Virus record (IMG/VR): IMGVR_UViG_3300030098_005108
Coordinates: 1-59,532 of that record
Source: a virus
Strand: one strand, 5' to 3'
Length of the DNA stretch: 59,532 bases
Part shown: piece by piece, positions 1 to 59,532 of the stretch
Position numbering within the stretch: the first letter of the stretch is position 1
Layout: each line of letters starts with the position of its first letter
Notes under the pieces: model-generated
Database searches by the model: none
What the model was told of the DNA's origin: nothing
The model's input: the letters and a program-made list of their open reading frames with translations, nothing else
Translations under genes and position numbers: made by a program

Positions 1-309
1 AATAGATTTTTCTTCTTCCAAACTGCAGATAACGACTGTATGGCTGTAGCTGTTTCTCAAATTAGAAGTATTGAGAATGATGGTGATGGTTCTGTACATG
101 TTAGTTTTGAAAACGCTGGTGCCGCTGGTGGTGTTATTGGTGTTGCAGAAATGACTGTTACTGATGGTAAAGAAGATGACGTTGTAAAAGAGATTGCTCG
201 TTTATGCGCTGAAGGTAATAATTCTGTAATAACAATTGCTGATGATATTAAATCACAATATTGTCATGCGGATATTACTGCTTTAGGTACTATTACGCCT
301 GGATCGTAA
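1..309 (+). CDS. Small virion-associated protein, 5'-truncated by window edge
   Basis: The frame is open from base 1, so the ATG at 40 is probably internal and the true start lies upstream. The visible 102 residues begin NRFFFFQTADNDC and end in TPGS. The sequence is short, beta-rich and Gly/Ala-rich, with an 'ITIADDIKSQYCHADI' stretch reminiscent of small structural or decoration proteins of marine phages; that resemblance is from memory, not a search. It heads the rightward structural region, which fits a late virion role. Function is unproven. Confidence 0.7.
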   Translation, partial: NRFFFFQTADNDCMAVAVSQIRSIENDGDGSVHVSFENAGAAGGVIGVAEMTVTDGKEDDVVKEIARLCAEGNNSVITIADDIKSQYCHADITALGTITPGS

Positions 310-324
310 TCTAATTAATTAATT

Positions 325-360
325 GGTATACCTAGAACATTTTGCTTAGCTAGGATACCT
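325..360 (+). other. Imperfect inverted repeat in intergenic leader
   Basis: GGTAT-a-CCTAG is followed about 14 bases later by CTAGG-ATACC, giving a 10-bp stem with one bulged A. There is no U-tract after it, so it is not an obvious terminator. It lies between the first two genes, upstream of a second G6/C6 hairpin, and could be an mRNA-stabilising or processing element. Confidence 0.45.
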
Positions 361-380
361 TAGTGAATAACTTGGTAGAA

Positions 381-406
381 GGGGGGTTAAAAATAAAAAG
401 CCCCCC
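381..406 (+). terminator. G6/C6 hairpin, possible terminator
   Basis: GGGGGG (381-386) pairs with CCCCCC (401-406) across an A-rich 14-nt loop. What follows is AAATACCG and then an A-run, not a U-run on the plus strand, so termination would be weak. It sits 25 bases before the next start codon and may instead be an RNA-processing or stability element. Confidence 0.4.
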
Positions 407-430
407 AAATACCGTAAAAAAAATAAAAAA

Positions 431-949
431 ATGGCAATAAAATTTGATTTTAACAAAATGAGAACAGCTGTTACTGGCTGGTTAACTGGTACTGATGTAA
501 CTGGTACTGCGTTGACTGCTGGAGAGCAAGCTGTGTATGTTCCAAAACTAAAACAAGCAATGCCGCTTAAGCATGTTAGCGCTGCTACAACACTTTATGC
601 AAGTGATTCAGGTAGTGTTATAATGATTAACCAGGCTGCTGCTTATGCAATTACATTACCTAATGCTGCTGATGCGGGAGAAGGGTGGAATGCAACTTTT
701 ATTTTAGGAACTGTAGCGTCTAACGCTGTAACTATAGAAGCTACTGCTGGTGATGGTGACAATATTCATGGTCATGGTATTGACGGTGAAGATGGGGCTG
801 CACAAACAGTAACTGAAGGTACTGGGGTAGATGTTATTACTATCATATCTGGTGCTACTAAAGGTGATCGTGTAAGTTTAATATGTGATGGTGTAAGCTA
901 TTATGTATTCTCACTTGCTGCTGATAAAGCTCATATCACACTTACTTAA
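431..949 (+). CDS. Virion-associated beta-rich protein (172 aa)
   Basis: 172 residues, rich in Thr, Ala and Gly, with alternating short hydrophobic strands, for example the stretches around residues 60-85 and 130-165. The core reads 'GSVIMINQAAAYAITLPNAADAGEGWNATFIL', a pattern of beta-sandwich decoration or appendage domains in marine phages. The start follows AAAAAAATAAAAAA, the A-rich, SD-less initiation seen throughout the window. A hairpin follows the stop. Its place among structural genes suggests a capsid or tail accessory protein; no specific family is claimed. Confidence 0.7.
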   Translation: MAIKFDFNKMRTAVTGWLTGTDVTGTALTAGEQAVYVPKLKQAMPLKHVSAATTLYASDSGSVIMINQAAAYAITLPNAADAGEGWNATFILGTVASNAVTIEATAGDGDNIHGHGIDGEDGAAQTVTEGTGVDVITIISGATKGDRVSLICDGVSYYVFSLAADKAHITLT

Positions 950-970
950 TAGTAATTAATTTAGAGTTTC

Positions 971-990
971 GGGGGAGCTTCGGTTCCCCC
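971..990 (+). terminator. UUCG-loop hairpin after the 172-aa gene
   Basis: GGGGGAGC TTCG GTTCCCCC forms an 8-bp stem (one G-U pair) capped by the very stable UUCG tetraloop. AAAATTCTTATCTTT follows, so the U-tract is imperfect. It lies 21 bases after the stop at 949 and just before a -7-type promoter box, which fits the end of one transcription unit. Confidence 0.6.
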
Positions 991-998
991 AAAATTCT

Positions 999-1006
999 TA
1001 TCTTTG
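999..1006 (+). promoter_or_regulatory. Bacteroidetes-type -7 box TATCTTTG
   Basis: TATCTTTG matches the TAnnTTTG consensus exactly. Only four bases (TAAA) separate it from the ATG at 1011, so the transcript would start at or next to the start codon (leaderless). No clear TTG is seen about 19-20 bases upstream; that region is the preceding hairpin. Confidence 0.55.
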
Positions 1007-1010
1007 TAAA

Positions 1011-1211
1011 ATGAGAACAAAATTAGTAGTAAGAGACGGAAAGGTAGTAGAACTAAAAGAAGATGAATTGGTAGCAAAACCAAGTCCGCAAGTATTTTCA
1101 ATAGGAGGTAGATCTGGATTTAAATGGAAAAAAGAATCTGCTAACAAAACTTGGATAGAAAACGGCAATATAGTAAAAGAAAAAAAAGGAGGAAAAGTGC
1201 ACAACAAATAA
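1011..1211 (+). CDS. Small basic protein (66 aa)
   Basis: 66 residues, Lys-rich (MRTKLVVRDGKVVELKEDEL...), with a short beta-hairpin-like start and a basic tail ending KKGGKVHNK. No recognised family. It lies directly behind a TATCTTTG box and 28 bases before the next gene. The opposite-strand reading frame over the same bases lacks context and was discarded. Probably a minor virion or assembly protein by position only. Confidence 0.6.
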   Translation: MRTKLVVRDGKVVELKEDELVAKPSPQVFSIGGRSGFKWKKESANKTWIENGNIVKEKKGGKVHNK

Positions 1212-1239
1212 CAGGGAGTATTAACTAAAAAGAAAGAAA

Positions 1240-2025
1240 ATGAAAAAACACATTGTATTAATCAAATCAAAAAAACCTGAAAAATTTAATTACTGTAAAT
1301 TTGGTAATTATAAAGACAAACAGGGAAGAAATGTAAATTTAGTAGATATTAATGATCAAATGACAGATGGCTATGAAATGTTTCAGGCTGTTGTGTCTTT
1401 AGATATTAATCAAAAACAAGACAAGAGAATTTACGAGTTTCTAAAAGACCATCCATTATTGAATGGTAAATTTATTATTGAGGATTTAAGAGCAAATGAA
1501 GAGAAGAATGCCGAAGGTGCTTTAAAAAGTGCAGAGGCAATTACTAAAGCTACAGACTTATCTATAAACGCTATGAAGGATTTAGCTATATTAATAGGTA
1601 TAGATTCTGATATAGAAGACACTATGTTAAAGGCTAAGATTATTCAATTTGCTAATAACACTCCAGATAAATTTTTATCGCTAACAAATGATATAGATCA
1701 AGAATATAGAATATTCTTAAAGAAAGCTGTAGCTAAAAATGTATTAACTAAAGTTAATGGTGTTTGGAAGCATGGCTCTATTAATATTGGATTAGCAGAT
1801 GATCAAGCAATTGTTTGGTTAAAAGAAAATGCAGATATTTATGCTTTACTTAGAAGACAATTAAGAACTGGTAAACCAGCTGTAGAAGTAGAAGAGGTTC
1901 CTGTAGTTGAAGAGGTGGCTGTTGAAGAAACAGCTCAACCACAAACTATGTCTACTAGTACTATTAGCCAACTAGAAAATGAACCTGCTAAACCTAAAGG
2001 ATGGTTTGGTAATAAGAAAAAGTAA
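1240..2025 (+). CDS. Uncharacterised late protein with acidic linker (261 aa)
   Basis: The N-terminal half (residues 1-85) looks beta-rich (KKHIVLIKSKKPEKFNYCKFG...). The middle (90-200) is helical. Residues about 210-235 are a Glu/Val/Pro-rich low-complexity linker (VEVEEVPVVEEVAVEET), and the end is basic (KPKGWFGNKKK). It sits just before connector-like genes. No family is recognised; a structural or assembly role is inferred from position only. Confidence 0.65.
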   Translation: MKKHIVLIKSKKPEKFNYCKFGNYKDKQGRNVNLVDINDQMTDGYEMFQAVVSLDINQKQDKRIYEFLKDHPLLNGKFIIEDLRANEEKNAEGALKSAEAITKATDLSINAMKDLAILIGIDSDIEDTMLKAKIIQFANNTPDKFLSLTNDIDQEYRIFLKKAVAKNVLTKVNGVWKHGSINIGLADDQAIVWLKENADIYALLRRQLRTGKPAVEVEEVPVVEEVAVEETAQPQTMSTSTISQLENEPAKPKGWFGNKKK

Positions 2026-2032
2026 ATAATAT

Positions 2033-2788
2033 ATGAATTTAGACGAGGCTTATGATTTAATGGATTTGCTTTTAGATAAAGCAGATCAGCCTTATTTTAC
2101 CACTGAAGAGAAAAACGATTTCTTAAGCTTAGCTATAGCTGATTTTGTTAATTTTCATTATCAAAAAATGACTGCTGATGAAGATTCAAGAAGAGCTATG
2201 GCTGCCCTGATAGACTGGAATAGTTTTAGTCTTAGCGGTACAGAAATTCTAGCGGGGACTACTTTTGCAGATAAATATGACGATTCAACATCAAATGATG
2301 ACAAAGGATTTTTTAAATATGGGTCTCAGTATATATTACCAAAAAATCATTTATATGTGTTATCTATAGCAGTAGATACTTATAATAGGGGTGATATTAT
2401 TGATTCTAGCGGGGATCCATATCCTGGGGTTACAGCAAGCGATATAGTTTATAAAAAAGGGACTAGTTTAAAAAATAAATCTACAAGAGAGTTTTATGAA
2501 GATGCATATAGTGACGATCCTTTTAATAATACTAAGGATGGAAAAAACAGGTCTTGGCAGTATATTGAAAATAGATTAACCTTTAGCAATGGGACGAGTA
2601 TATCTTATATAAATATACAGACAATAACACTGCCTACTACAGACAGGGCTTTTAGTGATGAAACTTATGATAGCTCAAGCTCTCCTGCTTCAAGAGTTTT
2701 TAACGAACATTATCAAAAACAAATAGTAGAAATAGCCGTAAGTAAAATGACAAAAGTTGATGTAGGCCTAATGACGCCACCATCATAA
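2033..2788 (+). CDS. Putative connector/ring protein (251 aa)
   Basis: The N-terminus (MNLDEAYDLMDLLLDKADQPYFT, residues 1-23) and the following 'FLSLAIADFVNFHY' resemble the helical start of head-tail connector or ring proteins that precede the muzzle in crAss-like phages. The rest is mixed alpha/beta with aromatic loops. It begins 7 bases after the preceding stop and is followed by a hairpin and a new promoter. The connector assignment rests on order and pattern, not on a diagnostic motif. Confidence 0.6.
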   Translation: MNLDEAYDLMDLLLDKADQPYFTTEEKNDFLSLAIADFVNFHYQKMTADEDSRRAMAALIDWNSFSLSGTEILAGTTFADKYDDSTSNDDKGFFKYGSQYILPKNHLYVLSIAVDTYNRGDIIDSSGDPYPGVTASDIVYKKGTSLKNKSTREFYEDAYSDDPFNNTKDGKNRSWQYIENRLTFSNGTSISYINIQTITLPTTDRAFSDETYDSSSSPASRVFNEHYQKQIVEIAVSKMTKVDVGLMTPPS

Positions 2789-2830
2789 CGAATGATATTT
2801 GAAGAGAGTTCTTTTGCTCCCTGCTGCAAG

Positions 2831-2867
2831 AATAGGTTAAGACTAGAAATAGTTAAGGCCTATTTTT
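2831..2867 (+). terminator. Hairpin plus U-run between connector genes
   Basis: AATAGG-TTAA pairs with TTAA-gg-CCTATT (bulged GG) and runs directly into TTTTTG. This fits a rho-independent terminator after the 251-aa gene. Its U-run doubles as the upstream element of the promoter for the next gene. Confidence 0.5.
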
Positions 2868-2896
2868 GTTTTATACAGAAAATTTAACTAATTTTG
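2866..2896 (+). promoter_or_regulatory. Promoter: TTG - 20 bp - TAATTTTG
   Basis: TTG at 2866-2868 and TAATTTTG at 2889-2896 are separated by 20 bases, close to the Bacteroidetes -33/-7 architecture (TTG, 19-21 bp, TAnnTTTG). The ATG at 2918 follows 21 bases after the box. This is the best two-part plus-strand promoter in the window. Confidence 0.65.
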
Positions 2897-2917
2897 TAAC
2901 TACCTAAAATACGCCTA

Positions 2918-4009
2918 ATGATTACATTAAATGAAATAGCTTATAATATTAAAAACCTTGCGTATGGAGGTAAGAATAGCACAGAAAATAATATTAATAT
3001 TCTTCAAGTAAAACACTGGATACATTATCATAGAGCAAAACTTATTGCTGATAATATTGATAAAGGCATAACAAATAATCAGGCGCTATATCAATCTATG
3101 TCTTTAACGGCTAAAAACTCAACATCTAGTACTATTAAAAATTTTTATGATGATTGGCATGCTTATGATATGGGGTGGTCTTCATCATCTCCAACAATAT
3201 CTGGAGAGCTTTTATCAAATTACCCTAGAACGTCTTCGTCTGGCAGAGAAAAACTAAGCGGAGAGTGGCTGGCTCATTCAAGTTTATCCATAGATTCAGA
3301 CGGGAATGAACAATCATGGCAAGACGCCCAATCTAGAAGTCAATATGGAGACGAAATACACTCTTCACAAGTAAGGGGTGATTTTAGAAATTTTGGATGG
3401 CAACAATTTTGGACACCAAGACCACTTCAATTAAAAAATGATGAAGGAATTAAAAAAGTAACTTTAAACAGATATGCCCACTTTCCTGATGATCCCTTAA
3501 CTGTTGACGATGAACAGGGGGGTTCTTTTGCATCAAGAGGAATAAGAATATATCGTCAAGATCACGATTATGCTGAATATAATAAATTTACAAACACTAG
3601 TAAGCCATATTATAGCCAATATACATCAAGAATAGACAGAGACGATGGTTATGGGAATTACAATTATATATTTTTTGGAGGACTACAAGTGTCTCCTAAT
3701 TATCACGGAGGACTAAAAGATCCTGCAAATAAAAAAATGTTTTGGAAATATAGAGCGGCCGCCTCTATGATATTAGAAAATCCTACAGAAATTGATATGA
3801 TGGGCGGATTTTGGTATGAACCCGAAACAAATTGGGATGATAACACAACTCCTTATCCTATTCCTATGGAATATGTAAGCGATTTAATTCAAAGGGTTAT
3901 TCAGGTGGAAATACAAACAGAATTAAAAACAATGCCAGATGTAGTAACAGACGGTATAGATGATATAACAAAATTAAAAGCACAAGGTGGGGCACAAGCA
4001 CAAAGATAA
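2918..4009 (+). CDS. Putative tail connector/ring protein (363 aa)
   Basis: The start 'MITLNEIAYNIKNLAYGG...ILQVKHWIHYHRAKLIADNI' (residues 1-47) is the helix pattern of crAss-like connector/ring proteins, where a conserved helix with HRAKLI-type residues recurs. The middle is rich in Ser, Tyr and Asp loops. Residues 270-345 are again helical (KMFWKYRAAASMILENPTEIDMM). It has its own promoter and overlaps the next gene by 23 bases. It is probably part of the neck between portal and tail tube; exact subunit unknown. Confidence 0.65.
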   Translation: MITLNEIAYNIKNLAYGGKNSTENNINILQVKHWIHYHRAKLIADNIDKGITNNQALYQSMSLTAKNSTSSTIKNFYDDWHAYDMGWSSSSPTISGELLSNYPRTSSSGREKLSGEWLAHSSLSIDSDGNEQSWQDAQSRSQYGDEIHSSQVRGDFRNFGWQQFWTPRPLQLKNDEGIKKVTLNRYAHFPDDPLTVDDEQGGSFASRGIRIYRQDHDYAEYNKFTNTSKPYYSQYTSRIDRDDGYGNYNYIFFGGLQVSPNYHGGLKDPANKKMFWKYRAAASMILENPTEIDMMGGFWYEPETNWDDNTTPYPIPMEYVSDLIQRVIQVEIQTELKTMPDVVTDGIDDITKLKAQGGAQAQR

Positions 4010-4421
4010 GTACATATCCATAAGGGATATTTATAAAAACATAAGAAAGGCTTTTGATAAATACTTTCTTTTTTGTAAAGAGAGAGAACGTAAAGTATAT
4101 AAAAGTATTGATTATACATTATATTATAGTATAATAAAAAGATTTTTTGAGATACTTATAAGAGATGTTGTAGAAAGAGATCGTCAAGTGTACTTGCCTA
4201 ATCAAATGGGGTATATATATTTGGACGAAAAGCCTCATAGGAGAGCGTTTCATATAAGGGTGGATAATGAAGCTACAAAAGAGACAGGAGAAACAGTTTT
4301 TTATAAAGTTCCTATTTTAGATGACTTTTATAAAAAGCTAGTTTGGGTGAGGCCAACAAAATATAGGAATTGTAAAATAATGCCTTTAAGGTATTCAAAA
4401 GAAATTATAAATAAAAATTAA
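3987..4421 (+). CDS. Small conserved neck protein with GTG start (144 aa)
   Basis: The reading frame has no ATG for its first two thirds, so the GTG at 3987, inside the end of the previous gene, is the likely start. Residues 10-60 are helical and rich in Lys/Tyr/Phe, and 'RQVYLPNQMGYIYLDEK' (about 66-82) looks like the 'LP-x-x-G-x-I' core of a small protein commonly found between ring and tail-tube genes of crAss-like phages (from memory). It differs by +1 frame from its upstream neighbour, so coupling is by overlap. Role unknown. Confidence 0.65.
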   Translation: MGHKHKDKYISIRDIYKNIRKAFDKYFLFCKERERKVYKSIDYTLYYSIIKRFFEILIRDVVERDRQVYLPNQMGYIYLDEKPHRRAFHIRVDNEATKETGETVFYKVPILDDFYKKLVWVRPTKYRNCKIMPLRYSKEIINKN

Positions 4422-4427
4422 AAAATT

Positions 4428-4892
4428 ATGGCAGATACTGATTTAAATGCGGCAACGCTGACAGTAACAATAACAGAAGCTTTGGCTGTGGGGCATGATA
4501 ATGGATCTACAGATAGTTTAGATTTTGCTCAAACATATACACATACTTTTGGTAGTATTATAAATACATCTAAAAGAATTATAAAATTAGCAAATACAAA
4601 TTTAACTGAAGTGGCTACTTTTGGTAGTGATACGGCAGATGGTGCTTTTGTAAGAGCTGACGTAAGATATATTAGAGTGACTAATTTAGACGGTACAGAT
4701 GCTTTACAAGTAGGTTTAGATGATGAGGCTTCTGATGCCGCTTACACATCTGTAGCCGCAAACAGTAGTATTATGTATACAGGAACTACGTGCGAAGGAG
4801 GTAATGGCGGTACTACTTTAGATAATGCAACAGCCTTAAAAGTAAAAGGAGTTGCTAATCATCAATTAGAAGTATTTATTGCTTCTGTATAA
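4428..4892 (+). CDS. Beta-sandwich virion protein, paralogue 1 (154 aa)
   Basis: Thr/Ala/Asp-rich, mostly short strands. The central stretch 'VRYIRVTNLDGTDALQVGL', followed by a Ser-Ile turn (about residues 84-120), aligns by eye with the two proteins at 41061 and 41467, which also read '(I/V)-x-N-x-D-x-T' then a strand and a turn. This suggests one beta-sandwich family used at several virion positions. It lies six bases after the previous stop, between neck genes. Likely a decoration or appendage protein. Confidence 0.65.
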   Translation: MADTDLNAATLTVTITEALAVGHDNGSTDSLDFAQTYTHTFGSIINTSKRIIKLANTNLTEVATFGSDTADGAFVRADVRYIRVTNLDGTDALQVGLDDEASDAAYTSVAANSSIMYTGTTCEGGNGGTTLDNATALKVKGVANHQLEVFIASV

Positions 4893-4903
4893 AATAAATA
4901 ATT

Positions 4904-6421
4904 ATGCATATACAGGTAGATAGGGTTTTTACAACTGTGGCTAGAAATTTAGGACTAAAAGATTTTTCTAGATATACAAATAATTGGATAGAGTGGTCTT
5001 ATGAGGCCGAAAAACTGATAGGCAGCAGAGATACATTTGTTCAAAAAGAAGCCACATATGATGCTTCTGGAGCTCAAGCCACAGGAACAATAACACTTTC
5101 AGCCAATCCAACATCTGGAGATTCTATCACATTAAATGGTGTAAAATTATATTTTAGAAATTCTACAGATCTTGGCGAGGCTAAGTCTCCTAATGAAATA
5201 AAAATAGGAAGCACCTTACTAGAAACATTTGATAGTGATGTTGCTCATTTTGGCTTAATGCAAAGCCTAACAGGGTTTAAACAAGTATATCAGGAAACAG
5301 GAACATATACAAATGCAGCAATATTTAGCTATCCAGAAGCATTAAATGTAGCTGATTATAGTTTAACTCAGACCACTACTGGTGATGATTTAGCAACCAA
5401 TGGAGATTTTAGTGTTACAACTGGGTGGAATAATGGAAGCAATGGATGTGTTATAGCATCAGGAGAAGCAACCGTTACTATAGATGGATCTGGTACACAC
5501 GCATATCTTCAACAAAGTATATCTTTTGTAAGTGGAACAGATTATGTGATTACCTTCAAGGCAAAAGGAAGTGCCACAAACGACATAAGAGTTCAAGATA
5601 ATGGTAGTAATACTGGTGGATTATTGGCAGCCTCTACTACAACAACTTTAACAACTAGTTTTGTAGAATATGAATATCGCTTTACAGCAAATTCAAATTC
5701 AAACACTATAATTATTTCTAGAAATACCGCTTCTCAAGTAAGTTGGAATTTTACTATTGATAATGTAGTAATAAAAGCTATTGATACTATATCTTTAAAT
5801 ATTACATCAAAAGAAATAGGGCCAAGGGGTAATGAGTATACGTTATCTTCAGATAGCGCAAACGCAAAGGTTAACGGATTAACGCTTACAGGAGGGAAGG
5901 GGATTTATAGAAACCAACAAATAACCTTGCCTGAAAATAATATTAAAGTATTAGGCGTTAGAGTTGGTACTGATGATTCTGACTATGAGCATGCTGCTAT
6001 TAAGAAAACCTCAGCTGTTCATAGAGGAAGGGTTGGTAAAACAACAGACGATTCTGAACAAAAAGCATTTAGATATTATATAAATGGTAATAGATTAAAT
6101 ATTCAACATGACAGTTTAGATGAGATTACTATTGTTTATTTAGCTTATCCTACAGATCTAAGGGGCTGGCCTAAAATTAAAGAAGGTCATGAAACAGCAG
6201 TAGCTCAATATATAATGTGGCAAATGAAATTAATAGAATTTTATAATGGCAAATTACCACAGTATATAACTAAAGAATTAGAAAAGAGATGGTACTTTTT
6301 ATGCGGAAAGGCTAGAGGAGATGATAGCATGCCTACATCTGAAGAATTAAAACAAATAGGAAATATGTGGAATACATTAGTCCCTGTTACAAATGATAGA
6401 AGCAGTTTAATAGATTTCTAG
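4904..6421 (+). CDS. Tail ring/tubular protein with nested inserted domains (505 aa)
   Basis: The frame protein is split. Residues 1-57 (HIQVDRVFTTVARNLGLKD...WIEWSYEAEKLIG) and 336-505 (GIYRNQQITLPENNIKVLGV... and HETAVAQYIMWQMKLIEFY) look like a crAss-like tail ring or tubular protein. Residues 58-160 and 295-335 look like one small phage beta domain ('GTITLSANPTSGDSITLNGV' ... 'ITSKEIGPRGNEYTL' ... 'LTLTGGKG'). Into that domain a CBM4/9-like carbohydrate-binding jelly-roll is inserted (161-294: 'NGDFSVTTGWNNGSNG' ... 'FTIDNVVIKAI'). It probably builds the tail neck and displays a sugar-binding module. Domain limits were judged by eye. Confidence 0.75.
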   Translation: MHIQVDRVFTTVARNLGLKDFSRYTNNWIEWSYEAEKLIGSRDTFVQKEATYDASGAQATGTITLSANPTSGDSITLNGVKLYFRNSTDLGEAKSPNEIKIGSTLLETFDSDVAHFGLMQSLTGFKQVYQETGTYTNAAIFSYPEALNVADYSLTQTTTGDDLATNGDFSVTTGWNNGSNGCVIASGEATVTIDGSGTHAYLQQSISFVSGTDYVITFKAKGSATNDIRVQDNGSNTGGLLAASTTTTLTTSFVEYEYRFTANSNSNTIIISRNTASQVSWNFTIDNVVIKAIDTISLNITSKEIGPRGNEYTLSSDSANAKVNGLTLTGGKGIYRNQQITLPENNIKVLGVRVGTDDSDYEHAAIKKTSAVHRGRVGKTTDDSEQKAFRYYINGNRLNIQHDSLDEITIVYLAYPTDLRGWPKIKEGHETAVAQYIMWQMKLIEFYNGKLPQYITKELEKRWYFLCGKARGDDSMPTSEELKQIGNMWNTLVPVTNDRSSLIDF

Positions 6422-6422
6422 A

Positions 6423-9400
6423 ATGGCTAAAAAAAATAAAGGAAAACAAACACCTCCTCCTCAACAAGGGATTTCAAAACCAGAAAGTTTTACTCATGGA
6501 ATGGTTAGCGATCTTGACCCTCACTTTCAATTAAGTGGTAGTTATTCTGATGCTCAAAATATTAGGTTAACAAATTCAGAGGGAGATACATTTACTGTAG
6601 AAAATATAGAGGGCAATAGTTTGTTTGTTGATTTAGCAAGCTATCCTATATCTTCTCTTCCAGATCAAGGTGCCGCTACTAATTATCCAACATTTCGCGA
6701 TAGAGGCCCTGATGCGGGCAATATATCTGCAAACCCAAGATTAGATAATAGGTCTTCTATTGTAGGTCATGTTTCTTATGCAAATCAATTGCTATTGATG
6801 ATAGTTGCTAGATCCGAATATGATAGAAATTTTAAATTAAGCTCTTCGGATGTACTTGATATTTTAGAAAAAGACAGAACTATATTTTTAATGGTTGATT
6901 TTGACCATGAGTTTAAAATTAAAAAAGTTACAGATTTAAGGGTTTGTTATAATACTTCAGGGTATCAATATCCAGATTTAAACATGGATTTAGACACTCC
7001 TGTGAGAATAGAAAATATTGTTGAAAACGATAGTATTTCCAGAATATATTGGACAGATAATAAAAATCCATTAAGAACATTAAATATAAAGCAACCAGAA
7101 CTGCATAGACTAGAAGTAAGCTCTTTAAATATAACCCCTTTAATGTCTCCGTCTCAGGCTGTTTTAAGCGCAACACTATCTGGCTCGCTTCCTGTAGGTG
7201 TTTATCAATATACATATAAATATATATCTGAAAATGGAGGGGAGTCTACATTTGGCCCTTTAAGTAATATGTATCATGTTTCAGATCAGTCTTTTGGAAG
7301 CTCTACTTCATATGCTGGAGGCCCTAAAGGCAATTTAGGAACACAAGGATTCCAAATAGATGTTAAAGATATAGATGATAGATTTAGTCATGTAGAATTA
7401 TATTCATTGTTTTATGATGAAAGAAATAGCCCCCCAAGAGTTTCTGTTGTTTCAAGAAATCAAGTAGCAGGAGCAACCTCTACATTTCAACATATTAGTT
7501 GGAATAATGAAGTAGAGAATGGGTTAGAGGAGGTATTAATAGAATCAAATACATTTGATGTTTGTAAAGACATAGCAATAAAAGATAATATTTTATTTGC
7601 AGCAAATCTAAGGCAAAAAAGAAATTTTATTTCAGAAAAAGAATGGAATGTAAAAGTTTTAAGATGGAGAATTAGAGAGGCGAGTGGTGGATTATTGGAT
7701 GCTATGCTTACTACAAGTGATCCTGAAATAAAACACTATCAATTAGATGCTAATAATGACCCAGTACCAATTAATTCTGGAGCTTATGATTATGATACAA
7801 AAGATGATAATGATCATCGCTGTGGATACGGTGAAGTATTAGGAGATCCAAATGGAATGTTTCCAGCTATAGCCCCTCGTGAGTTTTTAAATTGGGATGG
7901 AAATCTTAACGTTCCATTGTGGACAACAGCAATATCAAACCAAAGAACAGCAAATGGAGGCTCTTCAACTTATTCCACTCATTGGACTTATAAATATCTT
8001 TCAGACAGAATGACAGTAGGAGCTGAAAGCTTTAATTATGTTACTAATGGCCTAGGGGGTTGTCGTGTTTCTTTTGGTGTAGAGGAAAAAATTGCAGACA
8101 TATCACAAAACGCATGGAACTCTCCTTTTGTTTCTTCAACCTCTAAGGGAGAAGAATTAATAACTGAATTTTATACAACAAACGATACAGGGCCTTATAA
8201 TGTTTCAGGATCAGAAGCCCAGCCCTCAGGAAACACCACGTTTAAAACATCTATGTCTTTAGGGGGGTCAAAAGATCCTCATTTATCTGGAAATACAAGA
8301 GGGTATCAAAGAGGAGAGATTTATAGATTTGGAGTTCAAATATATGATTTAAATGGAGCTCCAGGAAATGTATTGTGGATTGGAGATATAGAAACTCCTC
8401 ACCAGTATGATGTGATGAGAATGATTAATATAAAAAATAAATCACATTATGATTCAAATTACAGATACACTCCTTTTAGACCAACACATTATACGTCAGG
8501 AAGTGTTCAAAGTTTAACAGAAACCACTAATATTTTATCTCATCATAAAATAAGTGACCACAGACTTTCTTTTGTATATGGACATACTGTTCCTCCTGTA
8601 GATGTAGAGTGGTTTTCTGGGAGGCTATCGTCTACTTATAAAAACTTAGATGCATATGTACGAGATAATGGCTCTCAGAGAACTTTTTTGCCTAATAATG
8701 GAAGTGATAGAACACAAACTCTTGATGGGGCTAAGGGCTTGGCAAGAGCTGTGCCTGGATATACAAATTCTAATGGTGAATCTAATGGAGGGCCCTCTGT
8801 AGGTCCACATGATGACACCCATTATTTATTTGATTTATATGTTTCTTTTGAATTTATAATTCCTGATGAGGTTTGTAAAAAAATATCTGGATTTAGAGTA
8901 GTGAGATCTGAGAGAACAGAAGAGGATAGAAGAATTATACAGCAAGGATTATTAAATCAAACAGCTCAATATGGCCATGCAAAATTAGGTCAAAAATACG
9001 GATATTCTACTGCTAGATTTTCACAAAAAGATAATGAAGCATTTGGAGACGATCCAGTTTTTGTTAACGAATGGAATGATGGAGAATCATCAAGCGATCC
9101 AGATCCTACTCTGCCAGAACAGCCAGAATATAATGTTTATTTAAATGGATATTTAGGCTTAGCTGAAAACTCTTATATGGCTTTTTGGAATGATGGAGTT
9201 TCAAATGGAAAGGTAACTACAGGCGGCTCTAGCGATTCAGATGGAAAAGTGTTTTGGTGGCCAGAAAGAGAAGACAAGAAAAAGCATTTAACTGGAGGAG
9301 CTGGTTATCCTAGAGGTATAGGACCTAATGCTGGTTCTTATGGTGGGCCAGGAACTTACGGAGAGCATTTTAGACATTGTGGATATTTTGGCAGTTATGA

Positions 9401-12400
9401 TAAAATGAATCTACTGAAGGCAGATGGCTCTGAGGGAGAATATAATGACCTTAGGGCTCGTAATGAAATTAGTGGAACCGTTTTTACTTTAGATTCTCCT
9501 GATAGCGCATTTGGAATTAGACCTTATACTTATAGAGAAGGGGACATGCTAAGAATAGATGATATTTTAAAATTAACTGACGAGTTTAGATATAGAAACG
9601 ATCCAGGCGGAACAAACCCTAATCATTATTATACTAATTGTAGAGACAACGACAAGGCCTCTAGCGGGTGGTCGCACAATGATTGGGTCGGATTAAGTGG
9701 GAGCGAAGAATGGAAGCCAAAAGATACACAGCATCCTTTAGATATCTGTATGTCCTTTGCCACAAGAAAGGATATAGATAAAGATTATAGTGTTCTTATA
9801 GGAAAATATTATTCATATGATCCGTACTTTGCTATAGGAATGGAAACAGATGGAGGAGCATTTATTGGTCCAAACAAAGGAAGAGATGGCAATACTAGGC
9901 CTAAAAATAATTACGGATGGCAATTACCAATATCTAATTCTAAAGAAATATCAGACGGAGAAGTAATTCCAAATGCTTTTTTTAAAATATCTAAAAGAGT
10001 TAAAGAAGGTCGTGTTTCTGGATTTTCTAATAATACTTTGGGGTTTGTAGGAAAAACTCAATTTGCGGGTAATTCAAATACACCAAAAACCTGGTACAAT
10101 ACTTATGCTGCTGTATTTGAGTCTCTTCCTAATAAAAAAGGAAAGTCAGCAACTGATGGACAGCGATCAGAGGTAGCAGAAGAAGATTATACTTACGACA
10201 CAGTATCTACTTTACAGATGGGGTTAAGAAGTATTTTAATTGAGATTGACAATAGATGTTCTGAAGTTAGAAAAAAAGGCCCCAATCCTGAAGATACCTT
10301 TTTTGAGATTAGACCCGAAAGATCATACACCTCTTGGTTTGCACCTATGAATGTTTCTGCTTTATATGAGCATGGTCATTGGCTTGGGAAAATGCCTGAT
10401 AATACTCATTCTACATCAAGTCCAAATTCATGGAACCAACTTCCTTATGTATCAAGCTGGCTTTCCTCAAAAGGCACTTTAACTAATCAGTCAATAGGAA
10501 CTGAAGAGCATGATGGGGATGGGGATCATACAACATATCAAAAAGGTAAAGATCTAGTTCCTTTTAAGTATTTATGCTCTATTGTTAGAAATATAACCCC
10601 TTATGGCGGTTACAACAAAGGATCTATAGAAAAAACAAGATATATACCATGTGGAAACTTTCATCCTGTAGGAGATTCTACTGGAAGTAGACAAGGGCAT
10701 ATTTCGCAAGTATTCGGGGGAGATACATTTGTTAACTTATATTCTCATCAAAAAACATCAGCCCCTTATATGAAAAAATCTGCTATTAGATATCAGTTGT
10801 TTCCTGTAGAGTCTTATGTGAATACAGATATGAGAAGCGGATTAACTTTAAATGCTGGAGATACTGTAATAGGAAAAGATATGAATACAGAGCCATATAG
10901 TAATGACTGGCTGTACAATAGCATTTATTCTCAAGAAAACAATATAAAGTCTGCATTAATGGTAAATGAAGATACTTTTGACGAAAGTTTAAATTTACCT
11001 TATGAAATTGCCTATTCTAATACAAAAATATTAGGACAAAAATCAGATGCTTTTAGACAGTTTCCTATTAATCAATTCCACGATATGGAAGGATTGTATG
11101 GAGAGATTAATAGAATTGTAAACTTTAAAAATGAAATATATGTATTGCAGGATTCTGCTTTTGCAAAATTACTTGTAAATCCATTATCTATGTTGAGTGA
11201 TGATGCTGGTACATCACTATTTACTGGTACTGGAGAAACTGTAGAAAATCATATTTATATATCAACTAAGTATGGGTCAAGACATAGATTCAGTGTGGCA
11301 ATGAGCGAAAAGTCTCTGTATTTTGTTGATAGTAATTTTGGTAGATTGTTTAAATATGATACAGAAAAGCTTATATCACTTGGAGATGCTTTAGGCCAAA
11401 GAAATTATTTGAAATATATAATAAAAGAATGGGAACAAAGAGCATATAGAGAATGTCCTTCTTCTAGCGGTGGTGGCGCTAGCGCTTTAGGTAATCATGA
11501 TAGCGCTCCAATAGCTCACGGAACTAATTACGGAAGATTAGATAGTTTAGAAAAACCAACTGGTAGTAGAAATTATTTTTCTGATAACCCATTAAACTTT
11601 TTAGGAATAACATCTATATACGATTATAAAAATAAAGAATTATTAATTACATTTCATAATTCTGCGTGGGGCAATAAAGACGACAAAAGACAAACCTTTG
11701 CAAGAACAGAAGATAATCATTCAATGGGCAGCACGACTAATGGAGAGCCCGTAGGTATTTCAGAAACATTAGTTTATAGTGAAGCAATTAATGCCTTTAC
11801 TTCTAAATATAGTGTTGCTCCTCCGCAATGGTTAGCTGGAGGGCAGGGCTCATTTATACTTTCTCCAGAGAACGAAATAAATGTAAATTCTATAGCTAAT
11901 TTTAATGGCAAAACAGGTTTGTTTAGCACTTATAGCTACCTTCCTTATAATATTTGGGGTAGTTATGATGGTGATTTTTATAGAAACAGAAGATGTAATC
12001 CATTAAGATTATGGATATGGGATAAGCATAAAGAAAAAAAGAAAACACATTTCTTTGGTAAAAAAGATGATATTATTGAGCCGCAAACCACAATATCTTC
12101 TGTGGGTCAAACAATAGGTGGAGATCCAGTTGAGCCAAACATAAAAGCAGATATAGTAAAATACCGTGGAACAAAAGATGTTGCTGATGAAAGTTATATT
12201 GTAAAGGTTATTAATTCTGAAGCGGCTAACAGCAAGGTCTTTGATAATGCTAAAATTGTAATGACCCCTAAACATGTAGATTTTAGTTTCATAGATTACA
12301 CTACAGATATTTCACACGATACAATTAAAACTAAATCTATTATACCAGATCAAGACCGTATTTATAGATCTGATTTATTAGACGAAACAGAACAGCTTGT

Positions 12401-13352
12401 GATTAATAGAAGATGGGATTTTGACGGCACTATGCATAGTTGGTATTTTGTTGATGGTAGTTCAAGTTCATATCCAACCCCTATATTAAATACAGGTTTA
12501 GAAGAAGTAGTTACATCTGTACAGCATAATTTTGGATCAGGGGTTGATGGTAAATATTTCTTTTTTAATGAAACTAATATGTCAAATTTACTTGGTAATA
12601 CAACCTGGCATAATACTGTGGTAAATATGATACAAATTCGTAATGGGGTTGAAATATGGTCAGGAGATGTAAGATTATGGGATTCAACTCATGCTAATTC
12701 TGTGCCAACATCAGGCACTGGTAATTCTCATGGTAGAAGAGAGGGCGGCTCTGCTTCTGGGCAATGGCAGGTAGGCGATATTGTTAGAACATCTATGTCT
12801 GGTTCAACCATAACTTTAGAATATGCAGGAGACGGCAAATTTAGAAGTCCTAAAAAAGGAGAACAAATTAATCTACCTGGTAAGTTTAATAATATAATTA
12901 GAATGAGAGTTAAAAGAACTCTTGATGGAGGTGGCTGGGAAGGGAAAATATTCTGGAGGGGTTATGATCCTATAAGAAAAGCAAATGGTGATTGGGTAAG
13001 ACTAGGGGAAAATCAAAGTAGAAGTCAACAAGTATCTGAACCAGAAGGAATAGATAATGATTTTGTAATTATAGAATGGGACATGAGTCCTACTACAGAC
13101 TGGAATGATTGTATAATAGAACAGATTAGAATAGATTTGTCTGAGAGCACCTCTACATTTGAAATTGATTGGATAGAAATAGGAGGTTTAAAAGCAGACA
13201 AATATATAGACGGAGTACTAAGAGTTCCGTTAAGAACAGAGAAAAGTAGACGTAGAACAAGAGGAACGTACGCAAAAATAAAATATAGTGCAAAAACCAC
13301 AGAAAAATTTAATATCTTTGCAATACTTGCAAAGTATAGAAAAACATACTAA
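6423..13352 (+). CDS. Giant tail protein, crAss 'muzzle'-like (2309 aa)
   Basis: Residues 41-65 (YSDAQNIRLTNSEGD...VENIEGN) and about 1558-1640 (YGEINRIVNFKNEIYVLQD...LLVNPLSM...YGSRHRFSVA...LYFVDSNFGRLFKYD) carry the signature patterns of the large 'stabilisation/muzzle' tail proteins of crAss-like phages. The body is a long beta-rich chain with Gly, Ser, Asn and Tyr loops. It sits between the ring protein and the cargo genes, the expected place. It is longer than typical muzzle proteins (roughly 1000-1500 residues as I recall), so extra domains are probably inserted in the middle. Expected role: distal tail cone and attachment platform. Confidence 0.75.
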   Translation: MAKKNKGKQTPPPQQGISKPESFTHGMVSDLDPHFQLSGSYSDAQNIRLTNSEGDTFTVENIEGNSLFVDLASYPISSLPDQGAATNYPTFRDRGPDAGNISANPRLDNRSSIVGHVSYANQLLLMIVARSEYDRNFKLSSSDVLDILEKDRTIFLMVDFDHEFKIKKVTDLRVCYNTSGYQYPDLNMDLDTPVRIENIVENDSISRIYWTDNKNPLRTLNIKQPELHRLEVSSLNITPLMSPSQAVLSATLSGSLPVGVYQYTYKYISENGGESTFGPLSNMYHVSDQSFGSSTSYAGGPKGNLGTQGFQIDVKDIDDRFSHVELYSLFYDERNSPPRVSVVSRNQVAGATSTFQHISWNNEVENGLEEVLIESNTFDVCKDIAIKDNILFAANLRQKRNFISEKEWNVKVLRWRIREASGGLLDAMLTTSDPEIKHYQLDANNDPVPINSGAYDYDTKDDNDHRCGYGEVLGDPNGMFPAIAPREFLNWDGNLNVPLWTTAISNQRTANGGSSTYSTHWTYKYLSDRMTVGAESFNYVTNGLGGCRVSFGVEEKIADISQNAWNSPFVSSTSKGEELITEFYTTNDTGPYNVSGSEAQPSGNTTFKTSMSLGGSKDPHLSGNTRGYQRGEIYRFGVQIYDLNGAPGNVLWIGDIETPHQYDVMRMINIKNKSHYDSNYRYTPFRPTHYTSGSVQSLTETTNILSHHKISDHRLSFVYGHTVPPVDVEWFSGRLSSTYKNLDAYVRDNGSQRTFLPNNGSDRTQTLDGAKGLARAVPGYTNSNGESNGGPSVGPHDDTHYLFDLYVSFEFIIPDEVCKKISGFRVVRSERTEEDRRIIQQGLLNQTAQYGHAKLGQKYGYSTARFSQKDNEAFGDDPVFVNEWNDGESSSDPDPTLPEQPEYNVYLNGYLGLAENSYMAFWNDGVSNGKVTTGGSSDSDGKVFWWPEREDKKKHLTGGAGYPRGIGPNAGSYGGPGTYGEHFRHCGYFGSYDKMNLLKADGSEGEYNDLRARNEISGTVFTLDSPDSAFGIRPYTYREGDMLRIDDILKLTDEFRYRNDPGGTNPNHYYTNCRDNDKASSGWSHNDWVGLSGSEEWKPKDTQHPLDICMSFATRKDIDKDYSVLIGKYYSYDPYFAIGMETDGGAFIGPNKGRDGNTRPKNNYGWQLPISNSKEISDGEVIPNAFFKISKRVKEGRVSGFSNNTLGFVGKTQFAGNSNTPKTWYNTYAAVFESLPNKKGKSATDGQRSEVAEEDYTYDTVSTLQMGLRSILIEIDNRCSEVRKKGPNPEDTFFEIRPERSYTSWFAPMNVSALYEHGHWLGKMPDNTHSTSSPNSWNQLPYVSSWLSSKGTLTNQSIGTEEHDGDGDHTTYQKGKDLVPFKYLCSIVRNITPYGGYNKGSIEKTRYIPCGNFHPVGDSTGSRQGHISQVFGGDTFVNLYSHQKTSAPYMKKSAIRYQLFPVESYVNTDMRSGLTLNAGDTVIGKDMNTEPYSNDWLYNSIYSQENNIKSALMVNEDTFDESLNLPYEIAYSNTKILGQKSDAFRQFPINQFHDMEGLYGEINRIVNFKNEIYVLQDSAFAKLLVNPLSMLSDDAGTSLFTGTGETVENHIYISTKYGSRHRFSVAMSEKSLYFVDSNFGRLFKYDTEKLISLGDALGQRNYLKYIIKEWEQRAYRECPSSSGGGASALGNHDSAPIAHGTNYGRLDSLEKPTGSRNYFSDNPLNFLGITSIYDYKNKELLITFHNSAWGNKDDKRQTFARTEDNHSMGSTTNGEPVGISETLVYSEAINAFTSKYSVAPPQWLAGGQGSFILSPENEINVNSIANFNGKTGLFSTYSYLPYNIWGSYDGDFYRNRRCNPLRLWIWDKHKEKKKTHFFGKKDDIIEPQTTISSVGQTIGGDPVEPNIKADIVKYRGTKDVADESYIVKVINSEAANSKVFDNAKIVMTPKHVDFSFIDYTTDISHDTIKTKSIIPDQDRIYRSDLLDETEQLVINRRWDFDGTMHSWYFVDGSSSSYPTPILNTGLEEVVTSVQHNFGSGVDGKYFFFNETNMSNLLGNTTWHNTVVNMIQIRNGVEIWSGDVRLWDSTHANSVPTSGTGNSHGRREGGSASGQWQVGDIVRTSMSGSTITLEYAGDGKFRSPKKGEQINLPGKFNNIIRMRVKRTLDGGGWEGKIFWRGYDPIRKANGDWVRLGENQSRSQQVSEPEGIDNDFVIIEWDMSPTTDWNDCIIEQIRIDLSESTSTFEIDWIEIGGLKADKYIDGVLRVPLRTEKSRRRTRGTYAKIKYSAKTTEKFNIFAILAKYRKTY

Positions 13353-13362
13353 TAAATAGACT

Positions 13363-14562
13363 ATGAGTTATTCAGACATAATAGGAGCTACAAGATTATA
13401 TGGTGATTTATTAAATACTAATTTTGCTAATACTGCTAATAATTTAAGCAATGTTAAAATGGATTACGCTCCTGTTAATCCTTATTCATCTGGGGCTTAT
13501 ACACCAAGATCATCTAGAAATATTTATACAGGAGAAGGACGAGTTACACCAAATCCTGTTGCTGAAGCTAGTAATTTAGGTCTTAGTAAAATTGAAAAAG
13601 CAGGTCTTGGAGTAACACAAGGATTACAATATGCTGGTATAGCAAAATCATTATCTCCATATTTACAAAAAGCAGGAACAAGTTTAGGGGCTAAAGGAAC
13701 AATGGGTAGTTTAGCTCCTGCCGCTTTATTATATGGTGCAACAAGAAATCAAAATCCTTATGATTGGACAAGAGGAGAAAGTCTAGGAACTATCGGAAGC
13801 ACAATGTTGGCGGCTAAATCATTAGCTCCAATGCTTGGGTTAACTGCTGCTGCCGCTCCCGCTACTGTTGCTGCCGCACCTTTGTTAACACCTTTAACTA
13901 GTAGTATTGGCGCTGGTTCTGGCGCAAGTATATTAGGAATGCATCCAGGTCTTGCTTTAGGGGCTCTACTTTTAGGAGGAATGTTTTCTAAAAAAGGTAA
14001 GAAAGCTGCTAAAAAAAGAAGAATGGAGGTTAAGAAAAATATTGAAGAGCATCAGGAAGGAATTTATACCGATAGAGAAGCAGCCGTAAGAGAAGGCAGA
14101 GAAGATATGCAGTCTGCATTAACAAAACAAATGTACGACCAAAGACAGGGCAGATATGATAATCAGTATGGAGGGAATTATAGAGGATATAGTATGGATG
14201 AAGGCGGTAAGATGGATATAGTTGCTGAATTTACAGGAAACGAATTAATTGTAAATGATCAGAATATGGTAGAGCAAGGACTAGCTAGCGGAAATTATGC
14301 AATGGCTGCCACCCCTATTAGAAAAGCAATGAAGAATAAACAATTAACCCCAGGGCCTGAAACACATCAAGGCAATCCAATGCCTGTAGACTCTGAGGGC
14401 AATATATACGCGGGTGGAGGCGCGTTACCCTTTAAGGCTAATAAAGGTGCTGGTATATATGATCATGCTACAGATCAGTTTAAGTCAAATATGACTGATA
14501 AAGAAATAGCAATGGTTGCTAAAAAGAATATAAAAAAGTGGGAATCTAACGGAATGGCATAA
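13363..14562 (+). CDS. Internal cargo/ejection protein (399 aa)
   Basis: Residues about 110-215 form an Ala/Gly-rich, membrane-seeking stretch (LAAKSLAPMLGLTAAAAPATVAAA ... LALGALLLGGMF) flanked by a Lys/Arg block (KKGKKAAKKRRME). The C-terminal third (AEFTGNELIVNDQ ... GGGALPFKANKGAGIYDHATDQF) resembles cargo proteins stored in crAss-like heads. Its stop overlaps the next ATG (TAATG), coupling it to two further cargo-like genes and the RNA polymerase. It probably leaves the capsid during infection and helps form a channel through the envelope. No enzymatic motif seen. Confidence 0.65.
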   Translation: MSYSDIIGATRLYGDLLNTNFANTANNLSNVKMDYAPVNPYSSGAYTPRSSRNIYTGEGRVTPNPVAEASNLGLSKIEKAGLGVTQGLQYAGIAKSLSPYLQKAGTSLGAKGTMGSLAPAALLYGATRNQNPYDWTRGESLGTIGSTMLAAKSLAPMLGLTAAAAPATVAAAPLLTPLTSSIGAGSGASILGMHPGLALGALLLGGMFSKKGKKAAKKRRMEVKKNIEEHQEGIYTDREAAVREGREDMQSALTKQMYDQRQGRYDNQYGGNYRGYSMDEGGKMDIVAEFTGNELIVNDQNMVEQGLASGNYAMAATPIRKAMKNKQLTPGPETHQGNPMPVDSEGNIYAGGGALPFKANKGAGIYDHATDQFKSNMTDKEIAMVAKKNIKKWESNGMA

Positions 14563-16520
14563 TGGCACTACCAGGAAAAAATAAAATATCTATAAAAGAG
14601 GTTTATAATTATTTAATGACTAAACCTAAAATGACCAAGAATAAAGCCTTGGGAATTATTGCTAATATACAATCTGAATCACTTTTTTATTCCGATGCTG
14701 TTCAAATGGGAGACATGAAAGATGAAAATAGGGGTATAGGTCTTTTTCAACACACGTATAAAACAAGAAAAAAGGCGTTTTTAGAATCCGTGCCAGATTG
14801 GAAAACAAACTGGAAGGGGCAAATAGATTTTGCATTAGCAGAACAAGAAGCTCAAAATTATCTTAATAGTAGTTATAAAGATGAAGGTGCTGCTACTAAA
14901 GCTTTTATGAAAGAATTTGAAAGACCCAAAGATCAATCTTCAGAAGCAATACAAAAAAGAATAAATAATTTAAATATAATTAGTTTTGATGATGAGGAAA
15001 ATATTATAGTTTCTCAAAAAGCTAAAACTGATGAAGAAATAGAACAAGAAAAAGAACAAAAGGGGTATTATCCTCTTTCTGGAGAAGAGTCAATAGAAGA
15101 GTCAACATTAATACCTGAGATTAAAATAGAAGGAGAATCTAAAAGCACAAGTAAAAAGAAATATAGAAAAGATATTTTAGACAGAATATCTGGTAGAGAT
15201 GAATACTTAAAATACTTAGAAGACAATCAAGACGCTTTTAAAGAATTAAATAGTATAGAGAAAAATTTAAAGTCTTTTAGTAAAGGAACAAGAGAATATA
15301 ACGATCTTATTAATAGAAAGGCCGTACTAGAAAAAGAGCTTAATAAAAAAGAAAATGCACTTAAAGAAGATTTATATAAAAAAGAGTTAAATAATTATGT
15401 AAATAGAGAAAATAATGCAAGGGCTCAACTATCTAAATTGCAGAATGAAGCTAAGGCGTATGTAAATGCTGGAGAAGACGTGCCAGCAGATATAACAAGG
15501 GAAATAGAAGCGTCTAGAAAAGACATACTAGAGTCAGGCAATAGAGTAAAATTATTAACAAAACAAGGCTGGAGAGACTATGATATTAGCCCAGTACAAC
15601 AAGGGTATAATCAAAACATTTTACTTCCTGATGGCTCTATTGACATAGAGAAAAGTAAAACTACACCTGTTTTGCCTGACCCTTTGGGTGATGACAAGGG
15701 TGATGATATTGTTTATAATGTGGTTGACGAAAAGACCGATCAATCACAGATAGTAGAAACTCCAGCAGCGGAAGACACCACTGTTGCTGAAACAACTACA
15801 GAAGATCCTGTTACCACAGAAGATCCTGTTGCTACAGAAGAAGCGCCCTCTTTAACAAGGGCTCAAAAATTTGGACAAGCTGGAAGCGCTTTACTAAAAG
15901 GAGCTGGTGCCGTTTTAGATTCTATTGGTGGCCCTGGAGCTATTATCTCGTATATAATGGGTAAGAAAGGCTTAAAAGCCGCTATGAAAGAAATTCAACC
16001 TCAAGCCAGTGCTGAATTATCTCCAGCGTTTATGCAGCATTTAAGACAAACTAGAGAGTTAGCTAAAAAAGGATTTCATCCAGATCAAGCTAAAAAATTT
16101 AGAAAAGAATTAGATAAGTCTTATCAAATAGGATTAGAGAATGCAGTTAGAGGTTCTGGAGGTCAGAGAGCTAAATTCTTAGCGCAATCAGGCGTATTAG
16201 ACGCACAGCGCTCTTCCGCACTATTAGATTATGCAGCAAGAGATGAAGAGTTACAAGCCAAGAATCAAGAGAAATATGAAAAGATGATGCTCTTTAAAGA
16301 AAACTTTGACATACAGAGAACAGAAAAAGAAAGAGCTGAAGATATGGAAAGACAGATTGCTGACAAGAAAGCAGCAGCTGGATTTACATCAGCAGCATTT
16401 ACAAATTTATTATCAGGGTTTGGTAGAAGCTCTTTAGTTCCTAATCCAGCGCCTGGAACAACACAATTATATGATAGTATATCAAACTGGGGAAAAACAG
16501 AACAAACAACACAAGAATAA
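14562..16520 (+). CDS. Virion lysozyme-like cargo protein (652 aa)
   Basis: Residues 11-145 match the pattern of phage tail/virion lysozyme domains (Phage_lysozyme2 type): 'ALGIIANIQSES' with candidate catalytic Glu39, 'RGIGLFQ', then an aromatic region and 'AFMKEFERP'. Residues 200-320 are charged coiled coil. About 405-430 is a Thr/Glu/Pro linker with repeated TTEDPV. About 435-470 is a Gly/Ala-rich hydrophobic segment (SALLKGAGAVLDSIGGPGAII), and the rest is helical. Packaged with the tail or head proteins, it would open peptidoglycan at DNA entry. The ATG overlaps the preceding stop. Confidence 0.7.
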   Translation: MALPGKNKISIKEVYNYLMTKPKMTKNKALGIIANIQSESLFYSDAVQMGDMKDENRGIGLFQHTYKTRKKAFLESVPDWKTNWKGQIDFALAEQEAQNYLNSSYKDEGAATKAFMKEFERPKDQSSEAIQKRINNLNIISFDDEENIIVSQKAKTDEEIEQEKEQKGYYPLSGEESIEESTLIPEIKIEGESKSTSKKKYRKDILDRISGRDEYLKYLEDNQDAFKELNSIEKNLKSFSKGTREYNDLINRKAVLEKELNKKENALKEDLYKKELNNYVNRENNARAQLSKLQNEAKAYVNAGEDVPADITREIEASRKDILESGNRVKLLTKQGWRDYDISPVQQGYNQNILLPDGSIDIEKSKTTPVLPDPLGDDKGDDIVYNVVDEKTDQSQIVETPAAEDTTVAETTTEDPVTTEDPVATEEAPSLTRAQKFGQAGSALLKGAGAVLDSIGGPGAIISYIMGKKGLKAAMKEIQPQASAELSPAFMQHLRQTRELAKKGFHPDQAKKFRKELDKSYQIGLENAVRGSGGQRAKFLAQSGVLDAQRSSALLDYAARDEELQAKNQEKYEKMMLFKENFDIQRTEKERAEDMERQIADKKAAAGFTSAAFTNLLSGFGRSSLVPNPAPGTTQLYDSISNWGKTEQTTQE

Positions 16521-16523
16521 AAT

Positions 16524-18581
16524 ATGGCAGTAGACTACGGATTTTTTGAAGCGTTAACAGGGCCTATGCAAGCCGCAGGGCAGATACAAGCACAGCGCGA
16601 CCAAAGAAAAATGCAAGAGTTTCAAATGATGCAACAGCAGCGTCAAATGGAGCTTCAGCAATTAGAAAAACAAAAAGGGATACAAGACATGCTTGCTAGA
16701 TCACAAGAGGCAGCTAAGATGGACTTGTATACTAAAAACAATTTTCATAGACAAAAAGATATAGATGATTTTAGAAACTGGCATAATACTATGTCAGGAT
16801 GGGGAGACATACAAGAGGTGTTAAGACAACACGGATCTGTAGATAATGCAAGACTATATGGTAATTTAGATTATTTACTAGAAGAGTATAAAGCCAAGTT
16901 AAAAGATAATCCTGTATCAAGAAGAGTTAATAAAAATAAGGCAAGTTTAGAGTTGTATCATTCTTATGCTTTAGATAAAGACGGAAACGATAAATTTTTA
17001 ACTGAAGGAAGTAAAGAGAGATATAGACAATACAAAAAAGGAACAACAGATAATTTTATATTTTACGGAGGTAGACGAGATTATTTAAATGAATCAAAAA
17101 AACCTCGTAACACATCAGATGCTATAGATTTAGATGATGTATTGTATGATAATTATCATGCAGTATATGCTGATATGATAAATGATGCAAATGCAGAGCC
17201 TGGAACGCAATATACAGACGATCAAATGAAGGCATGGCTTGCGGGAGAGCTCAAGGTAACATCATCAGGAGGTACAGATTATTTTAATGGCCAGGCTATG
17301 TTTGGGGAAAAAGAAATTGACACTAACTTTGGTAGTGAGTTAAAAAGAATGACTAAAGAAACTAATAAAACTGGTATAGTTACTGGAAAACAATTCTTTG
17401 ATAATTTAAATTTAAAAGACGGAGAAACATTCCATAAATTATTTAATAAAACTGGTCTAGATAAAGCATGGAATAGATTTGGTGGTTATGACGGAACAAA
17501 ACAAACAAAAAGCTACGTAGGTACTAAAGCTATTTTCGGAAAAGGTAGGCAGGTTGCTTCAGGAGGGCAGGTGCTAATTGATAAAAATATAGAAGATAAA
17601 ATATCAGAAGTTTTATTTGGTAAATATCAAGATTCTGATATACCTAAATATGTATCTAAAAAACGTAAAATATATGATGTTGGAATGGTGGGTGTTTACG
17701 ATTCAAGAGGACACAAAATAACCTCTCAGGATACATCAGATATTATGCCAGGAGAGACAGGATTTGAAGATTGGGTAGGAGAAGATGAAAAGATGGACCT
17801 TAAGCTTAATGGATATTTTGTTGCTTTAAGGGGTTCGGGCGCAGACGGAAAATCTATTTTACTCACTGACGTTACAAACAAAGAAGATAGAGCAAAATTA
17901 GCAAAAGAATATAAAGACGTGGCGTTTCAGCCTGTTATTGTAGCAGAAATGGAAGACTTTGATTTATTGTCACATAATGATGTTTATTATAAAGAACTAG
18001 ACTTAGGAGATGCTAATGTATTGATGGCCTTAAACGAACAAATAAATCCAGAAAAATTAAACGAAGTGTTAGGGCAGTCGGCTACATATGAGGAGGAAAT
18101 GGCAAGAAATAAAATGATTGCCAAAAGACAAATGGCTTCTAACGCTAAATTACAAAGGCAGTTAAACCTACCAAATCCTGAGTCTGTTGAAGAGATAGTG
18201 TCTGGTTACGATCAAAGTTTAACAGTTGGGTTAGGATTATCTAGAGTTCCTGCAGTTAAAATTCAGCAAGCAGTTCCTATGATAATGTCAGATTTATATG
18301 TAGATTCGCAACAAAAAAGAAATTATCCATATGATTTTAATCCACAAGAAAAAGATCCTGCTAAAAAAATGATAGCGCAAACCCCAGGACAATATATGGC
18401 TTATAGCGCTAAAATGCTACAAGAAGGATTGATTAGCGGTAATCCCGCATATGAGGCTATGTTATCAGCAATAAAAACAGGGACATATGATGAATATAGT
18501 CAAAAGTTATATGATGAAAAATCTTATACTAATAGCAGAAAAATTACAAAAGGCATAATACAATATCAAAGAGGAAGATAA
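16524..18581 (+). CDS. Internal cargo protein with Gln-rich N-terminus (685 aa)
   Basis: Residues 15-70 form a Gln/Met-rich helix (QAQRDQRKMQEFQMMQQQRQ...), followed by helices and a mixed alpha/beta middle. There is no signal peptide, transmembrane segment or catalytic motif. It starts 3 bases after the lysozyme gene and its stop overlaps the start of the 4081-codon gene (TAATG). Co-translation with the virion RNA polymerase suggests co-packaging. Family not recognised; function inferred from context. Confidence 0.6.
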   Translation: MAVDYGFFEALTGPMQAAGQIQAQRDQRKMQEFQMMQQQRQMELQQLEKQKGIQDMLARSQEAAKMDLYTKNNFHRQKDIDDFRNWHNTMSGWGDIQEVLRQHGSVDNARLYGNLDYLLEEYKAKLKDNPVSRRVNKNKASLELYHSYALDKDGNDKFLTEGSKERYRQYKKGTTDNFIFYGGRRDYLNESKKPRNTSDAIDLDDVLYDNYHAVYADMINDANAEPGTQYTDDQMKAWLAGELKVTSSGGTDYFNGQAMFGEKEIDTNFGSELKRMTKETNKTGIVTGKQFFDNLNLKDGETFHKLFNKTGLDKAWNRFGGYDGTKQTKSYVGTKAIFGKGRQVASGGQVLIDKNIEDKISEVLFGKYQDSDIPKYVSKKRKIYDVGMVGVYDSRGHKITSQDTSDIMPGETGFEDWVGEDEKMDLKLNGYFVALRGSGADGKSILLTDVTNKEDRAKLAKEYKDVAFQPVIVAEMEDFDLLSHNDVYYKELDLGDANVLMALNEQINPEKLNEVLGQSATYEEEMARNKMIAKRQMASNAKLQRQLNLPNPESVEEIVSGYDQSLTVGLGLSRVPAVKIQQAVPMIMSDLYVDSQQKRNYPYDFNPQEKDPAKKMIAQTPGQYMAYSAKMLQEGLISGNPAYEAMLSAIKTGTYDEYSQKLYDEKSYTNSRKITKGIIQYQRGR

Positions 18582-21500
18582 TGGCAGATAATGATTACAC
18601 TTCAGGTCTTAATGATATATTAGGAAATTTATCTAAACCTACACCAATACCACAATCACCAGAACAAGATATTAAAAATCTTTATGAAGGAGAAATGCAA
18701 AGCACCCCATCAGGATTAGGTGGTTTAATAGAAAATTCAATACAATCAAATACTATAAATGATATTGCTTTTGATCAATACGCTCAAGGCGTGGCTGCAG
18801 GTCAAATGGGAGATGCAATGTATGCTGGTTTAGATGCAGAAAGATATGGTCCTGCGCCTCAACAACAAATAACAGATCCTAATGCAATGATAGGCTCTAC
18901 TGGACAAAGAGTTGCTAGAGGATTAAAAGCTGGTTGGGGTGATTTAGTTTCAGGAACAGGAGACACTATAGATTGGATTTCTGCCGCTATAAAACCAGGA
19001 GAAGGAGATTTAACAACAAGTGTTGGCTCTTATTTAAAAAAGGTGGGCACGGAGTATCAAAACGAAAATGCCTTAATATTAGCTGAAGACTTACAAGAGA
19101 TAGAGTGGCACGATATGTTTGATGGAGAATTTTGGTCTTCTAAAATGTCAAGACTTGTTCCTTATGCTTTATCTTTTATTTTACCTTCTGGAGTTGGGGC
19201 GGTCGGAGCAACAAGAATGTTAGGTCGCTTTGGCCCTACAATGCTTAAGTCTATGAAAGAAAGCGGTAAATTTGGTAGAATGAGTAGAGGGGGTGGAAAA
19301 GGAATAGGAGGAGTTGACATATCAAAAGCTGGAAGGGCAGGATTTAAAGGGCAGGCAGGAAGTGGAGTTCTAGGTCAAATAGGAATAGATCTAGGAAAAC
19401 AAGGTTATAAGCCGACTAAACTTCTTAGAAATACTACTGCATTTATAGGCGCTGGTACAGCAGGAAACCTTGCTGAAGGAGCTTATTTGTCAGGAGAGGC
19501 GTATCAAGAAATGATAAATGAAGTTGATGAAAATGGACAGCCAATGTTTACTCCTCAAGAAGCCGCTCATCACGCTGCTGGAGTTATGGTTGATAATGCC
19601 GCATGGATAGGTGTTGATGCAATGCAATATGCCCTTTTATTTGGGGGACTAGGAAGAGGTGTAATGGGCAGGCTTTTAAAAAGTACCGTAACTAAAAAAC
19701 CATTTGGGGAAAATATGAAAGCTCTTACAGGAATGCTTGCAAGAAGAGCTGCTGACACTCCAGTTGCAGCAACATATCTAAGTGCTGAAGCTCTTACAGA
19801 GGGATTTCAAGAGGTTTTTCAAGAATGGGCTAAATATGCAGAAATACAAGAGGCTAAAGGTGAGGACTGGGACTCATGGACAACATGGATGAAAGAAGCC
19901 CCTCTTGGAGAAAATGCCATGTTAAGAGATGTATTTTGGTCTTCTTTTGGTTTGGGGGCGGTAATGGGTGGAGCAAGAGGGTATTATGACGCCTATGCGG
20001 AAAGAAAAAAGAAACTGGATGATAAGATAGATGGATGGAACAATATAATTGAATTAGCCAAAGAAGGAGAGCGTAATCCGAGAATATATCAAAAAAAATA
20101 TGGAGAAGCTATAGACAATTCATTGGCTGATACTGTTTGGGACTATTATGGAGACGGCTCTGTTGCTATGGCGATGATAGATAATTATGTGAAAGACAAG
20201 CTAATGACAGAAGAATTAGCAGAAGAAAGAAAATCTCTCATAGAAAATATGGAGAAAATGTATGAAAAACATACAATAAATAGCGGATTAACAGAGGCTG
20301 GAGCAAAGCAGGCGTTTCGTGTAGAGGTGGTTTTGTCTGATTTAAATAGACAGGAAAGTGCATTAAAAGAAAGATATCAGGGATGGATAAAACAGCAAAA
20401 AGAAATATTTAAAAATGATAAAGACAAATTAAATAAAATATTAGAACAGGGAGAAATAGAGTTTAAGGGAGAATATAGAGCTCCAGTAGAAGACGAAGTG
20501 TCTTTAGAAACTATAAGATTCCAAAAAGATCAATTTAACCAAAGATTAGAAGATATATATGCAAGAAGATTAGATCAGGCTCCTGTGGCTAAATCTACTG
20601 GAAAAAGAGATGCTAGATTTAAAAAGGAGGGGTTAGATCAAGAGAAATATGAAAAATGGACACAGGAGGGAGAAAAACAAAAACAAGAAAGAGAAAAAGC
20701 AGAAGCAGAAGCTAAAGCTAAAGAAAAGACTGGTATATTTGAAACAGTTAAAGATTTAGGAGGTAAAGCCGTAGAAGGTGTTAAAAGTTTATTTGGTAAA
20801 GCAAAAGAAAGTCAAGCGTGGAAAGATGTAGCCGAAGCGACAAAAGGTATAGCAACAAAATCTTGGGCAGCCATGGGGGAGGCTTTAAAAAAGGGTGCAG
20901 AAAAAAGAACTGAATCTATGGCCAGAAGAATGGTTATAGAAGAAGGAAAAAAAAGAGTCAACAGAACAAATTATTCAAAAGCAATTGAAGAGATAAAAAA
21001 TGGCAAAATAAATTCTGCCAAGCAAATATTAAAGCAAGGTGTAATTGTAGACAAAAATGATATAGAAAACATTAAAGATCTTTATAATGTAGATGATGCT
21101 GGGGCAAACGCTATAATAAATAAAATATTAGATAATGATATAAAAAATATAGAGGCAAAACTAAAGGAAAACCCAAACTTAACAGGAGAAGAGCTTAAAG
21201 AATTAATTATAAAAGAGATGACTTCTGAAAAAGGAAAAGAAGCCATTAGTTCTATTCTTAATAAAGTAAAAGAAAGGTTTAAAAAGAAAGATACAAAAAA
21301 GACAGAAGAAGAAACAATTGATGTAGAATATGAAGATGTCACCGAAAAAACATTAACTGAAAAAGAATATTTAGAAAAATTAAAAAAAGATAGAAAAAAA
21401 GATGGCAGTATAGTTACAATTTTAGATGAGAATAGCTTTAAAACTGAAATTTTTAAAAAAGGTAAGCTTATAAAAAAAGAGAATATTGATGACATAAAAG

Positions 21501-24500
21501 TTGGTGATGCTATAATGAATAAACAAGGCACTTCTTTTGTGGTAATTGAAATCAAAGAAGATCCCACGGTTATGGGAGGTAAAATATTTAAGTCTCGCCA
21601 AGCCCTAATGACTCAAGAGCTGAAGATGAAACAGGGAATTTATCTTGCAGAAAGGGTGTCTGAAAAAATAACAAGTAAAAAGTCTCAAGCAGACGTAAAA
21701 AAAAAAGACCAACCAAGGGTAGTTCCTAAAACAGAGCAATATCAAAAAACAGAAGCAAGTTTAGAAAAAGGTGCTCGTCAGATAAAAAAAGCTGATATAC
21801 AAAAAGGCACAGGTCCTAATTACTTTATAAAAACTCCAGAAGGAGAAACTATTCAATATAGAGATTTTGACAATATTTCTGATAAATATGTGTTAGATGA
21901 AGGCGCTAATGTTGAATTGCGTTTAAGAAAACCAATTAAAGGTCAAGAAGGCGTTGTTGAAGTAGATGGCAAATTATATTTTCAATTTGATAATCTTTTA
22001 TATGAAACTGAAATAGAAGTTGTTATAAACGGTGAAGTTGTGGGTAAGGTGGCTCAACGAGATTATAAAGCCAAAGAGCCTACAAAAAAAGCCAAGAAAA
22101 AAGATACACGTAAGATAGATCAGCTAATAGGTGCTGTAAAAGAATCTAAAGAAAAAATTAAAAAGTATTTTACTAGAGCTCAAAAAGATATTCCTGATTA
22201 TAATCCAGAATCTTTAACTATAGATCCTTTGTATCGTCATGGTACTGGTATAGAGGCGAGAACAATAGTTGAGGATATAGTGCAAAAAAGATTTCCTGGA
22301 TCAAAAGGTTTTGTGGCGTATACAGCACTAACAGATGATTTTGGTCAAGAGGCATCTTCTTTGGCTATTGGCTCTACTATATTTATAAATGAAAACTCAG
22401 TAAAGCAATCAGATATAATTCACGAAGCTGGGCATATCTATTATAATTTAATGGGAGACACGCCATTAATGAAAAAAATTAAAAAGCTTTTACCTAAATC
22501 AGAGTTATATCAAAAAACTAAAAAAGACTATCCAGAACTTACTTTAATGAAGTTTAAAGATCTTAATATGACATTAGGTCTTATCTATAGAGAGATATTT
22601 AAAAATACAAACAAAGAATATGATTCTTTTCCAGATTTAGTTGATATTGCAAATAATATTGCTGCTGCTGAAAAAGCAGGAGATAGCGCTAGAGTTAATG
22701 ATTTATTTGTATCTCTTAGAACTCAGTTAAAAATTAATGGAGGTAAAGATGTAAGGGTGGATAGACAAAAACACTTGCTTGAAGAAACATTCACAAGAAC
22801 ATTAGAGTCATTCTCATACGGCACTGTAGATGCTGTTGTAAAGGGTTCTGCTGCTCAAAAGCAACTAGAAAAAGATTTAATACAATTCTATAAAGAAACT
22901 AAAAAATTAGCCACAGAAGAAGAGGCTAGAAAACTACTAGATCTTAGTGTAGACAATATAGCTTCGTTAGATTTAGAAGCCGCAATGAAGCATATACTAT
23001 TAGATTTTAATTCTGCCGATAGAACTGTGCCGTATATAATGAATTCTGCATACGGTCCCATTAATAAAGCTAATAAAAAAATATTAAGAAATACTGCTTC
23101 TTATTCAGCGGTATCTTTTTATATATCAGAAAATATACAGCTTGAAGATAACGAGCAAATTGTTAAAAATGTAATGCAGTTAATAGCTGACGACTCTGCA
23201 TTAACATTAGACAATAAAGATGTAAAAGATTTAGAACAATATATACATTCTATAATTATACAATTAAAAGATAATAAGAATCTTAAAGAGGCAGATAGGA
23301 TATTAGACGAGAGATTATCTGGAATTGGATTAGGAGGAAAACACAAAGAAGGAGAAAATGTAAAAGAAGCTTCTGAAGAGACTGATAGAGATAAAGAAAA
23401 GCTAAGAGTACTTCCTACAACTACAACTAATTTTATCAAAAAGATAGTAGAGTATTACAATAGAGATAAGGATGAAAAAAGCATGATAAGCAGCAAAAAG
23501 ATATTGTCTGCTATAATGTCTTTAGCAAAAGAAACAAAAAACAATCCTTATTCTTTTATTATTGAGATGAGAAAATCTTTGAATCCTAATATACAGAATA
23601 TGGTCATGACTATGGATCAAATTTATTCTCAGGTGGAAGGATTAACTAATCCCAAAAGATATACTAACGCTAAACTTGTAGAGTTGAAGGGGCCTATAGA
23701 AGGAATTAATATAGAGGTATTAGCTCATAATGTATTAAGCATAGGCGATAATGGGCAGAGAGCTTGGTATAGAAATTTGTCTACTAACATGACTATAGAA
23801 AAAAAGGTGTTAGATAGTATACTTAAAGGCCTAGAGGATAACACTCAAAAAGAAAAAGATATTGCAGAGGTATATAATAATTTATTTGACGATACAAACT
23901 ATCTGCAATCAATTAAAGATAAAAAGAAAGTATATAGAAGAAATGATATTATTGCAAGAAACAATTCTGCTGAAAAAATATTAAATATATTATTTGATTT
24001 AGAAAACGGAGAGTTTATAAATAAAGATGTTTTATTGAACAATCAGATAATGTTCAACGGAAAAAAGCAATTTATTCATAATATATTATTTGATCATACT
24101 ATACAAAAACAATTTACAACCGACAAAGGAAAGACTATAAAATTAAAAAAACCCAATATAATATTAAAGAATAAAGATATTTTTACAGTTTTTGATACAA
24201 GAAACGATCAGAAAAAATTCACCCATAAAGGGGTAAATGATTATCAAGCAAAAGGAGTTTTTCGTGATAAGCAAATAGAAATAAGGAATATAGTGACTCA
24301 AGGCCTAGTTATGTCTAGAGCAGAGAACTATATAACTATGATAGACAATGTAGAGCAAGATGGTGTTAGCGTTTTAAATAAAGATAATGGATTTTGGAGT
24401 AGAACAAAAAATGTTTTTGAAGTTGCTAATAGCGGTGTAAAGTTTGGTGAAAAAGATTTAATAAATCCAGAACATAATATTTTTGTAGCAATGGCTCAAC

Positions 24501-27500
24501 TGCAAGGGAAAGAAGAGGGTAAGAATTATTTAAATCCTTTTAATATTACTGTTCATTCTGGAATGATGAGATACTTTGAAAAAGACACTCATGGATTAAA
24601 AAATAAAGAAGGCCTCGCTAGAAAAGCAAATGATGTAAATCCTAACGAATTAACGGTGGGAGACTTCTTTATGTTTTTATCAAGATACAATGAAGGCAAA
24701 AGAAATAATGAAAAAACAATTTACTACGATCAGCCTATTGCTGTATTTGCCGATAAAAGCAGAAGGTATTATATACAAAGTATAATAGCTCATGATGCTA
24801 AAAGCAGAAAAGCTTTATTATCTAGAATAGCAAAAAATCCTGCTTATAAAAATAAAGATAAAAATAAATATAAGCTTGGCGATGAAGTGTTCCCTTATAA
24901 AATTAAGAATAATAGACTAGTAGGAGAAGACATGAATACTCTAATAAAAAATTGGAGAGATTATATGCAAAAAAATAGAGAATTATTTTTAAATAATAAA
25001 GATCTTAAAAAAGTTTTAGACTCTAAAAGGCAACCCACTAATGAGGTATTAGAAGCCTTTCTAACTTCTTATATAGCTAACAAGTTTATGGCTCAACAAT
25101 TATTTGTACATGATCATAGACAGTCTGATAATGAAATAGATTATATCAAGCGTGCTGCTGGTGCAATTGCTGGGCATACAAATTTTGACAGAAATACTTC
25201 TGTAGAATTTTTTGTAACTAATGATTATTATGTAGCAAAAGATGATAAAACTATTTTTACAGAAGAAGGGGCAAAGGTAGAATTTGGAGAAAATTGGAAG
25301 AAAGAGGTTGCTGTTGAAAATGATGCAATGGGATATGTACTTCCAAAACAAGCTGAATTAATAAGAGCTAAATATGGTGACTCTCAAAAAGTAGGAAGTG
25401 TATTTAAATTTGTATATCATTATACTGAGTTAGACGGCCCATTAAAAGACAGAACTACTTATATGAAGTTTGCTGTACACACTTTAACTAAAGAGATGGA
25501 GGATTCAAGCCCTTATTTAAAAAATCTTGGAGAGGCGTTAAGAGAAAGAACTAAAAATGTTAGAAAAGCATCAAAAGAAAATGGGAAGGGTGTTGGTAAT
25601 TTAATAATAGGAGCCTCTAAATCAGCAGCCAAATTATATGCAGGAGAACAAAGATTTATTCATGATATAACTTCTATAGATAATATGGAGGAAATGTTTG
25701 ATAAGCAAGACGAAATATATAAAGACGCTGAAGGATATAGAGGATTGTCTGGAGAAGGATTTGGTATACAGTTGGAACTTGACAAACAAACAGACGAAAG
25801 ATTCTTCCCTTCACAGTTATTTTATAATTTATTAAATAATATAACCGAAGAAAATAGAGAGAGCGTAGCAAGAATGCTTCAACTTAGAGAAAAAGTAATG
25901 AAGGCTAATAACGAAAAAAGAAATTCTTCCATTATAGAGGTAGGTGAAAATAAAAATATCTTTAAGGAAAGAGATTCTTTTAAGTCATCTGTTACAGCAG
26001 ATATATATGATATATTAGTAGAAAGCTCCTATGATAATTTACATCCTATGTATCCCTATTTAAATGCCCCACATAACGCTGTTGCTACAGGACGTATCAC
26101 TCATAAAGGAACTAAGATGTATACTAAAGGATCTATAGGTTATCAGTCCTCTAGTATAGGAATGGGGCTAAGATCATACCAAAAAGGATTATATAAAGGT
26201 CAAGCAAATGAATATATAAAAAATGAAGATATAGTAGTGTCTGAAGCTATAGTTCCTGGATACCTAAAAGATGACGGTGTTAAGGTGGGAGATCTGTTTA
26301 TCGGAACAAGAGTCCCTGCTCATGGTAAAGTAAGTAGTTCTGTTTTTATAGTAAAAGGTTTTCACAAACAAGTTGAAGGATCTCCTAATTCTAATGTAAC
26401 TATACCAGCATGGGTGAGTAAATTTTGGGGAGCTGATTTAGATGGAGATTCTATACATATGAATTTTAGATGGACTAATGAGGAGGTAGCCAAGCGAGAA
26501 TGGAAAAAAGATTCAAATGAATTTTTTGATAGATATGTGGCCTTAGTTAGTCAAAAAGAAAAAGAAAAAGAAATAAAAGCTGATATTGATTTTGTTGGTC
26601 CTGCTAAGAACGCTATTGAATTAAGAGATAAAATTTATGGGGTTCCAAAAACATCTAAAGAGTCTCAATTAACCCCAGAGGGTGACGGTAAAATGTTTGA
26701 AGATAACGTTCCAGCTAAACATTTAGTAGGTAGAATAGCCGCTCTAATGAGAACTTTTAATGTATTCTCTAATAGTCAAGATAGATTACCTGTAAAAATA
26801 TCTATTAAAAATAAAGAAGGGGTGGTAGAGCACGATAAGTTTTTTGATAATCCTTCTTTAGAAAACAATATAGGTAATTGGTATGGTGTAGCGCAATTAC
26901 TTAATATAGCATTAGATAATGCAAAATATCAATATGCTAGTCAATTAGGGATGAATCAAGAAAGTATATTCTCTTATGTTCTTTTAAGAAGATTAGGCTA
27001 TTCTTTAAATGATTTAACCCTTATGTTTAATGCGCCTTTCGTTAAAAAATATTTAGAATATAAAAGAGCTAAAAGCAAAAACTATATATCTAAAGATAGC
27101 GACATAATGGAAATGTTTGCAGATAAGAATAGCGAATTCAAAAAGAATGATTTTGCTGATTTTATGGAGGAGAATCAAATGATACCAGATATTAAATCTA
27201 TAATTAAAAATGAAAGAGTAGACATAGATATAAATAATATTACAAATAAAGACCAACAACAGAAAATTATAGAATTAATATATATATTGGATAATTATGA
27301 TAGTGTTTTAGTTAGTCCGTTTTCAAAAGCCTTTACTGTTCACCAAACTATTGAAAAAAATCCTTTAGAACTTAATAAAATACATAGCGCTATAGAAACG
27401 ATAATTAATAATACTATAAACGGACAGAGAAATACAATTTTAGGATGGGGAGGTGAGTATTTAAATTATGAATTAGAAAACAATACAATAAATAATCCAA

Positions 27501-30500
27501 TAGTAACACATGGGGTTGGGCTATTTAAAACTATGTTGGATAGGGCGGAACAAACCGATATAAGATATAGCCCTTATATTAGAAGAATATTAGAGGGTAA
27601 ATCTAAAGAAGTATTGAATAATTTAGGAGAATCTAAATCAGAAGTTATTAATCAGGTAATTGCAAATAATATAAGAAAGCAGTCTGGCTTAATAAATCGT
27701 GTTGTAAAAAAACCGATGTTAATTAAAGAGTTTAAAGAATTAAAAGAAAATACAAGAGAGAATTATTTTCTAGATAGTATAATACAGATTTCTGAAGACG
27801 AAAAAAATATTGTAATTAATAGGCAAACAATAACAGACTTTACTTCTTATAAAACTATTCAGCAAGCAAAAGATGCCTTTGCTGATCTATCTGAAACGTC
27901 ACAAGATTTAATTTTTGAGATAGAGTATCTTTTTAATTTATTTGGATATAAAGGAGGTGCTGGACAAGCCTCATCATTCGTTCCTTTCTTTGATGATAAA
28001 TATGTTGAAAGAATTAATGATGGCATGAACAAGGTTATTGAGCATAATAAAACAGCTTTTGCTGAACTTAATAATGAGGGTGTTTCACAAGAACTGCTTG
28101 ATGCTATTGAAGATGTACAAAAAAGAAAAGCAGGTCTTGACAGTTTAAGCGCTAAGAAAGAAAGAGATATAGCGTCTAAAGACAATAACAATATATATCC
28201 AAATCCTATAAAAAAACCTAAAAAGGTTATTACGGCTGACACATCTTACAATAATGATCATTTAGGAGGTGGAGTAGAATTTATGTCTTTTCCAAAGTGG
28301 GCTGCTGATAAAGGTATTGATATATCTAAAATAGAAGAAGACTCTAATACATTTAGAATACTTACGCAAAATTATAGTAAATATAAAGACCATTTAAGAT
28401 TAGTTAGAGAATTTGAAGCCACGCTAGAGAAAAAACCCTTAAGTAAATATACTATGGAGGGATTATATGATGAAGCGAGGAAGTTTAGAAAAATGGATAA
28501 TTCTGCCACTAAAGGCATAGCTTATACAATAGAAAAAGAAATAGGACAAAGAGCATTTCAAGAACAAGCTAAATATTTAAGAGACGTAGGGGCTAGTAAA
28601 GGATATGAATATAATATTCCTGGAGTAGACGGTGTAGCTCAAGATGATTTAACTAATTTTCAAGCATGGTTAGGCTCTAATAATATGACGTCTAAAAGGC
28701 CTGAGATACAGTATTTAATTAATGAAGCTCAAAAAGAATACAGAAAATATATGCGAAGCTTTAAAGAGCATAAAAATTTAATAGAAGAAAAAAATAATGC
28801 TTTAAAGAGATCAAAATTAAAAGGCCTTAGTATATTAGAAAGAGTAAGAAAAGGATTTGATTCTAATGCTCGTTATCAATATATATATGGCAATATAGCT
28901 ACTGTAGAAAATGGTAATGTTAGGTTATTTACTCCAGAAGAAATAGTAGAAAATGGAGTGGAATTAACGAGGCAAGAAGAAGAATACTATGCCACATATA
29001 AAGCTGTTGCTGAGATATTATTAGGATCAGAAGGCGGTGAGACTATAGTTCCTGGAATGCAAATGGGTACTTCTGAGAGTATGGCAAGAAGCGGCTTATT
29101 TGGTCTTTACAGCTCATCTATTGATTCTTATGACTATAATAGGGTTAAGGTTTATGGAATAGATGCAAATGGCGACAGAGCCTTAAAAACGTTTTATGAA
29201 TGGAAGTATGATGTTTATAAAGGAAGAACAGGAAAGCTTAAATTAAAATCTGGTAGAGAAATATTTGAATTAGACAAACTTAGAAGAAAAGCTAAAGAAC
29301 TTAAGGCTAAAGGTAAGCATGAAGATAATAGTAGGATTATACTGTCTGATGTAGAATATGATGCATTAGTAAATAATGGAGCAATGCTTAAGAGAATGAT
29401 TGGTTATGATAAAGTAAGCGATATTGATGCTGAGTTAATACAAGAATACGAAAGAAGAAAAGGGGTTAGAGCCCAAAACATTTCTTATGATATTAATACT
29501 ACATTATTAGAATTTACTAGAAGCCATATATTCCAACACGGTGAAGGCTTATATAAGCTGGAAGATGGACGGCCTGTAGAAAGAGAAGATCGTTTTACTG
29601 GTATGGGTAAAGTCGCAATACTTACAGATTCTATTATAGGATTTAATAAAAACTTAGATAATAAAAATGCTGTTAGATATTTAACAGGATGGTGGAAAGA
29701 AGGATTTTTAGAGAAGAAACAGCAAGTTGGTATATTTGGTAAGACAGGAGACAAGGTTATTGATACCTTTGTTAGACTAACATCTTTACGATTGCTTGGA
29801 TTTAATATGAGCATTGGTATTGGTAATACGCTTGCTGGTAAATATCAAGAATTACGTAAGCGTGGAGGAAAACAATTTATAAAAGGAGAAGCCAGGTACT
29901 GGAAAAATCTTTTTAGCTCAAGAGATATATTAAAAAAATATAGAATTATTGAATATAGTTTTGATGAATTTATGCACCTTTCTGAAAGAAAAGGAACTTG
30001 GGGCAAAATAGAAAGATGGTCTTATATGTTTATGGATGGCACAGAAAGCTATATTCAAGGTGCTGCTTTCTTGGGAGAATTAACAGATGAAGAATTTAGA
30101 ACAGGCGAGATATCAGAAGAAAGAGTAATGCATATTAATCATAAAATATCTACATTACACGGAGAAGGATATACTGCTTTAGACGCTAGTTTACTTTCTA
30201 TGTATTCTTATGGTAGAGCTTTATTACAGTTTAAGAAATGGTTTATTACTTTAATAGGAGATAGATTTAAAGCTGAAGACATAGATAGATTTGGAGATGT
30301 TAATATAGGTAGTTATAGAGCAAGCTCTGAATTTATAACAGATTTATTTAGAAAATATTTTGCTGGAGGAATAACTAAAAAAGAAATAATAGATATATAT
30401 AATAATTCTAGCGAAAAGAGAAAAAGAGAAATGCGTAATCATGTTGCTGGAATAGGTATAGGGGTTACGTTATTATCTTTAATTGCTATAATGGAAGATG

Positions 30501-30826
30501 ATGATGAGCCAGATACTAAAACTCTTAGAACGCTTAAAAAACTTTCTCATGATGTATTTATTACAACCGACCTAAGAAGGTTTGTAAATTACACTGCGGT
30601 TCCATCATCTTTTAGTACATTTAAGAATGCTAATAAAATGATCTATGAGGCCGTGAGAGACGATAAGGTTAAGCGTACTGGACCTTATGGTAAAGCGGGA
30701 TCATCACAAGCAATTAAAACTATGAGGTATGAAGTCTCTCCATTTGCAGAGGCTAAAAAAGATTTAGCTAATCTATTATATGAGGGTCCTTCTGAGAAAA
30801 AGGAAACTAGTTCTTTAATTAGATAA
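18581..30826 (+). CDS. Giant virion protein: zincin + DxDGD RNA polymerase (4081 aa)
   Basis: Residues 1281-1285 are HEAGH, a zincin metallopeptidase motif; Glu1401/1402 in HLLEETFTRTLE is a candidate third zinc ligand. At about 2574-2580 TRVPAHG and at 2619-2623 D-L-D-G-D (within FWGADLDGDSIHMNF) reproduce the R-x-P ... DxDGD layout of the double-psi barrel that holds catalytic Mg in beta'-type RNA polymerases. Upstream, HKGTKMYTKG (about 2508-2517) may be the lysine-bearing partner barrel. Residues 650-800 are Lys/Glu-rich coiled coil, and about 3740 begins a helical C-terminus. crAss-like phages inject such polymerases to transcribe early genes; theirs are usually shorter or split. It may be a polyprotein processed by its own zincin (inference). 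Confidence 0.85.
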   Translation: MADNDYTSGLNDILGNLSKPTPIPQSPEQDIKNLYEGEMQSTPSGLGGLIENSIQSNTINDIAFDQYAQGVAAGQMGDAMYAGLDAERYGPAPQQQITDPNAMIGSTGQRVARGLKAGWGDLVSGTGDTIDWISAAIKPGEGDLTTSVGSYLKKVGTEYQNENALILAEDLQEIEWHDMFDGEFWSSKMSRLVPYALSFILPSGVGAVGATRMLGRFGPTMLKSMKESGKFGRMSRGGGKGIGGVDISKAGRAGFKGQAGSGVLGQIGIDLGKQGYKPTKLLRNTTAFIGAGTAGNLAEGAYLSGEAYQEMINEVDENGQPMFTPQEAAHHAAGVMVDNAAWIGVDAMQYALLFGGLGRGVMGRLLKSTVTKKPFGENMKALTGMLARRAADTPVAATYLSAEALTEGFQEVFQEWAKYAEIQEAKGEDWDSWTTWMKEAPLGENAMLRDVFWSSFGLGAVMGGARGYYDAYAERKKKLDDKIDGWNNIIELAKEGERNPRIYQKKYGEAIDNSLADTVWDYYGDGSVAMAMIDNYVKDKLMTEELAEERKSLIENMEKMYEKHTINSGLTEAGAKQAFRVEVVLSDLNRQESALKERYQGWIKQQKEIFKNDKDKLNKILEQGEIEFKGEYRAPVEDEVSLETIRFQKDQFNQRLEDIYARRLDQAPVAKSTGKRDARFKKEGLDQEKYEKWTQEGEKQKQEREKAEAEAKAKEKTGIFETVKDLGGKAVEGVKSLFGKAKESQAWKDVAEATKGIATKSWAAMGEALKKGAEKRTESMARRMVIEEGKKRVNRTNYSKAIEEIKNGKINSAKQILKQGVIVDKNDIENIKDLYNVDDAGANAIINKILDNDIKNIEAKLKENPNLTGEELKELIIKEMTSEKGKEAISSILNKVKERFKKKDTKKTEEETIDVEYEDVTEKTLTEKEYLEKLKKDRKKDGSIVTILDENSFKTEIFKKGKLIKKENIDDIKVGDAIMNKQGTSFVVIEIKEDPTVMGGKIFKSRQALMTQELKMKQGIYLAERVSEKITSKKSQADVKKKDQPRVVPKTEQYQKTEASLEKGARQIKKADIQKGTGPNYFIKTPEGETIQYRDFDNISDKYVLDEGANVELRLRKPIKGQEGVVEVDGKLYFQFDNLLYETEIEVVINGEVVGKVAQRDYKAKEPTKKAKKKDTRKIDQLIGAVKESKEKIKKYFTRAQKDIPDYNPESLTIDPLYRHGTGIEARTIVEDIVQKRFPGSKGFVAYTALTDDFGQEASSLAIGSTIFINENSVKQSDIIHEAGHIYYNLMGDTPLMKKIKKLLPKSELYQKTKKDYPELTLMKFKDLNMTLGLIYREIFKNTNKEYDSFPDLVDIANNIAAAEKAGDSARVNDLFVSLRTQLKINGGKDVRVDRQKHLLEETFTRTLESFSYGTVDAVVKGSAAQKQLEKDLIQFYKETKKLATEEEARKLLDLSVDNIASLDLEAAMKHILLDFNSADRTVPYIMNSAYGPINKANKKILRNTASYSAVSFYISENIQLEDNEQIVKNVMQLIADDSALTLDNKDVKDLEQYIHSIIIQLKDNKNLKEADRILDERLSGIGLGGKHKEGENVKEASEETDRDKEKLRVLPTTTTNFIKKIVEYYNRDKDEKSMISSKKILSAIMSLAKETKNNPYSFIIEMRKSLNPNIQNMVMTMDQIYSQVEGLTNPKRYTNAKLVELKGPIEGINIEVLAHNVLSIGDNGQRAWYRNLSTNMTIEKKVLDSILKGLEDNTQKEKDIAEVYNNLFDDTNYLQSIKDKKKVYRRNDIIARNNSAEKILNILFDLENGEFINKDVLLNNQIMFNGKKQFIHNILFDHTIQKQFTTDKGKTIKLKKPNIILKNKDIFTVFDTRNDQKKFTHKGVNDYQAKGVFRDKQIEIRNIVTQGLVMSRAENYITMIDNVEQDGVSVLNKDNGFWSRTKNVFEVANSGVKFGEKDLINPEHNIFVAMAQLQGKEEGKNYLNPFNITVHSGMMRYFEKDTHGLKNKEGLARKANDVNPNELTVGDFFMFLSRYNEGKRNNEKTIYYDQPIAVFADKSRRYYIQSIIAHDAKSRKALLSRIAKNPAYKNKDKNKYKLGDEVFPYKIKNNRLVGEDMNTLIKNWRDYMQKNRELFLNNKDLKKVLDSKRQPTNEVLEAFLTSYIANKFMAQQLFVHDHRQSDNEIDYIKRAAGAIAGHTNFDRNTSVEFFVTNDYYVAKDDKTIFTEEGAKVEFGENWKKEVAVENDAMGYVLPKQAELIRAKYGDSQKVGSVFKFVYHYTELDGPLKDRTTYMKFAVHTLTKEMEDSSPYLKNLGEALRERTKNVRKASKENGKGVGNLIIGASKSAAKLYAGEQRFIHDITSIDNMEEMFDKQDEIYKDAEGYRGLSGEGFGIQLELDKQTDERFFPSQLFYNLLNNITEENRESVARMLQLREKVMKANNEKRNSSIIEVGENKNIFKERDSFKSSVTADIYDILVESSYDNLHPMYPYLNAPHNAVATGRITHKGTKMYTKGSIGYQSSSIGMGLRSYQKGLYKGQANEYIKNEDIVVSEAIVPGYLKDDGVKVGDLFIGTRVPAHGKVSSSVFIVKGFHKQVEGSPNSNVTIPAWVSKFWGADLDGDSIHMNFRWTNEEVAKREWKKDSNEFFDRYVALVSQKEKEKEIKADIDFVGPAKNAIELRDKIYGVPKTSKESQLTPEGDGKMFEDNVPAKHLVGRIAALMRTFNVFSNSQDRLPVKISIKNKEGVVEHDKFFDNPSLENNIGNWYGVAQLLNIALDNAKYQYASQLGMNQESIFSYVLLRRLGYSLNDLTLMFNAPFVKKYLEYKRAKSKNYISKDSDIMEMFADKNSEFKKNDFADFMEENQMIPDIKSIIKNERVDIDINNITNKDQQQKIIELIYILDNYDSVLVSPFSKAFTVHQTIEKNPLELNKIHSAIETIINNTINGQRNTILGWGGEYLNYELENNTINNPIVTHGVGLFKTMLDRAEQTDIRYSPYIRRILEGKSKEVLNNLGESKSEVINQVIANNIRKQSGLINRVVKKPMLIKEFKELKENTRENYFLDSIIQISEDEKNIVINRQTITDFTSYKTIQQAKDAFADLSETSQDLIFEIEYLFNLFGYKGGAGQASSFVPFFDDKYVERINDGMNKVIEHNKTAFAELNNEGVSQELLDAIEDVQKRKAGLDSLSAKKERDIASKDNNNIYPNPIKKPKKVITADTSYNNDHLGGGVEFMSFPKWAADKGIDISKIEEDSNTFRILTQNYSKYKDHLRLVREFEATLEKKPLSKYTMEGLYDEARKFRKMDNSATKGIAYTIEKEIGQRAFQEQAKYLRDVGASKGYEYNIPGVDGVAQDDLTNFQAWLGSNNMTSKRPEIQYLINEAQKEYRKYMRSFKEHKNLIEEKNNALKRSKLKGLSILERVRKGFDSNARYQYIYGNIATVENGNVRLFTPEEIVENGVELTRQEEEYYATYKAVAEILLGSEGGETIVPGMQMGTSESMARSGLFGLYSSSIDSYDYNRVKVYGIDANGDRALKTFYEWKYDVYKGRTGKLKLKSGREIFELDKLRRKAKELKAKGKHEDNSRIILSDVEYDALVNNGAMLKRMIGYDKVSDIDAELIQEYERRKGVRAQNISYDINTTLLEFTRSHIFQHGEGLYKLEDGRPVEREDRFTGMGKVAILTDSIIGFNKNLDNKNAVRYLTGWWKEGFLEKKQQVGIFGKTGDKVIDTFVRLTSLRLLGFNMSIGIGNTLAGKYQELRKRGGKQFIKGEARYWKNLFSSRDILKKYRIIEYSFDEFMHLSERKGTWGKIERWSYMFMDGTESYIQGAAFLGELTDEEFRTGEISEERVMHINHKISTLHGEGYTALDASLLSMYSYGRALLQFKKWFITLIGDRFKAEDIDRFGDVNIGSYRASSEFITDLFRKYFAGGITKKEIIDIYNNSSEKRKREMRNHVAGIGIGVTLLSLIAIMEDDDEPDTKTLRTLKKLSHDVFITTDLRRFVNYTAVPSSFSTFKNANKMIYEAVRDDKVKRTGPYGKAGSSQAIKTMRYEVSPFAEAKKDLANLLYEGPSEKKETSSLIR

Positions 30827-30837
30827 TTAAAATTGAT

Positions 30838-30845
30838 TATATTTG
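30838..30845 (+). promoter_or_regulatory. Bacteroidetes-type -7 box TATATTTG
   Basis: TATATTTG lies 12 bases after the giant gene's stop and 14 bases before the ATG at 30860. No good -33 TTG is seen at the usual distance. It would start the fibre/adhesin transcript with a leader of about ten bases. Confidence 0.55.
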
Positions 30846-30859
30846 TAAAAATTTAAAAC

Positions 30860-31234
30860 ATGAACGTAAACGACTTATTTAAAGCATCTTTTGGTCAGTT
30901 TGGATCTGTATATTTAAATGGAGATGGGGCTAAATTAGATTTAAATGCAGCTAATGCTACTAGATTTGTTATAGCTATACAATTTATGGAAGACACTACA
31001 TTTGAGGATATACAAACTTTAGATGGTTTAGTAGGATCTATTACAGATGTAAGTGCAGAACTAGACGTAGGAGGGGCGTTTGGAGCCGTAACTAATGAGT
31101 CTACTACTTCAGATCAAGAAACAATTACAACATCGCATACATTTCCAAAGGGAATTACAATATATGGAAAATGGGATTATATAGAATTAAATGGAGGCTC
31201 TTGTGTATGTTACTTAGCCCCAGTAGGATATTAA
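30860..31234 (+). CDS. Fibre-associated protein, tandem copy 1 (124 aa)
   Basis: The start 'NVNDLFKASFGQFGSVYLNGDGA' and end 'FPKGITIYGKWDYIEL' match the next gene almost residue for residue, so the two are tandem paralogues. Beta-rich, no signal peptide. It sits at the head of the adhesin cluster behind its own promoter. Small subunits of this kind often form collars or bases for fibres; here that is only inferred from position. Confidence 0.7.
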   Translation: MNVNDLFKASFGQFGSVYLNGDGAKLDLNAANATRFVIAIQFMEDTTFEDIQTLDGLVGSITDVSAELDVGGAFGAVTNESTTSDQETITTSHTFPKGITIYGKWDYIELNGGSCVCYLAPVGY

Positions 31235-31257
31235 TATTAATTTAAAATTAAAATAAA

Positions 31258-31617
31258 ATGGCAAACGTAGACGATTTAGTGAAGAAAGGTTTTGGGCAAC
31301 TAGGATCTGTATTCTCAGATGCCGATGGGGCAATTACACCTCCAACTAATAAAGTATTTGTAGCTATAACATTTTTATCAGATACTACCCTAGACTCTTC
31401 TGGAGGATTAGTTGCTGATACAAATTATAGAAGCTGTGAATTTATTGGCACAAATGCTGCTGCTCATGATGCCGCTTCAGCAACTGTAACTTCTGGTACG
31501 GGAGGTGATCAGGTAGATGTAAGTAACACTTTCCCTAAGGGTGTAACTATTTTTGGTAGATGGACATCTATCAATATAGGAACTCCAGGCAGTCTTATCG
31601 CATATATAGGAGAATAA
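31258..31617 (+). CDS. Fibre-associated protein, tandem copy 2 (119 aa)
   Basis: Paralogue of the preceding gene: 'NVDDLVKKGFGQLGSVFSDADGA' at the start and 'FPKGVTIFGRWTSINI' near the end, with a diverged middle. The stop overlaps the next ATG (TAATG), so it is coupled to the LamG-like protein and may assemble with it. The nucleotide sequences have drifted, so the duplication is not recent. Confidence 0.7.
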   Translation: MANVDDLVKKGFGQLGSVFSDADGAITPPTNKVFVAITFLSDTTLDSSGGLVADTNYRSCEFIGTNAAAHDAASATVTSGTGGDQVDVSNTFPKGVTIFGRWTSINIGTPGSLIAYIGE

Positions 31618-32615
31618 TGTTAATCTTAGGAGCTAATTTAATATCTAGCGCAGGAGTAAGCGCAAAAAAAAGTGAATTTTCACTTCTCTTTGATGGCGAT
31701 GATCAGTATATAAAAACTGGCGGGGATAGCTCAACAAAACCTGTTAACGCAGTAACAGTATCCGCTTGGGTTAATATGGATACTGCTGACGGTGGTTATG
31801 GTTGGCCAAATCCAGATGGTAATAATGATCACATGCAAGTTATTGTAGGTTGTATTGCTAGTGGTGGTTATGCGCTTGGTATACAGTATGGCGGTACTGC
31901 TAATAATCCATTAACATATGTATTTGCAAATGCAAATGTAGATGACAATGGAACTGGTTTGGCGGGTAAATATTTTACTAATACTTTTTACAACAGACAT
32001 AGTCCTTATGAACAAAAGGCTGACTCTACAGCCGCAGATTTAAACGCGTCATCTGATGCCACGGCTGATGGGCCAGCTGTTGGAGCTGCTGGTTGTACTT
32101 GGGGCGGTTATACATCTAGCGTTGGTGGTTATACACTGCACAATATAAGAAACCTAACAGGATGGAATCATCTAGCAATGACTTATGATGGAACCAATGG
32201 TATAATGAAGTTATATATTAACGGGTCATTAAAAAGAATAGCTGACACTGAAGTTGGTAGTGAAGGGACCCCTAATGAGATGAATTACCATAGTAATTCC
32301 GCTATGGAAGTAATGATTGGTGCTGACGTTGGAAGTGTTCCTTCTGGTGGTGCTGATTTTATGGATGGACTAATAGATGATGTAGCTATATGGGATGCAG
32401 CTATAGATGCTGATGGAATAGCAGAAATTTATAATAATGGGGCTGCAGGAACTAATTTAACTAGTGCTGTTGGAGATTACGATAATCAAGATGACTTGCA
32501 AGGGTGGTGGAAAATAGAAGAGGGAACTGGAACATCAGTGGCAGATTCATCATCAAATTCTAACACAGGAACACTAGTTAATACGCCAACATGGTCAACA
32601 AATACAGCAGGATAA
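31617..32615 (+). CDS. LamG/concanavalin-like adhesin (332 aa)
   Basis: The ATG at 31617, overlapping the preceding stop, is preferred over an in-frame ATG 57 bases upstream, which would overlap the neighbour. The protein reads 'SEFSLLFDGDDQYIKTGG', then 'VTVSAWVNM', 'GWNHLAMTYDGTNGIMKLYINGSLKR' split by short loops, and 'MDGLIDDVAIWDAAIDADGIAEIYNNG', the standard strand order of LamG_3/concanavalin A-like domains. Such domains bind glycans. Among phage fibre genes it is a likely receptor-binding or adhesion module. Confidence 0.8.
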   Translation: MLILGANLISSAGVSAKKSEFSLLFDGDDQYIKTGGDSSTKPVNAVTVSAWVNMDTADGGYGWPNPDGNNDHMQVIVGCIASGGYALGIQYGGTANNPLTYVFANANVDDNGTGLAGKYFTNTFYNRHSPYEQKADSTAADLNASSDATADGPAVGAAGCTWGGYTSSVGGYTLHNIRNLTGWNHLAMTYDGTNGIMKLYINGSLKRIADTEVGSEGTPNEMNYHSNSAMEVMIGADVGSVPSGGADFMDGLIDDVAIWDAAIDADGIAEIYNNGAAGTNLTSAVGDYDNQDDLQGWWKIEEGTGTSVADSSSNSNTGTLVNTPTWSTNTAG

Positions 32616-32616
32616 T

Positions 32617-32838
32617 ATGAATTATGTAATACTAACAGCATCAGAAGTATCAAGTATAGATTTTTCTAAAGTATTAGAAGATTCTGCAAATACACTTAGA
32701 TATAACAATGACAATACAAAAACATTTGTAAAGTTTAAAGGCGATACTCCATCTTTTCTAAACGACAAAACAATTTTAAATAAAACTGAAATGTTTTCTG
32801 AACTTAAAAAAGAAGAATGGAAATCTATACAAGAATAG
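32617..32838 (+). CDS. Small fibre-accessory protein (73 aa)
   Basis: Compact alpha/beta protein: 'NYVILTASEVSSIDFSKV', then 'TLRYNNDNTKTFVKFKGDTP' and 'NKTEMFSELKKEEWKSI'. Similar short proteins with a 'tlRYs-dg-skT-vKy-G-xP ... Ei-x-L-xx-eW' pattern follow fibre genes in other marine phages (recalled, not searched), perhaps as chaperones. It begins one base after the LamG-like gene's stop. Confidence 0.65.
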   Translation: MNYVILTASEVSSIDFSKVLEDSANTLRYNNDNTKTFVKFKGDTPSFLNDKTILNKTEMFSELKKEEWKSIQE

Positions 32839-32841
32839 CAA

Positions 32842-33006
32842 ATGGGGTTTATACAGAAATTAGCTAAAAAAAGCGATAGAGTTAAAACTAAATCAAAAGC
32901 AAAAAAAGTTAAGCCTGTATCTTGCAATTGTGAATTTAAATATAAAACAGCAAAAATCCCAAAGCTTACATGGAGATATGTTTTAACTTTAAAAAATTGG
33001 AAATAA
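32842..33006 (+). CDS. Short basic protein (54 aa)
   Basis: ATG GGG TTT ATA ... TAA encodes 54 residues that fill the gap between two fibre genes exactly, leaving 3 bases before and one after. Residues 5-25 are very Lys-rich (KLAKKSDRVKTKSKAKKVK), a CNC pair follows at 28-30, and the end is aromatic (LTWRYVLTLKNWK). No family recognised. The tight fit into the operon is the main support. Confidence 0.55.
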   Translation: MGFIQKLAKKSDRVKTKSKAKKVKPVSCNCEFKYKTAKIPKLTWRYVLTLKNWK

Positions 33007-33007
33007 A

Positions 33008-34069
33008 ATGTTAGGATTGGGATCTTCTTTAAATAAAGGCGAAACCCCTAGTGGATTTGGTCCAGATCAATTTGTAATGAAAATTACAACAAATATGGGT
33101 GGTGACTATCCTTACGATGGCGTTAGTAACAATAGCGATTCAACTTCAATGAAATTTTATATGCCAAGAGTGGGTACAAGTACTAACAAAGGTCATATAG
33201 ATATTGATTGGGGAGACGGAAATACTGATACAGATGTTGTGGATACGATTACTCATGATTATGGTACGGCTGGTACATATACTATAATAATTACACCTGG
33301 AAGTTCGTATGTTAGAGGAACAGCAGCGGGTAATGTGGAGTTTCCTCCTTTAAATAGATGGCTTTTTGGAGGAGAATTTGATTGTAGAAAAGTAATAGAA
33401 ATATTAAATTGGGGTTGTTTTGGTAATAATAGCTCTTCTGTTTTTAATGGCTGCTCAAATATGACATGCTCGGCAACTGATGAGCCCTGGGACTTTACAT
33501 ATACAAATCGTAAACCTACAAACATGTCAGTTTACTTTAGGAATTGCTATTCATTTAATGGCACTATGTCTAATTGGGCAACATATACATCAACTGCAAA
33601 TAGACTTGACAGTTTCTTTTTTGGGTGCACTAGTTTTAATCAGCCCTTAACTGGATGGGACACTTCTAATGTTACTAGACTAAACCAAATGTTTCAAGCT
33701 GCAACAATTTTTAATCAATCATTGAGTCATTTTGATACTAGCAGCGTGACAACTATAAATAAAATGTTTAATGATAACACAGCTTTTGATCAAGATCTTG
33801 GGGGTTGGGATATAAGTAATGTAACTGATTTTGTTAACTTTATGAATAGCGGAGGGCAATCATGGTCTGCGACTAATTATAATGCAACTTTAATAGGCTG
33901 GGCAGCCCAAACGGTATCACAAAATGAATCTATCAGTTTTGGCGCTGCAGATACTTTAGATGGAGATGTTGGTGCGGTAAGTAACAGTAGCAATGGTGAG
34001 GATGCTAAAAACTCTTTAATAGCTGATGATGGTTGGACGATAACTGATGGTGATGGAACTGAAACATAA
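33008..34069 (+). CDS. PKD plus BspA-like repeat surface protein (353 aa)
   Basis: Residues about 55-100 (HIDIDWGDGNTD...HDYGTAGTYTIIITPG) are a PKD-like Ig fold. Residues about 105-290 carry BspA/DUF285-type repeats (FFFGCTSFNQPLTGWDTSNV, TRLNQMFQAATIFNQSLSHF, TINKMFNDNTAFDQDLGGWD). These repeats are common in bacterial surface adhesins and here would project from the virion. The C-terminus (GAADTLDGDVGAVSNSSNGEDAKN...) looks like an assembly or cap region. There is no signal peptide, which fits a virion rather than a secreted protein. Confidence 0.75.
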   Translation: MLGLGSSLNKGETPSGFGPDQFVMKITTNMGGDYPYDGVSNNSDSTSMKFYMPRVGTSTNKGHIDIDWGDGNTDTDVVDTITHDYGTAGTYTIIITPGSSYVRGTAAGNVEFPPLNRWLFGGEFDCRKVIEILNWGCFGNNSSSVFNGCSNMTCSATDEPWDFTYTNRKPTNMSVYFRNCYSFNGTMSNWATYTSTANRLDSFFFGCTSFNQPLTGWDTSNVTRLNQMFQAATIFNQSLSHFDTSSVTTINKMFNDNTAFDQDLGGWDISNVTDFVNFMNSGGQSWSATNYNATLIGWAAQTVSQNESISFGAADTLDGDVGAVSNSSNGEDAKNSLIADDGWTITDGDGTET

Positions 34070-34075
34070 AATATA

Positions 34076-34282
34076 ATGGGAAAATATAGAAAATTATCTA
34101 AACCTGAAGTAGAGACTTATGCTATTATATGGGATGATAATAGGCAAAATATAACAGGATATGCTGAAATTCAAACAAACCAGTCTTTACATTCATTAAA
34201 AACAGAAATAGATTATTATACAGATTATCATGAATGGAAAAATATATTGTCAAATAACGGGATAAATGTAGATGATGAATAA
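34076..34282 (+). CDS. Small hypothetical protein (68 aa)
   Basis: 68 residues, mixed alpha/beta (MGKYRKLSKPEVETYAIIWDDNRQNITGYAEIQTN...), ending in an acidic tail (NVDDE). It follows the BspA-like gene by 6 bases and precedes the envelope cassette. Possibly an accessory of the upstream adhesin; no recognised family. Confidence 0.5.
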   Translation: MGKYRKLSKPEVETYAIIWDDNRQNITGYAEIQTNQSLHSLKTEIDYYTDYHEWKNILSNNGINVDDE

Positions 34283-34297
34283 ATTAAATTTAATTAA

Positions 34298-35425
34298 ATG
34301 AAAAATATACTATATATAATATTTCTTTTTTTAGCATCTTGCACAATTCCAAAAAAATGTTGTGCTCAAATTAATTATTTAAATTATTTAAAAGATGTTG
34401 ATTTAGAGGAAAATTTAAAAAAACATTTAAAGTTTTCTACAGTTTATGGGGCTATTAATGGAGGGACCTCTGTGTCAGATGTTAAAAATTTCTCTATTAC
34501 TTCTGGGCAGTTACAAGAAGAAATAATAAAAACGCCTTATGATTATTCTTTTACTGTTGGAATAAGAAAAATAGCTAGATTTGGATATGAGAATAAGGCG
34601 CAAACTTTTTACGATGGAACTGAATCTAATTATACGGACGCGGCAACTGTAGGTAAGGTACAAGGATTTGAATATTTATTTGAAGTAGATTACGCAAGAC
34701 AACAAGGCGTGGACTTTATAGATCAACATCACTTTATTAGATACAGTTCCGATGATGACTGTAATGGTCCTTTATGTGTAGATCATTTTGCGGCTAAAGT
34801 AGAATATGTAAAAGATGGTTTTGCCGATGTAGAATATTTTGAATTATCAGAAAGATATAGAATGAAAAGGAATGCTAATTTAGCATTCAGTATAGGCCTT
34901 GCTCATAGATTAGCAGAGCCTTATGGCTATAATCCACTAGAAGAATGGATCTTGGATAATGGAAGTATACATTACACTTACTTAGCAATACAAGAGGGTT
35001 ACAGTATTGATGTTGAAAAGAGTGAGTATAAAGATCCAAGTGGAGCTATAGTCGCAACTAATCCAGAAGTCTGGAAAGAAGTAGTAATTCCCCAAGTCAT
35101 ATCTGACTATACTATTAAGAAAAGAGATCAATTATCCAAACAAATACAACATTCTGTTATAATAGGATTTGACTACTATAAATATACAAAGAGTAAATGG
35201 CTGCATGCTTGGGGTAATATACTTCCTTATCATTATAATGATGGTAGCGAATTTTCATATCACAACTTTAACAATGGAAAACAATGGTACGATTATTCAG
35301 GAGGATTAATTTATGGAATAAAAGTAAACAGAAGCTTAGGGTATTTTGTAGAAGCAAAATATAATAAGTATTGGAACAGAGAGTGGTATGATTTTAAACT
35401 TGGCGTAAATTACGTCATATTTTAG
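34298..35425 (+). CDS. Exported outer-membrane beta-barrel candidate (375 aa)
   Basis: The N-terminus is an export signal: Lys-Asn, hydrophobic ILYIIFLFL, then L-A-S-C15 (a lipobox) and, a little later, a CCAQ site typical of flavobacterial signal peptidase I. Which site is used is unclear. The remainder is rich in Tyr/Trp and alternating strands and ends KLGVNYVIF, an outer-membrane-barrel type C-terminus with terminal Phe. A phage-encoded outer membrane protein could block receptors or modify the host surface. It opens the envelope-directed cassette; no named family. Confidence 0.65.
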   Translation: MKNILYIIFLFLASCTIPKKCCAQINYLNYLKDVDLEENLKKHLKFSTVYGAINGGTSVSDVKNFSITSGQLQEEIIKTPYDYSFTVGIRKIARFGYENKAQTFYDGTESNYTDAATVGKVQGFEYLFEVDYARQQGVDFIDQHHFIRYSSDDDCNGPLCVDHFAAKVEYVKDGFADVEYFELSERYRMKRNANLAFSIGLAHRLAEPYGYNPLEEWILDNGSIHYTYLAIQEGYSIDVEKSEYKDPSGAIVATNPEVWKEVVIPQVISDYTIKKRDQLSKQIQHSVIIGFDYYKYTKSKWLHAWGNILPYHYNDGSEFSYHNFNNGKQWYDYSGGLIYGIKVNRSLGYFVEAKYNKYWNREWYDFKLGVNYVIF

Positions 35426-35448
35426 TATTAATTTAAATAAATAAAAAA

Positions 35449-35859
35449 ATGAAAAAAATATTTTTAACAACATTAACAACTTGTTTATGCTTATTTGCAT
35501 CAGCACAATTTTCAGTAATATCTTCTATTAATATACCAGAGGAGGGAGAGGAGTTTTCTGTAAATAGCATAACAGATAATATGGGTGCTGGCTATCAAAT
35601 AAATGATAAAATAATGGCTGGTGTAGTAAAAAATGGTGAAAATTATGATGTCTTTGGAAGATATTATTTTGAAAATATATACGTATCTTTACAATCACCA
35701 ACAGAAGAGATGTCTGAAAACATGAATATAGGTGCTGGATACTCTTATAATATTTGGGATAAATTATATATAGAGCCAAACTATTCTATGCCGATGAAGG
35801 AAGATGAAAACGGAGAAAGAGAAGGAAAGTTCGTTATAGGAATAGCTTATAAACTTTAA
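35449..35859 (+). CDS. Small exported beta-rich protein (136 aa)
   Basis: Signal peptide residues 1-20 (MKKIFLTTLTTCLCLFASAQ) with a typical flavobacterial -AQ cleavage end. The mature 116 residues look like a small beta-barrel or sandwich (GAGYQINDKIMAGVV, YDVFGRYYFENIYVSL, GAGYSYNIWDKLYIEPNYSM, KFVIGIAYKL). The alternating pattern and aromatic girdle suggest an outer-membrane or periplasmic protein. It follows the barrel candidate by 23 bases. Host-surface or superinfection role is inference. Confidence 0.65.
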   Translation: MKKIFLTTLTTCLCLFASAQFSVISSINIPEEGEEFSVNSITDNMGAGYQINDKIMAGVVKNGENYDVFGRYYFENIYVSLQSPTEEMSENMNIGAGYSYNIWDKLYIEPNYSMPMKEDENGEREGKFVIGIAYKL

Positions 35860-35869
35860 AATAGACAAT

Positions 35870-36238
35870 ATGTATACATATAATATTGAATTACTAAGAG
35901 TTGTTGATGGAGATACTATTGACGCTAAAATAGATCTAGGGTTTGATGTTAGTGTAAAAAAAAGAGTGAGATTTATGGGGGTTAATACCCCCGAATCTCG
36001 CACTAGAGATTTAGAAGAAAAAGCTAGAGGCTTAGCTGCCAAAGATAGAGTTAAGCAATTACTAAAAGGAAGCGATACAATTCAGCTTGTATCACATGGG
36101 GTAGGTAAATATGGAAGATGTTTAGGAGAATTAAATATAGATGTAGTAGATGGTAAAAAGAATTTAACATTAGTGAGTGTAAATGAATTATTAATTAAAG
36201 AAGGCCATGCGGTAGAATATCATGGCGGTAAAAGATAA
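35870..36238 (+). CDS. Thermonuclease-like (SNase) protein (122 aa)
   Basis: A complete small SNase domain: 'RVVDGDTIDAKIDLGF' (Asp13, Asp15), 'KRVRFMGVNTPESR' (Arg34, Asn39, Glu42) and 'YGRCLGEL' (Arg83), in the order of the staphylococcal nuclease active site. The usual Asp at the TPE loop is Asn39. No signal peptide, so it probably acts in the host cytoplasm, for example on host DNA or RNA. It lies between exported proteins and membrane proteins. Confidence 0.85.
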   Translation: MYTYNIELLRVVDGDTIDAKIDLGFDVSVKKRVRFMGVNTPESRTRDLEEKARGLAAKDRVKQLLKGSDTIQLVSHGVGKYGRCLGELNIDVVDGKKNLTLVSVNELLIKEGHAVEYHGGKR

Positions 36239-36243
36239 AATAT

Positions 36244-36414
36244 ATGAATTGGATAAATAGTTGGAAACAAGGAAATAAAAAAGAAAAATACGAAATTACT
36301 TTAAGGTTAGGAAAACTAACTTTATTTGAATTAAAAGCATGTTTATTTTGTGAAACAGGCTGTTCTAAAAAAAGAGTTAGATTAATTATATTAAATTTTG
36401 GTTTTGAGGCGTAA
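36244..36414 (+). CDS. Short Cys-containing protein (56 aa)
   Basis: ATG AAT TGG ATA ... GCG TAA gives 56 residues filling the gap between the nuclease and the next gene. Its stop overlaps the next ATG (TAATG). Sequence: basic-aromatic start (MNWINSWKQGNKKEKYE), then CLFCETGCSKKRV, a C-x2-C-x3-C cluster around residues 33-40 that could bind metal. No family recognised. Confidence 0.55.
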   Translation: MNWINSWKQGNKKEKYEITLRLGKLTLFELKACLFCETGCSKKRVRLIILNFGFEA

Positions 36415-36647
36415 TGACAATGAAAGACGACATAGCGCTAATGGAACATAGAATGAATTCAATGGAAGATAAATTAGATAAAATGGATGCTAAGTTAGAT
36501 ATGTTAACTGAAAAATTACTTGACCCAGATCACGGAGTAACAGCAAGAGTAAACAGAAATACGTCTTATCGTAAAATTATGAGCAAAGCTTTATGGGCTA
36601 TATATATAGTTACGATAGGCTTGGTTATTAAGATGTTTTGGGAATAA
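36414..36647 (+). CDS. Small coiled-coil membrane protein (77 aa)
   Basis: Residues 5-45 are a heptad coiled coil (ALMEHRMNSMEDKLDKMDAKLDML). Residues 58-76 are one membrane segment (LWAIYIVTIGLVIKMFW). It overlaps both neighbours by single bases (TAATG), so it is co-translated with them. A tail-anchored coiled coil next to another membrane coiled-coil protein could be a lysis accessory or spanin-like pair; this is unproven. Confidence 0.6.
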   Translation: MTMKDDIALMEHRMNSMEDKLDKMDAKLDMLTEKLLDPDHGVTARVNRNTSYRKIMSKALWAIYIVTIGLVIKMFWE

Positions 36648-36928
36648 TGGCAAAAGAATTAAACGAAGATACTAGTTTTAAAATAAGTTTAAAAACTTTA
36701 GCTGGAATAGCGGTTCTTATATTTACTATTGTAGGAATGTGGTTTGCATTACAAGCGGACATAGAAGAGGCTAGGCAGCTTCCTGAGCCGCCACCACAAG
36801 ATGTTACTAGAATGGAGTTTGATATGAAAGATCAGATGATACGTAATACCATTATGGAAACCAAAAAAGATGTAGAAGAGATGAAAGAGTCTCTTGAAAA
36901 AATAGAAGATAAACTATATAATAGATGA
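36647..36928 (+). CDS. Small membrane coiled-coil protein (93 aa)
   Basis: The ATG at 36647, overlapping the previous stop, is chosen over an in-frame TTG 9 bases upstream. One membrane segment lies at about residues 15-35 (LAGIAVLIFTIVGMWFAL), then a Pro-rich joint (PEPPPQ) and a charged coiled coil to the end (ETKKDVEEMKESLEKIED). The topology mirrors the preceding protein with order reversed. Possible lysis or envelope-tethering pair. The next gene overlaps by ATGA. Confidence 0.6.
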   Translation: MAKELNEDTSFKISLKTLAGIAVLIFTIVGMWFALQADIEEARQLPEPPPQDVTRMEFDMKDQMIRNTIMETKKDVEEMKESLEKIEDKLYNR

Positions 36929-37284
36929 AAGAAGAAATTACATGGAGGATGTATAGTATGTATTTTTTAATTATAGTTTTAATTTTACTGTGTAGCGGGG
37001 CGTTTGCTCAGATTCAAGTAACTCAATTTAATGCTGGTTGGAATTCTGCAAACGAAGTTCCTTGGGTACACAAACTTACTGAATGTAATACAATTTCTTA
37101 TGTTGACGTAAGTAAGCAGGCAGAGATGGCAAAGAAACATAAAATAGCAGTTGTTCCTACAATTATAATATTTAAAGATAATATTGAAGTGGCTAGATTT
37201 CAAGCTGATCTTAGTTTTAAAATGGTAGCAACAAGAGAAGAAGTACAAGAAGAAATAGATAATCAATTAATGAGCGATTTTTAA
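36925..37284 (+). CDS. Exported thioredoxin-like protein without CxxC (119 aa)
   Basis: The start at 36925 overlaps the previous stop (ATGA); an internal ATG at 36949 or 36958 would give a cleaner signal peptide. Residues about 12-29 are hydrophobic and end CSGAFAQ. The mature part has thioredoxin order: 'QVTQFNAGWNSANEV', 'ISYVDVSKQAEMAKKHKIAVVPT' with the cis-Pro (78), 'IIIFKDNIEVARFQ'. The position of the CxxC pair holds GWNSAN, so it cannot be a thiol oxidoreductase. A binding or scaffold role in the periplasm is inferred. Confidence 0.75.
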   Translation: MKEEITWRMYSMYFLIIVLILLCSGAFAQIQVTQFNAGWNSANEVPWVHKLTECNTISYVDVSKQAEMAKKHKIAVVPTIIIFKDNIEVARFQADLSFKMVATREEVQEEIDNQLMSDF

Positions 37285-37285
37285 T

Positions 37286-37513
37286 ATGTGGAGTTTATTT
37301 AAAGATAAAAATGAAATAAATGAAAAGAACGTAGTTGGATTTGCGTCTTTTGTAGTTATGGTATTATTTGCTATAGCAGATCTTACAACTAGCTTTATAT
37401 TTGTAGGTGAAGAAAGCAAACTAGTAATTAACGAAGTAATATATAATTCATTCGTGTGGGTAACACTAGGGTGTTTTGGTATTAGTTCTTTTGAAAAAGT
37501 AAAAACTAAATGA
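37286..37513 (+). CDS. Small two-TM membrane protein (75 aa)
   Basis: Two hydrophobic stretches at about residues 17-40 (VGFASFVVMVLFAIADLTTSFIF) and 53-66 (SFVWVTLGCFGISSF) are separated by a short polar loop, and the C-terminus is basic (EKVKTK). Size and topology resemble a holin or antiholin, but a clearer holin is encoded at 40394. It overlaps the next start (ATGATGA context). Confidence 0.6.
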   Translation: MWSLFKDKNEINEKNVVGFASFVVMVLFAIADLTTSFIFVGEESKLVINEVIYNSFVWVTLGCFGISSFEKVKTK

Positions 37514-40143
37514 TGAAAAAATTATTATTATTGTTGTTGCTGCCTATATTTAGTTTTGGGCAAAACTGTGTTCCTACTTTAACAGTTAAAGATACCTGTT
37601 CATATGGCTATGCTAGAACATGGATAGAATGGAACTCATTAGATAGTGGTTGTGCAATACAAACCATACACAAAGGAACGCCTTACAATACATACTCTTG
37701 GGGCTGGAACAGTTCGGATACTAACTATATGTTTATTAATAATTACAGTCCTGGTGATCCATTTGCTAGCTCAGAAGGCTTTTGGGTTGTATTTGAAATG
37801 ACTGATAGCACTTTTACTGATACAGTTTTTGCAAATCAATTTACTTGTATTGAAGGGTGTATGGATCCTACTTATGATAATTACAATCCTTTAGCTAATA
37901 TACCAGATGTTTGTTTAGCAATACCTCCACCGCAAGACGATTGTTTTGATGCCACAAAAACATCTATAACAATAGAATTAACGCCAGATCAGTATGCAAG
38001 CGAAACATCTATAGATATAATAAACCAAGATGATAGCGTCTTATTTAATGTTGAAAGGCCTTTTTTTAGCAGTATTGGTACGGGTAATTTATATACAAAT
38101 ACAATATGTGTTCCTATAGATGATACTGTTAGATTCGTTATACGTGATTCATATGGTGACGGAATATGTGGATCTTGTTTCGGAGGAGTTGATGGTAGCG
38201 TTTTAGTTACAGATGAGTGTGGAGATACTATATATAGTTTAACAGCTGGAGATAATTTAAATTTTGGTGATGCAGACACTTCAGGTGTTTTTGTAATGAA
38301 AGATTGTAGCTGGATACCTGTTTTTGGTTGTCCTAATCCAGCTTATTTAGAATTTAATCCAGCTGCTGATTCTATGAATCCAGCATTATGCGTTACACCA
38401 AGGGTTGTAGGCTGTATGGATACAACTATGTTTGATTTCAATCCTTTAGCTAACGTACCGCTTATGGAAGACAGTTGTAATTATCAATTACATTTAACAG
38501 ATGGCGGTGGTGATGGATGGAATGGTGCGTATGTTGTTGTTGTTCAGTTGGGCAATATTTTTGGTCCTTATACCAATATAAGCTCTTCTGTAGAAATAAT
38601 ATCTTTAAATTTAAAATCAAACCATCCAGTTACTATTAGAGCATACAGCCAAACAAGTTCTGATGCTACATTAGACCAAGTTGGTTTTAAATTAATAAAT
38701 CCAGAAGGAAATATTATATTATCAGGAGGTACAAATCCTTGGGGCGATATGATAAGAACATTTCCAGACAACTATATAGCAATACCAAATTGTCCTACTA
38801 TATGCGATCCTTATGTTTATGGATGCATGGATGCTTTAGCTTATAATTATAATAATACGGCAAATACTAGCGATAGTAGCTGTTATTATAATCCAGGATG
38901 TACAGACCCGCAGTATTTAGAATATTATACTCAGGGCTTTTCAGCTGACTATAATGATGGCTCTTGTATAACACAAGCTGTTTGGGGCTGCACAGACCAA
39001 CATGCCTTTAATTATGATCCTGCGGCTAATTTAGATAATAGCGGGTGTATACCCGTTATACTTGGGTGTATGAATGATTTAGCTTTTAATTACAACCCTA
39101 ATGCAAATACTCCAGATACTTGTATACCTATAATTGAGGGGTGCACATCACCCATAGCTTTAAATTATGATTCTTTAGCTAATACAGATGATGGTAGCTG
39201 CATAGGCGTGACTTACGGATGTACCGATACAACAATGTGGAATTATTCTCCTAACGCGAACGTAGATGACGGATCATGTATTCCTTACATATATGGATGT
39301 ACAGACCCTACAATGTGGAATTATAATTCTAGCGCAAATACAGACAATGGTAATTGCATAGCATTTATTTATGGGTGTATGGATACAATAGCGTTTAATT
39401 ACGATCCATTAGCAAATACAGACAACGGAACTTGTATTCCTATTATATTAGGATGTACAAATCCTATTGCCTTAAATTATTGTGATTCTTGTAATACAGA
39501 TGATTTTAGTTGTATATTACCAATCTATGGTTGTACTGATAGCACAATGTTTAATTATAATCCCTTAGCAAATGTTGACAATAATTCTTGTATTCCTTTT
39601 ATTTATGGCTGCACTGATCCTAGTATGCTTAACTACGACCCACAAGCAAACACTGAAGATTTCAGTTGCATTGCTTATATCTATGGTTGTATGGATAGTA
39701 CTGCTCTTAACTATGATTCACTGGCTAATACTGACAATGGTTCGTGTATTACTATTATTCAAGGATGTATGGATGTCAATGCGTGGAACTACAACCCAGA
39801 AGCAAATATGAATTTTGGTCATGATTCTTTAGGGTGTCTATATGCTGCTAATTGTACTGCGACAGAGCCTGGAGAGCCTTTCTTTTTAAATGATCATTGT
39901 TATGCTTGGGTTATATCTGTAGATGAATATTGTTGTGATAATGAATGGGACACAATATGTCAATTAACATATGATTATTGTGCGGGTACTTATACGGGCC
40001 CTTTATTAGCTAGAACTATAGAAAACGGTAAGCTATTAATGGTTACAGATTTACTAGGAAGAAAAACAAAAGAAGAAAAAAATAAATTACTTCTTTATAT
40101 TTATGACGATGGTAGAATAGAGAAAAAAATAAAAATAGAATAA
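37510..40143 (+). CDS. Secreted Cys-rich repeat protein with T9SS sorting tail (877 aa)
   Basis: Signal peptide 1-18 (MMKKLLLLLLLPIFSFGQ); a second in-frame ATG follows at once. From about residue 117 to 775 I count some 16 units of the form GC-(M/T)-D-x5-NY-x3-AN-x2-DG-x-C, the Cys-rich repeat common in secreted proteins of marine Bacteroidota. Two beta domains with DSYGDGICG and DGGGDGWNGAY motifs are interspersed, and 'YAWVISVDEYCCDNEWDTIC' ends the array. The tail (about 832-877: GKLLMVTDLLGRK ... LLLYIYDDGRIEKKIKIE) is a type IX secretion sorting domain. The protein should therefore be exported and attached to the host surface by the host's own T9SS. Repeats diverge in DNA, so the array is old. 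Confidence 0.85.
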   Translation: MMKKLLLLLLLPIFSFGQNCVPTLTVKDTCSYGYARTWIEWNSLDSGCAIQTIHKGTPYNTYSWGWNSSDTNYMFINNYSPGDPFASSEGFWVVFEMTDSTFTDTVFANQFTCIEGCMDPTYDNYNPLANIPDVCLAIPPPQDDCFDATKTSITIELTPDQYASETSIDIINQDDSVLFNVERPFFSSIGTGNLYTNTICVPIDDTVRFVIRDSYGDGICGSCFGGVDGSVLVTDECGDTIYSLTAGDNLNFGDADTSGVFVMKDCSWIPVFGCPNPAYLEFNPAADSMNPALCVTPRVVGCMDTTMFDFNPLANVPLMEDSCNYQLHLTDGGGDGWNGAYVVVVQLGNIFGPYTNISSSVEIISLNLKSNHPVTIRAYSQTSSDATLDQVGFKLINPEGNIILSGGTNPWGDMIRTFPDNYIAIPNCPTICDPYVYGCMDALAYNYNNTANTSDSSCYYNPGCTDPQYLEYYTQGFSADYNDGSCITQAVWGCTDQHAFNYDPAANLDNSGCIPVILGCMNDLAFNYNPNANTPDTCIPIIEGCTSPIALNYDSLANTDDGSCIGVTYGCTDTTMWNYSPNANVDDGSCIPYIYGCTDPTMWNYNSSANTDNGNCIAFIYGCMDTIAFNYDPLANTDNGTCIPIILGCTNPIALNYCDSCNTDDFSCILPIYGCTDSTMFNYNPLANVDNNSCIPFIYGCTDPSMLNYDPQANTEDFSCIAYIYGCMDSTALNYDSLANTDNGSCITIIQGCMDVNAWNYNPEANMNFGHDSLGCLYAANCTATEPGEPFFLNDHCYAWVISVDEYCCDNEWDTICQLTYDYCAGTYTGPLLARTIENGKLLMVTDLLGRKTKEEKNKLLLYIYDDGRIEKKIKIE

Positions 40144-40151
40144 TAAAAATT

Positions 40152-40382
40152 ATGAGTATATTAACGACTATAGACGGAGTGCCTTTATTTTCAACTTCAA
40201 CAGAAGCTTTAGCTTGGGGTGCTCAAAGAGGATTGTCTGGGTATCATACGCATTCCTATCAAGGACAAACAGGTTATATGGGAGGCTTAACGCATGGCGC
40301 TTCTAATAATACAAGTAATAATAATTCGTCAAATCCAAGGTCTTCAAGTGGAGGTAATGGTTCTGGCGGAGCATCATATTAA
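40152..40382 (+). CDS. Small His/Gly/Asn-rich virion-type protein (76 aa)
   Basis: The start 'ILTTIDGVPLFSTSTEALAWGAQRGLSGYHTHSYQGQTGYMGG' is a pattern I recall from small late proteins of marine phages (GYHTH...G-x-x-GYMGG). The tail is Asn/Ser/Gly low complexity (NNTSNNNSSNPRSSSGG). No enzyme motif; possibly a minor tail protein. Positioned between the T9SS cargo gene and the holin. Confidence 0.6.
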   Translation: MSILTTIDGVPLFSTSTEALAWGAQRGLSGYHTHSYQGQTGYMGGLTHGASNNTSNNNSSNPRSSSGGNGSGGASY

Positions 40383-40393
40383 AATTTAAAATT

Positions 40394-40780
40394 ATGTTAG
40401 GACAAATATTTTCTAGTGGAGCTTCTGATCTTATTAAAGGAGTCGGTGGAGTAATAGATAATTTACACACCTCTAAAGAAGAAAAACTTGAGGCAGAAAG
40501 AAAGATAAAAGAATTGGTTGCTAATTATCAAATAGAAATGGAGAAAAACATTACTAGTAGATGGGAGGCAGATTTAAAATCAGACTCTTGGCTTAGTAAA
40601 AATGTAAGACCATTAGTGCTAATATTTTTAATAATATGCACTATGTTATTAATATTTATAGATGCAGGAGCATTAAATTTTGAAGTTAAATCTTCTTGGG
40701 TGGACTTATTACAATTAGTATTAATAACGGTAATTGGGGCTTATTTTGGAGGAAGATCTTTAGAAAAAGTTAAAAAATAA
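40394..40780 (+). CDS. Holin, 3TM family-like (128 aa)
   Basis: The N-terminal amphipathic start (MLGQIFSSGASDLIKGVGGVIDNL) and a Lys/Glu-rich coiled coil (28-55) are followed by 'SWLSKNVRPLVLIFLIICTMLLIFIDAG' (about 64-93) and 'WVDLLQLVLITVIGAYFGGRSLEK' (103-126). This is the layout of the GTA-type/3TM phage holins, including the 'SWLSKNVRP' joint. It should form the inner-membrane lesion at lysis, working with the lysin candidate at 41913. Confidence 0.8.
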   Translation: MLGQIFSSGASDLIKGVGGVIDNLHTSKEEKLEAERKIKELVANYQIEMEKNITSRWEADLKSDSWLSKNVRPLVLIFLIICTMLLIFIDAGALNFEVKSSWVDLLQLVLITVIGAYFGGRSLEKVKK

Positions 40781-41047
40781 ATGGAAGATATAGGAGAAAA
40801 TGCTGAAAAACTATTATATGAATCAATGGTAAACTCCTATATGATTATAACAAATAAATTATCTTTTGATGAGCTGTTGGATTACAATGGGTGCTCCTTA
40901 CCCTTTAATCCTAAAAAAAATATAAATAACAAGGTTATTGACAAAATAATTGATTATTTTTGTACATTGGAAGAATATGAAAAGTGTGGAGAGCTTAAAA
41001 AGTTAAAAGAATCAAAAAAATATAAGAAAAATTTCATAAATTTGTAA
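40781..41047 (+). CDS. Small helical hypothetical protein (88 aa)
   Basis: Directly abuts the holin stop. Helical, charged, two Cys around residues 65-75 (YFCTLEEYEKCGELKKL) and a Lys-rich end. No signal peptide or membrane segment. Similar short proteins accompany holins, but no family is recognised here. The end of the gene contains the TAAATTTG box for the next gene. Confidence 0.55.
   Translation: MEDIGENAEKLLYESMVNSYMIITNKLSFDELLDYNGCSLPFNPKKNINNKVIDKIIDYFCTLEEYEKCGELKKLKESKKYKKNFINL
41037..41044 (+). promoter_or_regulatory. Bacteroidetes-type -7 box TAAATTTG
   Basis: TAAATTTG overlaps the last codons of the 88-aa gene and lies 16 bases before the ATG at 41061. No convincing TTG at -33. 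It would start a transcript for the second fibre cluster. Confidence 0.5.
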
Positions 41048-41060
41048 AAAATAAAAAATA

Positions 41061-41450
41061 ATGGCAAAAAATTATACATTAAACTATAGCTTAAACATGA
41101 GTGCGGCTTCAGCGTCAGGCTATTCTCAATCACAATCAGGTTCTGCCACTTTAAATATTACAGGTGTTGATCAAATAGCAACAGGAAGAATAGATGTCGC
41201 GCATGACGGAGACTCAACAGTAATGGCTGCTCCAGGACATGGAAGATTTATATATGTAAGAAATTTAGATGACACAAATTTTGTAAAAATATACGATGGA
41301 GCATCTTCAGCTGCTGACTTAATAGGTATATTAGAGCCAGGTCATTTTTTAATGACGGTAATAAGAGGCACAGGAACTACAGTTGCAAAAGCAGACACAG
41401 CTACAGTAACTATAGAGTATGCAGCAATAGAAATAGATTCAAACGCTTAA
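41061..41450 (+). CDS. Beta-sandwich virion protein, paralogue 2 (129 aa)
   Basis: The 'RFIYVRNLDDTNFVKIYDG' strand pair and the 'IGILEPGHFLMTVI' turn (about residues 70-105) match the same elements in the next gene (MIFTFIKNVDTDYPVAVKPDG ... NLKPGECMFSPI) and in the protein at 4428. The N-terminus is Ser/Ala-rich. Probably a small appendage or decoration subunit. It has its own -7 box. Confidence 0.65.
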   Translation: MAKNYTLNYSLNMSAASASGYSQSQSGSATLNITGVDQIATGRIDVAHDGDSTVMAAPGHGRFIYVRNLDDTNFVKIYDGASSAADLIGILEPGHFLMTVIRGTGTTVAKADTATVTIEYAAIEIDSNA

Positions 41451-41466
41451 AATAAAATAAAATAAT

Positions 41467-41895
41467 ATGGCAACACAATCATTATCGGTAACAGTTTCAG
41501 GATCTTTAACATTAACAGATTCAGAAGGAAATCAAGTATGTTCATTTACTCCTTCTTTTACTACAGATAGCACAACTGTAGACTCAGCGTTGATATCTAC
41601 AGGAGAAATATTAACTAACGGTACTTCAGATACTACAATAAATTTAGCAAGTCACAATAAAGACATGATATTTACATTCATTAAAAATGTAGATACAGAT
41701 TATCCAGTAGCTGTAAAGCCAGACGGTGATGTTATAGCGAATTTAAAACCAGGAGAGTGTATGTTTTCTCCAATTCATATAGATGGGGCTGGAGACGATT
41801 CTGCTAATTTAGATCTAGCAGCAACGACTGCAGCACAAAAAGTTCAATACTTAATTTGTGATGGTCCTGATACTGGAATAGCATCAGATGACTAA
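41467..41895 (+). CDS. Beta-sandwich virion protein, paralogue 3 (142 aa)
   Basis: 142 residues, Thr/Ser-rich beta protein (SLSVTVSGSLTLTDSEGNQ...). The core 'FIKNVDTDYPVAVKPDGDVI' followed by 'LKPGECMFSPIHI' aligns by eye with the preceding gene, so the pair is probably a tandem duplication that has diverged. The start follows AATAAAATAAAATAAT, the SD-less leader type. Likely virion appendage. Confidence 0.65.
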   Translation: MATQSLSVTVSGSLTLTDSEGNQVCSFTPSFTTDSTTVDSALISTGEILTNGTSDTTINLASHNKDMIFTFIKNVDTDYPVAVKPDGDVIANLKPGECMFSPIHIDGAGDDSANLDLAATTAAQKVQYLICDGPDTGIASDD

Positions 41896-41912
41896 TAATT
41901 AAAAAAATGTAA

Positions 41913-42392
41913 ATGAAACTTAAAGTATTAAGATTTAGTAGCCAGGAGGATAGTACTTCTGGCTTACTTTTTTTAGAAGGAGACCTAGGCCTAGAATTCT
42001 TATGTTATACATTAGAGGATGAGCATAGGGAAGATAAAATAATGGGAGAGACTAGAGTGCCTGCGGGTACTTATCAAATTAAATTAAGAACCGAAGGGGG
42101 ATTTCATGAAAGATACAAAAAGAAGTATGGTAGTATGCATAAAGGCATGCTACATGTCACTAATGTGCCTAATTTTAAATGGATTCTTATACATACTGGT
42201 AATACTGATGAGCATACTGCTGGATGTTTACTTGTGGGGGACTCGCAAGAAAATAACAATATCAGCAAAAATGGCTTCGTTGGCAAATCAGTTAATGCGT
42301 ACAAAAGAATATATCCAGATATTTCTAAAGCATTAATTAAAGGAGAAGAAGTGACTATTGAATATATAGATTTTGACAGTGTTCCTGAATAA
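41913..42392 (+). CDS. DUF5675-type lysin candidate (159 aa)
   Basis: The stretch 'LEFLCYTLEDEHREDKIMGETRVPAGTYQIKLRTEGGFHERY' and the motif 'WILIHTGNTDEHTAGCLLVG' (His94, Cys105) are typical of the DUF5675 family. The His...Gly-Cys spacing recalls L,D-transpeptidase-like active sites. Position close behind the holin supports a role in peptidoglycan cleavage at lysis. No signal peptide. The enzymatic activity of the family is not firmly established, so the lysin call is an inference. Confidence 0.7.
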   Translation: MKLKVLRFSSQEDSTSGLLFLEGDLGLEFLCYTLEDEHREDKIMGETRVPAGTYQIKLRTEGGFHERYKKKYGSMHKGMLHVTNVPNFKWILIHTGNTDEHTAGCLLVGDSQENNNISKNGFVGKSVNAYKRIYPDISKALIKGEEVTIEYIDFDSVPE

Positions 42393-42397
42393 TAATT

Positions 42398-43315
42398 ATG
42401 AAATGGATCGGGCAACATATATGGGATTTTGTATCTAGATTTCGTAATGATGTATATTTAGAATCTACAGAAGAAGGGAAACCTACTCTAACTATAGAAT
42501 CAACTAATACTGCTCTTGAGGCTGCTGGTGAATTAAAATTTGTTAAAAACGCGGCTGATGTTGCAGATCGTGAATTTTTAGGAACAATAGGTTTTTATGG
42601 TGACAACAGCGCTAATGAAACTATAAACTATTCGCAAATTCGTACAATAGCATTCTCAACAACTGATGGCCAAGAAGCTGGCAGGCTATATCTTAATGTA
42701 GCTCAATATGACGGAACTATGACCACTGGATTATATGTTAATGGAGATACAGATGTTGATGATAACGTAGATGTGGTAATAGCAAATGGGGTTGGGTCTA
42801 CAACTACTATTAGTGGTATTTTAAATGCTAGAGATATTATTTCAACGGCTAATTATCATACAACAACATTTGAAAACCGAATGTCAGCTGATGGCGCTTT
42901 AGCAACTGCGTATGGAAAAATTTTAAAATATTCACCAGGAGCGAGTGAAACACTTAATGGTTCGGAAATATATTTTTTACATACAGATGGCACTTGGGAT
43001 CAAGCTGATGCAGATGCTGTTGCCACTGGAGCTTCTCAATTATTAGGAGTTGGATTAGGAGGCAATTCTCAAAGTGCAGGCGTATTAACAGAAGGTTATA
43101 TCAGAATAGCTTCTACAGAAATATTAAACGTTCCTGGTTCTGGAGCTGTTGATGGATTACCTCTTTATGTCTCAACTACAGCAGGTCATTTTGATTTTAC
43201 AGCTCCGTCTGGATCTGGAGATTTTGTAAGAATTGTCGGTTATGCTATTGATGATCATGGTGGTGATGTTTTAGTTTATTTTAATCCAGATAAAACTTGG
43301 GTGGAAATATCGTAA
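42398..43315 (+). CDS. Tail fibre/tailspike-like protein (305 aa)
   Basis: The N-terminus 'MKWIGQHIWDFVSRFRNDVYLE' is a recurring start of marine phage fibre proteins (virion-anchoring segment). The rest is beta-rich with repeated 'ADGTLATAYGKILKYSPGASETLNGSEIYFL'-like short-strand turns, and ends in 'DFVRIVGYAIDDHGGDVLVYFNPDKTWVEIS', a conserved C-terminal beta module. Its stop overlaps the next start (TAATG), coupling it to the methyltransferase. Confidence 0.75.
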   Translation: MKWIGQHIWDFVSRFRNDVYLESTEEGKPTLTIESTNTALEAAGELKFVKNAADVADREFLGTIGFYGDNSANETINYSQIRTIAFSTTDGQEAGRLYLNVAQYDGTMTTGLYVNGDTDVDDNVDVVIANGVGSTTTISGILNARDIISTANYHTTTFENRMSADGALATAYGKILKYSPGASETLNGSEIYFLHTDGTWDQADADAVATGASQLLGVGLGGNSQSAGVLTEGYIRIASTEILNVPGSGAVDGLPLYVSTTAGHFDFTAPSGSGDFVRIVGYAIDDHGGDVLVYFNPDKTWVEIS

Positions 43316-43878
43316 TGGCATATAAAGACGAAATATTAACATTAGCATCTGACAAAATTTATTATACAGATGAATTTGAAACAAGGCTTGAAGTAATGAT
43401 GGATTGGGAGGATAGTATAATGAAAGCATCTGCAGATTATATTTGTGAAAACGGAGGGGATATATTAGAAATAGGATTTGGAATGGGAATATCAGCTGAT
43501 TATATTCAGGCTAACTCCATAACATCACATACTATAGTGGAGAATCACCCGCAAATAATAGAAAAAGCAAAAGCTTGGGCTGTTGGAAAGCCTAATGTAA
43601 CTATAATAGAGGGAGATTGGTATGAAATAAAAGATTCTTTATCTACTTATAATGGGGTTTTTTATGATACTTGGGGAGACGATAATGCAGATCGTTTTAA
43701 AAACACATTAACAACATTAGTAAAGCCTGGAGCTAAAACTAGTTGGTGGAATAATTATACTAATTCAGATGATGTATTTTTTACTGAAGGGACAATATAT
43801 GAATCTATTTCTGTTAACCCTCCTAGCAATATATATTTTAATTCTAACACATATTATTTACCTAAAAAAGAGTTTTAA
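43315..43878 (+). CDS. GAMT/RMT2-like SAM methyltransferase (187 aa)
   Basis: The ATG at 43315 (overlapping the preceding stop) is preferred to an in-frame TTG 18 bases earlier. Motif I is 'DILEIGFGMGIS' (49-60) with the acidic ribose ligand in 'TIVENHPQIIEKA' (Glu76), then 'VTIIEGDWYEI' and 'GVFYDTWGDD' (Asp118). This is the motif set of guanidinoacetate/arginine N-methyltransferase-type enzymes (EvGFGma ... iiE-n ... G-w ... FDgI-YDT). Sandwiched between fibre genes with stop/start overlaps on both sides, it may modify a virion or host guanidino group. The substrate is unknown. Confidence 0.75.
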   Translation: MAYKDEILTLASDKIYYTDEFETRLEVMMDWEDSIMKASADYICENGGDILEIGFGMGISADYIQANSITSHTIVENHPQIIEKAKAWAVGKPNVTIIEGDWYEIKDSLSTYNGVFYDTWGDDNADRFKNTLTTLVKPGAKTSWWNNYTNSDDVFFTEGTIYESISVNPPSNIYFNSNTYYLPKKEF

Positions 43879-44606
43879 TGCCAAATTTATATGTATCAGC
43901 ACCATTAAGAGATGGATTTATTAACAGCGGTAATCAGTCAACCTGGGCCGCAGCTAGAGATCATGCTGGTAACGCTCTATCTGATAATTCTTCTGCAACT
44001 AGTAATCTTGTAGGCGCTAGAAGATTTCCCTCTAGAGGAGGAGGGAATCTTTTTCAAGTTTCACGTGCATTTTATCATTTTAATACAGCTGGTATAACTA
44101 GCATATCTAGTGCTACTATTAAAATATATGGTTATGGTAGTTCTACTAGTGGTAGCTGTATAGCTGTAAAAAGTACTGCTTTTGGAGGTGACGGAAATAG
44201 TGATTTAGTAGTTGGAGATTTTGATGCTATAGTTGGATATCAAACTGCAAGCGATTTAAGTGGATCTGTAACAGAATATTCTTCACCTATAGAATCAGGT
44301 GAGTGGGACAATACCACCTATAACGACCTTACAGGAACATCAGATTTAGTAAATGATATGAGGGCTAATGATGATGTTATAATCTGTCTAATGGATTATA
44401 ATAATGATTATAAAAATGAGGCTTCTACTGACAATTTATATATTGGGGCCTATTCCACAGAATGGGGAGGAACTTCTAAAGATCCATATATAGAATACGC
44501 ATTAGCAACAGGATATGGAAATAAAGTTTTAGGAGTAGATGATTCAAATATCGCAAAGGTATATGGAGTAGCTACAGCTGATATAGAAAAAGTAATAGGG
44601 GTTTAA
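43878..44606 (+). CDS. Virion appendage protein with DNRLRE-like fold (242 aa)
   Basis: Residues 1-200 resemble a secreted beta-sandwich (FQVSRAFYHFNTAGITSISSATIKIYGYGSST...), the pattern of DNRLRE-type structural domains. The C-terminal 35 residues (GYGNKVLGVDDSNIAKVYGVATADIEKVIGV) are a twice-repeated 'n-i-x-KV-x-GV' motif that recurs at the ends of phage fibre proteins. The start overlaps the methyltransferase stop. Likely a fibre or adhesin component. Confidence 0.7.
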   Translation: MPNLYVSAPLRDGFINSGNQSTWAAARDHAGNALSDNSSATSNLVGARRFPSRGGGNLFQVSRAFYHFNTAGITSISSATIKIYGYGSSTSGSCIAVKSTAFGGDGNSDLVVGDFDAIVGYQTASDLSGSVTEYSSPIESGEWDNTTYNDLTGTSDLVNDMRANDDVIICLMDYNNDYKNEASTDNLYIGAYSTEWGGTSKDPYIEYALATGYGNKVLGVDDSNIAKVYGVATADIEKVIGV

Positions 44607-44620
44607 TAAAATAAAATAAT

Positions 44621-45244
44621 ATGCCGATAATTAAAGATAAATATAAAGGAAAAGGATCGCAAACTAGATCTAAATTTTTAACAAGATCAAAAGACAAGGC
44701 TATATCTGAATCTGTACCAGTAGGAATTAGTACAGAACAAAAAAGAGAATTATTAAAAGAATCTTATAGATCTGCTCCAGAAAATAAAAATCAAACAACT
44801 CTTAAAGCTACTGTTGCTACTACTACACAAGCAGGCGTTGTCAGTCAAGCATCTTCTACTGAAGAGCAAACAAAAGAAAGTAATATAAATAGTTTTAACT
44901 TTAAAGAAACTAATACTGTAAAGTCATTATTTACTTTAAACGAAGGAAACACATTAAATAATATGATTATACACAATTACAATAGTGGTGGCGCAGCATC
45001 TACAATTGGAGTTCATTGGAGCTCTGGAGATCAAACAAATATTTCTTTTACAGTATCAAGTGGCGTAATAACAGCAACAACAGGAGCTACATCTACTTGT
45101 TTGTTTTCGGGACAAATACCTTATTTAGCATCTATTGATTTAGGAAGCATTTTAAATACAGTATTTAAAAATGTAAATAAAGATATATATTTTTATGTTG
45201 TTTCGTCATTAGTTGGGCCTAGCGTAACATATAGCATTTCTTAA
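44621..45244 (+). CDS. Virion protein with basic N-terminus (207 aa)
   Basis: The first 60 residues are basic and helical (KDKYKGKGSQTRSKFLTRSKDKA...). Residues 65-90 are Thr/Ala/Ser-rich linker. The C-terminal 110 residues are a beta domain (VKSLFTLNEGNTLNNMIIHNY ... IYFYVVSSLVGPSVTYSIS). Probably a fibre-base or adaptor protein by position. The stop overlaps the next start (TTAATG). Confidence 0.6.
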   Translation: MPIIKDKYKGKGSQTRSKFLTRSKDKAISESVPVGISTEQKRELLKESYRSAPENKNQTTLKATVATTTQAGVVSQASSTEEQTKESNINSFNFKETNTVKSLFTLNEGNTLNNMIIHNYNSGGAASTIGVHWSSGDQTNISFTVSSGVITATTGATSTCLFSGQIPYLASIDLGSILNTVFKNVNKDIYFYVVSSLVGPSVTYSIS

Positions 45245-45495
45245 TGCAGGGGTCTTACGGAAGATATATTGTTCCTATATGGCTTTCAAATTGGACATTT
45301 AAGGATCAAAAAAATAAAATATATAAATTAGAAAATCATATAGTAAAAGGGTATAATAAAGGCTCTATATTTACTGATAAAGTCATTGTTGACAAAGCTG
45401 TTAACAAATTAATTGGAAGACGTTCAAAGAAAAAGCTTGTTCCCGTAAATTTAACACTCATAAGTCAGCACGGTTATGGTGTTGAAGAAAACTAA
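45244..45495 (+). CDS. Small basic protein (83 aa)
   Basis: The start overlaps the preceding stop. Basic, aromatic start (MQGSYGRYIVPIWLSNWTF), Lys-rich middle and 'RRSKKKLVPVNLTLISQ'. It overlaps the phosphoesterase reading frame by 20 bases if that gene starts at 45476. No recognised family; late-operon position only. Confidence 0.55.
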   Translation: MQGSYGRYIVPIWLSNWTFKDQKNKIYKLENHIVKGYNKGSIFTDKVIVDKAVNKLIGRRSKKKLVPVNLTLISQHGYGVEEN

Positions 45496-46789
45496 AAAAA
45501 GAACAATGTCTTTAAACGATGAAATTAGAGAGTATTTATTAAGAAATCCTCATTTAATGCGTAGTAAATACGCAGACACAGCCAAAAAATTTGGCACAAA
45601 TTACGAGCAAATAAGAAATATTGCCCGAATATTAAGAAAAAATAATCCTGATACAGAGCCTAAAGAAAAGGAAATTATTAATTTTCAGGAAACAAAAACC
45701 AATGCTATATTAACAGCAGAAAATTGCACTAGAGTAAAATCTTTAGAAGACTTATTATCAGCTTGCCAAGTAGATCTTAATGAGTGGGATGTAGACAAGT
45801 ATGATATAGGTACATATGAAGTTACTGGATTTGATAACGATAGAAATCCTGTTACTGTTACTATGTTTAGAACAAAAGCCTGGTTAAAAAGAATTAGACC
45901 TGAGCTTGATATTAAAAAGATAAAAGCGGAGCTTATAGAAGATTTACGTAATTTATCTCCAAAGGTTGCAAAAATCAAAAGAGACAGGCCTGAAGATAGA
46001 ACTAATTTACATTTATTAGAAATATCTGCATTTGACTTACATTTAGGTAAAATCGGCATAAAAGGAGACGAATATAGTATGGAAATAGCCGAAGAACGTC
46101 TTTTAAGCGCCATAGAGCACTTGTTATATAGAGCCCAGGGGTATTACATAGATAAGATACTTTTTATCGTAGGACAAGATTTATTAAATTCTGATGGCGA
46201 TTGGCCTATACCTTCTACAACTAGAGGTACTCCACAATTTAATAGCAATTATCATATAGATATGTATAGATATGCTCGTAAGCTTATGATAAAAGCTATT
46301 GATATATTGTCTGAAGTTGCCGATGTACATGTTATGGTAATACCAGGGAATCACGATAGAGAATCTGTTATGCATTTAGGAGATACCTTAGAATTATATT
46401 ACGAAAATAATAAGAATGTTAAAGTAGATAATAGTGATTGTTTAATGAAAGCTATTCCCTATGGAAATAACTTAATTATTTCTGATCACGGTGATGGTCC
46501 TAAAACCAATGATTTGCCTGGCATTATAGCTCAGAGATTTAAAAATTTATGGAGCGATACTGTTTACGTAGAAGTGCATAGGGGTCATTATCATACTAAT
46601 AAAGCCATGAAGTTACAGGCCATAGAAGAGTTGAACGGTATAACTGTTAGAAACTTATCATCTATGTCTGCAACTGATTATTGGCATGATAGTAAAGGGT
46701 TTATTGGAAATATAAAGAAAGCTCAAGCTTTTATATATAGTAGACAAAACGGATTACAAGGCATACTTAACTATAATGTCTCTGTTTAA
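45476..46789 (+). CDS. Calcineurin-like metallophosphoesterase with N-terminal HTH (437 aa)
   Basis: Metal-binding motifs appear in order: DLH (Asp187, His189), GQD (233-235), GNHDRE (291-296) and GHYH (about 370-373), the fold of calcineurin-like phosphoesterases. Residues about 15-55 (IREYLLRNPHLMRSKYADTAKKFGTNYEQIRNIARIL) form a helix-turn-helix, so it may act at DNA. The ATG at 45506 is an alternative start, avoiding the 20-base overlap. It is the last rightward gene and its 3' end overlaps a leftward small gene. Confidence 0.8.
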   Translation: MVLKKTKKRTMSLNDEIREYLLRNPHLMRSKYADTAKKFGTNYEQIRNIARILRKNNPDTEPKEKEIINFQETKTNAILTAENCTRVKSLEDLLSACQVDLNEWDVDKYDIGTYEVTGFDNDRNPVTVTMFRTKAWLKRIRPELDIKKIKAELIEDLRNLSPKVAKIKRDRPEDRTNLHLLEISAFDLHLGKIGIKGDEYSMEIAEERLLSAIEHLLYRAQGYYIDKILFIVGQDLLNSDGDWPIPSTTRGTPQFNSNYHIDMYRYARKLMIKAIDILSEVADVHVMVIPGNHDRESVMHLGDTLELYYENNKNVKVDNSDCLMKAIPYGNNLIISDHGDGPKTNDLPGIIAQRFKNLWSDTVYVEVHRGHYHTNKAMKLQAIEELNGITVRNLSSMSATDYWHDSKGFIGNIKKAQAFIYSRQNGLQGILNYNVSV

Positions 46790-46880
46790 GTTTTTTTATA
46801 TGCCTATCTACTCTTTTCATCCATTTAGATAGTCTACGTCTATATTTTTCCCACTGCCTGATTTCGTCTTGCTTTGTCAT
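46767..46880 (-). CDS. Very short basic protein (37 aa), uncertain
   Basis: ATGACAAAGCAAGACGAA ... AGTTAA encodes MTKQDEIRQWEKYRRRLSKW and a further 17 mostly basic residues, one amphipathic basic helix. It overlaps the next leftward gene's 3' end by 41 bases and the phosphoesterase stop region by 23 bases. Support is the helix quality and its position at the end of the leftward operon; it may still be chance. Confidence 0.4.
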   Translation of the reverse strand: MTKQDEIRQWEKYRRRLSKWMKRVDRHIKKLKQRHYS

Positions 46881-47058
46881 TTTCTAAAATTTTAATTAAA
46901 CCATTTTGAGTATGTAAAGGTTTTGAATTTTTTAAACTTCTGTATTCTTCAGGATTAAAAATTAATTTTACTTCTTTAATTAAATCACCATCCCATTTAA
47001 CGATCCATCTGCTTGAATGATGCATTTTATTTCTTTTTAGGTGTGTTAAGTAGTTCAT
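46840..47058 (-). CDS. Small basic hypothetical protein (72 aa)
   Basis: 72 residues: MNYLTHLKRNKMHHSSRWIVKW..., then 'EVKLIFNPEEYRSLKNSKPL' and a Lys/Arg-rich end. The start is coupled to the preceding 47-codon gene by ATGA overlap. No recognised family. One of several short genes at the distal end of the leftward unit. Confidence 0.55.
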   Translation of the reverse strand: MNYLTHLKRNKMHHSSRWIVKWDGDLIKEVKLIFNPEEYRSLKNSKPLHTQNGLIKILENDKARRNQAVGKI

Positions 47059-47198
47059 AATTTAAATTTTTTATGGGTATTTCCCGTTATTAAACATAAA
47101 TAATCTTTTTTTGTAGTAAAAACTCTTCTTCTACATTTAGAATTATGAAATCCTAGTTTATGCAATAAGTATTTTATTTTCTTTTTTAATTTGGCCAT
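47055..47198 (-). CDS. Short basic protein (47 aa)
   Basis: ATGGCCAAATTAAAAAAG ... TTATGA encodes MAKLKKKIKYLLHKLGFHNS followed by KCRRRVFTTKKDYLCLITGN. The stop overlaps the next gene's start (ATGA), the coupling used elsewhere in this strand, which supports it as a real gene. Highly basic and possibly nucleic-acid binding; no family. Confidence 0.55.
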   Translation of the reverse strand: MAKLKKKIKYLLHKLGFHNSKCRRRVFTTKKDYLCLITGNTHKKFKL

Positions 47199-47213
47199 AT
47201 TGTAATTAAATTA

Positions 47214-47420
47214 TTAGTAAGCTTCATAATCATCATCTACATACTTATTTCTCCATTTGTCTATTTCTTCAAAGTATAAGTCTCTGAATTTATCAACCTC
47301 TTCTTGTAGGGCTTTATTTTCTCTTGCTGTAACAATTAAACAAGCAATAGTTCCTATTATAAAACCAGCTATTGAGCTGATTGCAATAAGTATTAAATCT
47401 GCAAACTCATTATTTTCCAT
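47214..47420 (-). CDS. Small single-TM protein (68 aa)
   Basis: One N-terminal membrane segment at residues 8-30 (LILIAISSIAGFIIGTIACLIV) and a charged coiled-coil tail (ENKALQEEVDKFRDLYFEEIDKW) ending acidic (DDDYEAY). No signal peptidase site, so probably anchored with the tail in the cytoplasm. Unknown role; neighbours are also tiny membrane proteins. Confidence 0.55.
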   Translation of the reverse strand: MENNEFADLILIAISSIAGFIIGTIACLIVTARENKALQEEVDKFRDLYFEEIDKWRNKYVDDDYEAY

Positions 47421-47430
47421 AGTAAGTATT

Positions 47431-47535
47431 TTAAATTGATCTTCCTATTATTATTCCCATTATTAAAATGGTTAATGATATGTAGGCCATTGTTATAAAA
47501 ATCATTGAATGTTTTTTTTGCTTTTTTCTATTCAT
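47431..47535 (-). CDS. Tiny membrane peptide (34 aa)
   Basis: ATGAATAGAAAAAAG ... ATTTAA encodes a basic head (MNRKKQKKHS) followed by a full membrane span (MIFITMAYISLTILIMGIII) and GRSI. It lies 10 bases from the next leftward gene. The basic-head plus single-span design is typical of small phage membrane peptides. Unknown role. Confidence 0.5.
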   Translation of the reverse strand: MNRKKQKKHSMIFITMAYISLTILIMGIIIGRSI

Positions 47536-47567
47536 ACCAAACTCCATATATTTTTATTTTATTTACC

Positions 47568-47780
47568 TCACACATTAGCTTTCTTTTTTTTATTGGTTTT
47601 TCTTGTAGCGATGCTTTGCTTTTGTATTTCGGATTTGAACTGTTTAATTTTCTCTTTTTCGGCATATTCTTTTAGGTTTTCAATTATTTTATTATTATCA
47701 TTTTCAATAATTTTCTTATATATACTTATAAATAAATAAATTGTTATAATAAAGACTAATATAAGTATTATTTTGTACAT
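47568..47780 (-). CDS. Small single-TM basic protein (70 aa)
   Basis: N-terminal membrane span (residues 3-22, KIILILVFIITIYLFISIY) followed by a Lys-rich helical tail (ENLKEYAEKEKIKQFKSEIQ ... KTNKKKK). Its start overlaps the DUF3310 gene's end by 13 bases. Unknown role; third consecutive small membrane protein. Confidence 0.55.
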   Translation of the reverse strand: MYKIILILVFIITIYLFISIYKKIIENDNNKIIENLKEYAEKEKIKQFKSEIQKQSIATRKTNKKKKANV

Positions 47781-48046
47781 TTTCCTAATTTTTCCAGTTC
47801 AAATTCTAAATGAGCTATTGCTTTTTTAATGCAATCTATTGGTGATTTGTGTTTACGGTTTGCGCGCAAGAGATATGTGACTGCGGTCCCGCAATTATAA
47901 GAAAGATCAAAATCTTCTACGACCTTACGGGCCTCATACTTATGATATTTACCTATATAATATGAAGGTATTCTTTTGTCTCCTGTGGTGTCGGCAACAT
48001 ATCCATTTCTGCCTACCTCCCAATAATGCTCATTGTGTTCTTCCAT
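47768..48046 (-). CDS. DUF3310-like protein (92 aa)
   Basis: The core 'YHKYEARKVVEDFDLSYNCGTAVTYLLRANRKHKSPIDCIKKAIAHLEFEL' fits DUF3310: a helix ending in a 'g-A-v-kYllRa-xKg' motif and then 'D-xKKAi-yLe-e'. The family is common in phage nucleotide-metabolism and replication clusters; its biochemical role is not settled. Overlaps both neighbours slightly, consistent with one operon. Confidence 0.7.
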   Translation of the reverse strand: MEEHNEHYWEVGRNGYVADTTGDKRIPSYYIGKYHKYEARKVVEDFDLSYNCGTAVTYLLRANRKHKSPIDCIKKAIAHLEFELEKLGKCTK

Positions 48047-48438
48047 TAGTCTAATTTAGTTTTAAAGTGGTCAATTATTTTATTCATTTGTCTTTTATAG
48101 AATAAATCAAATTCTACATATTCCATTTCACCTGTATCACCATTCATGGTTTTAGGCTGTGTTTTTTCCCATAGTTTATAAAGAACCCCTCTCATTCTTT
48201 GACTAGGAGTTTTCTCGCTAAACTCTGAATTTGCTGTGGCTTTTTCTACAGCATCTATCTGGTCTTGATTAATATGGTTTGCCGATATTAATACATAACC
48301 AGGCTTTTTGATTAATCCAAATAGATTAACCATAGTTTCGTGTGCTAGCTCAGGAGTACCTACATAGATACGTAGGCTCCCGTCTGCTAAGGTACTAACT
48401 TTATCAATACCTCCTTCAAATACTACTGAATTTTTCAT
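48046..48438 (-). CDS. Phage recombination-cluster protein (130 aa)
   Basis: 130 residues: a beta-rich start ('SVVFEGGIDKVSTLADGSLRIYVGTPEL'), a central 'YVLISANHINQDQIDAVE', and a helical C-terminus with 'FDLFYKRQMNKIIDHFK'. I recall similar proteins ('xxx-i-sl-DGs-rI-xgT-EL') next to exonuclease and resolvase genes in Bacteroidota phages, but no named domain. Overlaps the exonuclease gene by 4 bases. Probably a DNA-metabolism accessory. Confidence 0.6.
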   Translation of the reverse strand: MKNSVVFEGGIDKVSTLADGSLRIYVGTPELAHETMVNLFGLIKKPGYVLISANHINQDQIDAVEKATANSEFSEKTPSQRMRGVLYKLWEKTQPKTMNGDTGEMEYVEFDLFYKRQMNKIIDHFKTKLD

Positions 48439-49244
48439 AATATATCTTCGTTCATTATATGTATAGTTCTTTCTGATTTCTTATCAAGATAATCAAATCC
48501 TTGGCTAGGCCAATAATCATTATCAAGACAATATTTATATATTTCTAGATCGGTATTATACAAGTCTCTACCCATATCTATAAGGTTATCTCCTAATTGT
48601 ATTATATTAATACTAAATGGAGGATTTTTCTCTATAGCTACAATATAGAACTCGTAAGCCTTTACAGCATCCATATAGAATGCAGCCTGCTTATAGTACT
48701 TAAACTTCCTTACAGAGCTTGCAAATCCATTATAAGAGCTGTCTTGTGTAGTTTTTAAGTCTACTATAATGTTAGCGTCTTTATTATAAACATCAAGCAT
48801 TCCTCTACATTTTACATTCCAAAATTCATTTTCCCAAGCTATAATATGTTCTTTAAGACCATTAGTAAGCAACGTTTTAGCATCAGAATCTCTCATTATT
48901 TTTTGAGTCATTTGCTCTATAAGTTCATATTCTTGCTCAGAAATAACAGTTTTAAACATGTTGTTGTTTGTAAATTCTGCATAATCTTCTTTTCCCTGTT
49001 TAGTTCTTTTATCAAATTTAGGAGATACAACATAATGTTTGTTAAACTCTTCTGGTTGTAATACATTCATATGTAATGCCGATCCAAACTTCATGGCTGG
49101 TGTAGACGGTTGCGGATTGTCCATCATAAACCTAAAATATTCTGGTGATTTGCCAGTAAGATTATTCAGCATACTGTTAGATACATATTCTGTGTCTTGA
49201 TAGTAGCTGTCGTGCGTAAGATTGTGATTCTTTATTAATTTCAT
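48435..49244 (-). CDS. PD-(D/E)XK exonuclease, RecE/YqaJ/DUF3799-like (269 aa)
   Basis: Motifs in order: 'SNSMLNNLTGKSPEYFRFM' (23-41), 'MKFGSALHMNVLQPEEF' with His58, 'VKCRGMLDVYN' with Asp151, 'IIVDLKTT' (Asp162, Lys164) and 'FKYYKQAAFYMDA' (Gln186, Tyr190). This is the active-site series of lambda/RecE-type 5'-3' exonucleases with DUF3799 features. It would resect DNA ends for the Rad52-like annealing protein at 51216. It has a separate promoter region with two hairpins upstream. Confidence 0.85.
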   Translation of the reverse strand: MKLIKNHNLTHDSYYQDTEYVSNSMLNNLTGKSPEYFRFMMDNPQPSTPAMKFGSALHMNVLQPEEFNKHYVVSPKFDKRTKQGKEDYAEFTNNNMFKTVISEQEYELIEQMTQKIMRDSDAKTLLTNGLKEHIIAWENEFWNVKCRGMLDVYNKDANIIVDLKTTQDSSYNGFASSVRKFKYYKQAAFYMDAVKAYEFYIVAIEKNPPFSINIIQLGDNLIDMGRDLYNTDLEIYKYCLDNDYWPSQGFDYLDKKSERTIHIMNEDIL

Positions 49245-49269
49245 TTGTTTGATTTATGAGACATTAAGA

Positions 49270-49285
49270 CCCTACCGAAGTAGGG
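49270..49285 (-). other. UUCG-capped hairpin in leader of exonuclease gene
   Basis: Read on the minus strand: CCCTAC TTCG GTAGGG, a perfect 6-bp stem with UUCG tetraloop. TCTTAATG follows, with no U-run, so it is not a clear terminator. It lies 25 bases upstream of the exonuclease ATG, in a likely 5' leader. Confidence 0.55.
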
Positions 49286-49308
49286 CCCCAATGCAATCAA
49301 AACAAAAA

Positions 49309-49322
49309 CCATGTGAACATGG
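49309..49322. promoter_or_regulatory. 14-bp palindrome, candidate operator
   Basis: CCATGT-GA-ACATGG is a perfect inverted repeat with a 2-base centre, placed 15-28 bases downstream of the TACTTTTG box and upstream of the exonuclease gene. Dimeric HTH regulators use such sites; the HTH protein encoded at 49710-49961 is one candidate. It could also form an RNA hairpin. Confidence 0.4.
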
Positions 49323-49336
49323 ACAAGAAAGTTCTA

Positions 49337-49344
49337 CAAAAGTA
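49337..49344 (-). promoter_or_regulatory. Bacteroidetes-type -7 box TACTTTTG
   Basis: On the minus strand TACTTTTG matches TAnnTTTG, just downstream of the 117-aa gene's stop. No -33 TTG is seen at the usual distance. It would give a 90-base leader containing the palindrome and the UUCG hairpin before the exonuclease gene. Confidence 0.45.
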
Positions 49345-49349
49345 GTAAA

Positions 49350-49703
49350 TTATTCCTTTGCTCCCGAATCTTTCTCTTGTTTGTTTTGACCTTTCTTTTC
49401 TTTCTTTTCTTTGTTTTTGATATCTTCTTCTAATTGCTTGTCTAATTCTTGCATTCTTTTAAGAATATTTTCTGACTCTGGTATTTGAGAACAGTAGTCT
49501 CTTAAACTATCTCTAAACGCATCAATTTCTTTCTTTTCAAATTTTTCATTAGCTTCATAATCTTTATGAACCCAAGTAAGTAAAGCCACTTCGTGTGATC
49601 TTAATGCTTCTGACATTGCTTTTAATGTGTCTGAAATAGGAATATCTACTTTGTAGCTTTTGCCCATAATCTTTACTTTTTCTTTCTTCTTTCTTAGTGT
49701 CAT
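49350..49703 (-). CDS. Charged coiled-coil protein (117 aa)
   Basis: Basic start (TLRKKKEKVKIMGKSYKVDI), helical core ('DTLKAMSEALRSHEVALLTWVHKDYEANEKFEKKEIDAFRDSLRDY') and a strongly charged low-complexity tail (EEDIKNKEKKEKKGQNKQEKDSG). No enzyme motif. Lies between the HTH gene and the exonuclease. Unknown role. Confidence 0.55.
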   Translation of the reverse strand: MTLRKKKEKVKIMGKSYKVDIPISDTLKAMSEALRSHEVALLTWVHKDYEANEKFEKKEIDAFRDSLRDYCSQIPESENILKRMQELDKQLEEDIKNKEKKEKKGQNKQEKDSGAKE

Positions 49704-49709
49704 ATATTT

Positions 49710-49961
49710 TTATTTAAATTTATTTTCTTGATAATATTTTCTGTGGTATTCCTTTCTATTAGCCAAATATATTTTATTTTTTTGATCTCTCTTTCCATAT
49801 CTTTCTGTAAATATTTTATTTATAGTTGTTGATGTTACGTTAAGATCTATAGCGGCTTGCTTTATAGACACCCCCTTGCTTCTAATATAAGTTAATATAT
49901 TATCTTTTTTTCTTTCGGTTAAATCATGAAACTTAGTTGGCTTTTTTTTCGTTTTTATCAT
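49710..49961 (-). CDS. Small HTH protein (83 aa)
   Basis: Residues about 12-50: 'LTERKKDNILTYIRSKGVSIKQAAIDLNVTSTTINKIF', a helix-turn-helix of the type in sigma/Mor-like and homing-type regulators; the tail is basic and aromatic (YHRKYYQENKFK). The start is coupled to the resolvase gene by ATGA. A DNA-binding regulator role is likely; the palindrome at 49309 is a possible target. Confidence 0.6.
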   Translation of the reverse strand: MIKTKKKPTKFHDLTERKKDNILTYIRSKGVSIKQAAIDLNVTSTTINKIFTERYGKRDQKNKIYLANRKEYHRKYYQENKFK

Positions 49962-50323
49962 AATACTTTGATTTTTACTCCTGAATTTTCTTTATCGTAT
50001 TCATATTCTCCAAAGCTAGGTATTACACAATCACAATTATCATCATCTATATAATTGTATGTTACCATTAAGTCTTGAACAGTTTGACAAGGATTTATAT
50101 AATCAAACTTTCTTCTGCTATTTCGTATAAATGTAAATTTTATTTTGTATGGCATTTCCTTGTCCTTTATTAGTTCTATAAACTTTTCTTTGTTGTTAAT
50201 CCAGTCTTGTTTTGTTTTTTTTATATAATTCATCACTGTTTTAGAATGAATTAAATATTTACCTGTCCATCGCTTTCCGTTCTTACTAGATGGGACATTT
50301 CCTGCTATGAAAATTTCGTCCAT
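49958..50323 (-). CDS. RusA-like Holliday junction resolvase (121 aa)
   Basis: 'IAGNVPSSKNGKRW' (6-19), Asp74 in 'RRKFDYINPCQTVQDLM' with Asp84, and 'YIDDDNCDC' (91-99, three Asp) reproduce the acidic active site of RusA-type resolvases (usually about 120 residues, as here). It would cut recombination intermediates produced by the exonuclease/annealing pair. The ATG is 4 bases after a TATCTTTG box, suggesting a leaderless transcript. Confidence 0.75.
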   Translation of the reverse strand: MDEIFIAGNVPSSKNGKRWTGKYLIHSKTVMNYIKKTKQDWINNKEKFIELIKDKEMPYKIKFTFIRNSRRKFDYINPCQTVQDLMVTYNYIDDDNCDCVIPSFGEYEYDKENSGVKIKVL

Positions 50324-50327
50324 CTTG

Positions 50328-50335
50328 CAAAGATA
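50328..50335 (-). promoter_or_regulatory. Bacteroidetes-type -7 box TATCTTTG, leaderless
   Basis: Minus strand TATCTTTG, then CAAG, then ATG of the resolvase gene. The octamer and the 4-base spacing are the same as at 999-1006 on the other strand. No -33 TTG at the expected distance (GTG is there instead). Confidence 0.55.
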
Positions 50336-50369
50336 ATAATAAATTTGAGAGTTTCACCCTTGGAATTTT

Positions 50370-50410
50370 CAGATACCCCCCAATAGGTACTGCTCCATCC
50401 TAGGAATCTG
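50370..50410 (-). other. Inverted repeat in 110-bp gap before resolvase
   Basis: On the minus strand CAGAT-t-CC near the 5' side pairs with GG-t-ATCTG, enclosing a purine-rich loop that includes GTACC and GGGG. No U-run follows, so it is not a standard terminator. The gap 50324-50433 holds this repeat and the -7 box and no ORF I can support. Confidence 0.4.
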
Positions 50411-50433
50411 TTATCTCTCTCATTTATATATCT

Positions 50434-51012
50434 TTAGAACGGCATATCTTCATCGTCTGCAGTATTTTGAGCTACAGAATTGGCTTTAGACCATTCAGAA
50501 TGCTTTCTACTAAATTCAGCCATATCTTCATCGCTTAGAGTTTGGTTCATATCATTGTTGTATGTACACTTTCCTCCTGACTTTGCTGACCATCTGTATT
50601 TAGTTGCTGTTCTAATAACAGGCTCTTCATTATCTTTATTTATACCAATATATTCTTCTGATATAAATGTAACCATTAATGACTTTCCAATAGCGTCATT
50701 CATAGCGCTACTATCATCGCTAAAATCTCTTACTCCCGCGTTAATAAGAAAATCTTTAATTTGTTTAGTTTTCCATTCTTTTGTAGAAGGTTTGTCTGTT
50801 TCTTTAACAGCCCAAAATCTACATCTACCCACCTTTCCATTGCTTGTAACAGCATATTGTATAAATGGTGAGCCTTTGTAGTCCTCTAAGTTGTCTGAGG
50901 TTGTTAAAGCTGTAATTTTACATTCGTGAGCTCCAGGTGTAATGTATTCTACTTTTTCTCCTTTAGCTCTTGTTGTTGTTGTTGTGTTTAAATTAAACGG
51001 TAATGCACTCAT
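50434..51012 (-). CDS. SSB-like ssDNA-binding protein with acidic tip (192 aa)
   Basis: Beta-rich body ('EYITPGAHECKITALTT...', 'GSPFIQYAVTSNGKVGRCRFWAV', 'KSLMVTFISEEYIG') consistent with an OB-fold. The C-terminus ends TADDEDMPF, the acidic tip that in bacterial SSB (..DDDIPF) recruits other replication proteins. Placed between Rad52-like and resolvase genes. Phage DUF2815-type proteins have a similar layout. It probably coats ssDNA during recombination and replication. Confidence 0.75.
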   Translation of the reverse strand: MSALPFNLNTTTTTRAKGEKVEYITPGAHECKITALTTSDNLEDYKGSPFIQYAVTSNGKVGRCRFWAVKETDKPSTKEWKTKQIKDFLINAGVRDFSDDSSAMNDAIGKSLMVTFISEEYIGINKDNEEPVIRTATKYRWSAKSGGKCTYNNDMNQTLSDEDMAEFSRKHSEWSKANSVAQNTADDEDMPF

Positions 51013-51015
51013 TTT

Positions 51016-51240
51016 TTATTTATTTAAAATTTCTAATATTTTATATAACTTTTCTTTTGCTTCAATTACTTGAAGTTTTAGATCTAAATTGTACTCTTTT
51101 ACTCTTTCAAATTCTTGACGTAAAGAGTTTAACTCATTATTATAAGTTTGTTTCCATTCTTGTGGCTTATGATAATGTGTTTCTACAAGATCTGCATTTT
51201 CTTGTTCGTTTTCCATTATTTGTTGTTTTTGATTTTCCAA
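51016..51240 (-). CDS. Small coiled-coil protein (74 aa)
   Basis: Polar start (MENQKQQIMENEQENADLVETH) followed by a long coiled coil ('NELNSLRQEFERVKEYNLDLKLQVIEAKEKLYKILEIL'). It overlaps the Rad52-like gene by 25 bases and ends 3 bases before the SSB-like gene. No known family; it could bridge the two recombination proteins. Confidence 0.55.
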   Translation of the reverse strand: MENQKQQIMENEQENADLVETHYHKPQEWKQTYNNELNSLRQEFERVKEYNLDLKLQVIEAKEKLYKILEILNK

Positions 51241-51698
51241 TTAATATACTTAGTTAATGTATCTCCATCAAAGATAATTTTGTCTTTTTCAGGAGCATAC
51301 GGATAGTCTTTACCTTTCCATTGTTTTGTTTGTAAAGTTTGTATTGGTAGTCTATACAAGAATCTACCTATACCCCATGATACACACGCACGTTTAAATG
51401 CATCTGAGACATGACCTTTATCTTTTTCTACATTAGATTCTGATCCTGTGTCTGATTTCCACACCCACATTCCTTGTATATTTTCGTAACTATTTGTAAC
51501 AAATATTCCTACTTTACAAAATAATAATCCATTCTCTTCATAAAATATACTTTGCCAGTTTTCTGGACCACATACTTCATCTAATAAGTCTTGACAATCT
51601 CTAGCGTCTATATACGCTACACAGGTTGTTTTTCCATACTTGGTGGACTGCACCCTCCACTTATATGGTAATTCTTTTTTTAAATCGTTTAAATTCAT
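51216..51698 (-). CDS. Rad52/Rad22-family single-strand annealing protein (160 aa)
   Basis: 'CVAYIDARDCQDLLDEVCGPENW' (26-48) and 'SDTGSESNVEKDKGHVSDAFKRACVSWGIGRFLYRLP' (82-118) are the two hallmark blocks of Rad52-like (Sak-type) phage annealases. Length is typical. With the exonuclease and SSB-like protein it forms a complete annealing-based recombination set. The start overlaps the HU-like gene by 4 bases. Confidence 0.85.
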   Translation of the reverse strand: MNLNDLKKELPYKWRVQSTKYGKTTCVAYIDARDCQDLLDEVCGPENWQSIFYEENGLLFCKVGIFVTNSYENIQGMWVWKSDTGSESNVEKDKGHVSDAFKRACVSWGIGRFLYRLPIQTLQTKQWKGKDYPYAPEKDKIIFDGDTLTKYINWKIKNNK

Positions 51699-51934
51699 TC
51701 TGATGTTTCTTTTTGTTTTGATTTTTTCATTTTCTTGACTGCTGCTGCAGCTACTACAAATTTTACAAATCTTCTTATCATAACAGGCCTACCTTTAAGC
51801 AATAAAGTAACAGCTAATTCTTTAAATGTTAAAAGCAATACTTGTCTAACAAGTTTTTTGTCAATTCCTAAATCGTAAGCAATCTCACTTATAATTGATT
51901 TTACTTTAGATATGCCCCTTTTTTTCTTGTCCAT
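51695..51934 (-). CDS. HU/IHF-like protein, tentative (79 aa)
   Basis: Lys-rich start (MDKKKRGISKVK), then 'IISEIAYDLGIDKKLVRQVLLLTFKELAVTLLLKGRPVMIRRFVKFVV', which resembles the helical part and the 'G-x-x-v-x-i-R-x-F-g-xF' strand of HU family proteins. crAss-like phages encode IHF/HU-like proteins, which supports the idea. The beta-arm Pro and canonical Gly positions are weak, so the call is tentative. It has the strongest promoter of the replication block. Confidence 0.5.
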   Translation of the reverse strand: MDKKKRGISKVKSIISEIAYDLGIDKKLVRQVLLLTFKELAVTLLLKGRPVMIRRFVKFVVAAAAVKKMKKSKQKETSE

Positions 51935-51940
51935 TTAGGG

Positions 51941-51970
51941 CAAATATACAATTTTAATCTGTATCACCAA
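51941..51970 (-). promoter_or_regulatory. Promoter: TTG - 19 bp - TATATTTG
   Basis: Minus strand TTG (51970-51968) and TATATTTG (51948-51941) are separated by exactly 19 bases, the canonical Bacteroidetes spacing. The ATG of the HU-like gene (51934) follows after 6 bases, giving an essentially leaderless transcript. It lies inside the 3' end of the small membrane-protein gene at 51954-52115. Confidence 0.75.
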
Positions 51971-52115
51971 GTATTTGAACAGCTAAATACATTGGCAGTA
52001 CAATAATTCCTGCTAAAATTAAGGAAAATAAGATAGGCCCTAATATAAAAACTACTGTTCCTATTACTATTGTGGCCATTATAGGGTATTTACCTATTAT
52101 ACTAAACTTCTTCAT
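51954..52115 (-). CDS. Small two-segment membrane protein (53 aa)
   Basis: ATGAAGAAGTTTAGTATA ... GATTAA encodes MKKFSIIGKYPIMATIVIGT and then VVFILGPILFSLILAGIIVL, PMYLAVQILGDTD: a nearly continuous hydrophobic protein with a basic head and acidic tail. The start overlaps the helicase 3' end by 14 bases. It fills an otherwise empty gap, and the frame is clean. Unknown role; perhaps a membrane tether. Confidence 0.55.
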   Translation of the reverse strand: MKKFSIIGKYPIMATIVIGTVVFILGPILFSLILAGIIVLPMYLAVQILGDTD

Positions 52116-53391
52116 AATCTATAAATTTTGTTATTTCACTTTTAAAGCTTAAGGTGACTTCACCAACACCTATATTTCTACCTTTAGCAAATATAATATT
52201 GGCGGTTCCTTTGCTTTCTTTTCCATTATCATTAAATTCTATTCCATAATATTCAGGGCGATATATAAGCATCACTACATCCGCTGCTTGTTCTATCTCT
52301 CCTGACTCTCTAAGATCTGACAATGTTGGTTTACTGTTATTGCGCATACCCACACCCCTATTGAGCTGGCTTAATGCCACTACAGTGATATTCAATTCTT
52401 TAGCTAAGTTTTTTAATGTTCTAGCAACTTTACTAACTTCTTGCTCTCTACTTCCAGCTTTATTTTTAGAACTAACTAGCTGTAAATAATCTATCATAAC
52501 AAGCTTAACGCCTTTATTTTTTACATATTCTTTTATTCTGTGAACTAAATACCCTAAAGATGTTATATTGCCCTCATCTATATGTAATGGTATTTTCTCT
52601 ATATTACCTATAGCTTCGTGTATTTTAGTTAACTCTTCATTGTTTAATGTTCCATTAGTAATATATCTATTGCTTATTTCAGATTCCATAGAGGCAAGCC
52701 TTCTAAGCAGCTGCAAGGAGCTCATTTCGTAAGAAAATATAACTGTTGATGTATCTGTATATTTTGCAGCATTATAGGCAAGAGCAAGCGCAAAGCTTGT
52801 CTTACCCATAGATGATGCGCCTCCTACTATGATGAGATCTGTTTCTTGCCAGCCTCCTGTAAATCTGTCTATAGCTTGAAATCCAGAGGCTATACCTAAC
52901 AGCCCGTCAGTATTCATTCTTTTTTCTATATCTTCTAGAAAATTTTTAATTTGTAAATTAATATCTCCTAATACTTCTGGTTTTCCTATTTGTAATTTAG
53001 ACATTTCAGAACTTAACTTGCCCACAATAAGCTCTAGCTCATCTTGATTGCTAAGTTGATTATGAACATCATGAACTATTCCTGTTAGAGTTCTTTTTTG
53101 AAATTCTTCTGTCAAAACTCCTATGCAGGTTATGGCTTCCATAAAGTCAAAAGCCCTTTCAGTCATTTCTGAAAGAGTTAAGGCTACATTATCTCCTTTT
53201 ATAAGTTTTGATACGCTTAATATGTCTATAGTTTTATTTTTACTTTTTAAATCTATAATAGCGTGATATGTAGATTTATTAAATTCTTGTTCAAATAAAT
53301 TTTCGTGGATTAATTGCGAATATTTATCTATTAATTCTGGCTTAACTATAAGTTTTCCTAGTAATGTTTGTTCTATTTCGTAATTATCCAT
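52102..53391 (-). CDS. dnaB: DnaB-type replicative helicase (429 aa)
   Basis: N-terminal helical domain (1-100: 'EIEQTLLGKLIVKPELIDKY'), linker, then the RecA-like core: 'IDRFTGGWQETDLIIVGGASSMGKTS' (Walker A 190-198), 'LVMIDYLQLVSS' (Walker B about 297-303), 'ITVVALSQLNRGVGMR' and 'LSDLRESGEIEQAADVVMLIYRPEYY' (358-382). Length is near the usual 440-470. It unwinds the phage DNA at the fork. It is preceded by a TATATTTG box at 53410 and followed by a short membrane protein gene. Confidence 0.9.
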   Translation of the reverse strand: MDNYEIEQTLLGKLIVKPELIDKYSQLIHENLFEQEFNKSTYHAIIDLKSKNKTIDILSVSKLIKGDNVALTLSEMTERAFDFMEAITCIGVLTEEFQKRTLTGIVHDVHNQLSNQDELELIVGKLSSEMSKLQIGKPEVLGDINLQIKNFLEDIEKRMNTDGLLGIASGFQAIDRFTGGWQETDLIIVGGASSMGKTSFALALAYNAAKYTDTSTVIFSYEMSSLQLLRRLASMESEISNRYITNGTLNNEELTKIHEAIGNIEKIPLHIDEGNITSLGYLVHRIKEYVKNKGVKLVMIDYLQLVSSKNKAGSREQEVSKVARTLKNLAKELNITVVALSQLNRGVGMRNNSKPTLSDLRESGEIEQAADVVMLIYRPEYYGIEFNDNGKESKGTANIIFAKGRNIGVGEVTLSFKSEITKFIDYEEV

Positions 53392-53409
53392 AATTTTTAT
53401 TTAAGCTAA

Positions 53410-53417
53410 CAAATATA
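53410..53417 (-). promoter_or_regulatory. Bacteroidetes-type -7 box TATATTTG
   Basis: Minus strand TATATTTG just downstream of the zinc-ribbon gene's stop, with 18 bases to the helicase ATG. No -33 TTG at 19-21 bases. It probably adds a second start for the helicase unit. Confidence 0.5.
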
Positions 53418-53420
53418 TAA

Positions 53421-53672
53421 CTATTCTCCATACTTACGCCTAGCGTCTGCTCTTTCTTCAAGATAATTTTCTCGCATTCTAGCGTCATATTCTCTAGAAT
53501 CCTCTAGAGTATCAGTCCAATTGCCACATTGATTACAAATATATCCTGTGGCTTCTGTATGTTCTTTACACGCTGGACATATATCTGAGTTTGCATACAT
53601 TTCTACTGTGCAACAATCTGATATCCAGCTGTCTTCATAGCTGCTTCCGCAACAATTAGTAACTTCATTCAT
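53421..53672 (-). CDS. Zinc-ribbon protein (83 aa)
   Basis: Eleven Cys: 'NCCGSSYEDSWISDCCTVEM' near the start and 'DICPACKEHTEATGYICNQCGNW' with two CxxC pairs (about residues 32-52), the mark of a rubredoxin-like zinc ribbon. The tail is charged and helical (DARMRENYLEERADARRKYGE). The start is coupled to the 53-codon gene upstream (ATGA). Likely DNA-, RNA- or protein-binding; no named family. Confidence 0.65.
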   Translation of the reverse strand: MNEVTNCCGSSYEDSWISDCCTVEMYANSDICPACKEHTEATGYICNQCGNWTDTLEDSREYDARMRENYLEERADARRKYGE

Positions 53673-53830
53673 TTTATTATTATTTCATGTTTGGTTAGCA
53701 TCCATTGACAATTAGAGGGGCGGTGGCCCATATTTTTTAATAAATCATCTACTTCAACATCTGTAATTCTATTTTCTATTGTATAAATATATGTTATATC
53801 TTTATAAAAATCTAATACTATTAATTTCAT
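53669..53830 (-). CDS. Small hypothetical protein (53 aa)
   Basis: ATGAAATTAATAGTATTA ... AAATGA encodes MKLIVLDFYKDITYIYTIEN followed by RITDVEVDDLLKNMGHRPSN and CQWMLTKHEIIIK, a compact alpha/beta protein. Its stop overlaps the zinc-ribbon start (ATGA). It is the first gene after the terminator and CTACTTA box at 53856. No family. Confidence 0.6.
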   Translation of the reverse strand: MKLIVLDFYKDITYIYTIENRITDVEVDDLLKNMGHRPSNCQWMLTKHEIIIK

Positions 53831-53840
53831 AATTTATTTT

Positions 53841-53858
53841 TTGATTATTATTAAGTAG
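53841..53858 (-). repeat. Post-terminator box, copy 4 (CTACTTAATAATAA)
   Basis: Directly after the T-run of the terminator at 53863-53880 the minus strand reads CTACTTAATAATAATCAA. It shares the CWACTTA...AATAA pattern with copies at 59372, 59265 and 58565, each also directly after a terminator. It lies 11 bases before the next gene's ATG. Candidate phage promoter or processing element. Confidence 0.55.
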
Positions 53859-53880
53859 AAAAAGGGGGCCTTAGCCCCCT
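53859..53880 (-). terminator. Rho-independent terminator after DUF932 gene
   Basis: Minus strand AGGGGGC TAAG GCCCCCT followed by TTTTT, a 7-bp stem with a 4-base loop. It ends 9 bases after the stop at 53889. Strong, and followed at once by the CTACTTA box. Confidence 0.8.
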
Positions 53881-53888
53881 CGCTTCTA

Positions 53889-54746
53889 TTAGTATGCTTT
53901 CAAAAACTTAAAAGCTTTTTCATTCATTTTTCCACAAGCGCCTGTTAATATAGATTCTTGTTGTCCATACTCTCTATTAGGAGATGACTTTTCATGTGTA
54001 GTATATTTTGTTACACCATTAAATACACCCCATTTAGTATGTGATATTCTGTTAGTTTCCATATATATACAGGCACTAAGGTCACGTACCATGTTTGCTT
54101 TTCTAGTAGATATTGGCAACTTATCTGTATTAGCCAAATAATCAACCAAGTCATTTACTAAAGATGGTGTAGCTGACTGATTGCTAAACATTTGCAAATC
54201 AGCAATTTTATTTTCTTGATCTACAAAATTTAATATACTAGGCAGTTGTTTAACCTTATCTTGTATAGATTTTGTATGTTTATATCCAGAAAATGCATTA
54301 CCTGATAGCCATGCAAATTGATTTTGACAGAATACTACTTTATTCATAAAACCAAATTTTAATGATGTAGTACCATCATGGCCATTTATAGCATATATAT
54401 ATTGTTCGGTTTCTTGATCACCTATGTTAATAATATTATTTGGTTTTTTCATTTGAACAACTACTTTTCTGCCGCCATTAAATGGTATTGCTTTTACAAT
54501 CTCTAAATCATTTTCACCAGCAATCTCTTGCATAGTTTCTATAATTGTATGATTTTGTGTAGGCTCGTAACTATCTGATACTGTAGTGAATACTTCACCC
54601 GTATCTTCTCTTACTATACCATAGTATGGCGTATGATGTAATCCATTGTTTGCTTCAGGCGTACATTTACCCGCATACATTAATGGTTTTTTAATTACAT
54701 TCCAGTTAAGGTCATTTTGTTCTAAAATTTGTTGTGTATTAAGCAT
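53889..54746 (-). CDS. DUF932 (phage/plasmid-like) protein (285 aa)
   Basis: 'LMYAGKCTPEANNGLHHTPYYGIVREDTGEVFTTVSDSYEPTQNHTIIETMQEIAG' and 'YIYAINGHDGTTSLKFGFMNKVVFCQNQF' match the DUF932/TIGR03299 pattern found on plasmids and phages; role poorly defined, often near DNA metabolism genes. Length is typical. Last gene of the early operon; a strong terminator follows. Confidence 0.7.
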   Translation of the reverse strand: MLNTQQILEQNDLNWNVIKKPLMYAGKCTPEANNGLHHTPYYGIVREDTGEVFTTVSDSYEPTQNHTIIETMQEIAGENDLEIVKAIPFNGGRKVVVQMKKPNNIINIGDQETEQYIYAINGHDGTTSLKFGFMNKVVFCQNQFAWLSGNAFSGYKHTKSIQDKVKQLPSILNFVDQENKIADLQMFSNQSATPSLVNDLVDYLANTDKLPISTRKANMVRDLSACIYMETNRISHTKWGVFNGVTKYTTHEKSSPNREYGQQESILTGACGKMNEKAFKFLKAY

Positions 54747-55194
54747 AGTCTAATTCTAATTTAGTTAATAATTCTTCTGGAGTACCATTAAATATAACTT
54801 TTTCTGCCCATACATCATAAGCACGAATATAGATACTTCCTTTTCCTTTTGTGTAAATAGTATAAGTAAATTCTTCACCACAATCTTTAGAATCAGGATG
54901 ATGTATGTATATATTGCCTGGACTATCTTTAAAGTGTGCAATTAATTGTGCAGCAAGACACCCCATTCCATTAGCAACTCTTATTTTATCATCTCTTAAT
55001 CCTAAGCCATTAACAATTTTAAAGTCTTCTAAGAAATGAGCTAAATCGTGTCCATGTCCAGACATATAGCCATCATACTGACGATACATACAAAGTATGT
55101 TTTCTGTTGTTTTATGTACTTCATTATTATTTTCTTCATCGGCTACTGCAGTTTCCCATGATTCTTCTATATAAGTTAAACTTCTTGTTCCCAT
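54739..55194 (-). CDS. Conserved 'MGTRSLT' family protein (151 aa)
   Basis: Start 'MGTRSLTYIEE' then 'CMYRQYDGYMSGHGHDLAHFLEDFKIVNGLG' and 'GMGCLAAQLIAHFKD': the pattern of a widespread small protein family of bacteria and phages (MGTR-x-L-T ... YrQ-DGY-x-gHG). Function unknown. Overlaps the DUF932 gene by 8 bases, so the two are coupled. Confidence 0.65.
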   Translation of the reverse strand: MGTRSLTYIEESWETAVADEENNNEVHKTTENILCMYRQYDGYMSGHGHDLAHFLEDFKIVNGLGLRDDKIRVANGMGCLAAQLIAHFKDSPGNIYIHHPDSKDCGEEFTYTIYTKGKGSIYIRAYDVWAEKVIFNGTPEELLTKLELDYA

Positions 55195-55205
55195 AATTAT
55201 TTATT

Positions 55206-55415
55206 TTATTTTGTTAATTCTGATATTTCCCAATCTTCATTACTAATTTCCATTTGTTCTAATTCTTTTTCGGCTACTAAATCCCATATACCTTGATCGC
55301 CTTCAAGTATTTTATTATTAATTATATCCATATGTTTTCTACCGTCATCTGGAAATTTTAATGTAATATATGTGGTATATGTTCTATTTATTACCACTTG
55401 ATATTCTTTATGCAT
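55206..55415 (-). CDS. Small early protein (69 aa)
   Basis: 'HKEYQVVINRTYTTYITLKFPDDGRKHMDIINNKILEGDQGIWDLVAEKELEQMEISNEDW': a small alpha/beta fold, acidic. Overlaps the 34-codon gene at its start by 8 bases. No recognised family; one of the dense early genes. Confidence 0.55.
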   Translation of the reverse strand: MHKEYQVVINRTYTTYITLKFPDDGRKHMDIINNKILEGDQGIWDLVAEKELEQMEISNEDWEISELTK

Positions 55416-55512
55416 TGTCTTTTATTAATTTAGTTAATAATTTTACTAATTTTTCCATAGCTACAGCTACTCGTTTTATATCATTGTGTAATTCTTTTTC
55501 AGCTTTTGTCAT
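55408..55512 (-). CDS. Very short helical protein (34 aa)
   Basis: ATGACAAAAGCTGAAAAA ... GCATAA encodes MTKAEKELHNDIKRVAVAME and then KLVKLLTKLIKDNA, one amphipathic helix. It overlaps both neighbours (14 and 8 bases), the coupling style of the rest of the operon. No family. Confidence 0.5.
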   Translation of the reverse strand: MTKAEKELHNDIKRVAVAMEKLVKLLTKLIKDNA

Positions 55513-55813
55513 AATATTCTTTTTTTTGCACTGGCGTCATTTTCTTTTTACTTTTACTAGCAACTACAAGTTTAGTATTACTATATTTTAATAGATATAT
55601 CATTTCTTTACACAATTCTTTTAGTTCATAATAAATTTTTTCTTGATCAGGGCTGTCATAAGTTATAGCTATTTCATAAGAAAGATCCCAAAATCCTTCA
55701 TCGTGGCTTTCATCTCCATAATCCATATCAAACCAGCCTGATTCATATTTTTGTACTATATCTAGGTTTTTTAATATTTCAGCACGTAAATTATATTTTT
55801 TCACTATATTCAT
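55499..55813 (-). CDS. Early hypothetical protein (104 aa)
   Basis: Acidic, aromatic: 'GWFDMDYGDESHDEGFWDLSYEIAITYDSPDQEKIYYELKELCKEMIYLL', then a basic end (ASKSKKKMTPVQKKEYYDKS). No recognised family. The start overlaps the upstream gene by 23 bases. Confidence 0.55.
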   Translation of the reverse strand: MNIVKKYNLRAEILKNLDIVQKYESGWFDMDYGDESHDEGFWDLSYEIAITYDSPDQEKIYYELKELCKEMIYLLKYSNTKLVVASKSKKKMTPVQKKEYYDKS

Positions 55814-56051
55814 AATAATAATTTTTAATTCTTTCTATTATATCTCTACCATTTTGTGTATGAAAACCATAGCTATGTGTATATAACACAGGTATTGGTT
55901 TGTTTTCTACTAATAAATGAAACAAGTCCCACTCATTGTTATAGTCCATATCTTGTTGTGTTTGATTTATAGCTTCTGCCATAGCATAAGCATTATGTTT
56001 ACATACACCATATTCATTAGTTAAGTAATTAGTTATTTCTGTTGCCGTCAT
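55791..56051 (-). CDS. Early hypothetical protein (86 aa)
   Basis: Helical N-terminus ('TATEITNYLTNEYGVCKHNAYAMAEAINQTQQDM') and a 'HSYGFHTQNGRDIIERI' stretch near the end. No recognised family. Overlaps its upstream neighbour by 4 bases (ATGA). Confidence 0.55.
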   Translation of the reverse strand: MTATEITNYLTNEYGVCKHNAYAMAEAINQTQQDMDYNNEWDLFHLLVENKPIPVLYTHSYGFHTQNGRDIIERIKNYYYEYSEKI

Positions 56052-56311
56052 AAGTCTAATTTTATTTGATTTTTACTAGGTTGCCATTGATAATAATAAA
56101 GAGTATATGTTTTATCTCTACCAAATTTATCTGGAAACATTTGTTCTCCAAGTAATGGGGTGTCTTGATCTATTATCATTTTCTTATCGCTATATCTAAC
56201 AAGTATTTTTTCATTAGTATACTTATAGGGCAGGGCAACAAGATCAAACCCAGAGTGTCTAGGATTAACCTTGTAGCCCGCTATAAGTTTCTTTAAGAGA
56301 TATGACTTCAT
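56048..56311 (-). CDS. Early hypothetical protein (87 aa)
   Basis: Beta-rich, basic: 'KSYLLKKLIAGYKVNPRHSGFDLVALPYKYTNEKILVRYSDKK', then 'YTLYYYQWQPSKNQIKLDL'. No recognised family. Coupled by ATGA overlaps on both sides. Confidence 0.55.
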   Translation of the reverse strand: MKSYLLKKLIAGYKVNPRHSGFDLVALPYKYTNEKILVRYSDKKMIIDQDTPLLGEQMFPDKFGRDKTYTLYYYQWQPSKNQIKLDL

Positions 56312-56568
56312 ATCACTGGTATTGTGCCTAGCTCTTCAAAAGAAGTAAGCATAGCGCCACCGTCATTACCTTCATCATCCATTTGAGGGGTTATAATAGA
56401 CCCGTCTTCTAAATGTATTGTTATAGGGCGTTTATGCCACATAAAATCTTTTAGCATATCTTGAGGCAAATATTCCACTTTAACTATTTTTTTACCAATT
56501 AAATATTTAGCCGCTAAATCTGTCCAGTATTGTTCTACTGATTTTCCATCAATTGTTATTTCAGTCAT
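56308..56568 (-). CDS. Early hypothetical protein (86 aa)
   Basis: 'EQYWTDLAAKYLIGKKIVKVEYLPQDMLKDFMWHKRPITIHLEDGSIITPQMDDEGNDGGAML': a small beta domain with an acidic Gly-rich loop. Proteins of this look ('L-x-G-x-x-I-x-x-V-x-Y ... i-i-L-x-dG') are frequent in phage early operons. No function known. ATGA coupling both sides. Confidence 0.55.
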   Translation of the reverse strand: MTEITIDGKSVEQYWTDLAAKYLIGKKIVKVEYLPQDMLKDFMWHKRPITIHLEDGSIITPQMDDEGNDGGAMLTSFEELGTIPVI

Positions 56569-56813
56569 TTTATTTTACTTTTATATGTTCTTGTATTCTT
56601 TTGATTATCAACGTGTTGTACGGTTTTTAATGTCCATAATGCTGTTTCTTTTTTAACAGTATTATAACATTCTTGTATCAACTCTTCTCTTTGCTTTTCA
56701 ATAGATCTTGTAGGATCTACTGTAATACTTTGACCATAATTAATTTTAATAGCTTCAAAATTACCTATATTAATAGTTTTGCTAACATTAAATGATATTG
56801 TATTAGTTTCCAT
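56565..56813 (-). CDS. Early hypothetical protein (82 aa)
   Basis: 'ISFNVSKTINIGNFEAIKINYGQSITVDPTRSIEKQREELIQECYNTVKKE': beta start followed by a helix, then a basic tail. No recognised family; within the early operon. Confidence 0.55.
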   Translation of the reverse strand: METNTISFNVSKTINIGNFEAIKINYGQSITVDPTRSIEKQREELIQECYNTVKKETALWTLKTVQHVDNQKNTRTYKSKIK

Positions 56814-56815
56814 AA

Positions 56816-57064
56816 TTATTTATTTATAAAACTTTTGCTACGATTATACATTTCTTCTGTTTTTTTTCTTAAATATTTTACATCAAGAAAATAATTGTAT
56901 TTACCTAAGAATTTGTCATCAAATTTACTTAGAGTGTCTTTTAATTTATTTATAGTTTTAGGAACTTCTCTTTTAAGTTTAGATTGTTTTAAGCTATCAC
57001 TTATATATTCTTTCCATTCACCATATGATTTTGTAAGGTTTTCTCCTATTTTATTTACTTTCAT
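56816..57064 (-). CDS. Early basic helical protein (82 aa)
   Basis: 'KVNKIGENLTKSYGEWKEYISDSLKQSKLKREVPKTINKLKDTLSKFDDKFLGKYNYFLDVKYLRKKTEEMYNRSKSF': Lys-rich, mostly helical, no membrane span or known motif. The opposite-strand frame here is a shadow. Confidence 0.5.
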   Translation of the reverse strand: MKVNKIGENLTKSYGEWKEYISDSLKQSKLKREVPKTINKLKDTLSKFDDKFLGKYNYFLDVKYLRKKTEEMYNRSKSFINK

Positions 57065-57075
57065 TTTATTTAATT

Positions 57076-57300
57076 TTAATCAGTTGTACATACAATATCG
57101 TATCCCCATTCTTTTAAAGAATTGATGTCAGTTTCTAAATGGTTTATTAAAAATGATATAAACTCCTCAACATCATATATTCTTTTTTCAGGCATATTTT
57201 TATCTATATAATAACTTATATCGTAATTAAGGAATGTGTTTTCTTTTTCACAAATTTCCTCATCTACTCTAATTTTAAGTGTTATTTCTTTTTCTATCAT
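57076..57300 (-). CDS. Early acidic protein (74 aa)
   Basis: Small alpha/beta, acidic: 'EKEITLKIRVDEEICEKENTFLNYDISYYIDKNMPEKRIYDVEEFISFLINHLETDI'. The start overlaps the Api92-like gene's end by 4 bases. No recognised family. Confidence 0.55.
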   Translation of the reverse strand: MIEKEITLKIRVDEEICEKENTFLNYDISYYIDKNMPEKRIYDVEEFISFLINHLETDINSLKEWGYDIVCTTD

Positions 57301-57845
57301 TTTATTTTAATTTTAGCAGGCTTAATATCAGCCACATTCATAGTTATTGTTTCTGTTTCTTCTTCACATATAAGGCATTTAGCTTCTCCATGGAAATCAT
57401 CTTCGTCAAATGATACTTCTCCTTCACAGCATTCTGATGCTTGATCTAAGTCCCAATGATTATCTTCAAATACTCTTTCGTGTTGAGCGAATAATTTACC
57501 GCCAAAGCACATACCTGGCTCTTCGTATTCTAATGTAAAGCATAAATCAGGAAAGTTTTTCATAATATTTTCTATCCAATCTATAGGAGGGCTCCAAGCT
57601 GTTTCAAATGATACAGCAAAGTAATCTATATCATTGTGATTTATACAGGCTTCACAAGCGTCCCATTTGGTTCCCCAATTTTCTATGCTCCAATTGTACC
57701 AATCTTTACGATCACCACGTGGCAGAGTACCTTCAAATGAAAACTCATCATTTTCTTTAATATTTATTGTTGATTTTTCTACGAATTCTCGTAGTTGTAT
57801 TTCATCACCTGATACTTCTAAGTGATTCCAGCACCAATTTGGCAT
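57297..57845 (-). CDS. Api92/YubB-like (DUF1281) ferredoxin-fold protein (182 aa)
   Basis: 'MPNWCWNHLEVSGDEIQLREFVE', 'NWGTKWDACEACINHNDIDYFAVSFETAWSPPIDWIENIMKNFPDLCFTLEYEEPGMCFGG': the strongly conserved core of Api92/YubB-like phage and plasmid proteins. The C-terminal 60 residues add a Cys-containing segment (SECCEGEVSFDEDDFHGEAKCLICEEE) that could bind zinc. Function of the family is unknown. First gene of the dense early operon. Confidence 0.75.
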   Translation of the reverse strand: MPNWCWNHLEVSGDEIQLREFVEKSTINIKENDEFSFEGTLPRGDRKDWYNWSIENWGTKWDACEACINHNDIDYFAVSFETAWSPPIDWIENIMKNFPDLCFTLEYEEPGMCFGGKLFAQHERVFEDNHWDLDQASECCEGEVSFDEDDFHGEAKCLICEEETETITMNVADIKPAKIKIK

Positions 57846-57867
57846 AATTATTTGTTTTTAGTTAATA

Positions 57868-57893
57868 AAAAAAAGAAAGAGGGAGGCTGTCCC
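57868..57893 (-). terminator. Weak hairpin with long T-run
   Basis: Minus strand GGGA-cagcc-TCCC (57893-57881) followed by CTCTTTCTTTTTTTT. The stem is only 4 bp, but the T-rich tract is long. It precedes the Api92-like gene by about 20 bases and may end transcripts read through from the right. Confidence 0.4.
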
Positions 57894-58045
57894 ATTTGTT
57901 AATTGTAAATTAATTTTTCAATATTAATATTCAATTTATTGTTGTTTGTCAATATTACAGCCCATAATCTTTACAAAGTATAACCGCTGAGTTAATAATT
58001 AATAATGATTATAACCCTCTTTCTTAGCCTATTTGTAAAAAGGAA
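57894..58045. other. AT-rich gene-free stretch
   Basis: No ORF of supportable length on either strand. It contains the palindrome AATATTAATATT (57919-57930) within a run of TTGTTGTT and CAATATTA motifs, and a minus-strand TATACTTTG that is one base off the -7 consensus spacing. It could hold a promoter or a replication-related site, but nothing decides this. Confidence 0.35.
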
Positions 58046-58105
58046 GGGAGTAGTAATAACCGCTACGCGTTAGTTATCATTCCGTGGCCACACGCACCTA
58101 CTCCC
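58037..58105 (-). ncRNA. Structured RNA candidate C with terminator
   Basis: Minus strand GGGAGTAG (58105-58098) pairs with CTACTCCC (58053-58046) across 44 bases, followed by TTCC and TTTTT. The interior holds the palindrome GTGGCCAC and an ACGCGT-centred hairpin. No convincing ORF. The decanucleotide AATCACGAAC, also in RNA B, lies upstream (58153-58144). Closing-stem-plus-44-nt-interior is the same geometry as RNA A. Confidence 0.5.
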
Positions 58106-58163
58106 AACCTGTTTAAGTATAGTAATCAGCTACCATATGCGTGGTTCGTGATTTACACCTATA

Positions 58164-58547
58164 TTATATTTGAGATGCTAACTCTCTAATCTGTTGAGGA
58201 TTAAGCTTGTTAGCTATTGTATTTGTTTTGAATCTGTTTCTATGCTTAGTAAAAGCATTAACTATTTTATAATATCTTTTAATAAACTTTCTTCTAGCTG
58301 ATTTGTAGTCATTATTACTCCAGCTAACTCTTTTCATAAGTTCATTATATGTGGGCAATACTCTAGTATCTCCATTGAGATATGTTATTGTAAGTTTTGC
58401 TTTGTTAACGTGCTTGATTATCCAATCAGCATTGTTTTTTCTAAATGATTGATGCGCAATATCATATTGTGATATCTTTCTTTTATCAAGTAGTTTTTTT
58501 AAATCCCTCATATATTCTGATGAGATTTCATAGATTTCTTTTTTCAT
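58164..58547 (-). CDS. Early basic helical protein (127 aa)
   Basis: Helical and very basic: 'ISSEYMRDLKKLLDKRKISQYDIAHQSFRKNNADWIIKHVNKAKLTITYLNGDTRVLPTYNELMKRVSWSNNDYKSARRKFIKRYYKIVNAF'. No recognised family. The stretch 'KISQYDIAHQSF' resembles a short HTH-like turn, but the rest does not fit. It follows a terminator and the CTACTTA box. Confidence 0.55.
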   Translation of the reverse strand: MKKEIYEISSEYMRDLKKLLDKRKISQYDIAHQSFRKNNADWIIKHVNKAKLTITYLNGDTRVLPTYNELMKRVSWSNNDYKSARRKFIKRYYKIVNAFTKHRNRFKTNTIANKLNPQQIRELASQI

Positions 58548-58564
58548 AGTAAAAGTATTTAGTT

Positions 58565-58580
58565 AGTTATAAATAAGTAG
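58565..58580 (-). repeat. Post-terminator box, copy 3 (CTACTTATTTATAAC)
   Basis: Directly after the T8 of the terminator the minus strand reads CTACTTATTTATAAC, then TAACTAAATA. Against copy 2 (CAACTTAACAATAAC, then TAACCAAGTA) it matches at most positions including the following TAAC-y-AA-r-TA. It precedes the 127-aa gene by 17 bases. Confidence 0.55.
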
Positions 58581-58604
58581 AAAAAAAAGAGCCACAAGGG
58601 CTCT
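58581..58604 (-). terminator. Rho-independent terminator after membrane protein gene
   Basis: Minus strand AGAGCC-cttgt-GGCTCT followed by eight T. It begins 3 bases after the stop at 58607. Strong stem and U-run. Confidence 0.8.
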
Positions 58605-58606
58605 CT

Positions 58607-58867
58607 TTATTTCTTATTTTTATACTCGTCCATTACTACTGGCTCGTCAGGAGATGGAGTCATAGCAGTAAAGATGGAGAACAATACTCCTGCAATAACA
58701 GCAGTGGCTAGTCCACTAAATGTTCCTATAAATAATAGAGGAAGTAATAGTGTAAATAATATATCCCAGAATGTCTGAGTTTTTACTAGTCTCCGTCTGC
58801 CTAAGGCTTTATATACTATGATATAATAACCTATGGCAGCGAAGAATGCTATTCCTAGAATACTCAT
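58607..58867 (-). CDS. Small membrane protein (86 aa)
   Basis: Two hydrophobic stretches: residues 3-19 (ILGIAFFAAIGYYIIVY) and 35-67 (ILFTLLLPLLFIGTFSGLATAVIAGVLFSIFTAM), with a basic linker (ALGRRRLVKT) and an acidic tail. No family recognised. The start overlaps the preceding gene's stop (TAATG). Early expression suggests a host-interaction role, unproven. Confidence 0.6.
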   Translation of the reverse strand: MSILGIAFFAAIGYYIIVYKALGRRRLVKTQTFWDILFTLLLPLLFIGTFSGLATAVIAGVLFSIFTAMTPSPDEPVVMDEYKNKK

Positions 58868-59235
58868 TAGAACGGCAAGTCAGCTTTCTTACTTGCTTTC
58901 TTTCTAGTTTTCTTTGTAGGAGTTTCTACTATTTCTCTCTCCTCAACGCTAGGTTTAAGCACTTGTGCTAACGCATCTAGAGCTTTGTCTGCATTTTTAG
59001 GAGTGTAATCATTAAGAATAGGTGTATGAGATAGTTTGTTGTCTCCTACATTCTTGTTAGGAATTAACTTTAGGTTAACCCATTGATTACCATTAGAATC
59101 TGTATTCATATTGTCTTTAACAAATGAGCAGAAGTCTGCTACATTGATAGATACATTAAGAATTTTAGTTCCTGAATTAAATGTATGCTCTCTAACGAAC
59201 ATACCTTTTGCTAACGTGTTTTTGTTTTCTGACAT
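58867..59235 (-). CDS. Early ssDNA-binding-like protein with DLPF tip (122 aa)
   Basis: Beta-rich body ('GMFVREHTFNSGTKILNVSINVADFCSFVKDNMNTDSNGNQWVNLKLIPNK') then helix and a basic linker (TPTKKTRKKASKKADLPF). The last residues DLPF resemble the SSB tip also seen as DEDMPF in the gene at 50434, though the flank here is basic instead of acidic. It could be an early ssDNA-binding or SSB-mimicking protein. First protein gene of the leftward region. Confidence 0.55.
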   Translation of the reverse strand: MSENKNTLAKGMFVREHTFNSGTKILNVSINVADFCSFVKDNMNTDSNGNQWVNLKLIPNKNVGDNKLSHTPILNDYTPKNADKALDALAQVLKPSVEEREIVETPTKKTRKKASKKADLPF

Positions 59236-59264
59236 TTTAAATTGTTTTAATTAATACTTGGTTA

Positions 59265-59285
59265 GTTATTGTTAAGTTGAAAAAA
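59265..59285 (-). repeat. 21-bp direct repeat, copy 2
   Basis: Identical to 59372-59392. On the minus strand it is a T6 run followed by CAACTTAACAATAAC. It directly follows the 3' end of RNA B and precedes the first protein gene by about 30 bases. Confidence 0.7.
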
Positions 59286-59369
59286 AGATATAACCGTTGC
59301 CTCTATCTCTGGTCGGTTAACTACTAAGCACTCTAGAATACTGTTCGTGATTGTTATAAGTTATATCTT
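59280..59369 (-). ncRNA. Structured RNA candidate B
   Basis: AAGATATAAC pairs with GTTATATCTT (59285-59294 with 59360-59369, 10 bp) around 65 bases; inside, TAACCG can pair with CGGTTA (59314-59319 with 59291-59296), overlapping the outer 3' strand by four bases. A T7 run follows. No ATG within. It carries AATCACGAAC, shared with the RNA C leader. The overlapping stems allow alternative folds, as in an attenuator. Confidence 0.5.
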
Positions 59370-59371
59370 AT

Positions 59372-59392
59372 GTTATTGTTAAGTTGAAAAAA
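59372..59392 (-). repeat. 21-bp direct repeat, copy 1
   Basis: Identical to 59265-59285, 107 bp away. It starts in the T-run of RNA A's terminator and ends just before the RNA B closing stem. Confidence 0.7.
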
Positions 59393-59480
59393 GGGGCTGT
59401 GCTAAGCCCCTCTATGATAGAATGCTGATAACAAGTAGGTTACGACAATTATTATGGATAGCACGCAGCGCATTCTATAA
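59387..59480 (-). ncRNA. Structured RNA candidate A with strong terminator
   Basis: It starts a few bases after the TATATTTG box. ATAGAATGC pairs with GCATTCTAT (59470-59478 with 59417-59425, 9 bp) around 44 bases. Then GGGGCT-tagcac-AGCCCC (59410-59393) and T6 form a strong terminator. Length about 90 bases. It may be a non-coding transcript or the mRNA for the 23-codon ORF inside it. Confidence 0.6.
59402..59473 (-). CDS. Possible 23-aa hydrophobic peptide inside RNA A
   Basis: ATGCGCTGCGTGCTATCC ... GCTTAG encodes MRCVLSIIIVVTYLLSAF followed by YHRGA: a single membrane-spanning peptide with a basic residue near each end. The start lies 13 bases downstream of a -7 box and the stop falls in the terminator loop. 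The start codon is inside the RNA's closing stem, so translation would be hindered. Could be chance; the size and hydrophobicity recall type I toxin-like peptides. Confidence 0.3.
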   Translation of the reverse strand: MRCVLSIIIVVTYLLSAFYHRGA

Positions 59481-59486
59481 AGTTTG

Positions 59487-59494
59487 CAAATATA
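59487..59494 (-). promoter_or_regulatory. Bacteroidetes-type -7 box TATATTTG, early region
   Basis: Minus strand TATATTTG is the rightmost promoter-like element in the window and points at RNA A. The region upstream (59495-59532) is AT-rich; the window ends before a -33 region can be judged fully, and no TTG is seen. Confidence 0.5.
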
Positions 59495-59532
59495 ATAAAA
59501 AGTATTATAATATTTCTTTTCTTATATTTTGT

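What the first reader, a model, noticed from the sequence alone, without database searches (positions are those of the whole stretch)
18581..30826. 4081-residue virion protein joining a zincin protease motif and an RNA polymerase active site
One uninterrupted frame holds HEAGH (1281-1285, candidate third ligand Glu1401/1402) and, 1300 residues later, TRVPAHG...GADLDGDSIHMNF (D2619/D2621/D2623), the beta'-type double-psi barrel signature. crAss-like phages are known to inject a virion RNA polymerase with a DxDxD-type site. A single chain this long with an embedded metallopeptidase suggests a polyprotein matured by its own or another protease.
Basis: partly seen in the sequence, partly recalled or inferred. 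Interest (0 to 1): 0.85.

Follow-up and report, generated by a model that had tools for sequence, protein, structure and literature searches.

The report
Giant injected RNA polymerase of crAss-like phage
A marine crAss-like phage packs its injected RNA polymerase, a probable zinc-protease domain and two accessory modules into one 4,081-residue cysteine-free protein; close counterparts with the same enzyme pair are already known in other crAss-like phages, so this is a good new example rather than a new kind of thing.

Summary
One uninterrupted frame (18581-30826, 4,081 aa) holds HEAGH at residue 1281 and DLDGD at 2619. In relatives with an uninterrupted frame the chain stays single (3,510-4,110 aa). 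HExxH and E1401/E1402 are present in 25 of 25 sequences covering them, and DxDGD in 26 of 26, down to about 30% identity. The polymerase half is firmly identified. Profile comparison matches crAss001 gp50 (E=1e-7) and Suoliviridae giants (E=4e-8), and the AlphaFold2 model's only significant PDB hit is 6VR4, the phi14:2 virion RNA polymerase (E=2e-13). The C-terminal module matches phi14:2 gp76 and cr128_1's gp49-like protein. The window also carries crAss ring and muzzle genes in the crAss order.

The zincin rests on invariant ligands and predicted helices. Its fold was not confirmed. The fusion itself is not new: Suoliviridae giants carry both motifs in one chain, p-crAssphage gp45 is annotated as fused to a zincin protease, and N4-type polymerases are always fused to such a domain. 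A self-maturing polyprotein is not supported.

A bonus is that the giant and the three ORFs before it contain no cysteine, the signature explained in N4-like phages by threading through the tail and periplasm.

The parts
18581..30826 (+). 4,081-aa single-chain cargo protein (virion RNA polymerase with zincin-like and accessory modules); contains no cysteine
18581..20680 (+). N-terminal module (residues 1-700) with glycine-rich hydrophobic helices (strongest 192-210); counterpart of the phi14:2 gp78 / crAss001 gp47 N-terminal part (weak match only)
   Evidence: phi14:2 gp78, E=0.0025, prob 12; Suoliviridae giant, E=0.0035; hydropathy
20681..22120 (+). Lys/Glu-rich, length-variable linker (residues 701-1180; 211-525 aa in relatives with full coverage); holds a second zincin in relative L092
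   Evidence: L092 insert matches phi14:2 gp76 zincin, BLASTP E=3e-13
22268..22840 (+). zincin-like metallopeptidase domain (about residues 1230-1420): strands before the HEAGH helix, Glu helix after
   Evidence: fold not confirmed
22421..22435 (+). HEAGH (1281-1285), zinc-binding/catalytic motif
   Evidence: invariant H, E, H in 25/25
22781..22786 (+). E1401/E1402, candidate third zinc ligand
   Evidence: invariant in 25/25; in predicted helix 268-282 of the model
24458..27460 (+). two-barrel RNA polymerase core (residues 1960-2960)
   Evidence: hhalign to crAss001 gp50 E=1e-7, Suoliviridae profile E=3.6e-8; Foldseek to 6VR4 E=1.9e-13
26435..26449 (+). DLDGD (2619-2623), catalytic Mg2+ site; aligns in register with DFDVD of crAss001 gp50
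29678..30823 (+). C-terminal alpha-helical module (residues ~3700-4081) with predicted hydrophobic helix 3953-3971; counterpart of the phi14:2 gp76 / crAss001 gp49 C-terminal part
   Evidence: hhalign E=7e-8 to phi14:2 gp76, 6e-6 to cr128 gp49 homologue; hydropathy
16524..18581 (+). 685-aa cargo-position ORF, no cysteine
14562..16520 (+). 652-aa cargo-position ORF with phage tail lysozyme domain (PF18013, E=3e-17), no cysteine
13363..14562 (+). 399-aa cargo-position ORF, two hydrophobic helices, weak tape-measure match, no cysteine
6423..13352 (+). muzzle protein (crAss_MUZ), 2,309 aa; identifies the phage as crAss-like
   Evidence: E=1.2e-134
4904..6421 (+). tail ring protein 1 (CrAss_Ring_1) with DUF642 insert
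2918..4009 (+). probable tail ring protein 2 (CrAss_Ring_2, below the curated cut-off)
   Evidence: E=3.4e-5

Best explanation
The ORF is the whole transcription block of a marine crAss-like phage, fused into one polypeptide: N-terminal membrane-interacting module, flexible linker, zincin-like metallopeptidase, two-barrel DNA-dependent RNA polymerase, and C-terminal helical module. It is packaged in the head as cargo, unfolds to pass through the tail and cell envelope ahead of the DNA, refolds in the host, and transcribes the early genes using the DLDGD Mg2+ site. The N- and C-terminal modules most likely hold it at the inner membrane next to the entering DNA. The peptidase most likely acts during or after ejection, on a host or envelope substrate or on its own linker, and not as an obligatory maturation protease of a polyprotein. 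Shown here: polymerase homology and fold, motif conservation, single-chain state of the gene, gene order, absence of cysteine. Inferred: packaging, ejection, early transcription, membrane anchoring. Most speculative: peptidase activity and its substrate.
For: Polymerase core: hhalign to crAss001 gp50 E=1e-7 with DLDGD in register with DFDVD; Suoliviridae profile E=3.6e-8 over 616 columns, p-crAssphage gp44 E=5.7e-7; AlphaFold2 model matches 6VR4, the solved phi14:2 virion polymerase, E=1.9e-13, with aspartate decarboxylase double-psi barrels among the weak hits. C-terminal module homologous to phi14:2 gp76 (E=7e-8) and cr128 gp49 homologue. Those crAss proteins are found in virions (phi14:2 gp76-78 annotated from MS; crAss001 gp47/49/50 by MS, PMC10172136). 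Gene order ring1-muzzle-cargo ORFs-RNAP block matches crAss001 and cr113_1. No cysteine in 5,817 consecutive residues; across 17 related loci 1 Cys in 66,177 giant residues against 1.83% in other ORFs. N4, T7, P22 and P23-45 ejected proteins show the same (1 Cys in 12,866 residues), and this is the published explanation for N4-like polymerases (PMC3715699, PMC3915230).
Against: No experiment exists for this phage. The polymerase model has modest confidence (pLDDT 68.8) and TM 0.50, so fine active-site geometry is unproven. The N-terminal match is weak. The zincin fold has no structural confirmation, and its sequence does not align detectably with other crAss zincins. The DLDGD motif differs from the DFDxD of the reference crAss polymerases looked at (G at the fourth position, as in cellular enzymes).
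Confidence: 0.85

Rival explanations
1. One reading: a polyprotein precursor cut into separate peptidase, polymerase and accessory proteins by its own zincin or another protease during virion assembly.
For: Other crAss phages encode the same modules as two or three separate proteins; a length-variable Lys/Glu-rich linker lies between the N module and the zincin; phage P1 DdrB with a similar domain is cut before packaging (PMC5512222).
Against: In crAss001 and p-crAssphage the zincin is on a different polypeptide from the polymerase, so cis-cleavage is not needed for function. It lies after the polymerase in phi14:2 and Fpv2, so its position is not fixed. N4 virion polymerase with such a domain is packaged uncut (PMC5512222). 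No frame break or gene boundary separates the modules in relatives.
Confidence: 0.15
2. The peptidase is an injected effector that cuts host or envelope proteins (for example to open the inner membrane or disable a defence), and the fusion is simply a way to deliver it.
For: Zinc ligands kept in every relative. Peptidases are present in crAss cargo whether or not fused to the polymerase. One relative, L092, carries two different zincins. Proposed as an option for polyvalent proteins (PMC5512222).
Against: No substrate is known and no toxin-like diversification around the catalytic residues was seen; activity itself is untested.
Confidence: 0.35
3. HEAGH is a structural or inactive remnant, not an active peptidase.
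For: No Pfam, PDB or BFVD match.
Against: Both histidines, the catalytic glutamate and both candidate third-ligand glutamates are invariant at ~30% overall identity; the predicted layout (strands, HExxH helix, later Glu helix) fits a zincin.
Confidence: 0.12

Closest known systems
phi14:2 virion RNA polymerase (PDB 6VR4; AGO48955, 2,180 aa) and the neighbouring gp78/gp76
   Same: Polymerase fold (Foldseek E=1.9e-13), C-terminal module of gp76 (E=7e-8), module order polymerase then C-terminal module, near absence of cysteine
   Different: Three separate genes; zincin in gp76 after the polymerase; active site DFDID instead of DLDGD
Giant single-chain polymerases of Suoliviridae (cr113_1 4,328 aa, cr50_1 4,774, cr118_1 4,946, cr55_1 4,551, cr10_1 4,460, cr130_1 5,801)
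   Same: N module, HExxH, then polymerase in one chain at the same genomic place; 1,444-1,587 residues between the two motifs against 1,338 here
   Different: In cr118_1 the C-terminal module is in the next gene (E=1e-4), not shown for the others; zincin sequences do not align; active site DFDxD without the glycine; cr113_1 and cr130_1 have recoded TAG
p-crAssphage (Carjivirus communis BK010471) gp44 and gp45
   Same: gp45 annotated 'RNAP associated protein fused to zincin protease', gp44 polymerase fused to another RNAP subunit, with a weak match of its C-terminal part to the C module here (E=0.002)
   Different: Split between zincin and polymerase into two genes
N4-type (Schitoviridae) virion RNA polymerase, 3,500 aa
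   Same: Single giant ejected chain with a polymerase and a HExxH domain (2228 in N4), no cysteine (PMC5512222, PMC12633501)
   Different: Polymerase is of the unrelated T7 type; zincin lies after it; no detectable homology
Thermus phage P23-45 gp96 (5,002 aa, tape measure fused to virion RNA polymerase)
   Same: DxDGD two-barrel polymerase, metallopeptidase and membrane domains in one virion chain (PMC10770324), no cysteine
   Different: Polymerase at the N-terminus of a tail tape measure protein in a long-tailed phage; only a weak local match around DxDGD (E=0.006); no HExxH found, so its peptidase is of another motif type

Membership tests
crAss-type virion RNA polymerase (phi14:2 gp66/6VR4 family) | Metal-binding DxDxD motif in the beta'-like barrel | tested here: met
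   DLDGD 2619-2623, invariant in 26/26, in register with DFDVD of crAss001 gp50
crAss-type virion RNA polymerase (phi14:2 gp66/6VR4 family) | Sequence homology to crAss polymerases beyond the motif | tested here: met
   hhalign E=1e-7 over 470 columns; E=3.6e-8 over 616 columns
crAss-type virion RNA polymerase (phi14:2 gp66/6VR4 family) | Two double-psi beta barrels in one chain, 6VR4-like fold | tested here: met
   Foldseek to 6VR4 E=1.9e-13, prob 1.00, only significant PDB hit; model pLDDT 68.8, barrels not inspected individually
crAss-type virion RNA polymerase (phi14:2 gp66/6VR4 family) | Gene lies in the cargo/transcription block next to muzzle of a crAss-like phage | tested here: met
crAss-type virion RNA polymerase (phi14:2 gp66/6VR4 family) | Packaged in the virion and injected | not testable with these tools
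   Indirect only: cysteine-free like ejected proteins
crAss-type virion RNA polymerase (phi14:2 gp66/6VR4 family) | DNA-dependent RNA synthesis | not testable with these tools
   Needs in vitro transcription
Zincin-like metallopeptidase (polyvalent-protein MPTase type) | HExxH motif on a helix | tested here: met
   HEAGH 1281-1285 in predicted helix 150-161 of the model, invariant in 25/25
Zincin-like metallopeptidase (polyvalent-protein MPTase type) | Glutamate ligand on a following helix | tested here: met
   E1401/E1402 invariant, in predicted helix 268-282
Zincin-like metallopeptidase (polyvalent-protein MPTase type) | Zincin fold or profile match to a known zincin | tested here: inconclusive
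   No significant match in Pfam, PDB or BFVD; no alignment with Suoliviridae zincins
Zincin-like metallopeptidase (polyvalent-protein MPTase type) | Zinc binding and proteolysis | not testable with these tools
   Needs biochemistry
N4-type virion RNA polymerase | T7-type polymerase domain | tested here: not met
   No region aligns with N4 gp50; polymerase is two-barrel type
Self-processed polyprotein | Separate mature products from one chain | not testable with these tools
   Needs virion proteomics; comparative evidence is against it

The most novel reading that the evidence does not exclude
In this marine lineage the lineage-specific zincin, which does not align with the zincins of other crAss phages and coexists with a standard crAss zincin in one relative (L092), is a distinct injected protease with its own host target, delivered by fusion to the polymerase in a fully merged transcription block.
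Probability: 0.2. Interest if true: 0.6.

Novelty: new member of a known kind. Interest (0 to 1): 0.38.

Why it matters
It extends the giant virion polymerases of crAss-like phages to a marine lineage where all the block's modules, spread over two or three genes in other crAss phages, sit in one chain. That makes domain order and boundaries readable from a single sequence. It also shows that a HExxH domain accompanies virion-injected polymerases in two unrelated polymerase types (crAss and N4), with a metallopeptidase also annotated in P23-45 gp96. That points to a shared job in delivery that nobody has assigned. The near absence of cysteine in crAss cargo gives a simple sequence test for ejected proteins.

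Tried and rejected
Single-sequence and profile searches against PDB by sequence gave nothing; only the fold comparison reached 6VR4. Pfam and PHROGs have no model for the giant. tblastn against 50,697 phage records gave no hit for either half, so named relatives were reached through the muzzle and through cr113_1's polymerase. Zincin: Foldseek in PDB and BFVD and hhalign against other crAss zincins, N4 and P23-45 were all negative. I therefore keep 'zincin' at motif level. I considered that the window frame might be a fusion artefact of assembly: rejected, because independent contigs from many metagenomes show the same single frame. I considered the YonO-like label: rejected in favour of crAss 6VR4-type. 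A genome-contig scan found no relative in cellular genomes, so no host could be linked. An early idea that absence of cysteine was a new observation was corrected by the literature: it is known for N4-like polymerases; I found no report of it for crAss phages in the library searched.

Full report
What was checked. The frame 18581-30826 is open for 4,081 codons from an ATG. HEAGH lies at residues 1281-1285 and DLDGD at 2619-2623, as stated. The window is the whole of a 59.5-kb linear IMG/VR record, so it is probably a partial genome.

Which phage. The 2,309-aa ORF at 6423-13352 is a crAss muzzle protein (Pfam crAss_MUZ, E=1e-134). The ORF before it matches crAss tail ring protein 1, and 2918-4009 weakly matches ring protein 2. 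After the muzzle come ORFs of 399, 652 (phage lysozyme domain) and 685 aa, then the giant. crAss001 and cr113_1 have the same order: muzzle, two cargo proteins, polymerase block. Named phages are only about 25% identical in the muzzle, so this is a divergent crAss-like lineage. 'Marine' is inferred from the IMG metagenome series of its relatives, not from sample records, which the tools do not show. Its family could not be set because no terminase, portal or capsid gene was identified in the window.

Relatives. Two scans of IMG/VR gave 18 and 30 loci encoding the polymerase region at 31-75% identity. The giant is one frame in nearly all complete cases (3,510-4,110 aa); one contig (L017/L104) has a frame break inside the polymerase core that looks like a small deletion or assembly error. 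In a 26-sequence alignment the two histidines and glutamate of HExxH and both E1401 and E1402 are invariant where covered (25/25). The three aspartates and glycine of DLDGD are invariant (26/26). The two motifs are 1,201-1,368 residues apart.

The polymerase. Residues 2150-2950 align to crAss001 gp50 (hhalign E=1e-7), with IGTRVPAHGK...GADLDGDSIHM in register with IGYRVPTEDK...GSDFDVDKLYI. They also align to p-crAssphage gp44 (E=5.7e-7) and to a six-member Suoliviridae profile (E=3.6e-8). phi14:2 gp77 of KC821624 is identical to the solved virion polymerase 6VR4. An AlphaFold2 model of residues 1960-2960 (pLDDT 68.8) has 6VR4 as its only significant PDB match (E=1.9e-13, probability 1.00). Aspartate decarboxylase double-psi barrels and a maize RDR2 appear among the non-significant hits. 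The polymerase claim is therefore well supported. One difference is the glycine at the fourth motif position (DLDGD, DMDGD in distant relatives), where the reference crAss polymerases read here have V or I.

Other modules. Residues ~3740-3966 match the C-terminal part of phi14:2 gp76 (E=7e-8) and the crAss001-type gp49 of cr128_1 (E=6e-6), including a hydrophobic helix. The N-terminal module has only weak matches to phi14:2 gp78 (E=0.0025) and Suoliviridae (E=0.0035). The likeliest reading is that the window protein is the co-linear fusion of what phi14:2 encodes as gp78, gp77 and gp76. In the named records compared, these modules sit in two or three genes.

The zincin-like domain. In the model of residues 1130-1560 the core has pLDDT 71-92, with two short strands, a helix carrying HEAGH and a later helix carrying E1401/E1402. 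That is the zincin layout described for polyvalent proteins, where inserts between the two helices vary (PMC5512222). However, neither PDB, BFVD, Pfam nor the zincins of Suoliviridae, N4 or P23-45 gave a significant match. I rate a zincin as probable, not shown. Relative L092 carries a second HExxH in the linker, and this one is clearly homologous to the zincin of phi14:2 gp76 (E=3e-13). The linker therefore accepts known crAss zincins, and the lineage-specific domain is additional.

Is the combination new? No. Six Suoliviridae giants contain HExxH followed by DFDxD in one chain. p-crAssphage gp45 is annotated as fused to a zincin protease and gp44 as a polymerase fusion. A review describes crAss polymerase genes of up to ~6,000 aa as a hallmark (PMC10136315). 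[quoted passage not shown] P23-45 gp96 joins a polymerase, a metallopeptidase and membrane domains (PMC10770324).

Polyprotein? The zincin is on a different chain from the polymerase in crAss001, p-crAssphage and phi14:2, and it follows the polymerase in Fpv2. N4 polymerase is packaged unprocessed (PMC5512222). Cleavage in cis is therefore not needed for the system to work, though it is not excluded here.

Cysteine. The giant and the three ORFs before it have no cysteine in 5,817 residues. In 17 related loci the giants have 1 in 66,177, against 1.83% in the other ORFs (the comparison set is mechanical ORFs and may include spurious ones). crAss001 gp47/49/50 have 5 in 6,102 and phi14:2 gp76-78 have 4 in 5,398, against 1.15% in phi14:2 replication genes. 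Ejected proteins of N4, T7, P22 and P23-45 have 1 in 12,866. For N4-like polymerases this was noted and explained by passage through the tail and the oxidising periplasm (PMC3715699, PMC3915230, PMC2784036). It is independent, indirect support that the window protein is ejected.

Mechanism. Packaged with the DNA, partly unfolded through the tail as proposed for crAss cargo (PMC10172136), refolded inside, then early transcription. The membrane-like segments at both ends suggest that the chain stays at the entry site. The peptidase's substrate is open; a role during or after delivery fits its mobility between chains better than obligatory self-maturation. None of these steps was tested in this phage.

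Noticed in passing
13363-30826; loci L084-L112; L120-L123: Four consecutive cargo ORFs, 5,817 residues, contain no cysteine; giants of the lineage have 1 Cys in 66,177 residues. Same in crAss001, phi14:2, N4, T7, P22 and P23-45 ejected proteins. Known for N4-like polymerases, apparently not noted for crAss phages.
   Followed up: partly
L092, giant protein residues ~950-1150 (locus 4124-16453): A second HExxH domain in the linker, homologous to the zincin of phi14:2 gp76 (BLASTP E=3e-13), next to the lineage-specific one.
   Followed up: partly
26435-26449: Active-site motif DLDGD carries the glycine typical of cellular and RNA-interference polymerases, while the reference crAss polymerases read here have DFDVD, DFDID or DYDID.
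   Followed up: no
37510-40143: 877-aa ORF with 52 cysteines (5.9%) and no PHROGs or Pfam match; a striking contrast to the cysteine-free block.
   Followed up: no
33008-34069: 353-aa ORF with DUF285 repeats, and a neighbouring ORF (31560-32615) with a Laminin_G_3 lectin domain; candidate host-recognition proteins.
   Followed up: no
about 46.8-47.8 kb: Switch of coding strand; DnaB helicase, PDDEXK nuclease and DUF932 protein are on the minus strand to the right.
   Followed up: no
L104, around 2100-2210: Frame break inside the polymerase core of one relative (contig IMGVR_UViG_3300030012_002541), probably a small deletion or assembly error.
   Followed up: partly

Follow-up and report, generated by a model that had tools for sequence, protein, structure and literature searches.

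How does the RNA polymerase that crAss-like phages carry in their virions choose the starts of early transcripts? This enzyme is a single chain without a sigma factor, with a fold related to those of RNA-interference polymerases, and the literature that we searched holds no description of its start-site choice. The question is raised by the 59,532-nt virus sequence analysed here (IMG/VR record IMGVR_UViG_3300030098_005108; hereafter the window), in which a preliminary description had noted a repeated box after terminators of the early region and proposed it as a candidate promoter for an encoded virion RNA polymerase.

The encoded polymerase

We place this phage among the crAss-like phages because it encodes a crAss muzzle protein. 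The candidate polymerase is a second large product of the plus strand:

6423..13352 (+), crAss muzzle protein, PF25731, E 1.2e-134
18581..30826 (+), 4081-aa protein; two-barrel RNA polymerase core at around residues 1700-3300, with the DLDGD motif of its catalytic loop at 26435-26449

Searching PDB chains with the sequence of the core found nothing, and a Pfam search of the core gave only weak, unrelated matches; PF00623 fell below the cut-off in two of six records. The T7-type polymerase family PF00940 had no match in six records, where the control was equally silent. A first structure model of the polymerase, built from seven rows (pLDDT 44.9), was too poor for use. The usable model, based on a 22-row alignment (pLDDT 68.1), has as its best Foldseek match the virion RNA polymerase of Cellulophaga phage phi14:2 (6vr4_A, E 4.9e-15, probability 1.00), and a profile match points to the same enzyme (E 1.4e-5, probability 80%). 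GADLDGD is invariant across the 22 rows, and the giant protein has a DxDxD loop. The model identifies the 4081-aa protein as a two-barrel polymerase with the fold of the phi14:2 virion enzyme, in agreement with the earlier claim that a virion polymerase is encoded; by homology, it would be carried in the virion.

Boxes in the window and in related phages

All four boxes of the preliminary description are present on the minus strand of the window, each directly after a T-run:

59369..59386 (-), box 1, CAACTTAACAATAACATA, after T6 (59392-59387); predicted +1 near 59373
59262..59279 (-), box 2, CAACTTAACAATAACTAA, after T7 (59286-59280); predicted +1 near 59266
58563..58580 (-), box 3, CTACTTATTTATAACTAA, after T8 (58588-58581); predicted +1 near 58567
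53841..53858 (-), box 4, CTACTTAATAATAATCAA, after T5 (53863-53859); predicted +1 near 53845

Box 2 lies upstream of a 122-aa gene (58867-59235) and box 3 upstream of a 127-aa gene (58164-58547). The TAACyAArTA-type continuation noted for two of the boxes is also present, as TAACCAAGTA / TAACTAAATA, at 59280 and 58581. With a matrix trained without the window, the four boxes rank 1, 2, 3 and 5 among all positions of both strands; their scores are 24.5, 15.4, 14.1 and 13.5, and the mean best score of 60 shuffles of the window is 14.3. Any single box is only moderately improbable because the genome is so AT-rich, and the strength of the evidence lies in the context of the boxes and in the relatives. 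In the early region of the window, no recognisable box follows the T-run of a terminator-like T8 at 57874-57867 or the T5 at 58041, which counts against a promoter role.

We scanned 10 related records, held out from matrix construction, with a matrix made from the window's four boxes only. Of 18 matches scoring at least 14 bits, 17 lie between genes on the early strand, downstream of a T-tract, a class that comprises 0.41% of positions. All nine exact matches to the strict core have this context, 0.67 being expected from shuffles. Across IMG/VR, the exact pattern occurs in 13 stretches, all of which are relatives, and a looser pattern in 19, 18 of them relatives. The motif is thus present in relatives, a check that the preliminary description had named. 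It occurs up to six times per genome, is restricted to the early region, where it has the early orientation, and is rare in early intergenic stretches devoid of a T-tract. Boxes stand upstream of unrelated genes and of structured noncoding RNAs, and at one conserved hairpin the box is kept although the following gene differs.

Twelve records were read whole by scripts (G002, G010 and G014 are not among them), and a distant relative, G012, was excluded from most motif counts. The criteria for a list of 29 boxes were early strand, T4 and no more than two mismatches, so these three features are not independent evidence in that list; one of its entries at least, G006 33430, resembles a chance match. 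Boxes at homologous sites are likewise not independent, since the genomes have a common ancestry.

The box was not found in phi14:2 and crAss001, the two best-studied crAss-like phages, nor in G012, where inspection of the early intergenic regions gave no convincing substitute. In G011, whose polymerase is ~49% identical, only loosely similar elements occur and no box passes the filter; none passes it either in G008, a record that stops ~1.4 kb upstream of dnaB. In G017 (polymerase 42%), three terminators precede AT-rich stretches that finish in TATA-purine, which are suggestive only as a counterpart of the box. Because the motif is missing from phi14:2, crAss001 and G012, it appears to be specific to one clade of marine crAss-like phages.

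Terminators, noncoding RNAs and the predicted start

The preliminary description had placed a terminator before each box and regarded terminator and restart site as one coupled module. The relevant features of the window are as follows:

59387..59410 (-), intrinsic terminator before box 1, ggggcttagcacagcccc followed by T6
58581..58608 (-), intrinsic terminator before box 3, hairpin followed by T8; fold -12.1 kcal/mol, z -3.13
53859..53879 (-), intrinsic terminator before box 4, gggggctaaggccccc followed by T5; fold -16.5 kcal/mol, z -2.65
59387..59479 (-), RNA A, a noncoding unit with closing stem ATAGAATGC/GCATTCTAT and terminator hairpin; fold z -2.82
59280..59373 (-), noncoding RNA B, ~95 nt, closing stem GATATAAC/GTTATATC, near-invariant loop, T7

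Terminators made of a hairpin and a T-run hence precede three of the boxes, and variants of the hairpin were seen for the one before box 4. The fourth site, at 59280, has no local GC hairpin and instead carries the long-range closing stem of RNA B, an RNA that extends from box 1 to box 2. Three of the eight pairs of this stem are compensatory among three sequences, a number reached by 18 of 500 shuffles; the overall fold of RNA B is no better than those of shuffles (z -0.34), and its core pattern was not found in the genome contigs searched. Homologues of RNA A occur in L003, L018 and L009. The single Rfam match, to SpR18, was below threshold (E 0.88) and was discarded.

In three records (G003, L009 and G004), the first base of the closing stem is either the purine that follows TTAAYAATA or the next base. 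Since the closing stems of the noncoding RNAs begin at the 3' end of the box, we infer that transcription starts near the purine of TTAAYAATA-R. The same observation disfavours the idea that the box serves early genes as an AT-rich leader for translation. Many box-bearing T-runs do lie ~17-47 nt upstream of an ATG, but boxes also launch noncoding units with closing stems, and the scarcity of the motif where the T-tract is missing argues in the same direction; we rejected this explanation as highly improbable. If the box were bound by a phage repressor or another regulator across the early operon, it would equally be repeated, oriented and intergenic. However, strict orientation, coupling to the T-tract and alignment with the deduced RNA 5' ends speak for a start signal, and we give the regulator site a negligible probability. 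The box is probably the start signal for early genes and small RNAs.

Boxes and terminators can be separated in both directions: all 13 distinct first boxes are devoid of a GC hairpin, so the terminator is not needed for the box, and all 12 leader-gene terminators are devoid of a box at the usual spacing. The single coupled module proposed earlier is therefore not supported as stated. As hairpin-free boxes and box-free terminators both occur, the two are best described, from their sequences, as adjacent, independent signals with a T-tract in common; the hairpin-free copies keep the T-tract, which suggests that promoter T-tract and terminator U-tract are the same bases. This separability also bears on the proposal that the box belongs to a special terminator as its downstream half, or serves the virion polymerase as a termination signal. 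Most boxes do stand 3-5 nt after a hairpin and T-run, and a study of phage P23-45 attributes a conserved 26-nt motif at seven termination sites to its virion polymerase (PMC10770324). Yet boxes without a hairpin stand where the early region begins and leader terminators have no box, and we rejected a terminator element as the main explanation, considering it quite improbable.

The explanation that we favour, and consider likely, is that the box is an early promoter of this marine crAss-like clade, read by a virion-packaged, sigma-less, two-barrel RNA polymerase. Its full form would be a T-tract (4-10 T), [CA]nAC, TTAAYAATA, R(+1) and MTAA, with the upstream T-tract belonging to the promoter. 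If an operon finishes immediately before it, the T-tract would also provide the U-tract for an intrinsic terminator, and a stop would directly adjoin the next start. The early cluster, which runs from the divergent control region to a point just short of dnaB, would in this way be divided into short units that are independent of one another; some of them are coding and others are structured noncoding RNAs. A further-reaching version, which we regard as rather doubtful, is that of a relay: a virion polymerase stopping on the U-tract would already sit on the next start, the early region would consist of stop-and-restart units that yield many structured noncoding RNAs, and the promoter would hold all the information for a sigma-less single-chain polymerase.

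A defined motif, a predicted start base and natural noncoding reporters make the start choice of the polymerase directly testable. The box could also serve, in uncultured marine members, as a simple marker that distinguishes genes dependent on the virion polymerase from those dependent on the host enzyme.

Host-type promoters and known virion polymerases

The promoter element of Bacteroidota hosts has the consensus TAnnTTTG. Three features define its relation to the early region of the window:

53410..53417 (-), host-type TATATTTG before dnaB; boundary between box and host-promoter territories
52102..53391 (-), replicative helicase gene dnaB, with which the host-promoter territory begins
59487..59494 (-), host-type TATATTTG before RNA A, inside the early region

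All 29 listed boxes are upstream of the dnaB start, at distances of 463-9753 nt, whereas 42 of 45 TAnnTTTG sites lie at or below +47 relative to it. Late intergenic TAnnTTTG sites number 70 in sense and 13 in antisense orientation. Middle and late genes carry this element in a territory apart from the boxes, and from dnaB onwards they would use it as their promoter. No box contains TAnnTTTG, as had been claimed. The accompanying claim that genes after the boxes have no host box also holds, except that one TATATTTG is found in the early region (59494-59487), before a noncoding unit.

In view of that element, the box might instead be a promoter of the host RNA polymerase, acting with another host sigma factor or with a helper that the phage encodes, and our assignment of a polymerase to the box is a prediction. 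Against this, the box has no TAnnTTTG, the two motifs occupy separate territories, no Sigma70_r4 domain was detected in the six phage records searched (the control was positive), and a polymerase with the phi14:2 fold is encoded. We therefore consider a host promoter unlikely. The virion-polymerase promoter remains the best explanation, given the motif in relatives and the polymerase fold. The absence of the motif from phi14:2 and crAss001 weighs against this explanation.

Giant virion RNA polymerases are also known from phage N4, whose promoters depend on a small hairpin in a set position. The present system resembles that of N4 in its giant virion polymerase, early genes and hairpins near starts; unlike in N4, the hairpin sequences differ, T-runs vary from 4 to 10, and some boxes have no hairpin, so no conserved hairpin stands at a fixed position. 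As hairpins vary or are missing, an N4-like hairpin promoter was rejected.

The likeness to phi14:2 extends from the fold over the modelled core and the giant size of the protein to the location of early genes on the strand opposite the polymerase gene. In a review, the phi14:2 virion polymerase is said to produce rifampicin-resistant early RNA, a precedent for the explanation favoured here, and to transcribe replication genes. The early class of phi14:2, as described there, thus includes replication genes, whereas here dnaB and later genes have host-type boxes; the host-type box of dnaB counts against the favoured explanation.

According to PMC5312081, early promoters of AR9 and phiKZ likewise consist of an extended AT-rich motif repeated before early genes. 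The AR9 consensus given there is AAATATATATTAT-6N-G, and transcription begins 6 nt beyond the element. Compared by eye, the aligned boxes do not match it: their letters differ, and the predicted start directly adjoins the element.

Starts were measured in P23-45, whereas those proposed here are predicted from sequence. According to that study, gp96 of P23-45 is a virion polymerase fused to the tail tape, with an AT-rich promoter motif at its starts that occurs in relatives with such a polymerase and not in those without (PMC10770324). The polymerase described here is like gp96 a two-barrel enzyme fused to a giant protein and is associated with an AT-rich motif, the motifs being likened by description and not by their letters.

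The box and its recurrence in related phages

The window record is a linear viral sequence of 59,532 bases that is probably incomplete. It encodes a muzzle protein of the crAss type (PF25731, E 1.2e-134) and a 4081-aa protein carrying the loop ADLDGD. Its late genes occupy the plus strand up to ~46.8 kb, and a minus-strand early/middle cluster extends from there to the right end. The late region also codes for an 877-aa protein (37510-40143, plus strand) with a signal-peptide-like start and many GCTDPxxxNYxxxANxDxGSC-like repeats. Relatives were gathered via DnaB (80 loci) and the DUF932 protein (12 loci), and 11 related records were read whole (G, related records; L, stretches or loci of relatives).

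All four AT-rich boxes claimed in the preliminary description are present:

59369-59386, minus strand: box 1
59262-59279, minus strand: box 2
58563-58580, minus strand: box 3
53841-53858, minus strand: box 4

Scored with a matrix built from relatives only, they rank 1, 2, 3 and 5 among all positions on both strands. Shuffle maxima average 14.3 bits, and a single box is unremarkable in AT-rich DNA; therefore, the case for the box depends on its context. A matrix made from the four window boxes alone, with the T-tract left out, found 18 matches of at least 14 bits in 10 other records, versus 6.0 of any kind in shuffles. Seventeen of these 18 are intergenic, on the early strand and just downstream of TTTT, a context representing 0.41% of positions, which confirms the recurrence in relatives to which the preliminary description had looked. 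The strict core TTAAYAATARMTAA has nine exact matches in 11 records, all nine in that context (0.67 expected). Among the IMG/VR contigs searched, TTTT(N)CAACTTAAYAATARMTAA occurs at 19 sites in 13 stretches, all of which encode proteins of the window's clade; a looser pattern yielded 19 stretches, 18 of that clade and one unrelated (L139).

Terminators and putative promoter territories

Terminator and box had been proposed to form one coupled module, but they are two signals, as there are hairpin-free boxes and box-free terminators. The first box of the divergent control region comes after TATTTAGCTGnnTAATTTTT, with no hairpin reaching the terminator cut-off, and a box with at most three mismatches is found in 13/13 distinct hairpin-free first-box sequences. 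The leader genes of L009 and L142 also have a box without a hairpin. Conversely, 12 distinct leader-gene terminators in the early sense all lack a box at the customary spacing of 4-5 nt, the nearest box-like match after them being in L129 (two mismatches, at 6 nt). The T-tract is retained in hairpin-free copies and is therefore part of the box; wherever a terminator comes first, the bases of the T-tract double as the terminator U-tract. The core follows 16 of 24 distinct G4-hairpin-T4 sequences at exactly 4 nt with at most two mismatches, and 23 of them within 3-7 nt with at most four, the exception coming from the distant relative G012. At the DUF932 terminator, hairpin variants differ in paired changes (gggggctaacgccccc, gggggttaacaccccc); the box is retained even though the downstream gene varies from phage to phage.

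Relative to the dnaB start, all 29 listed early-strand boxes are located upstream, at distances of 463-9753 nt. The host-type box TAnnTTTG, counted within 120 nt of early-strand genes and thus leaving out a site before the noncoding unit RNA A (described below), which has no gene within that distance, is at or below +47 relative to the dnaB start in 42 of 45 cases. Its conserved places include one at about -1443 and the dnaB promoter (+22 to +29). The remaining three sites fall at the G003 leader, in the late region of G007 and at the second dnaB copy of G011. Intergenic TAnnTTTG counts are 70 sense versus 13 antisense in late regions and 46 versus 24 on the early strand. The contig ends of G011 (1712-2998 and 67027-68304, oriented record) carry two dnaB genes, each about 68% identical to that of the window.

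A conserved control region lies between the leader gene and the first box:

G001, 22140-22450
G003, 62905-63200
G006, 33270-33580

It contains repeated TATTTAGCTG and the palindrome-like TTGACATTGTCAA and TTGATAATCAATCA, and is possibly an operator, origin or packaging site.

The polymerase and the reading of the box

GADLDGD is invariant in the conserved polymerase core (22-row alignment). A structure model of this core from the alignment (pLDDT 68.1, pTM 0.66) retrieved with Foldseek 6vr4_A, the phi14:2 virion RNA polymerase, as best match by far (E 4.9e-15, prob 1.00, TM 0.55), followed by QDE-1. In VIA-align, the Z score was 13.3 with 6vr4_A (571 residues), 14.2 with QDE-1 (425 residues) and 9.5 with P23-45 gp96 (344 residues). 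Profile comparison of the window polymerase with the phi14:2 protein yielded E 1.4e-5 (prob 80%). No Sigma70_r4 domain was detected in the six records searched, and the control was positive.

According to a Crassvirales review, the phi14:2 enzyme carries out rifampicin-resistant early transcription (PMC10136315). Other papers describe crAss001 transcription classes (PMC8375218), crAss-like metagenomic genomes (PMC7886860), AR9 promoters (PMC5312081) and P23-45 (PMC10770324); in the portions of the non-subscription literature searched, we found no description of a promoter motif for a crAss-like virion RNA polymerase. The box is real and specific to this clade, and is probably the early promoter that this virion polymerase would read. 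The motif, its context, its separability from terminators, its territory and the polymerase fold come from sequence and model, whereas promoter activity, the start base and the identity of the polymerase are inferred. Counting against this reading are the absence of the box from phi14:2 and crAss001, its drift in, or absence from, G011, and the middle-gene arrangement of phi14:2, which differs from that of the window's clade.

Noncoding units and the putative transcription start

Two candidate structured units lie in the early region:

Window 59280-59373, minus strand; L131 2402-2505; L068 4402-4492: RNA B, structured noncoding RNA
Window 59387-59479, minus strand; also L003, L009, L018: RNA A, second structured early noncoding unit

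Immediately downstream of box 1 in the window there is no called gene; the ~95-nt RNA B is found instead, ending in T7 before box 2. Its identity is 95% in G003 and, across 83 nt, 94% in G011, and it is common to phages with polymerases only about 49% identical (the value for G011 and the window in the aligned core). Its ~70-nt loop is almost invariant, and its closing stem has three compensatory pairs of eight among only three sequences; Rfam gave no match. Further box-to-noncoding units occur in G001, G004, G006, L003, L009 and L024.

Read by eye, the closing stem of the noncoding units starts exactly at the purine after TTAAYAATA in G003 and L009 and one base later in G004; in other units (the window, G001 and L024) it starts several bases further on. 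Core position 9 is the sole position with frequent G (7/29; 21 A, 1 T). These observations would place the transcription start at TTAAYAATA-R(+1).

RNA A combines a closing stem with a terminator (z -2.82). It is preceded by a host-type TAnnTTTG, as TATATTTG or TATCTTTG, despite its location in box territory.

Between two early genes, a long noncoding stretch (57860-58163, minus strand) has several inverted repeats and a T8 that lacks a box; it also shares ATCACGAAC with RNA B. The first early protein (58867-59235, minus strand; 122 aa) had no match in family searches. It ends in DLPF, and its relatives in NLPF and similar, reminiscent of the C-terminal tip of single-strand binding proteins.
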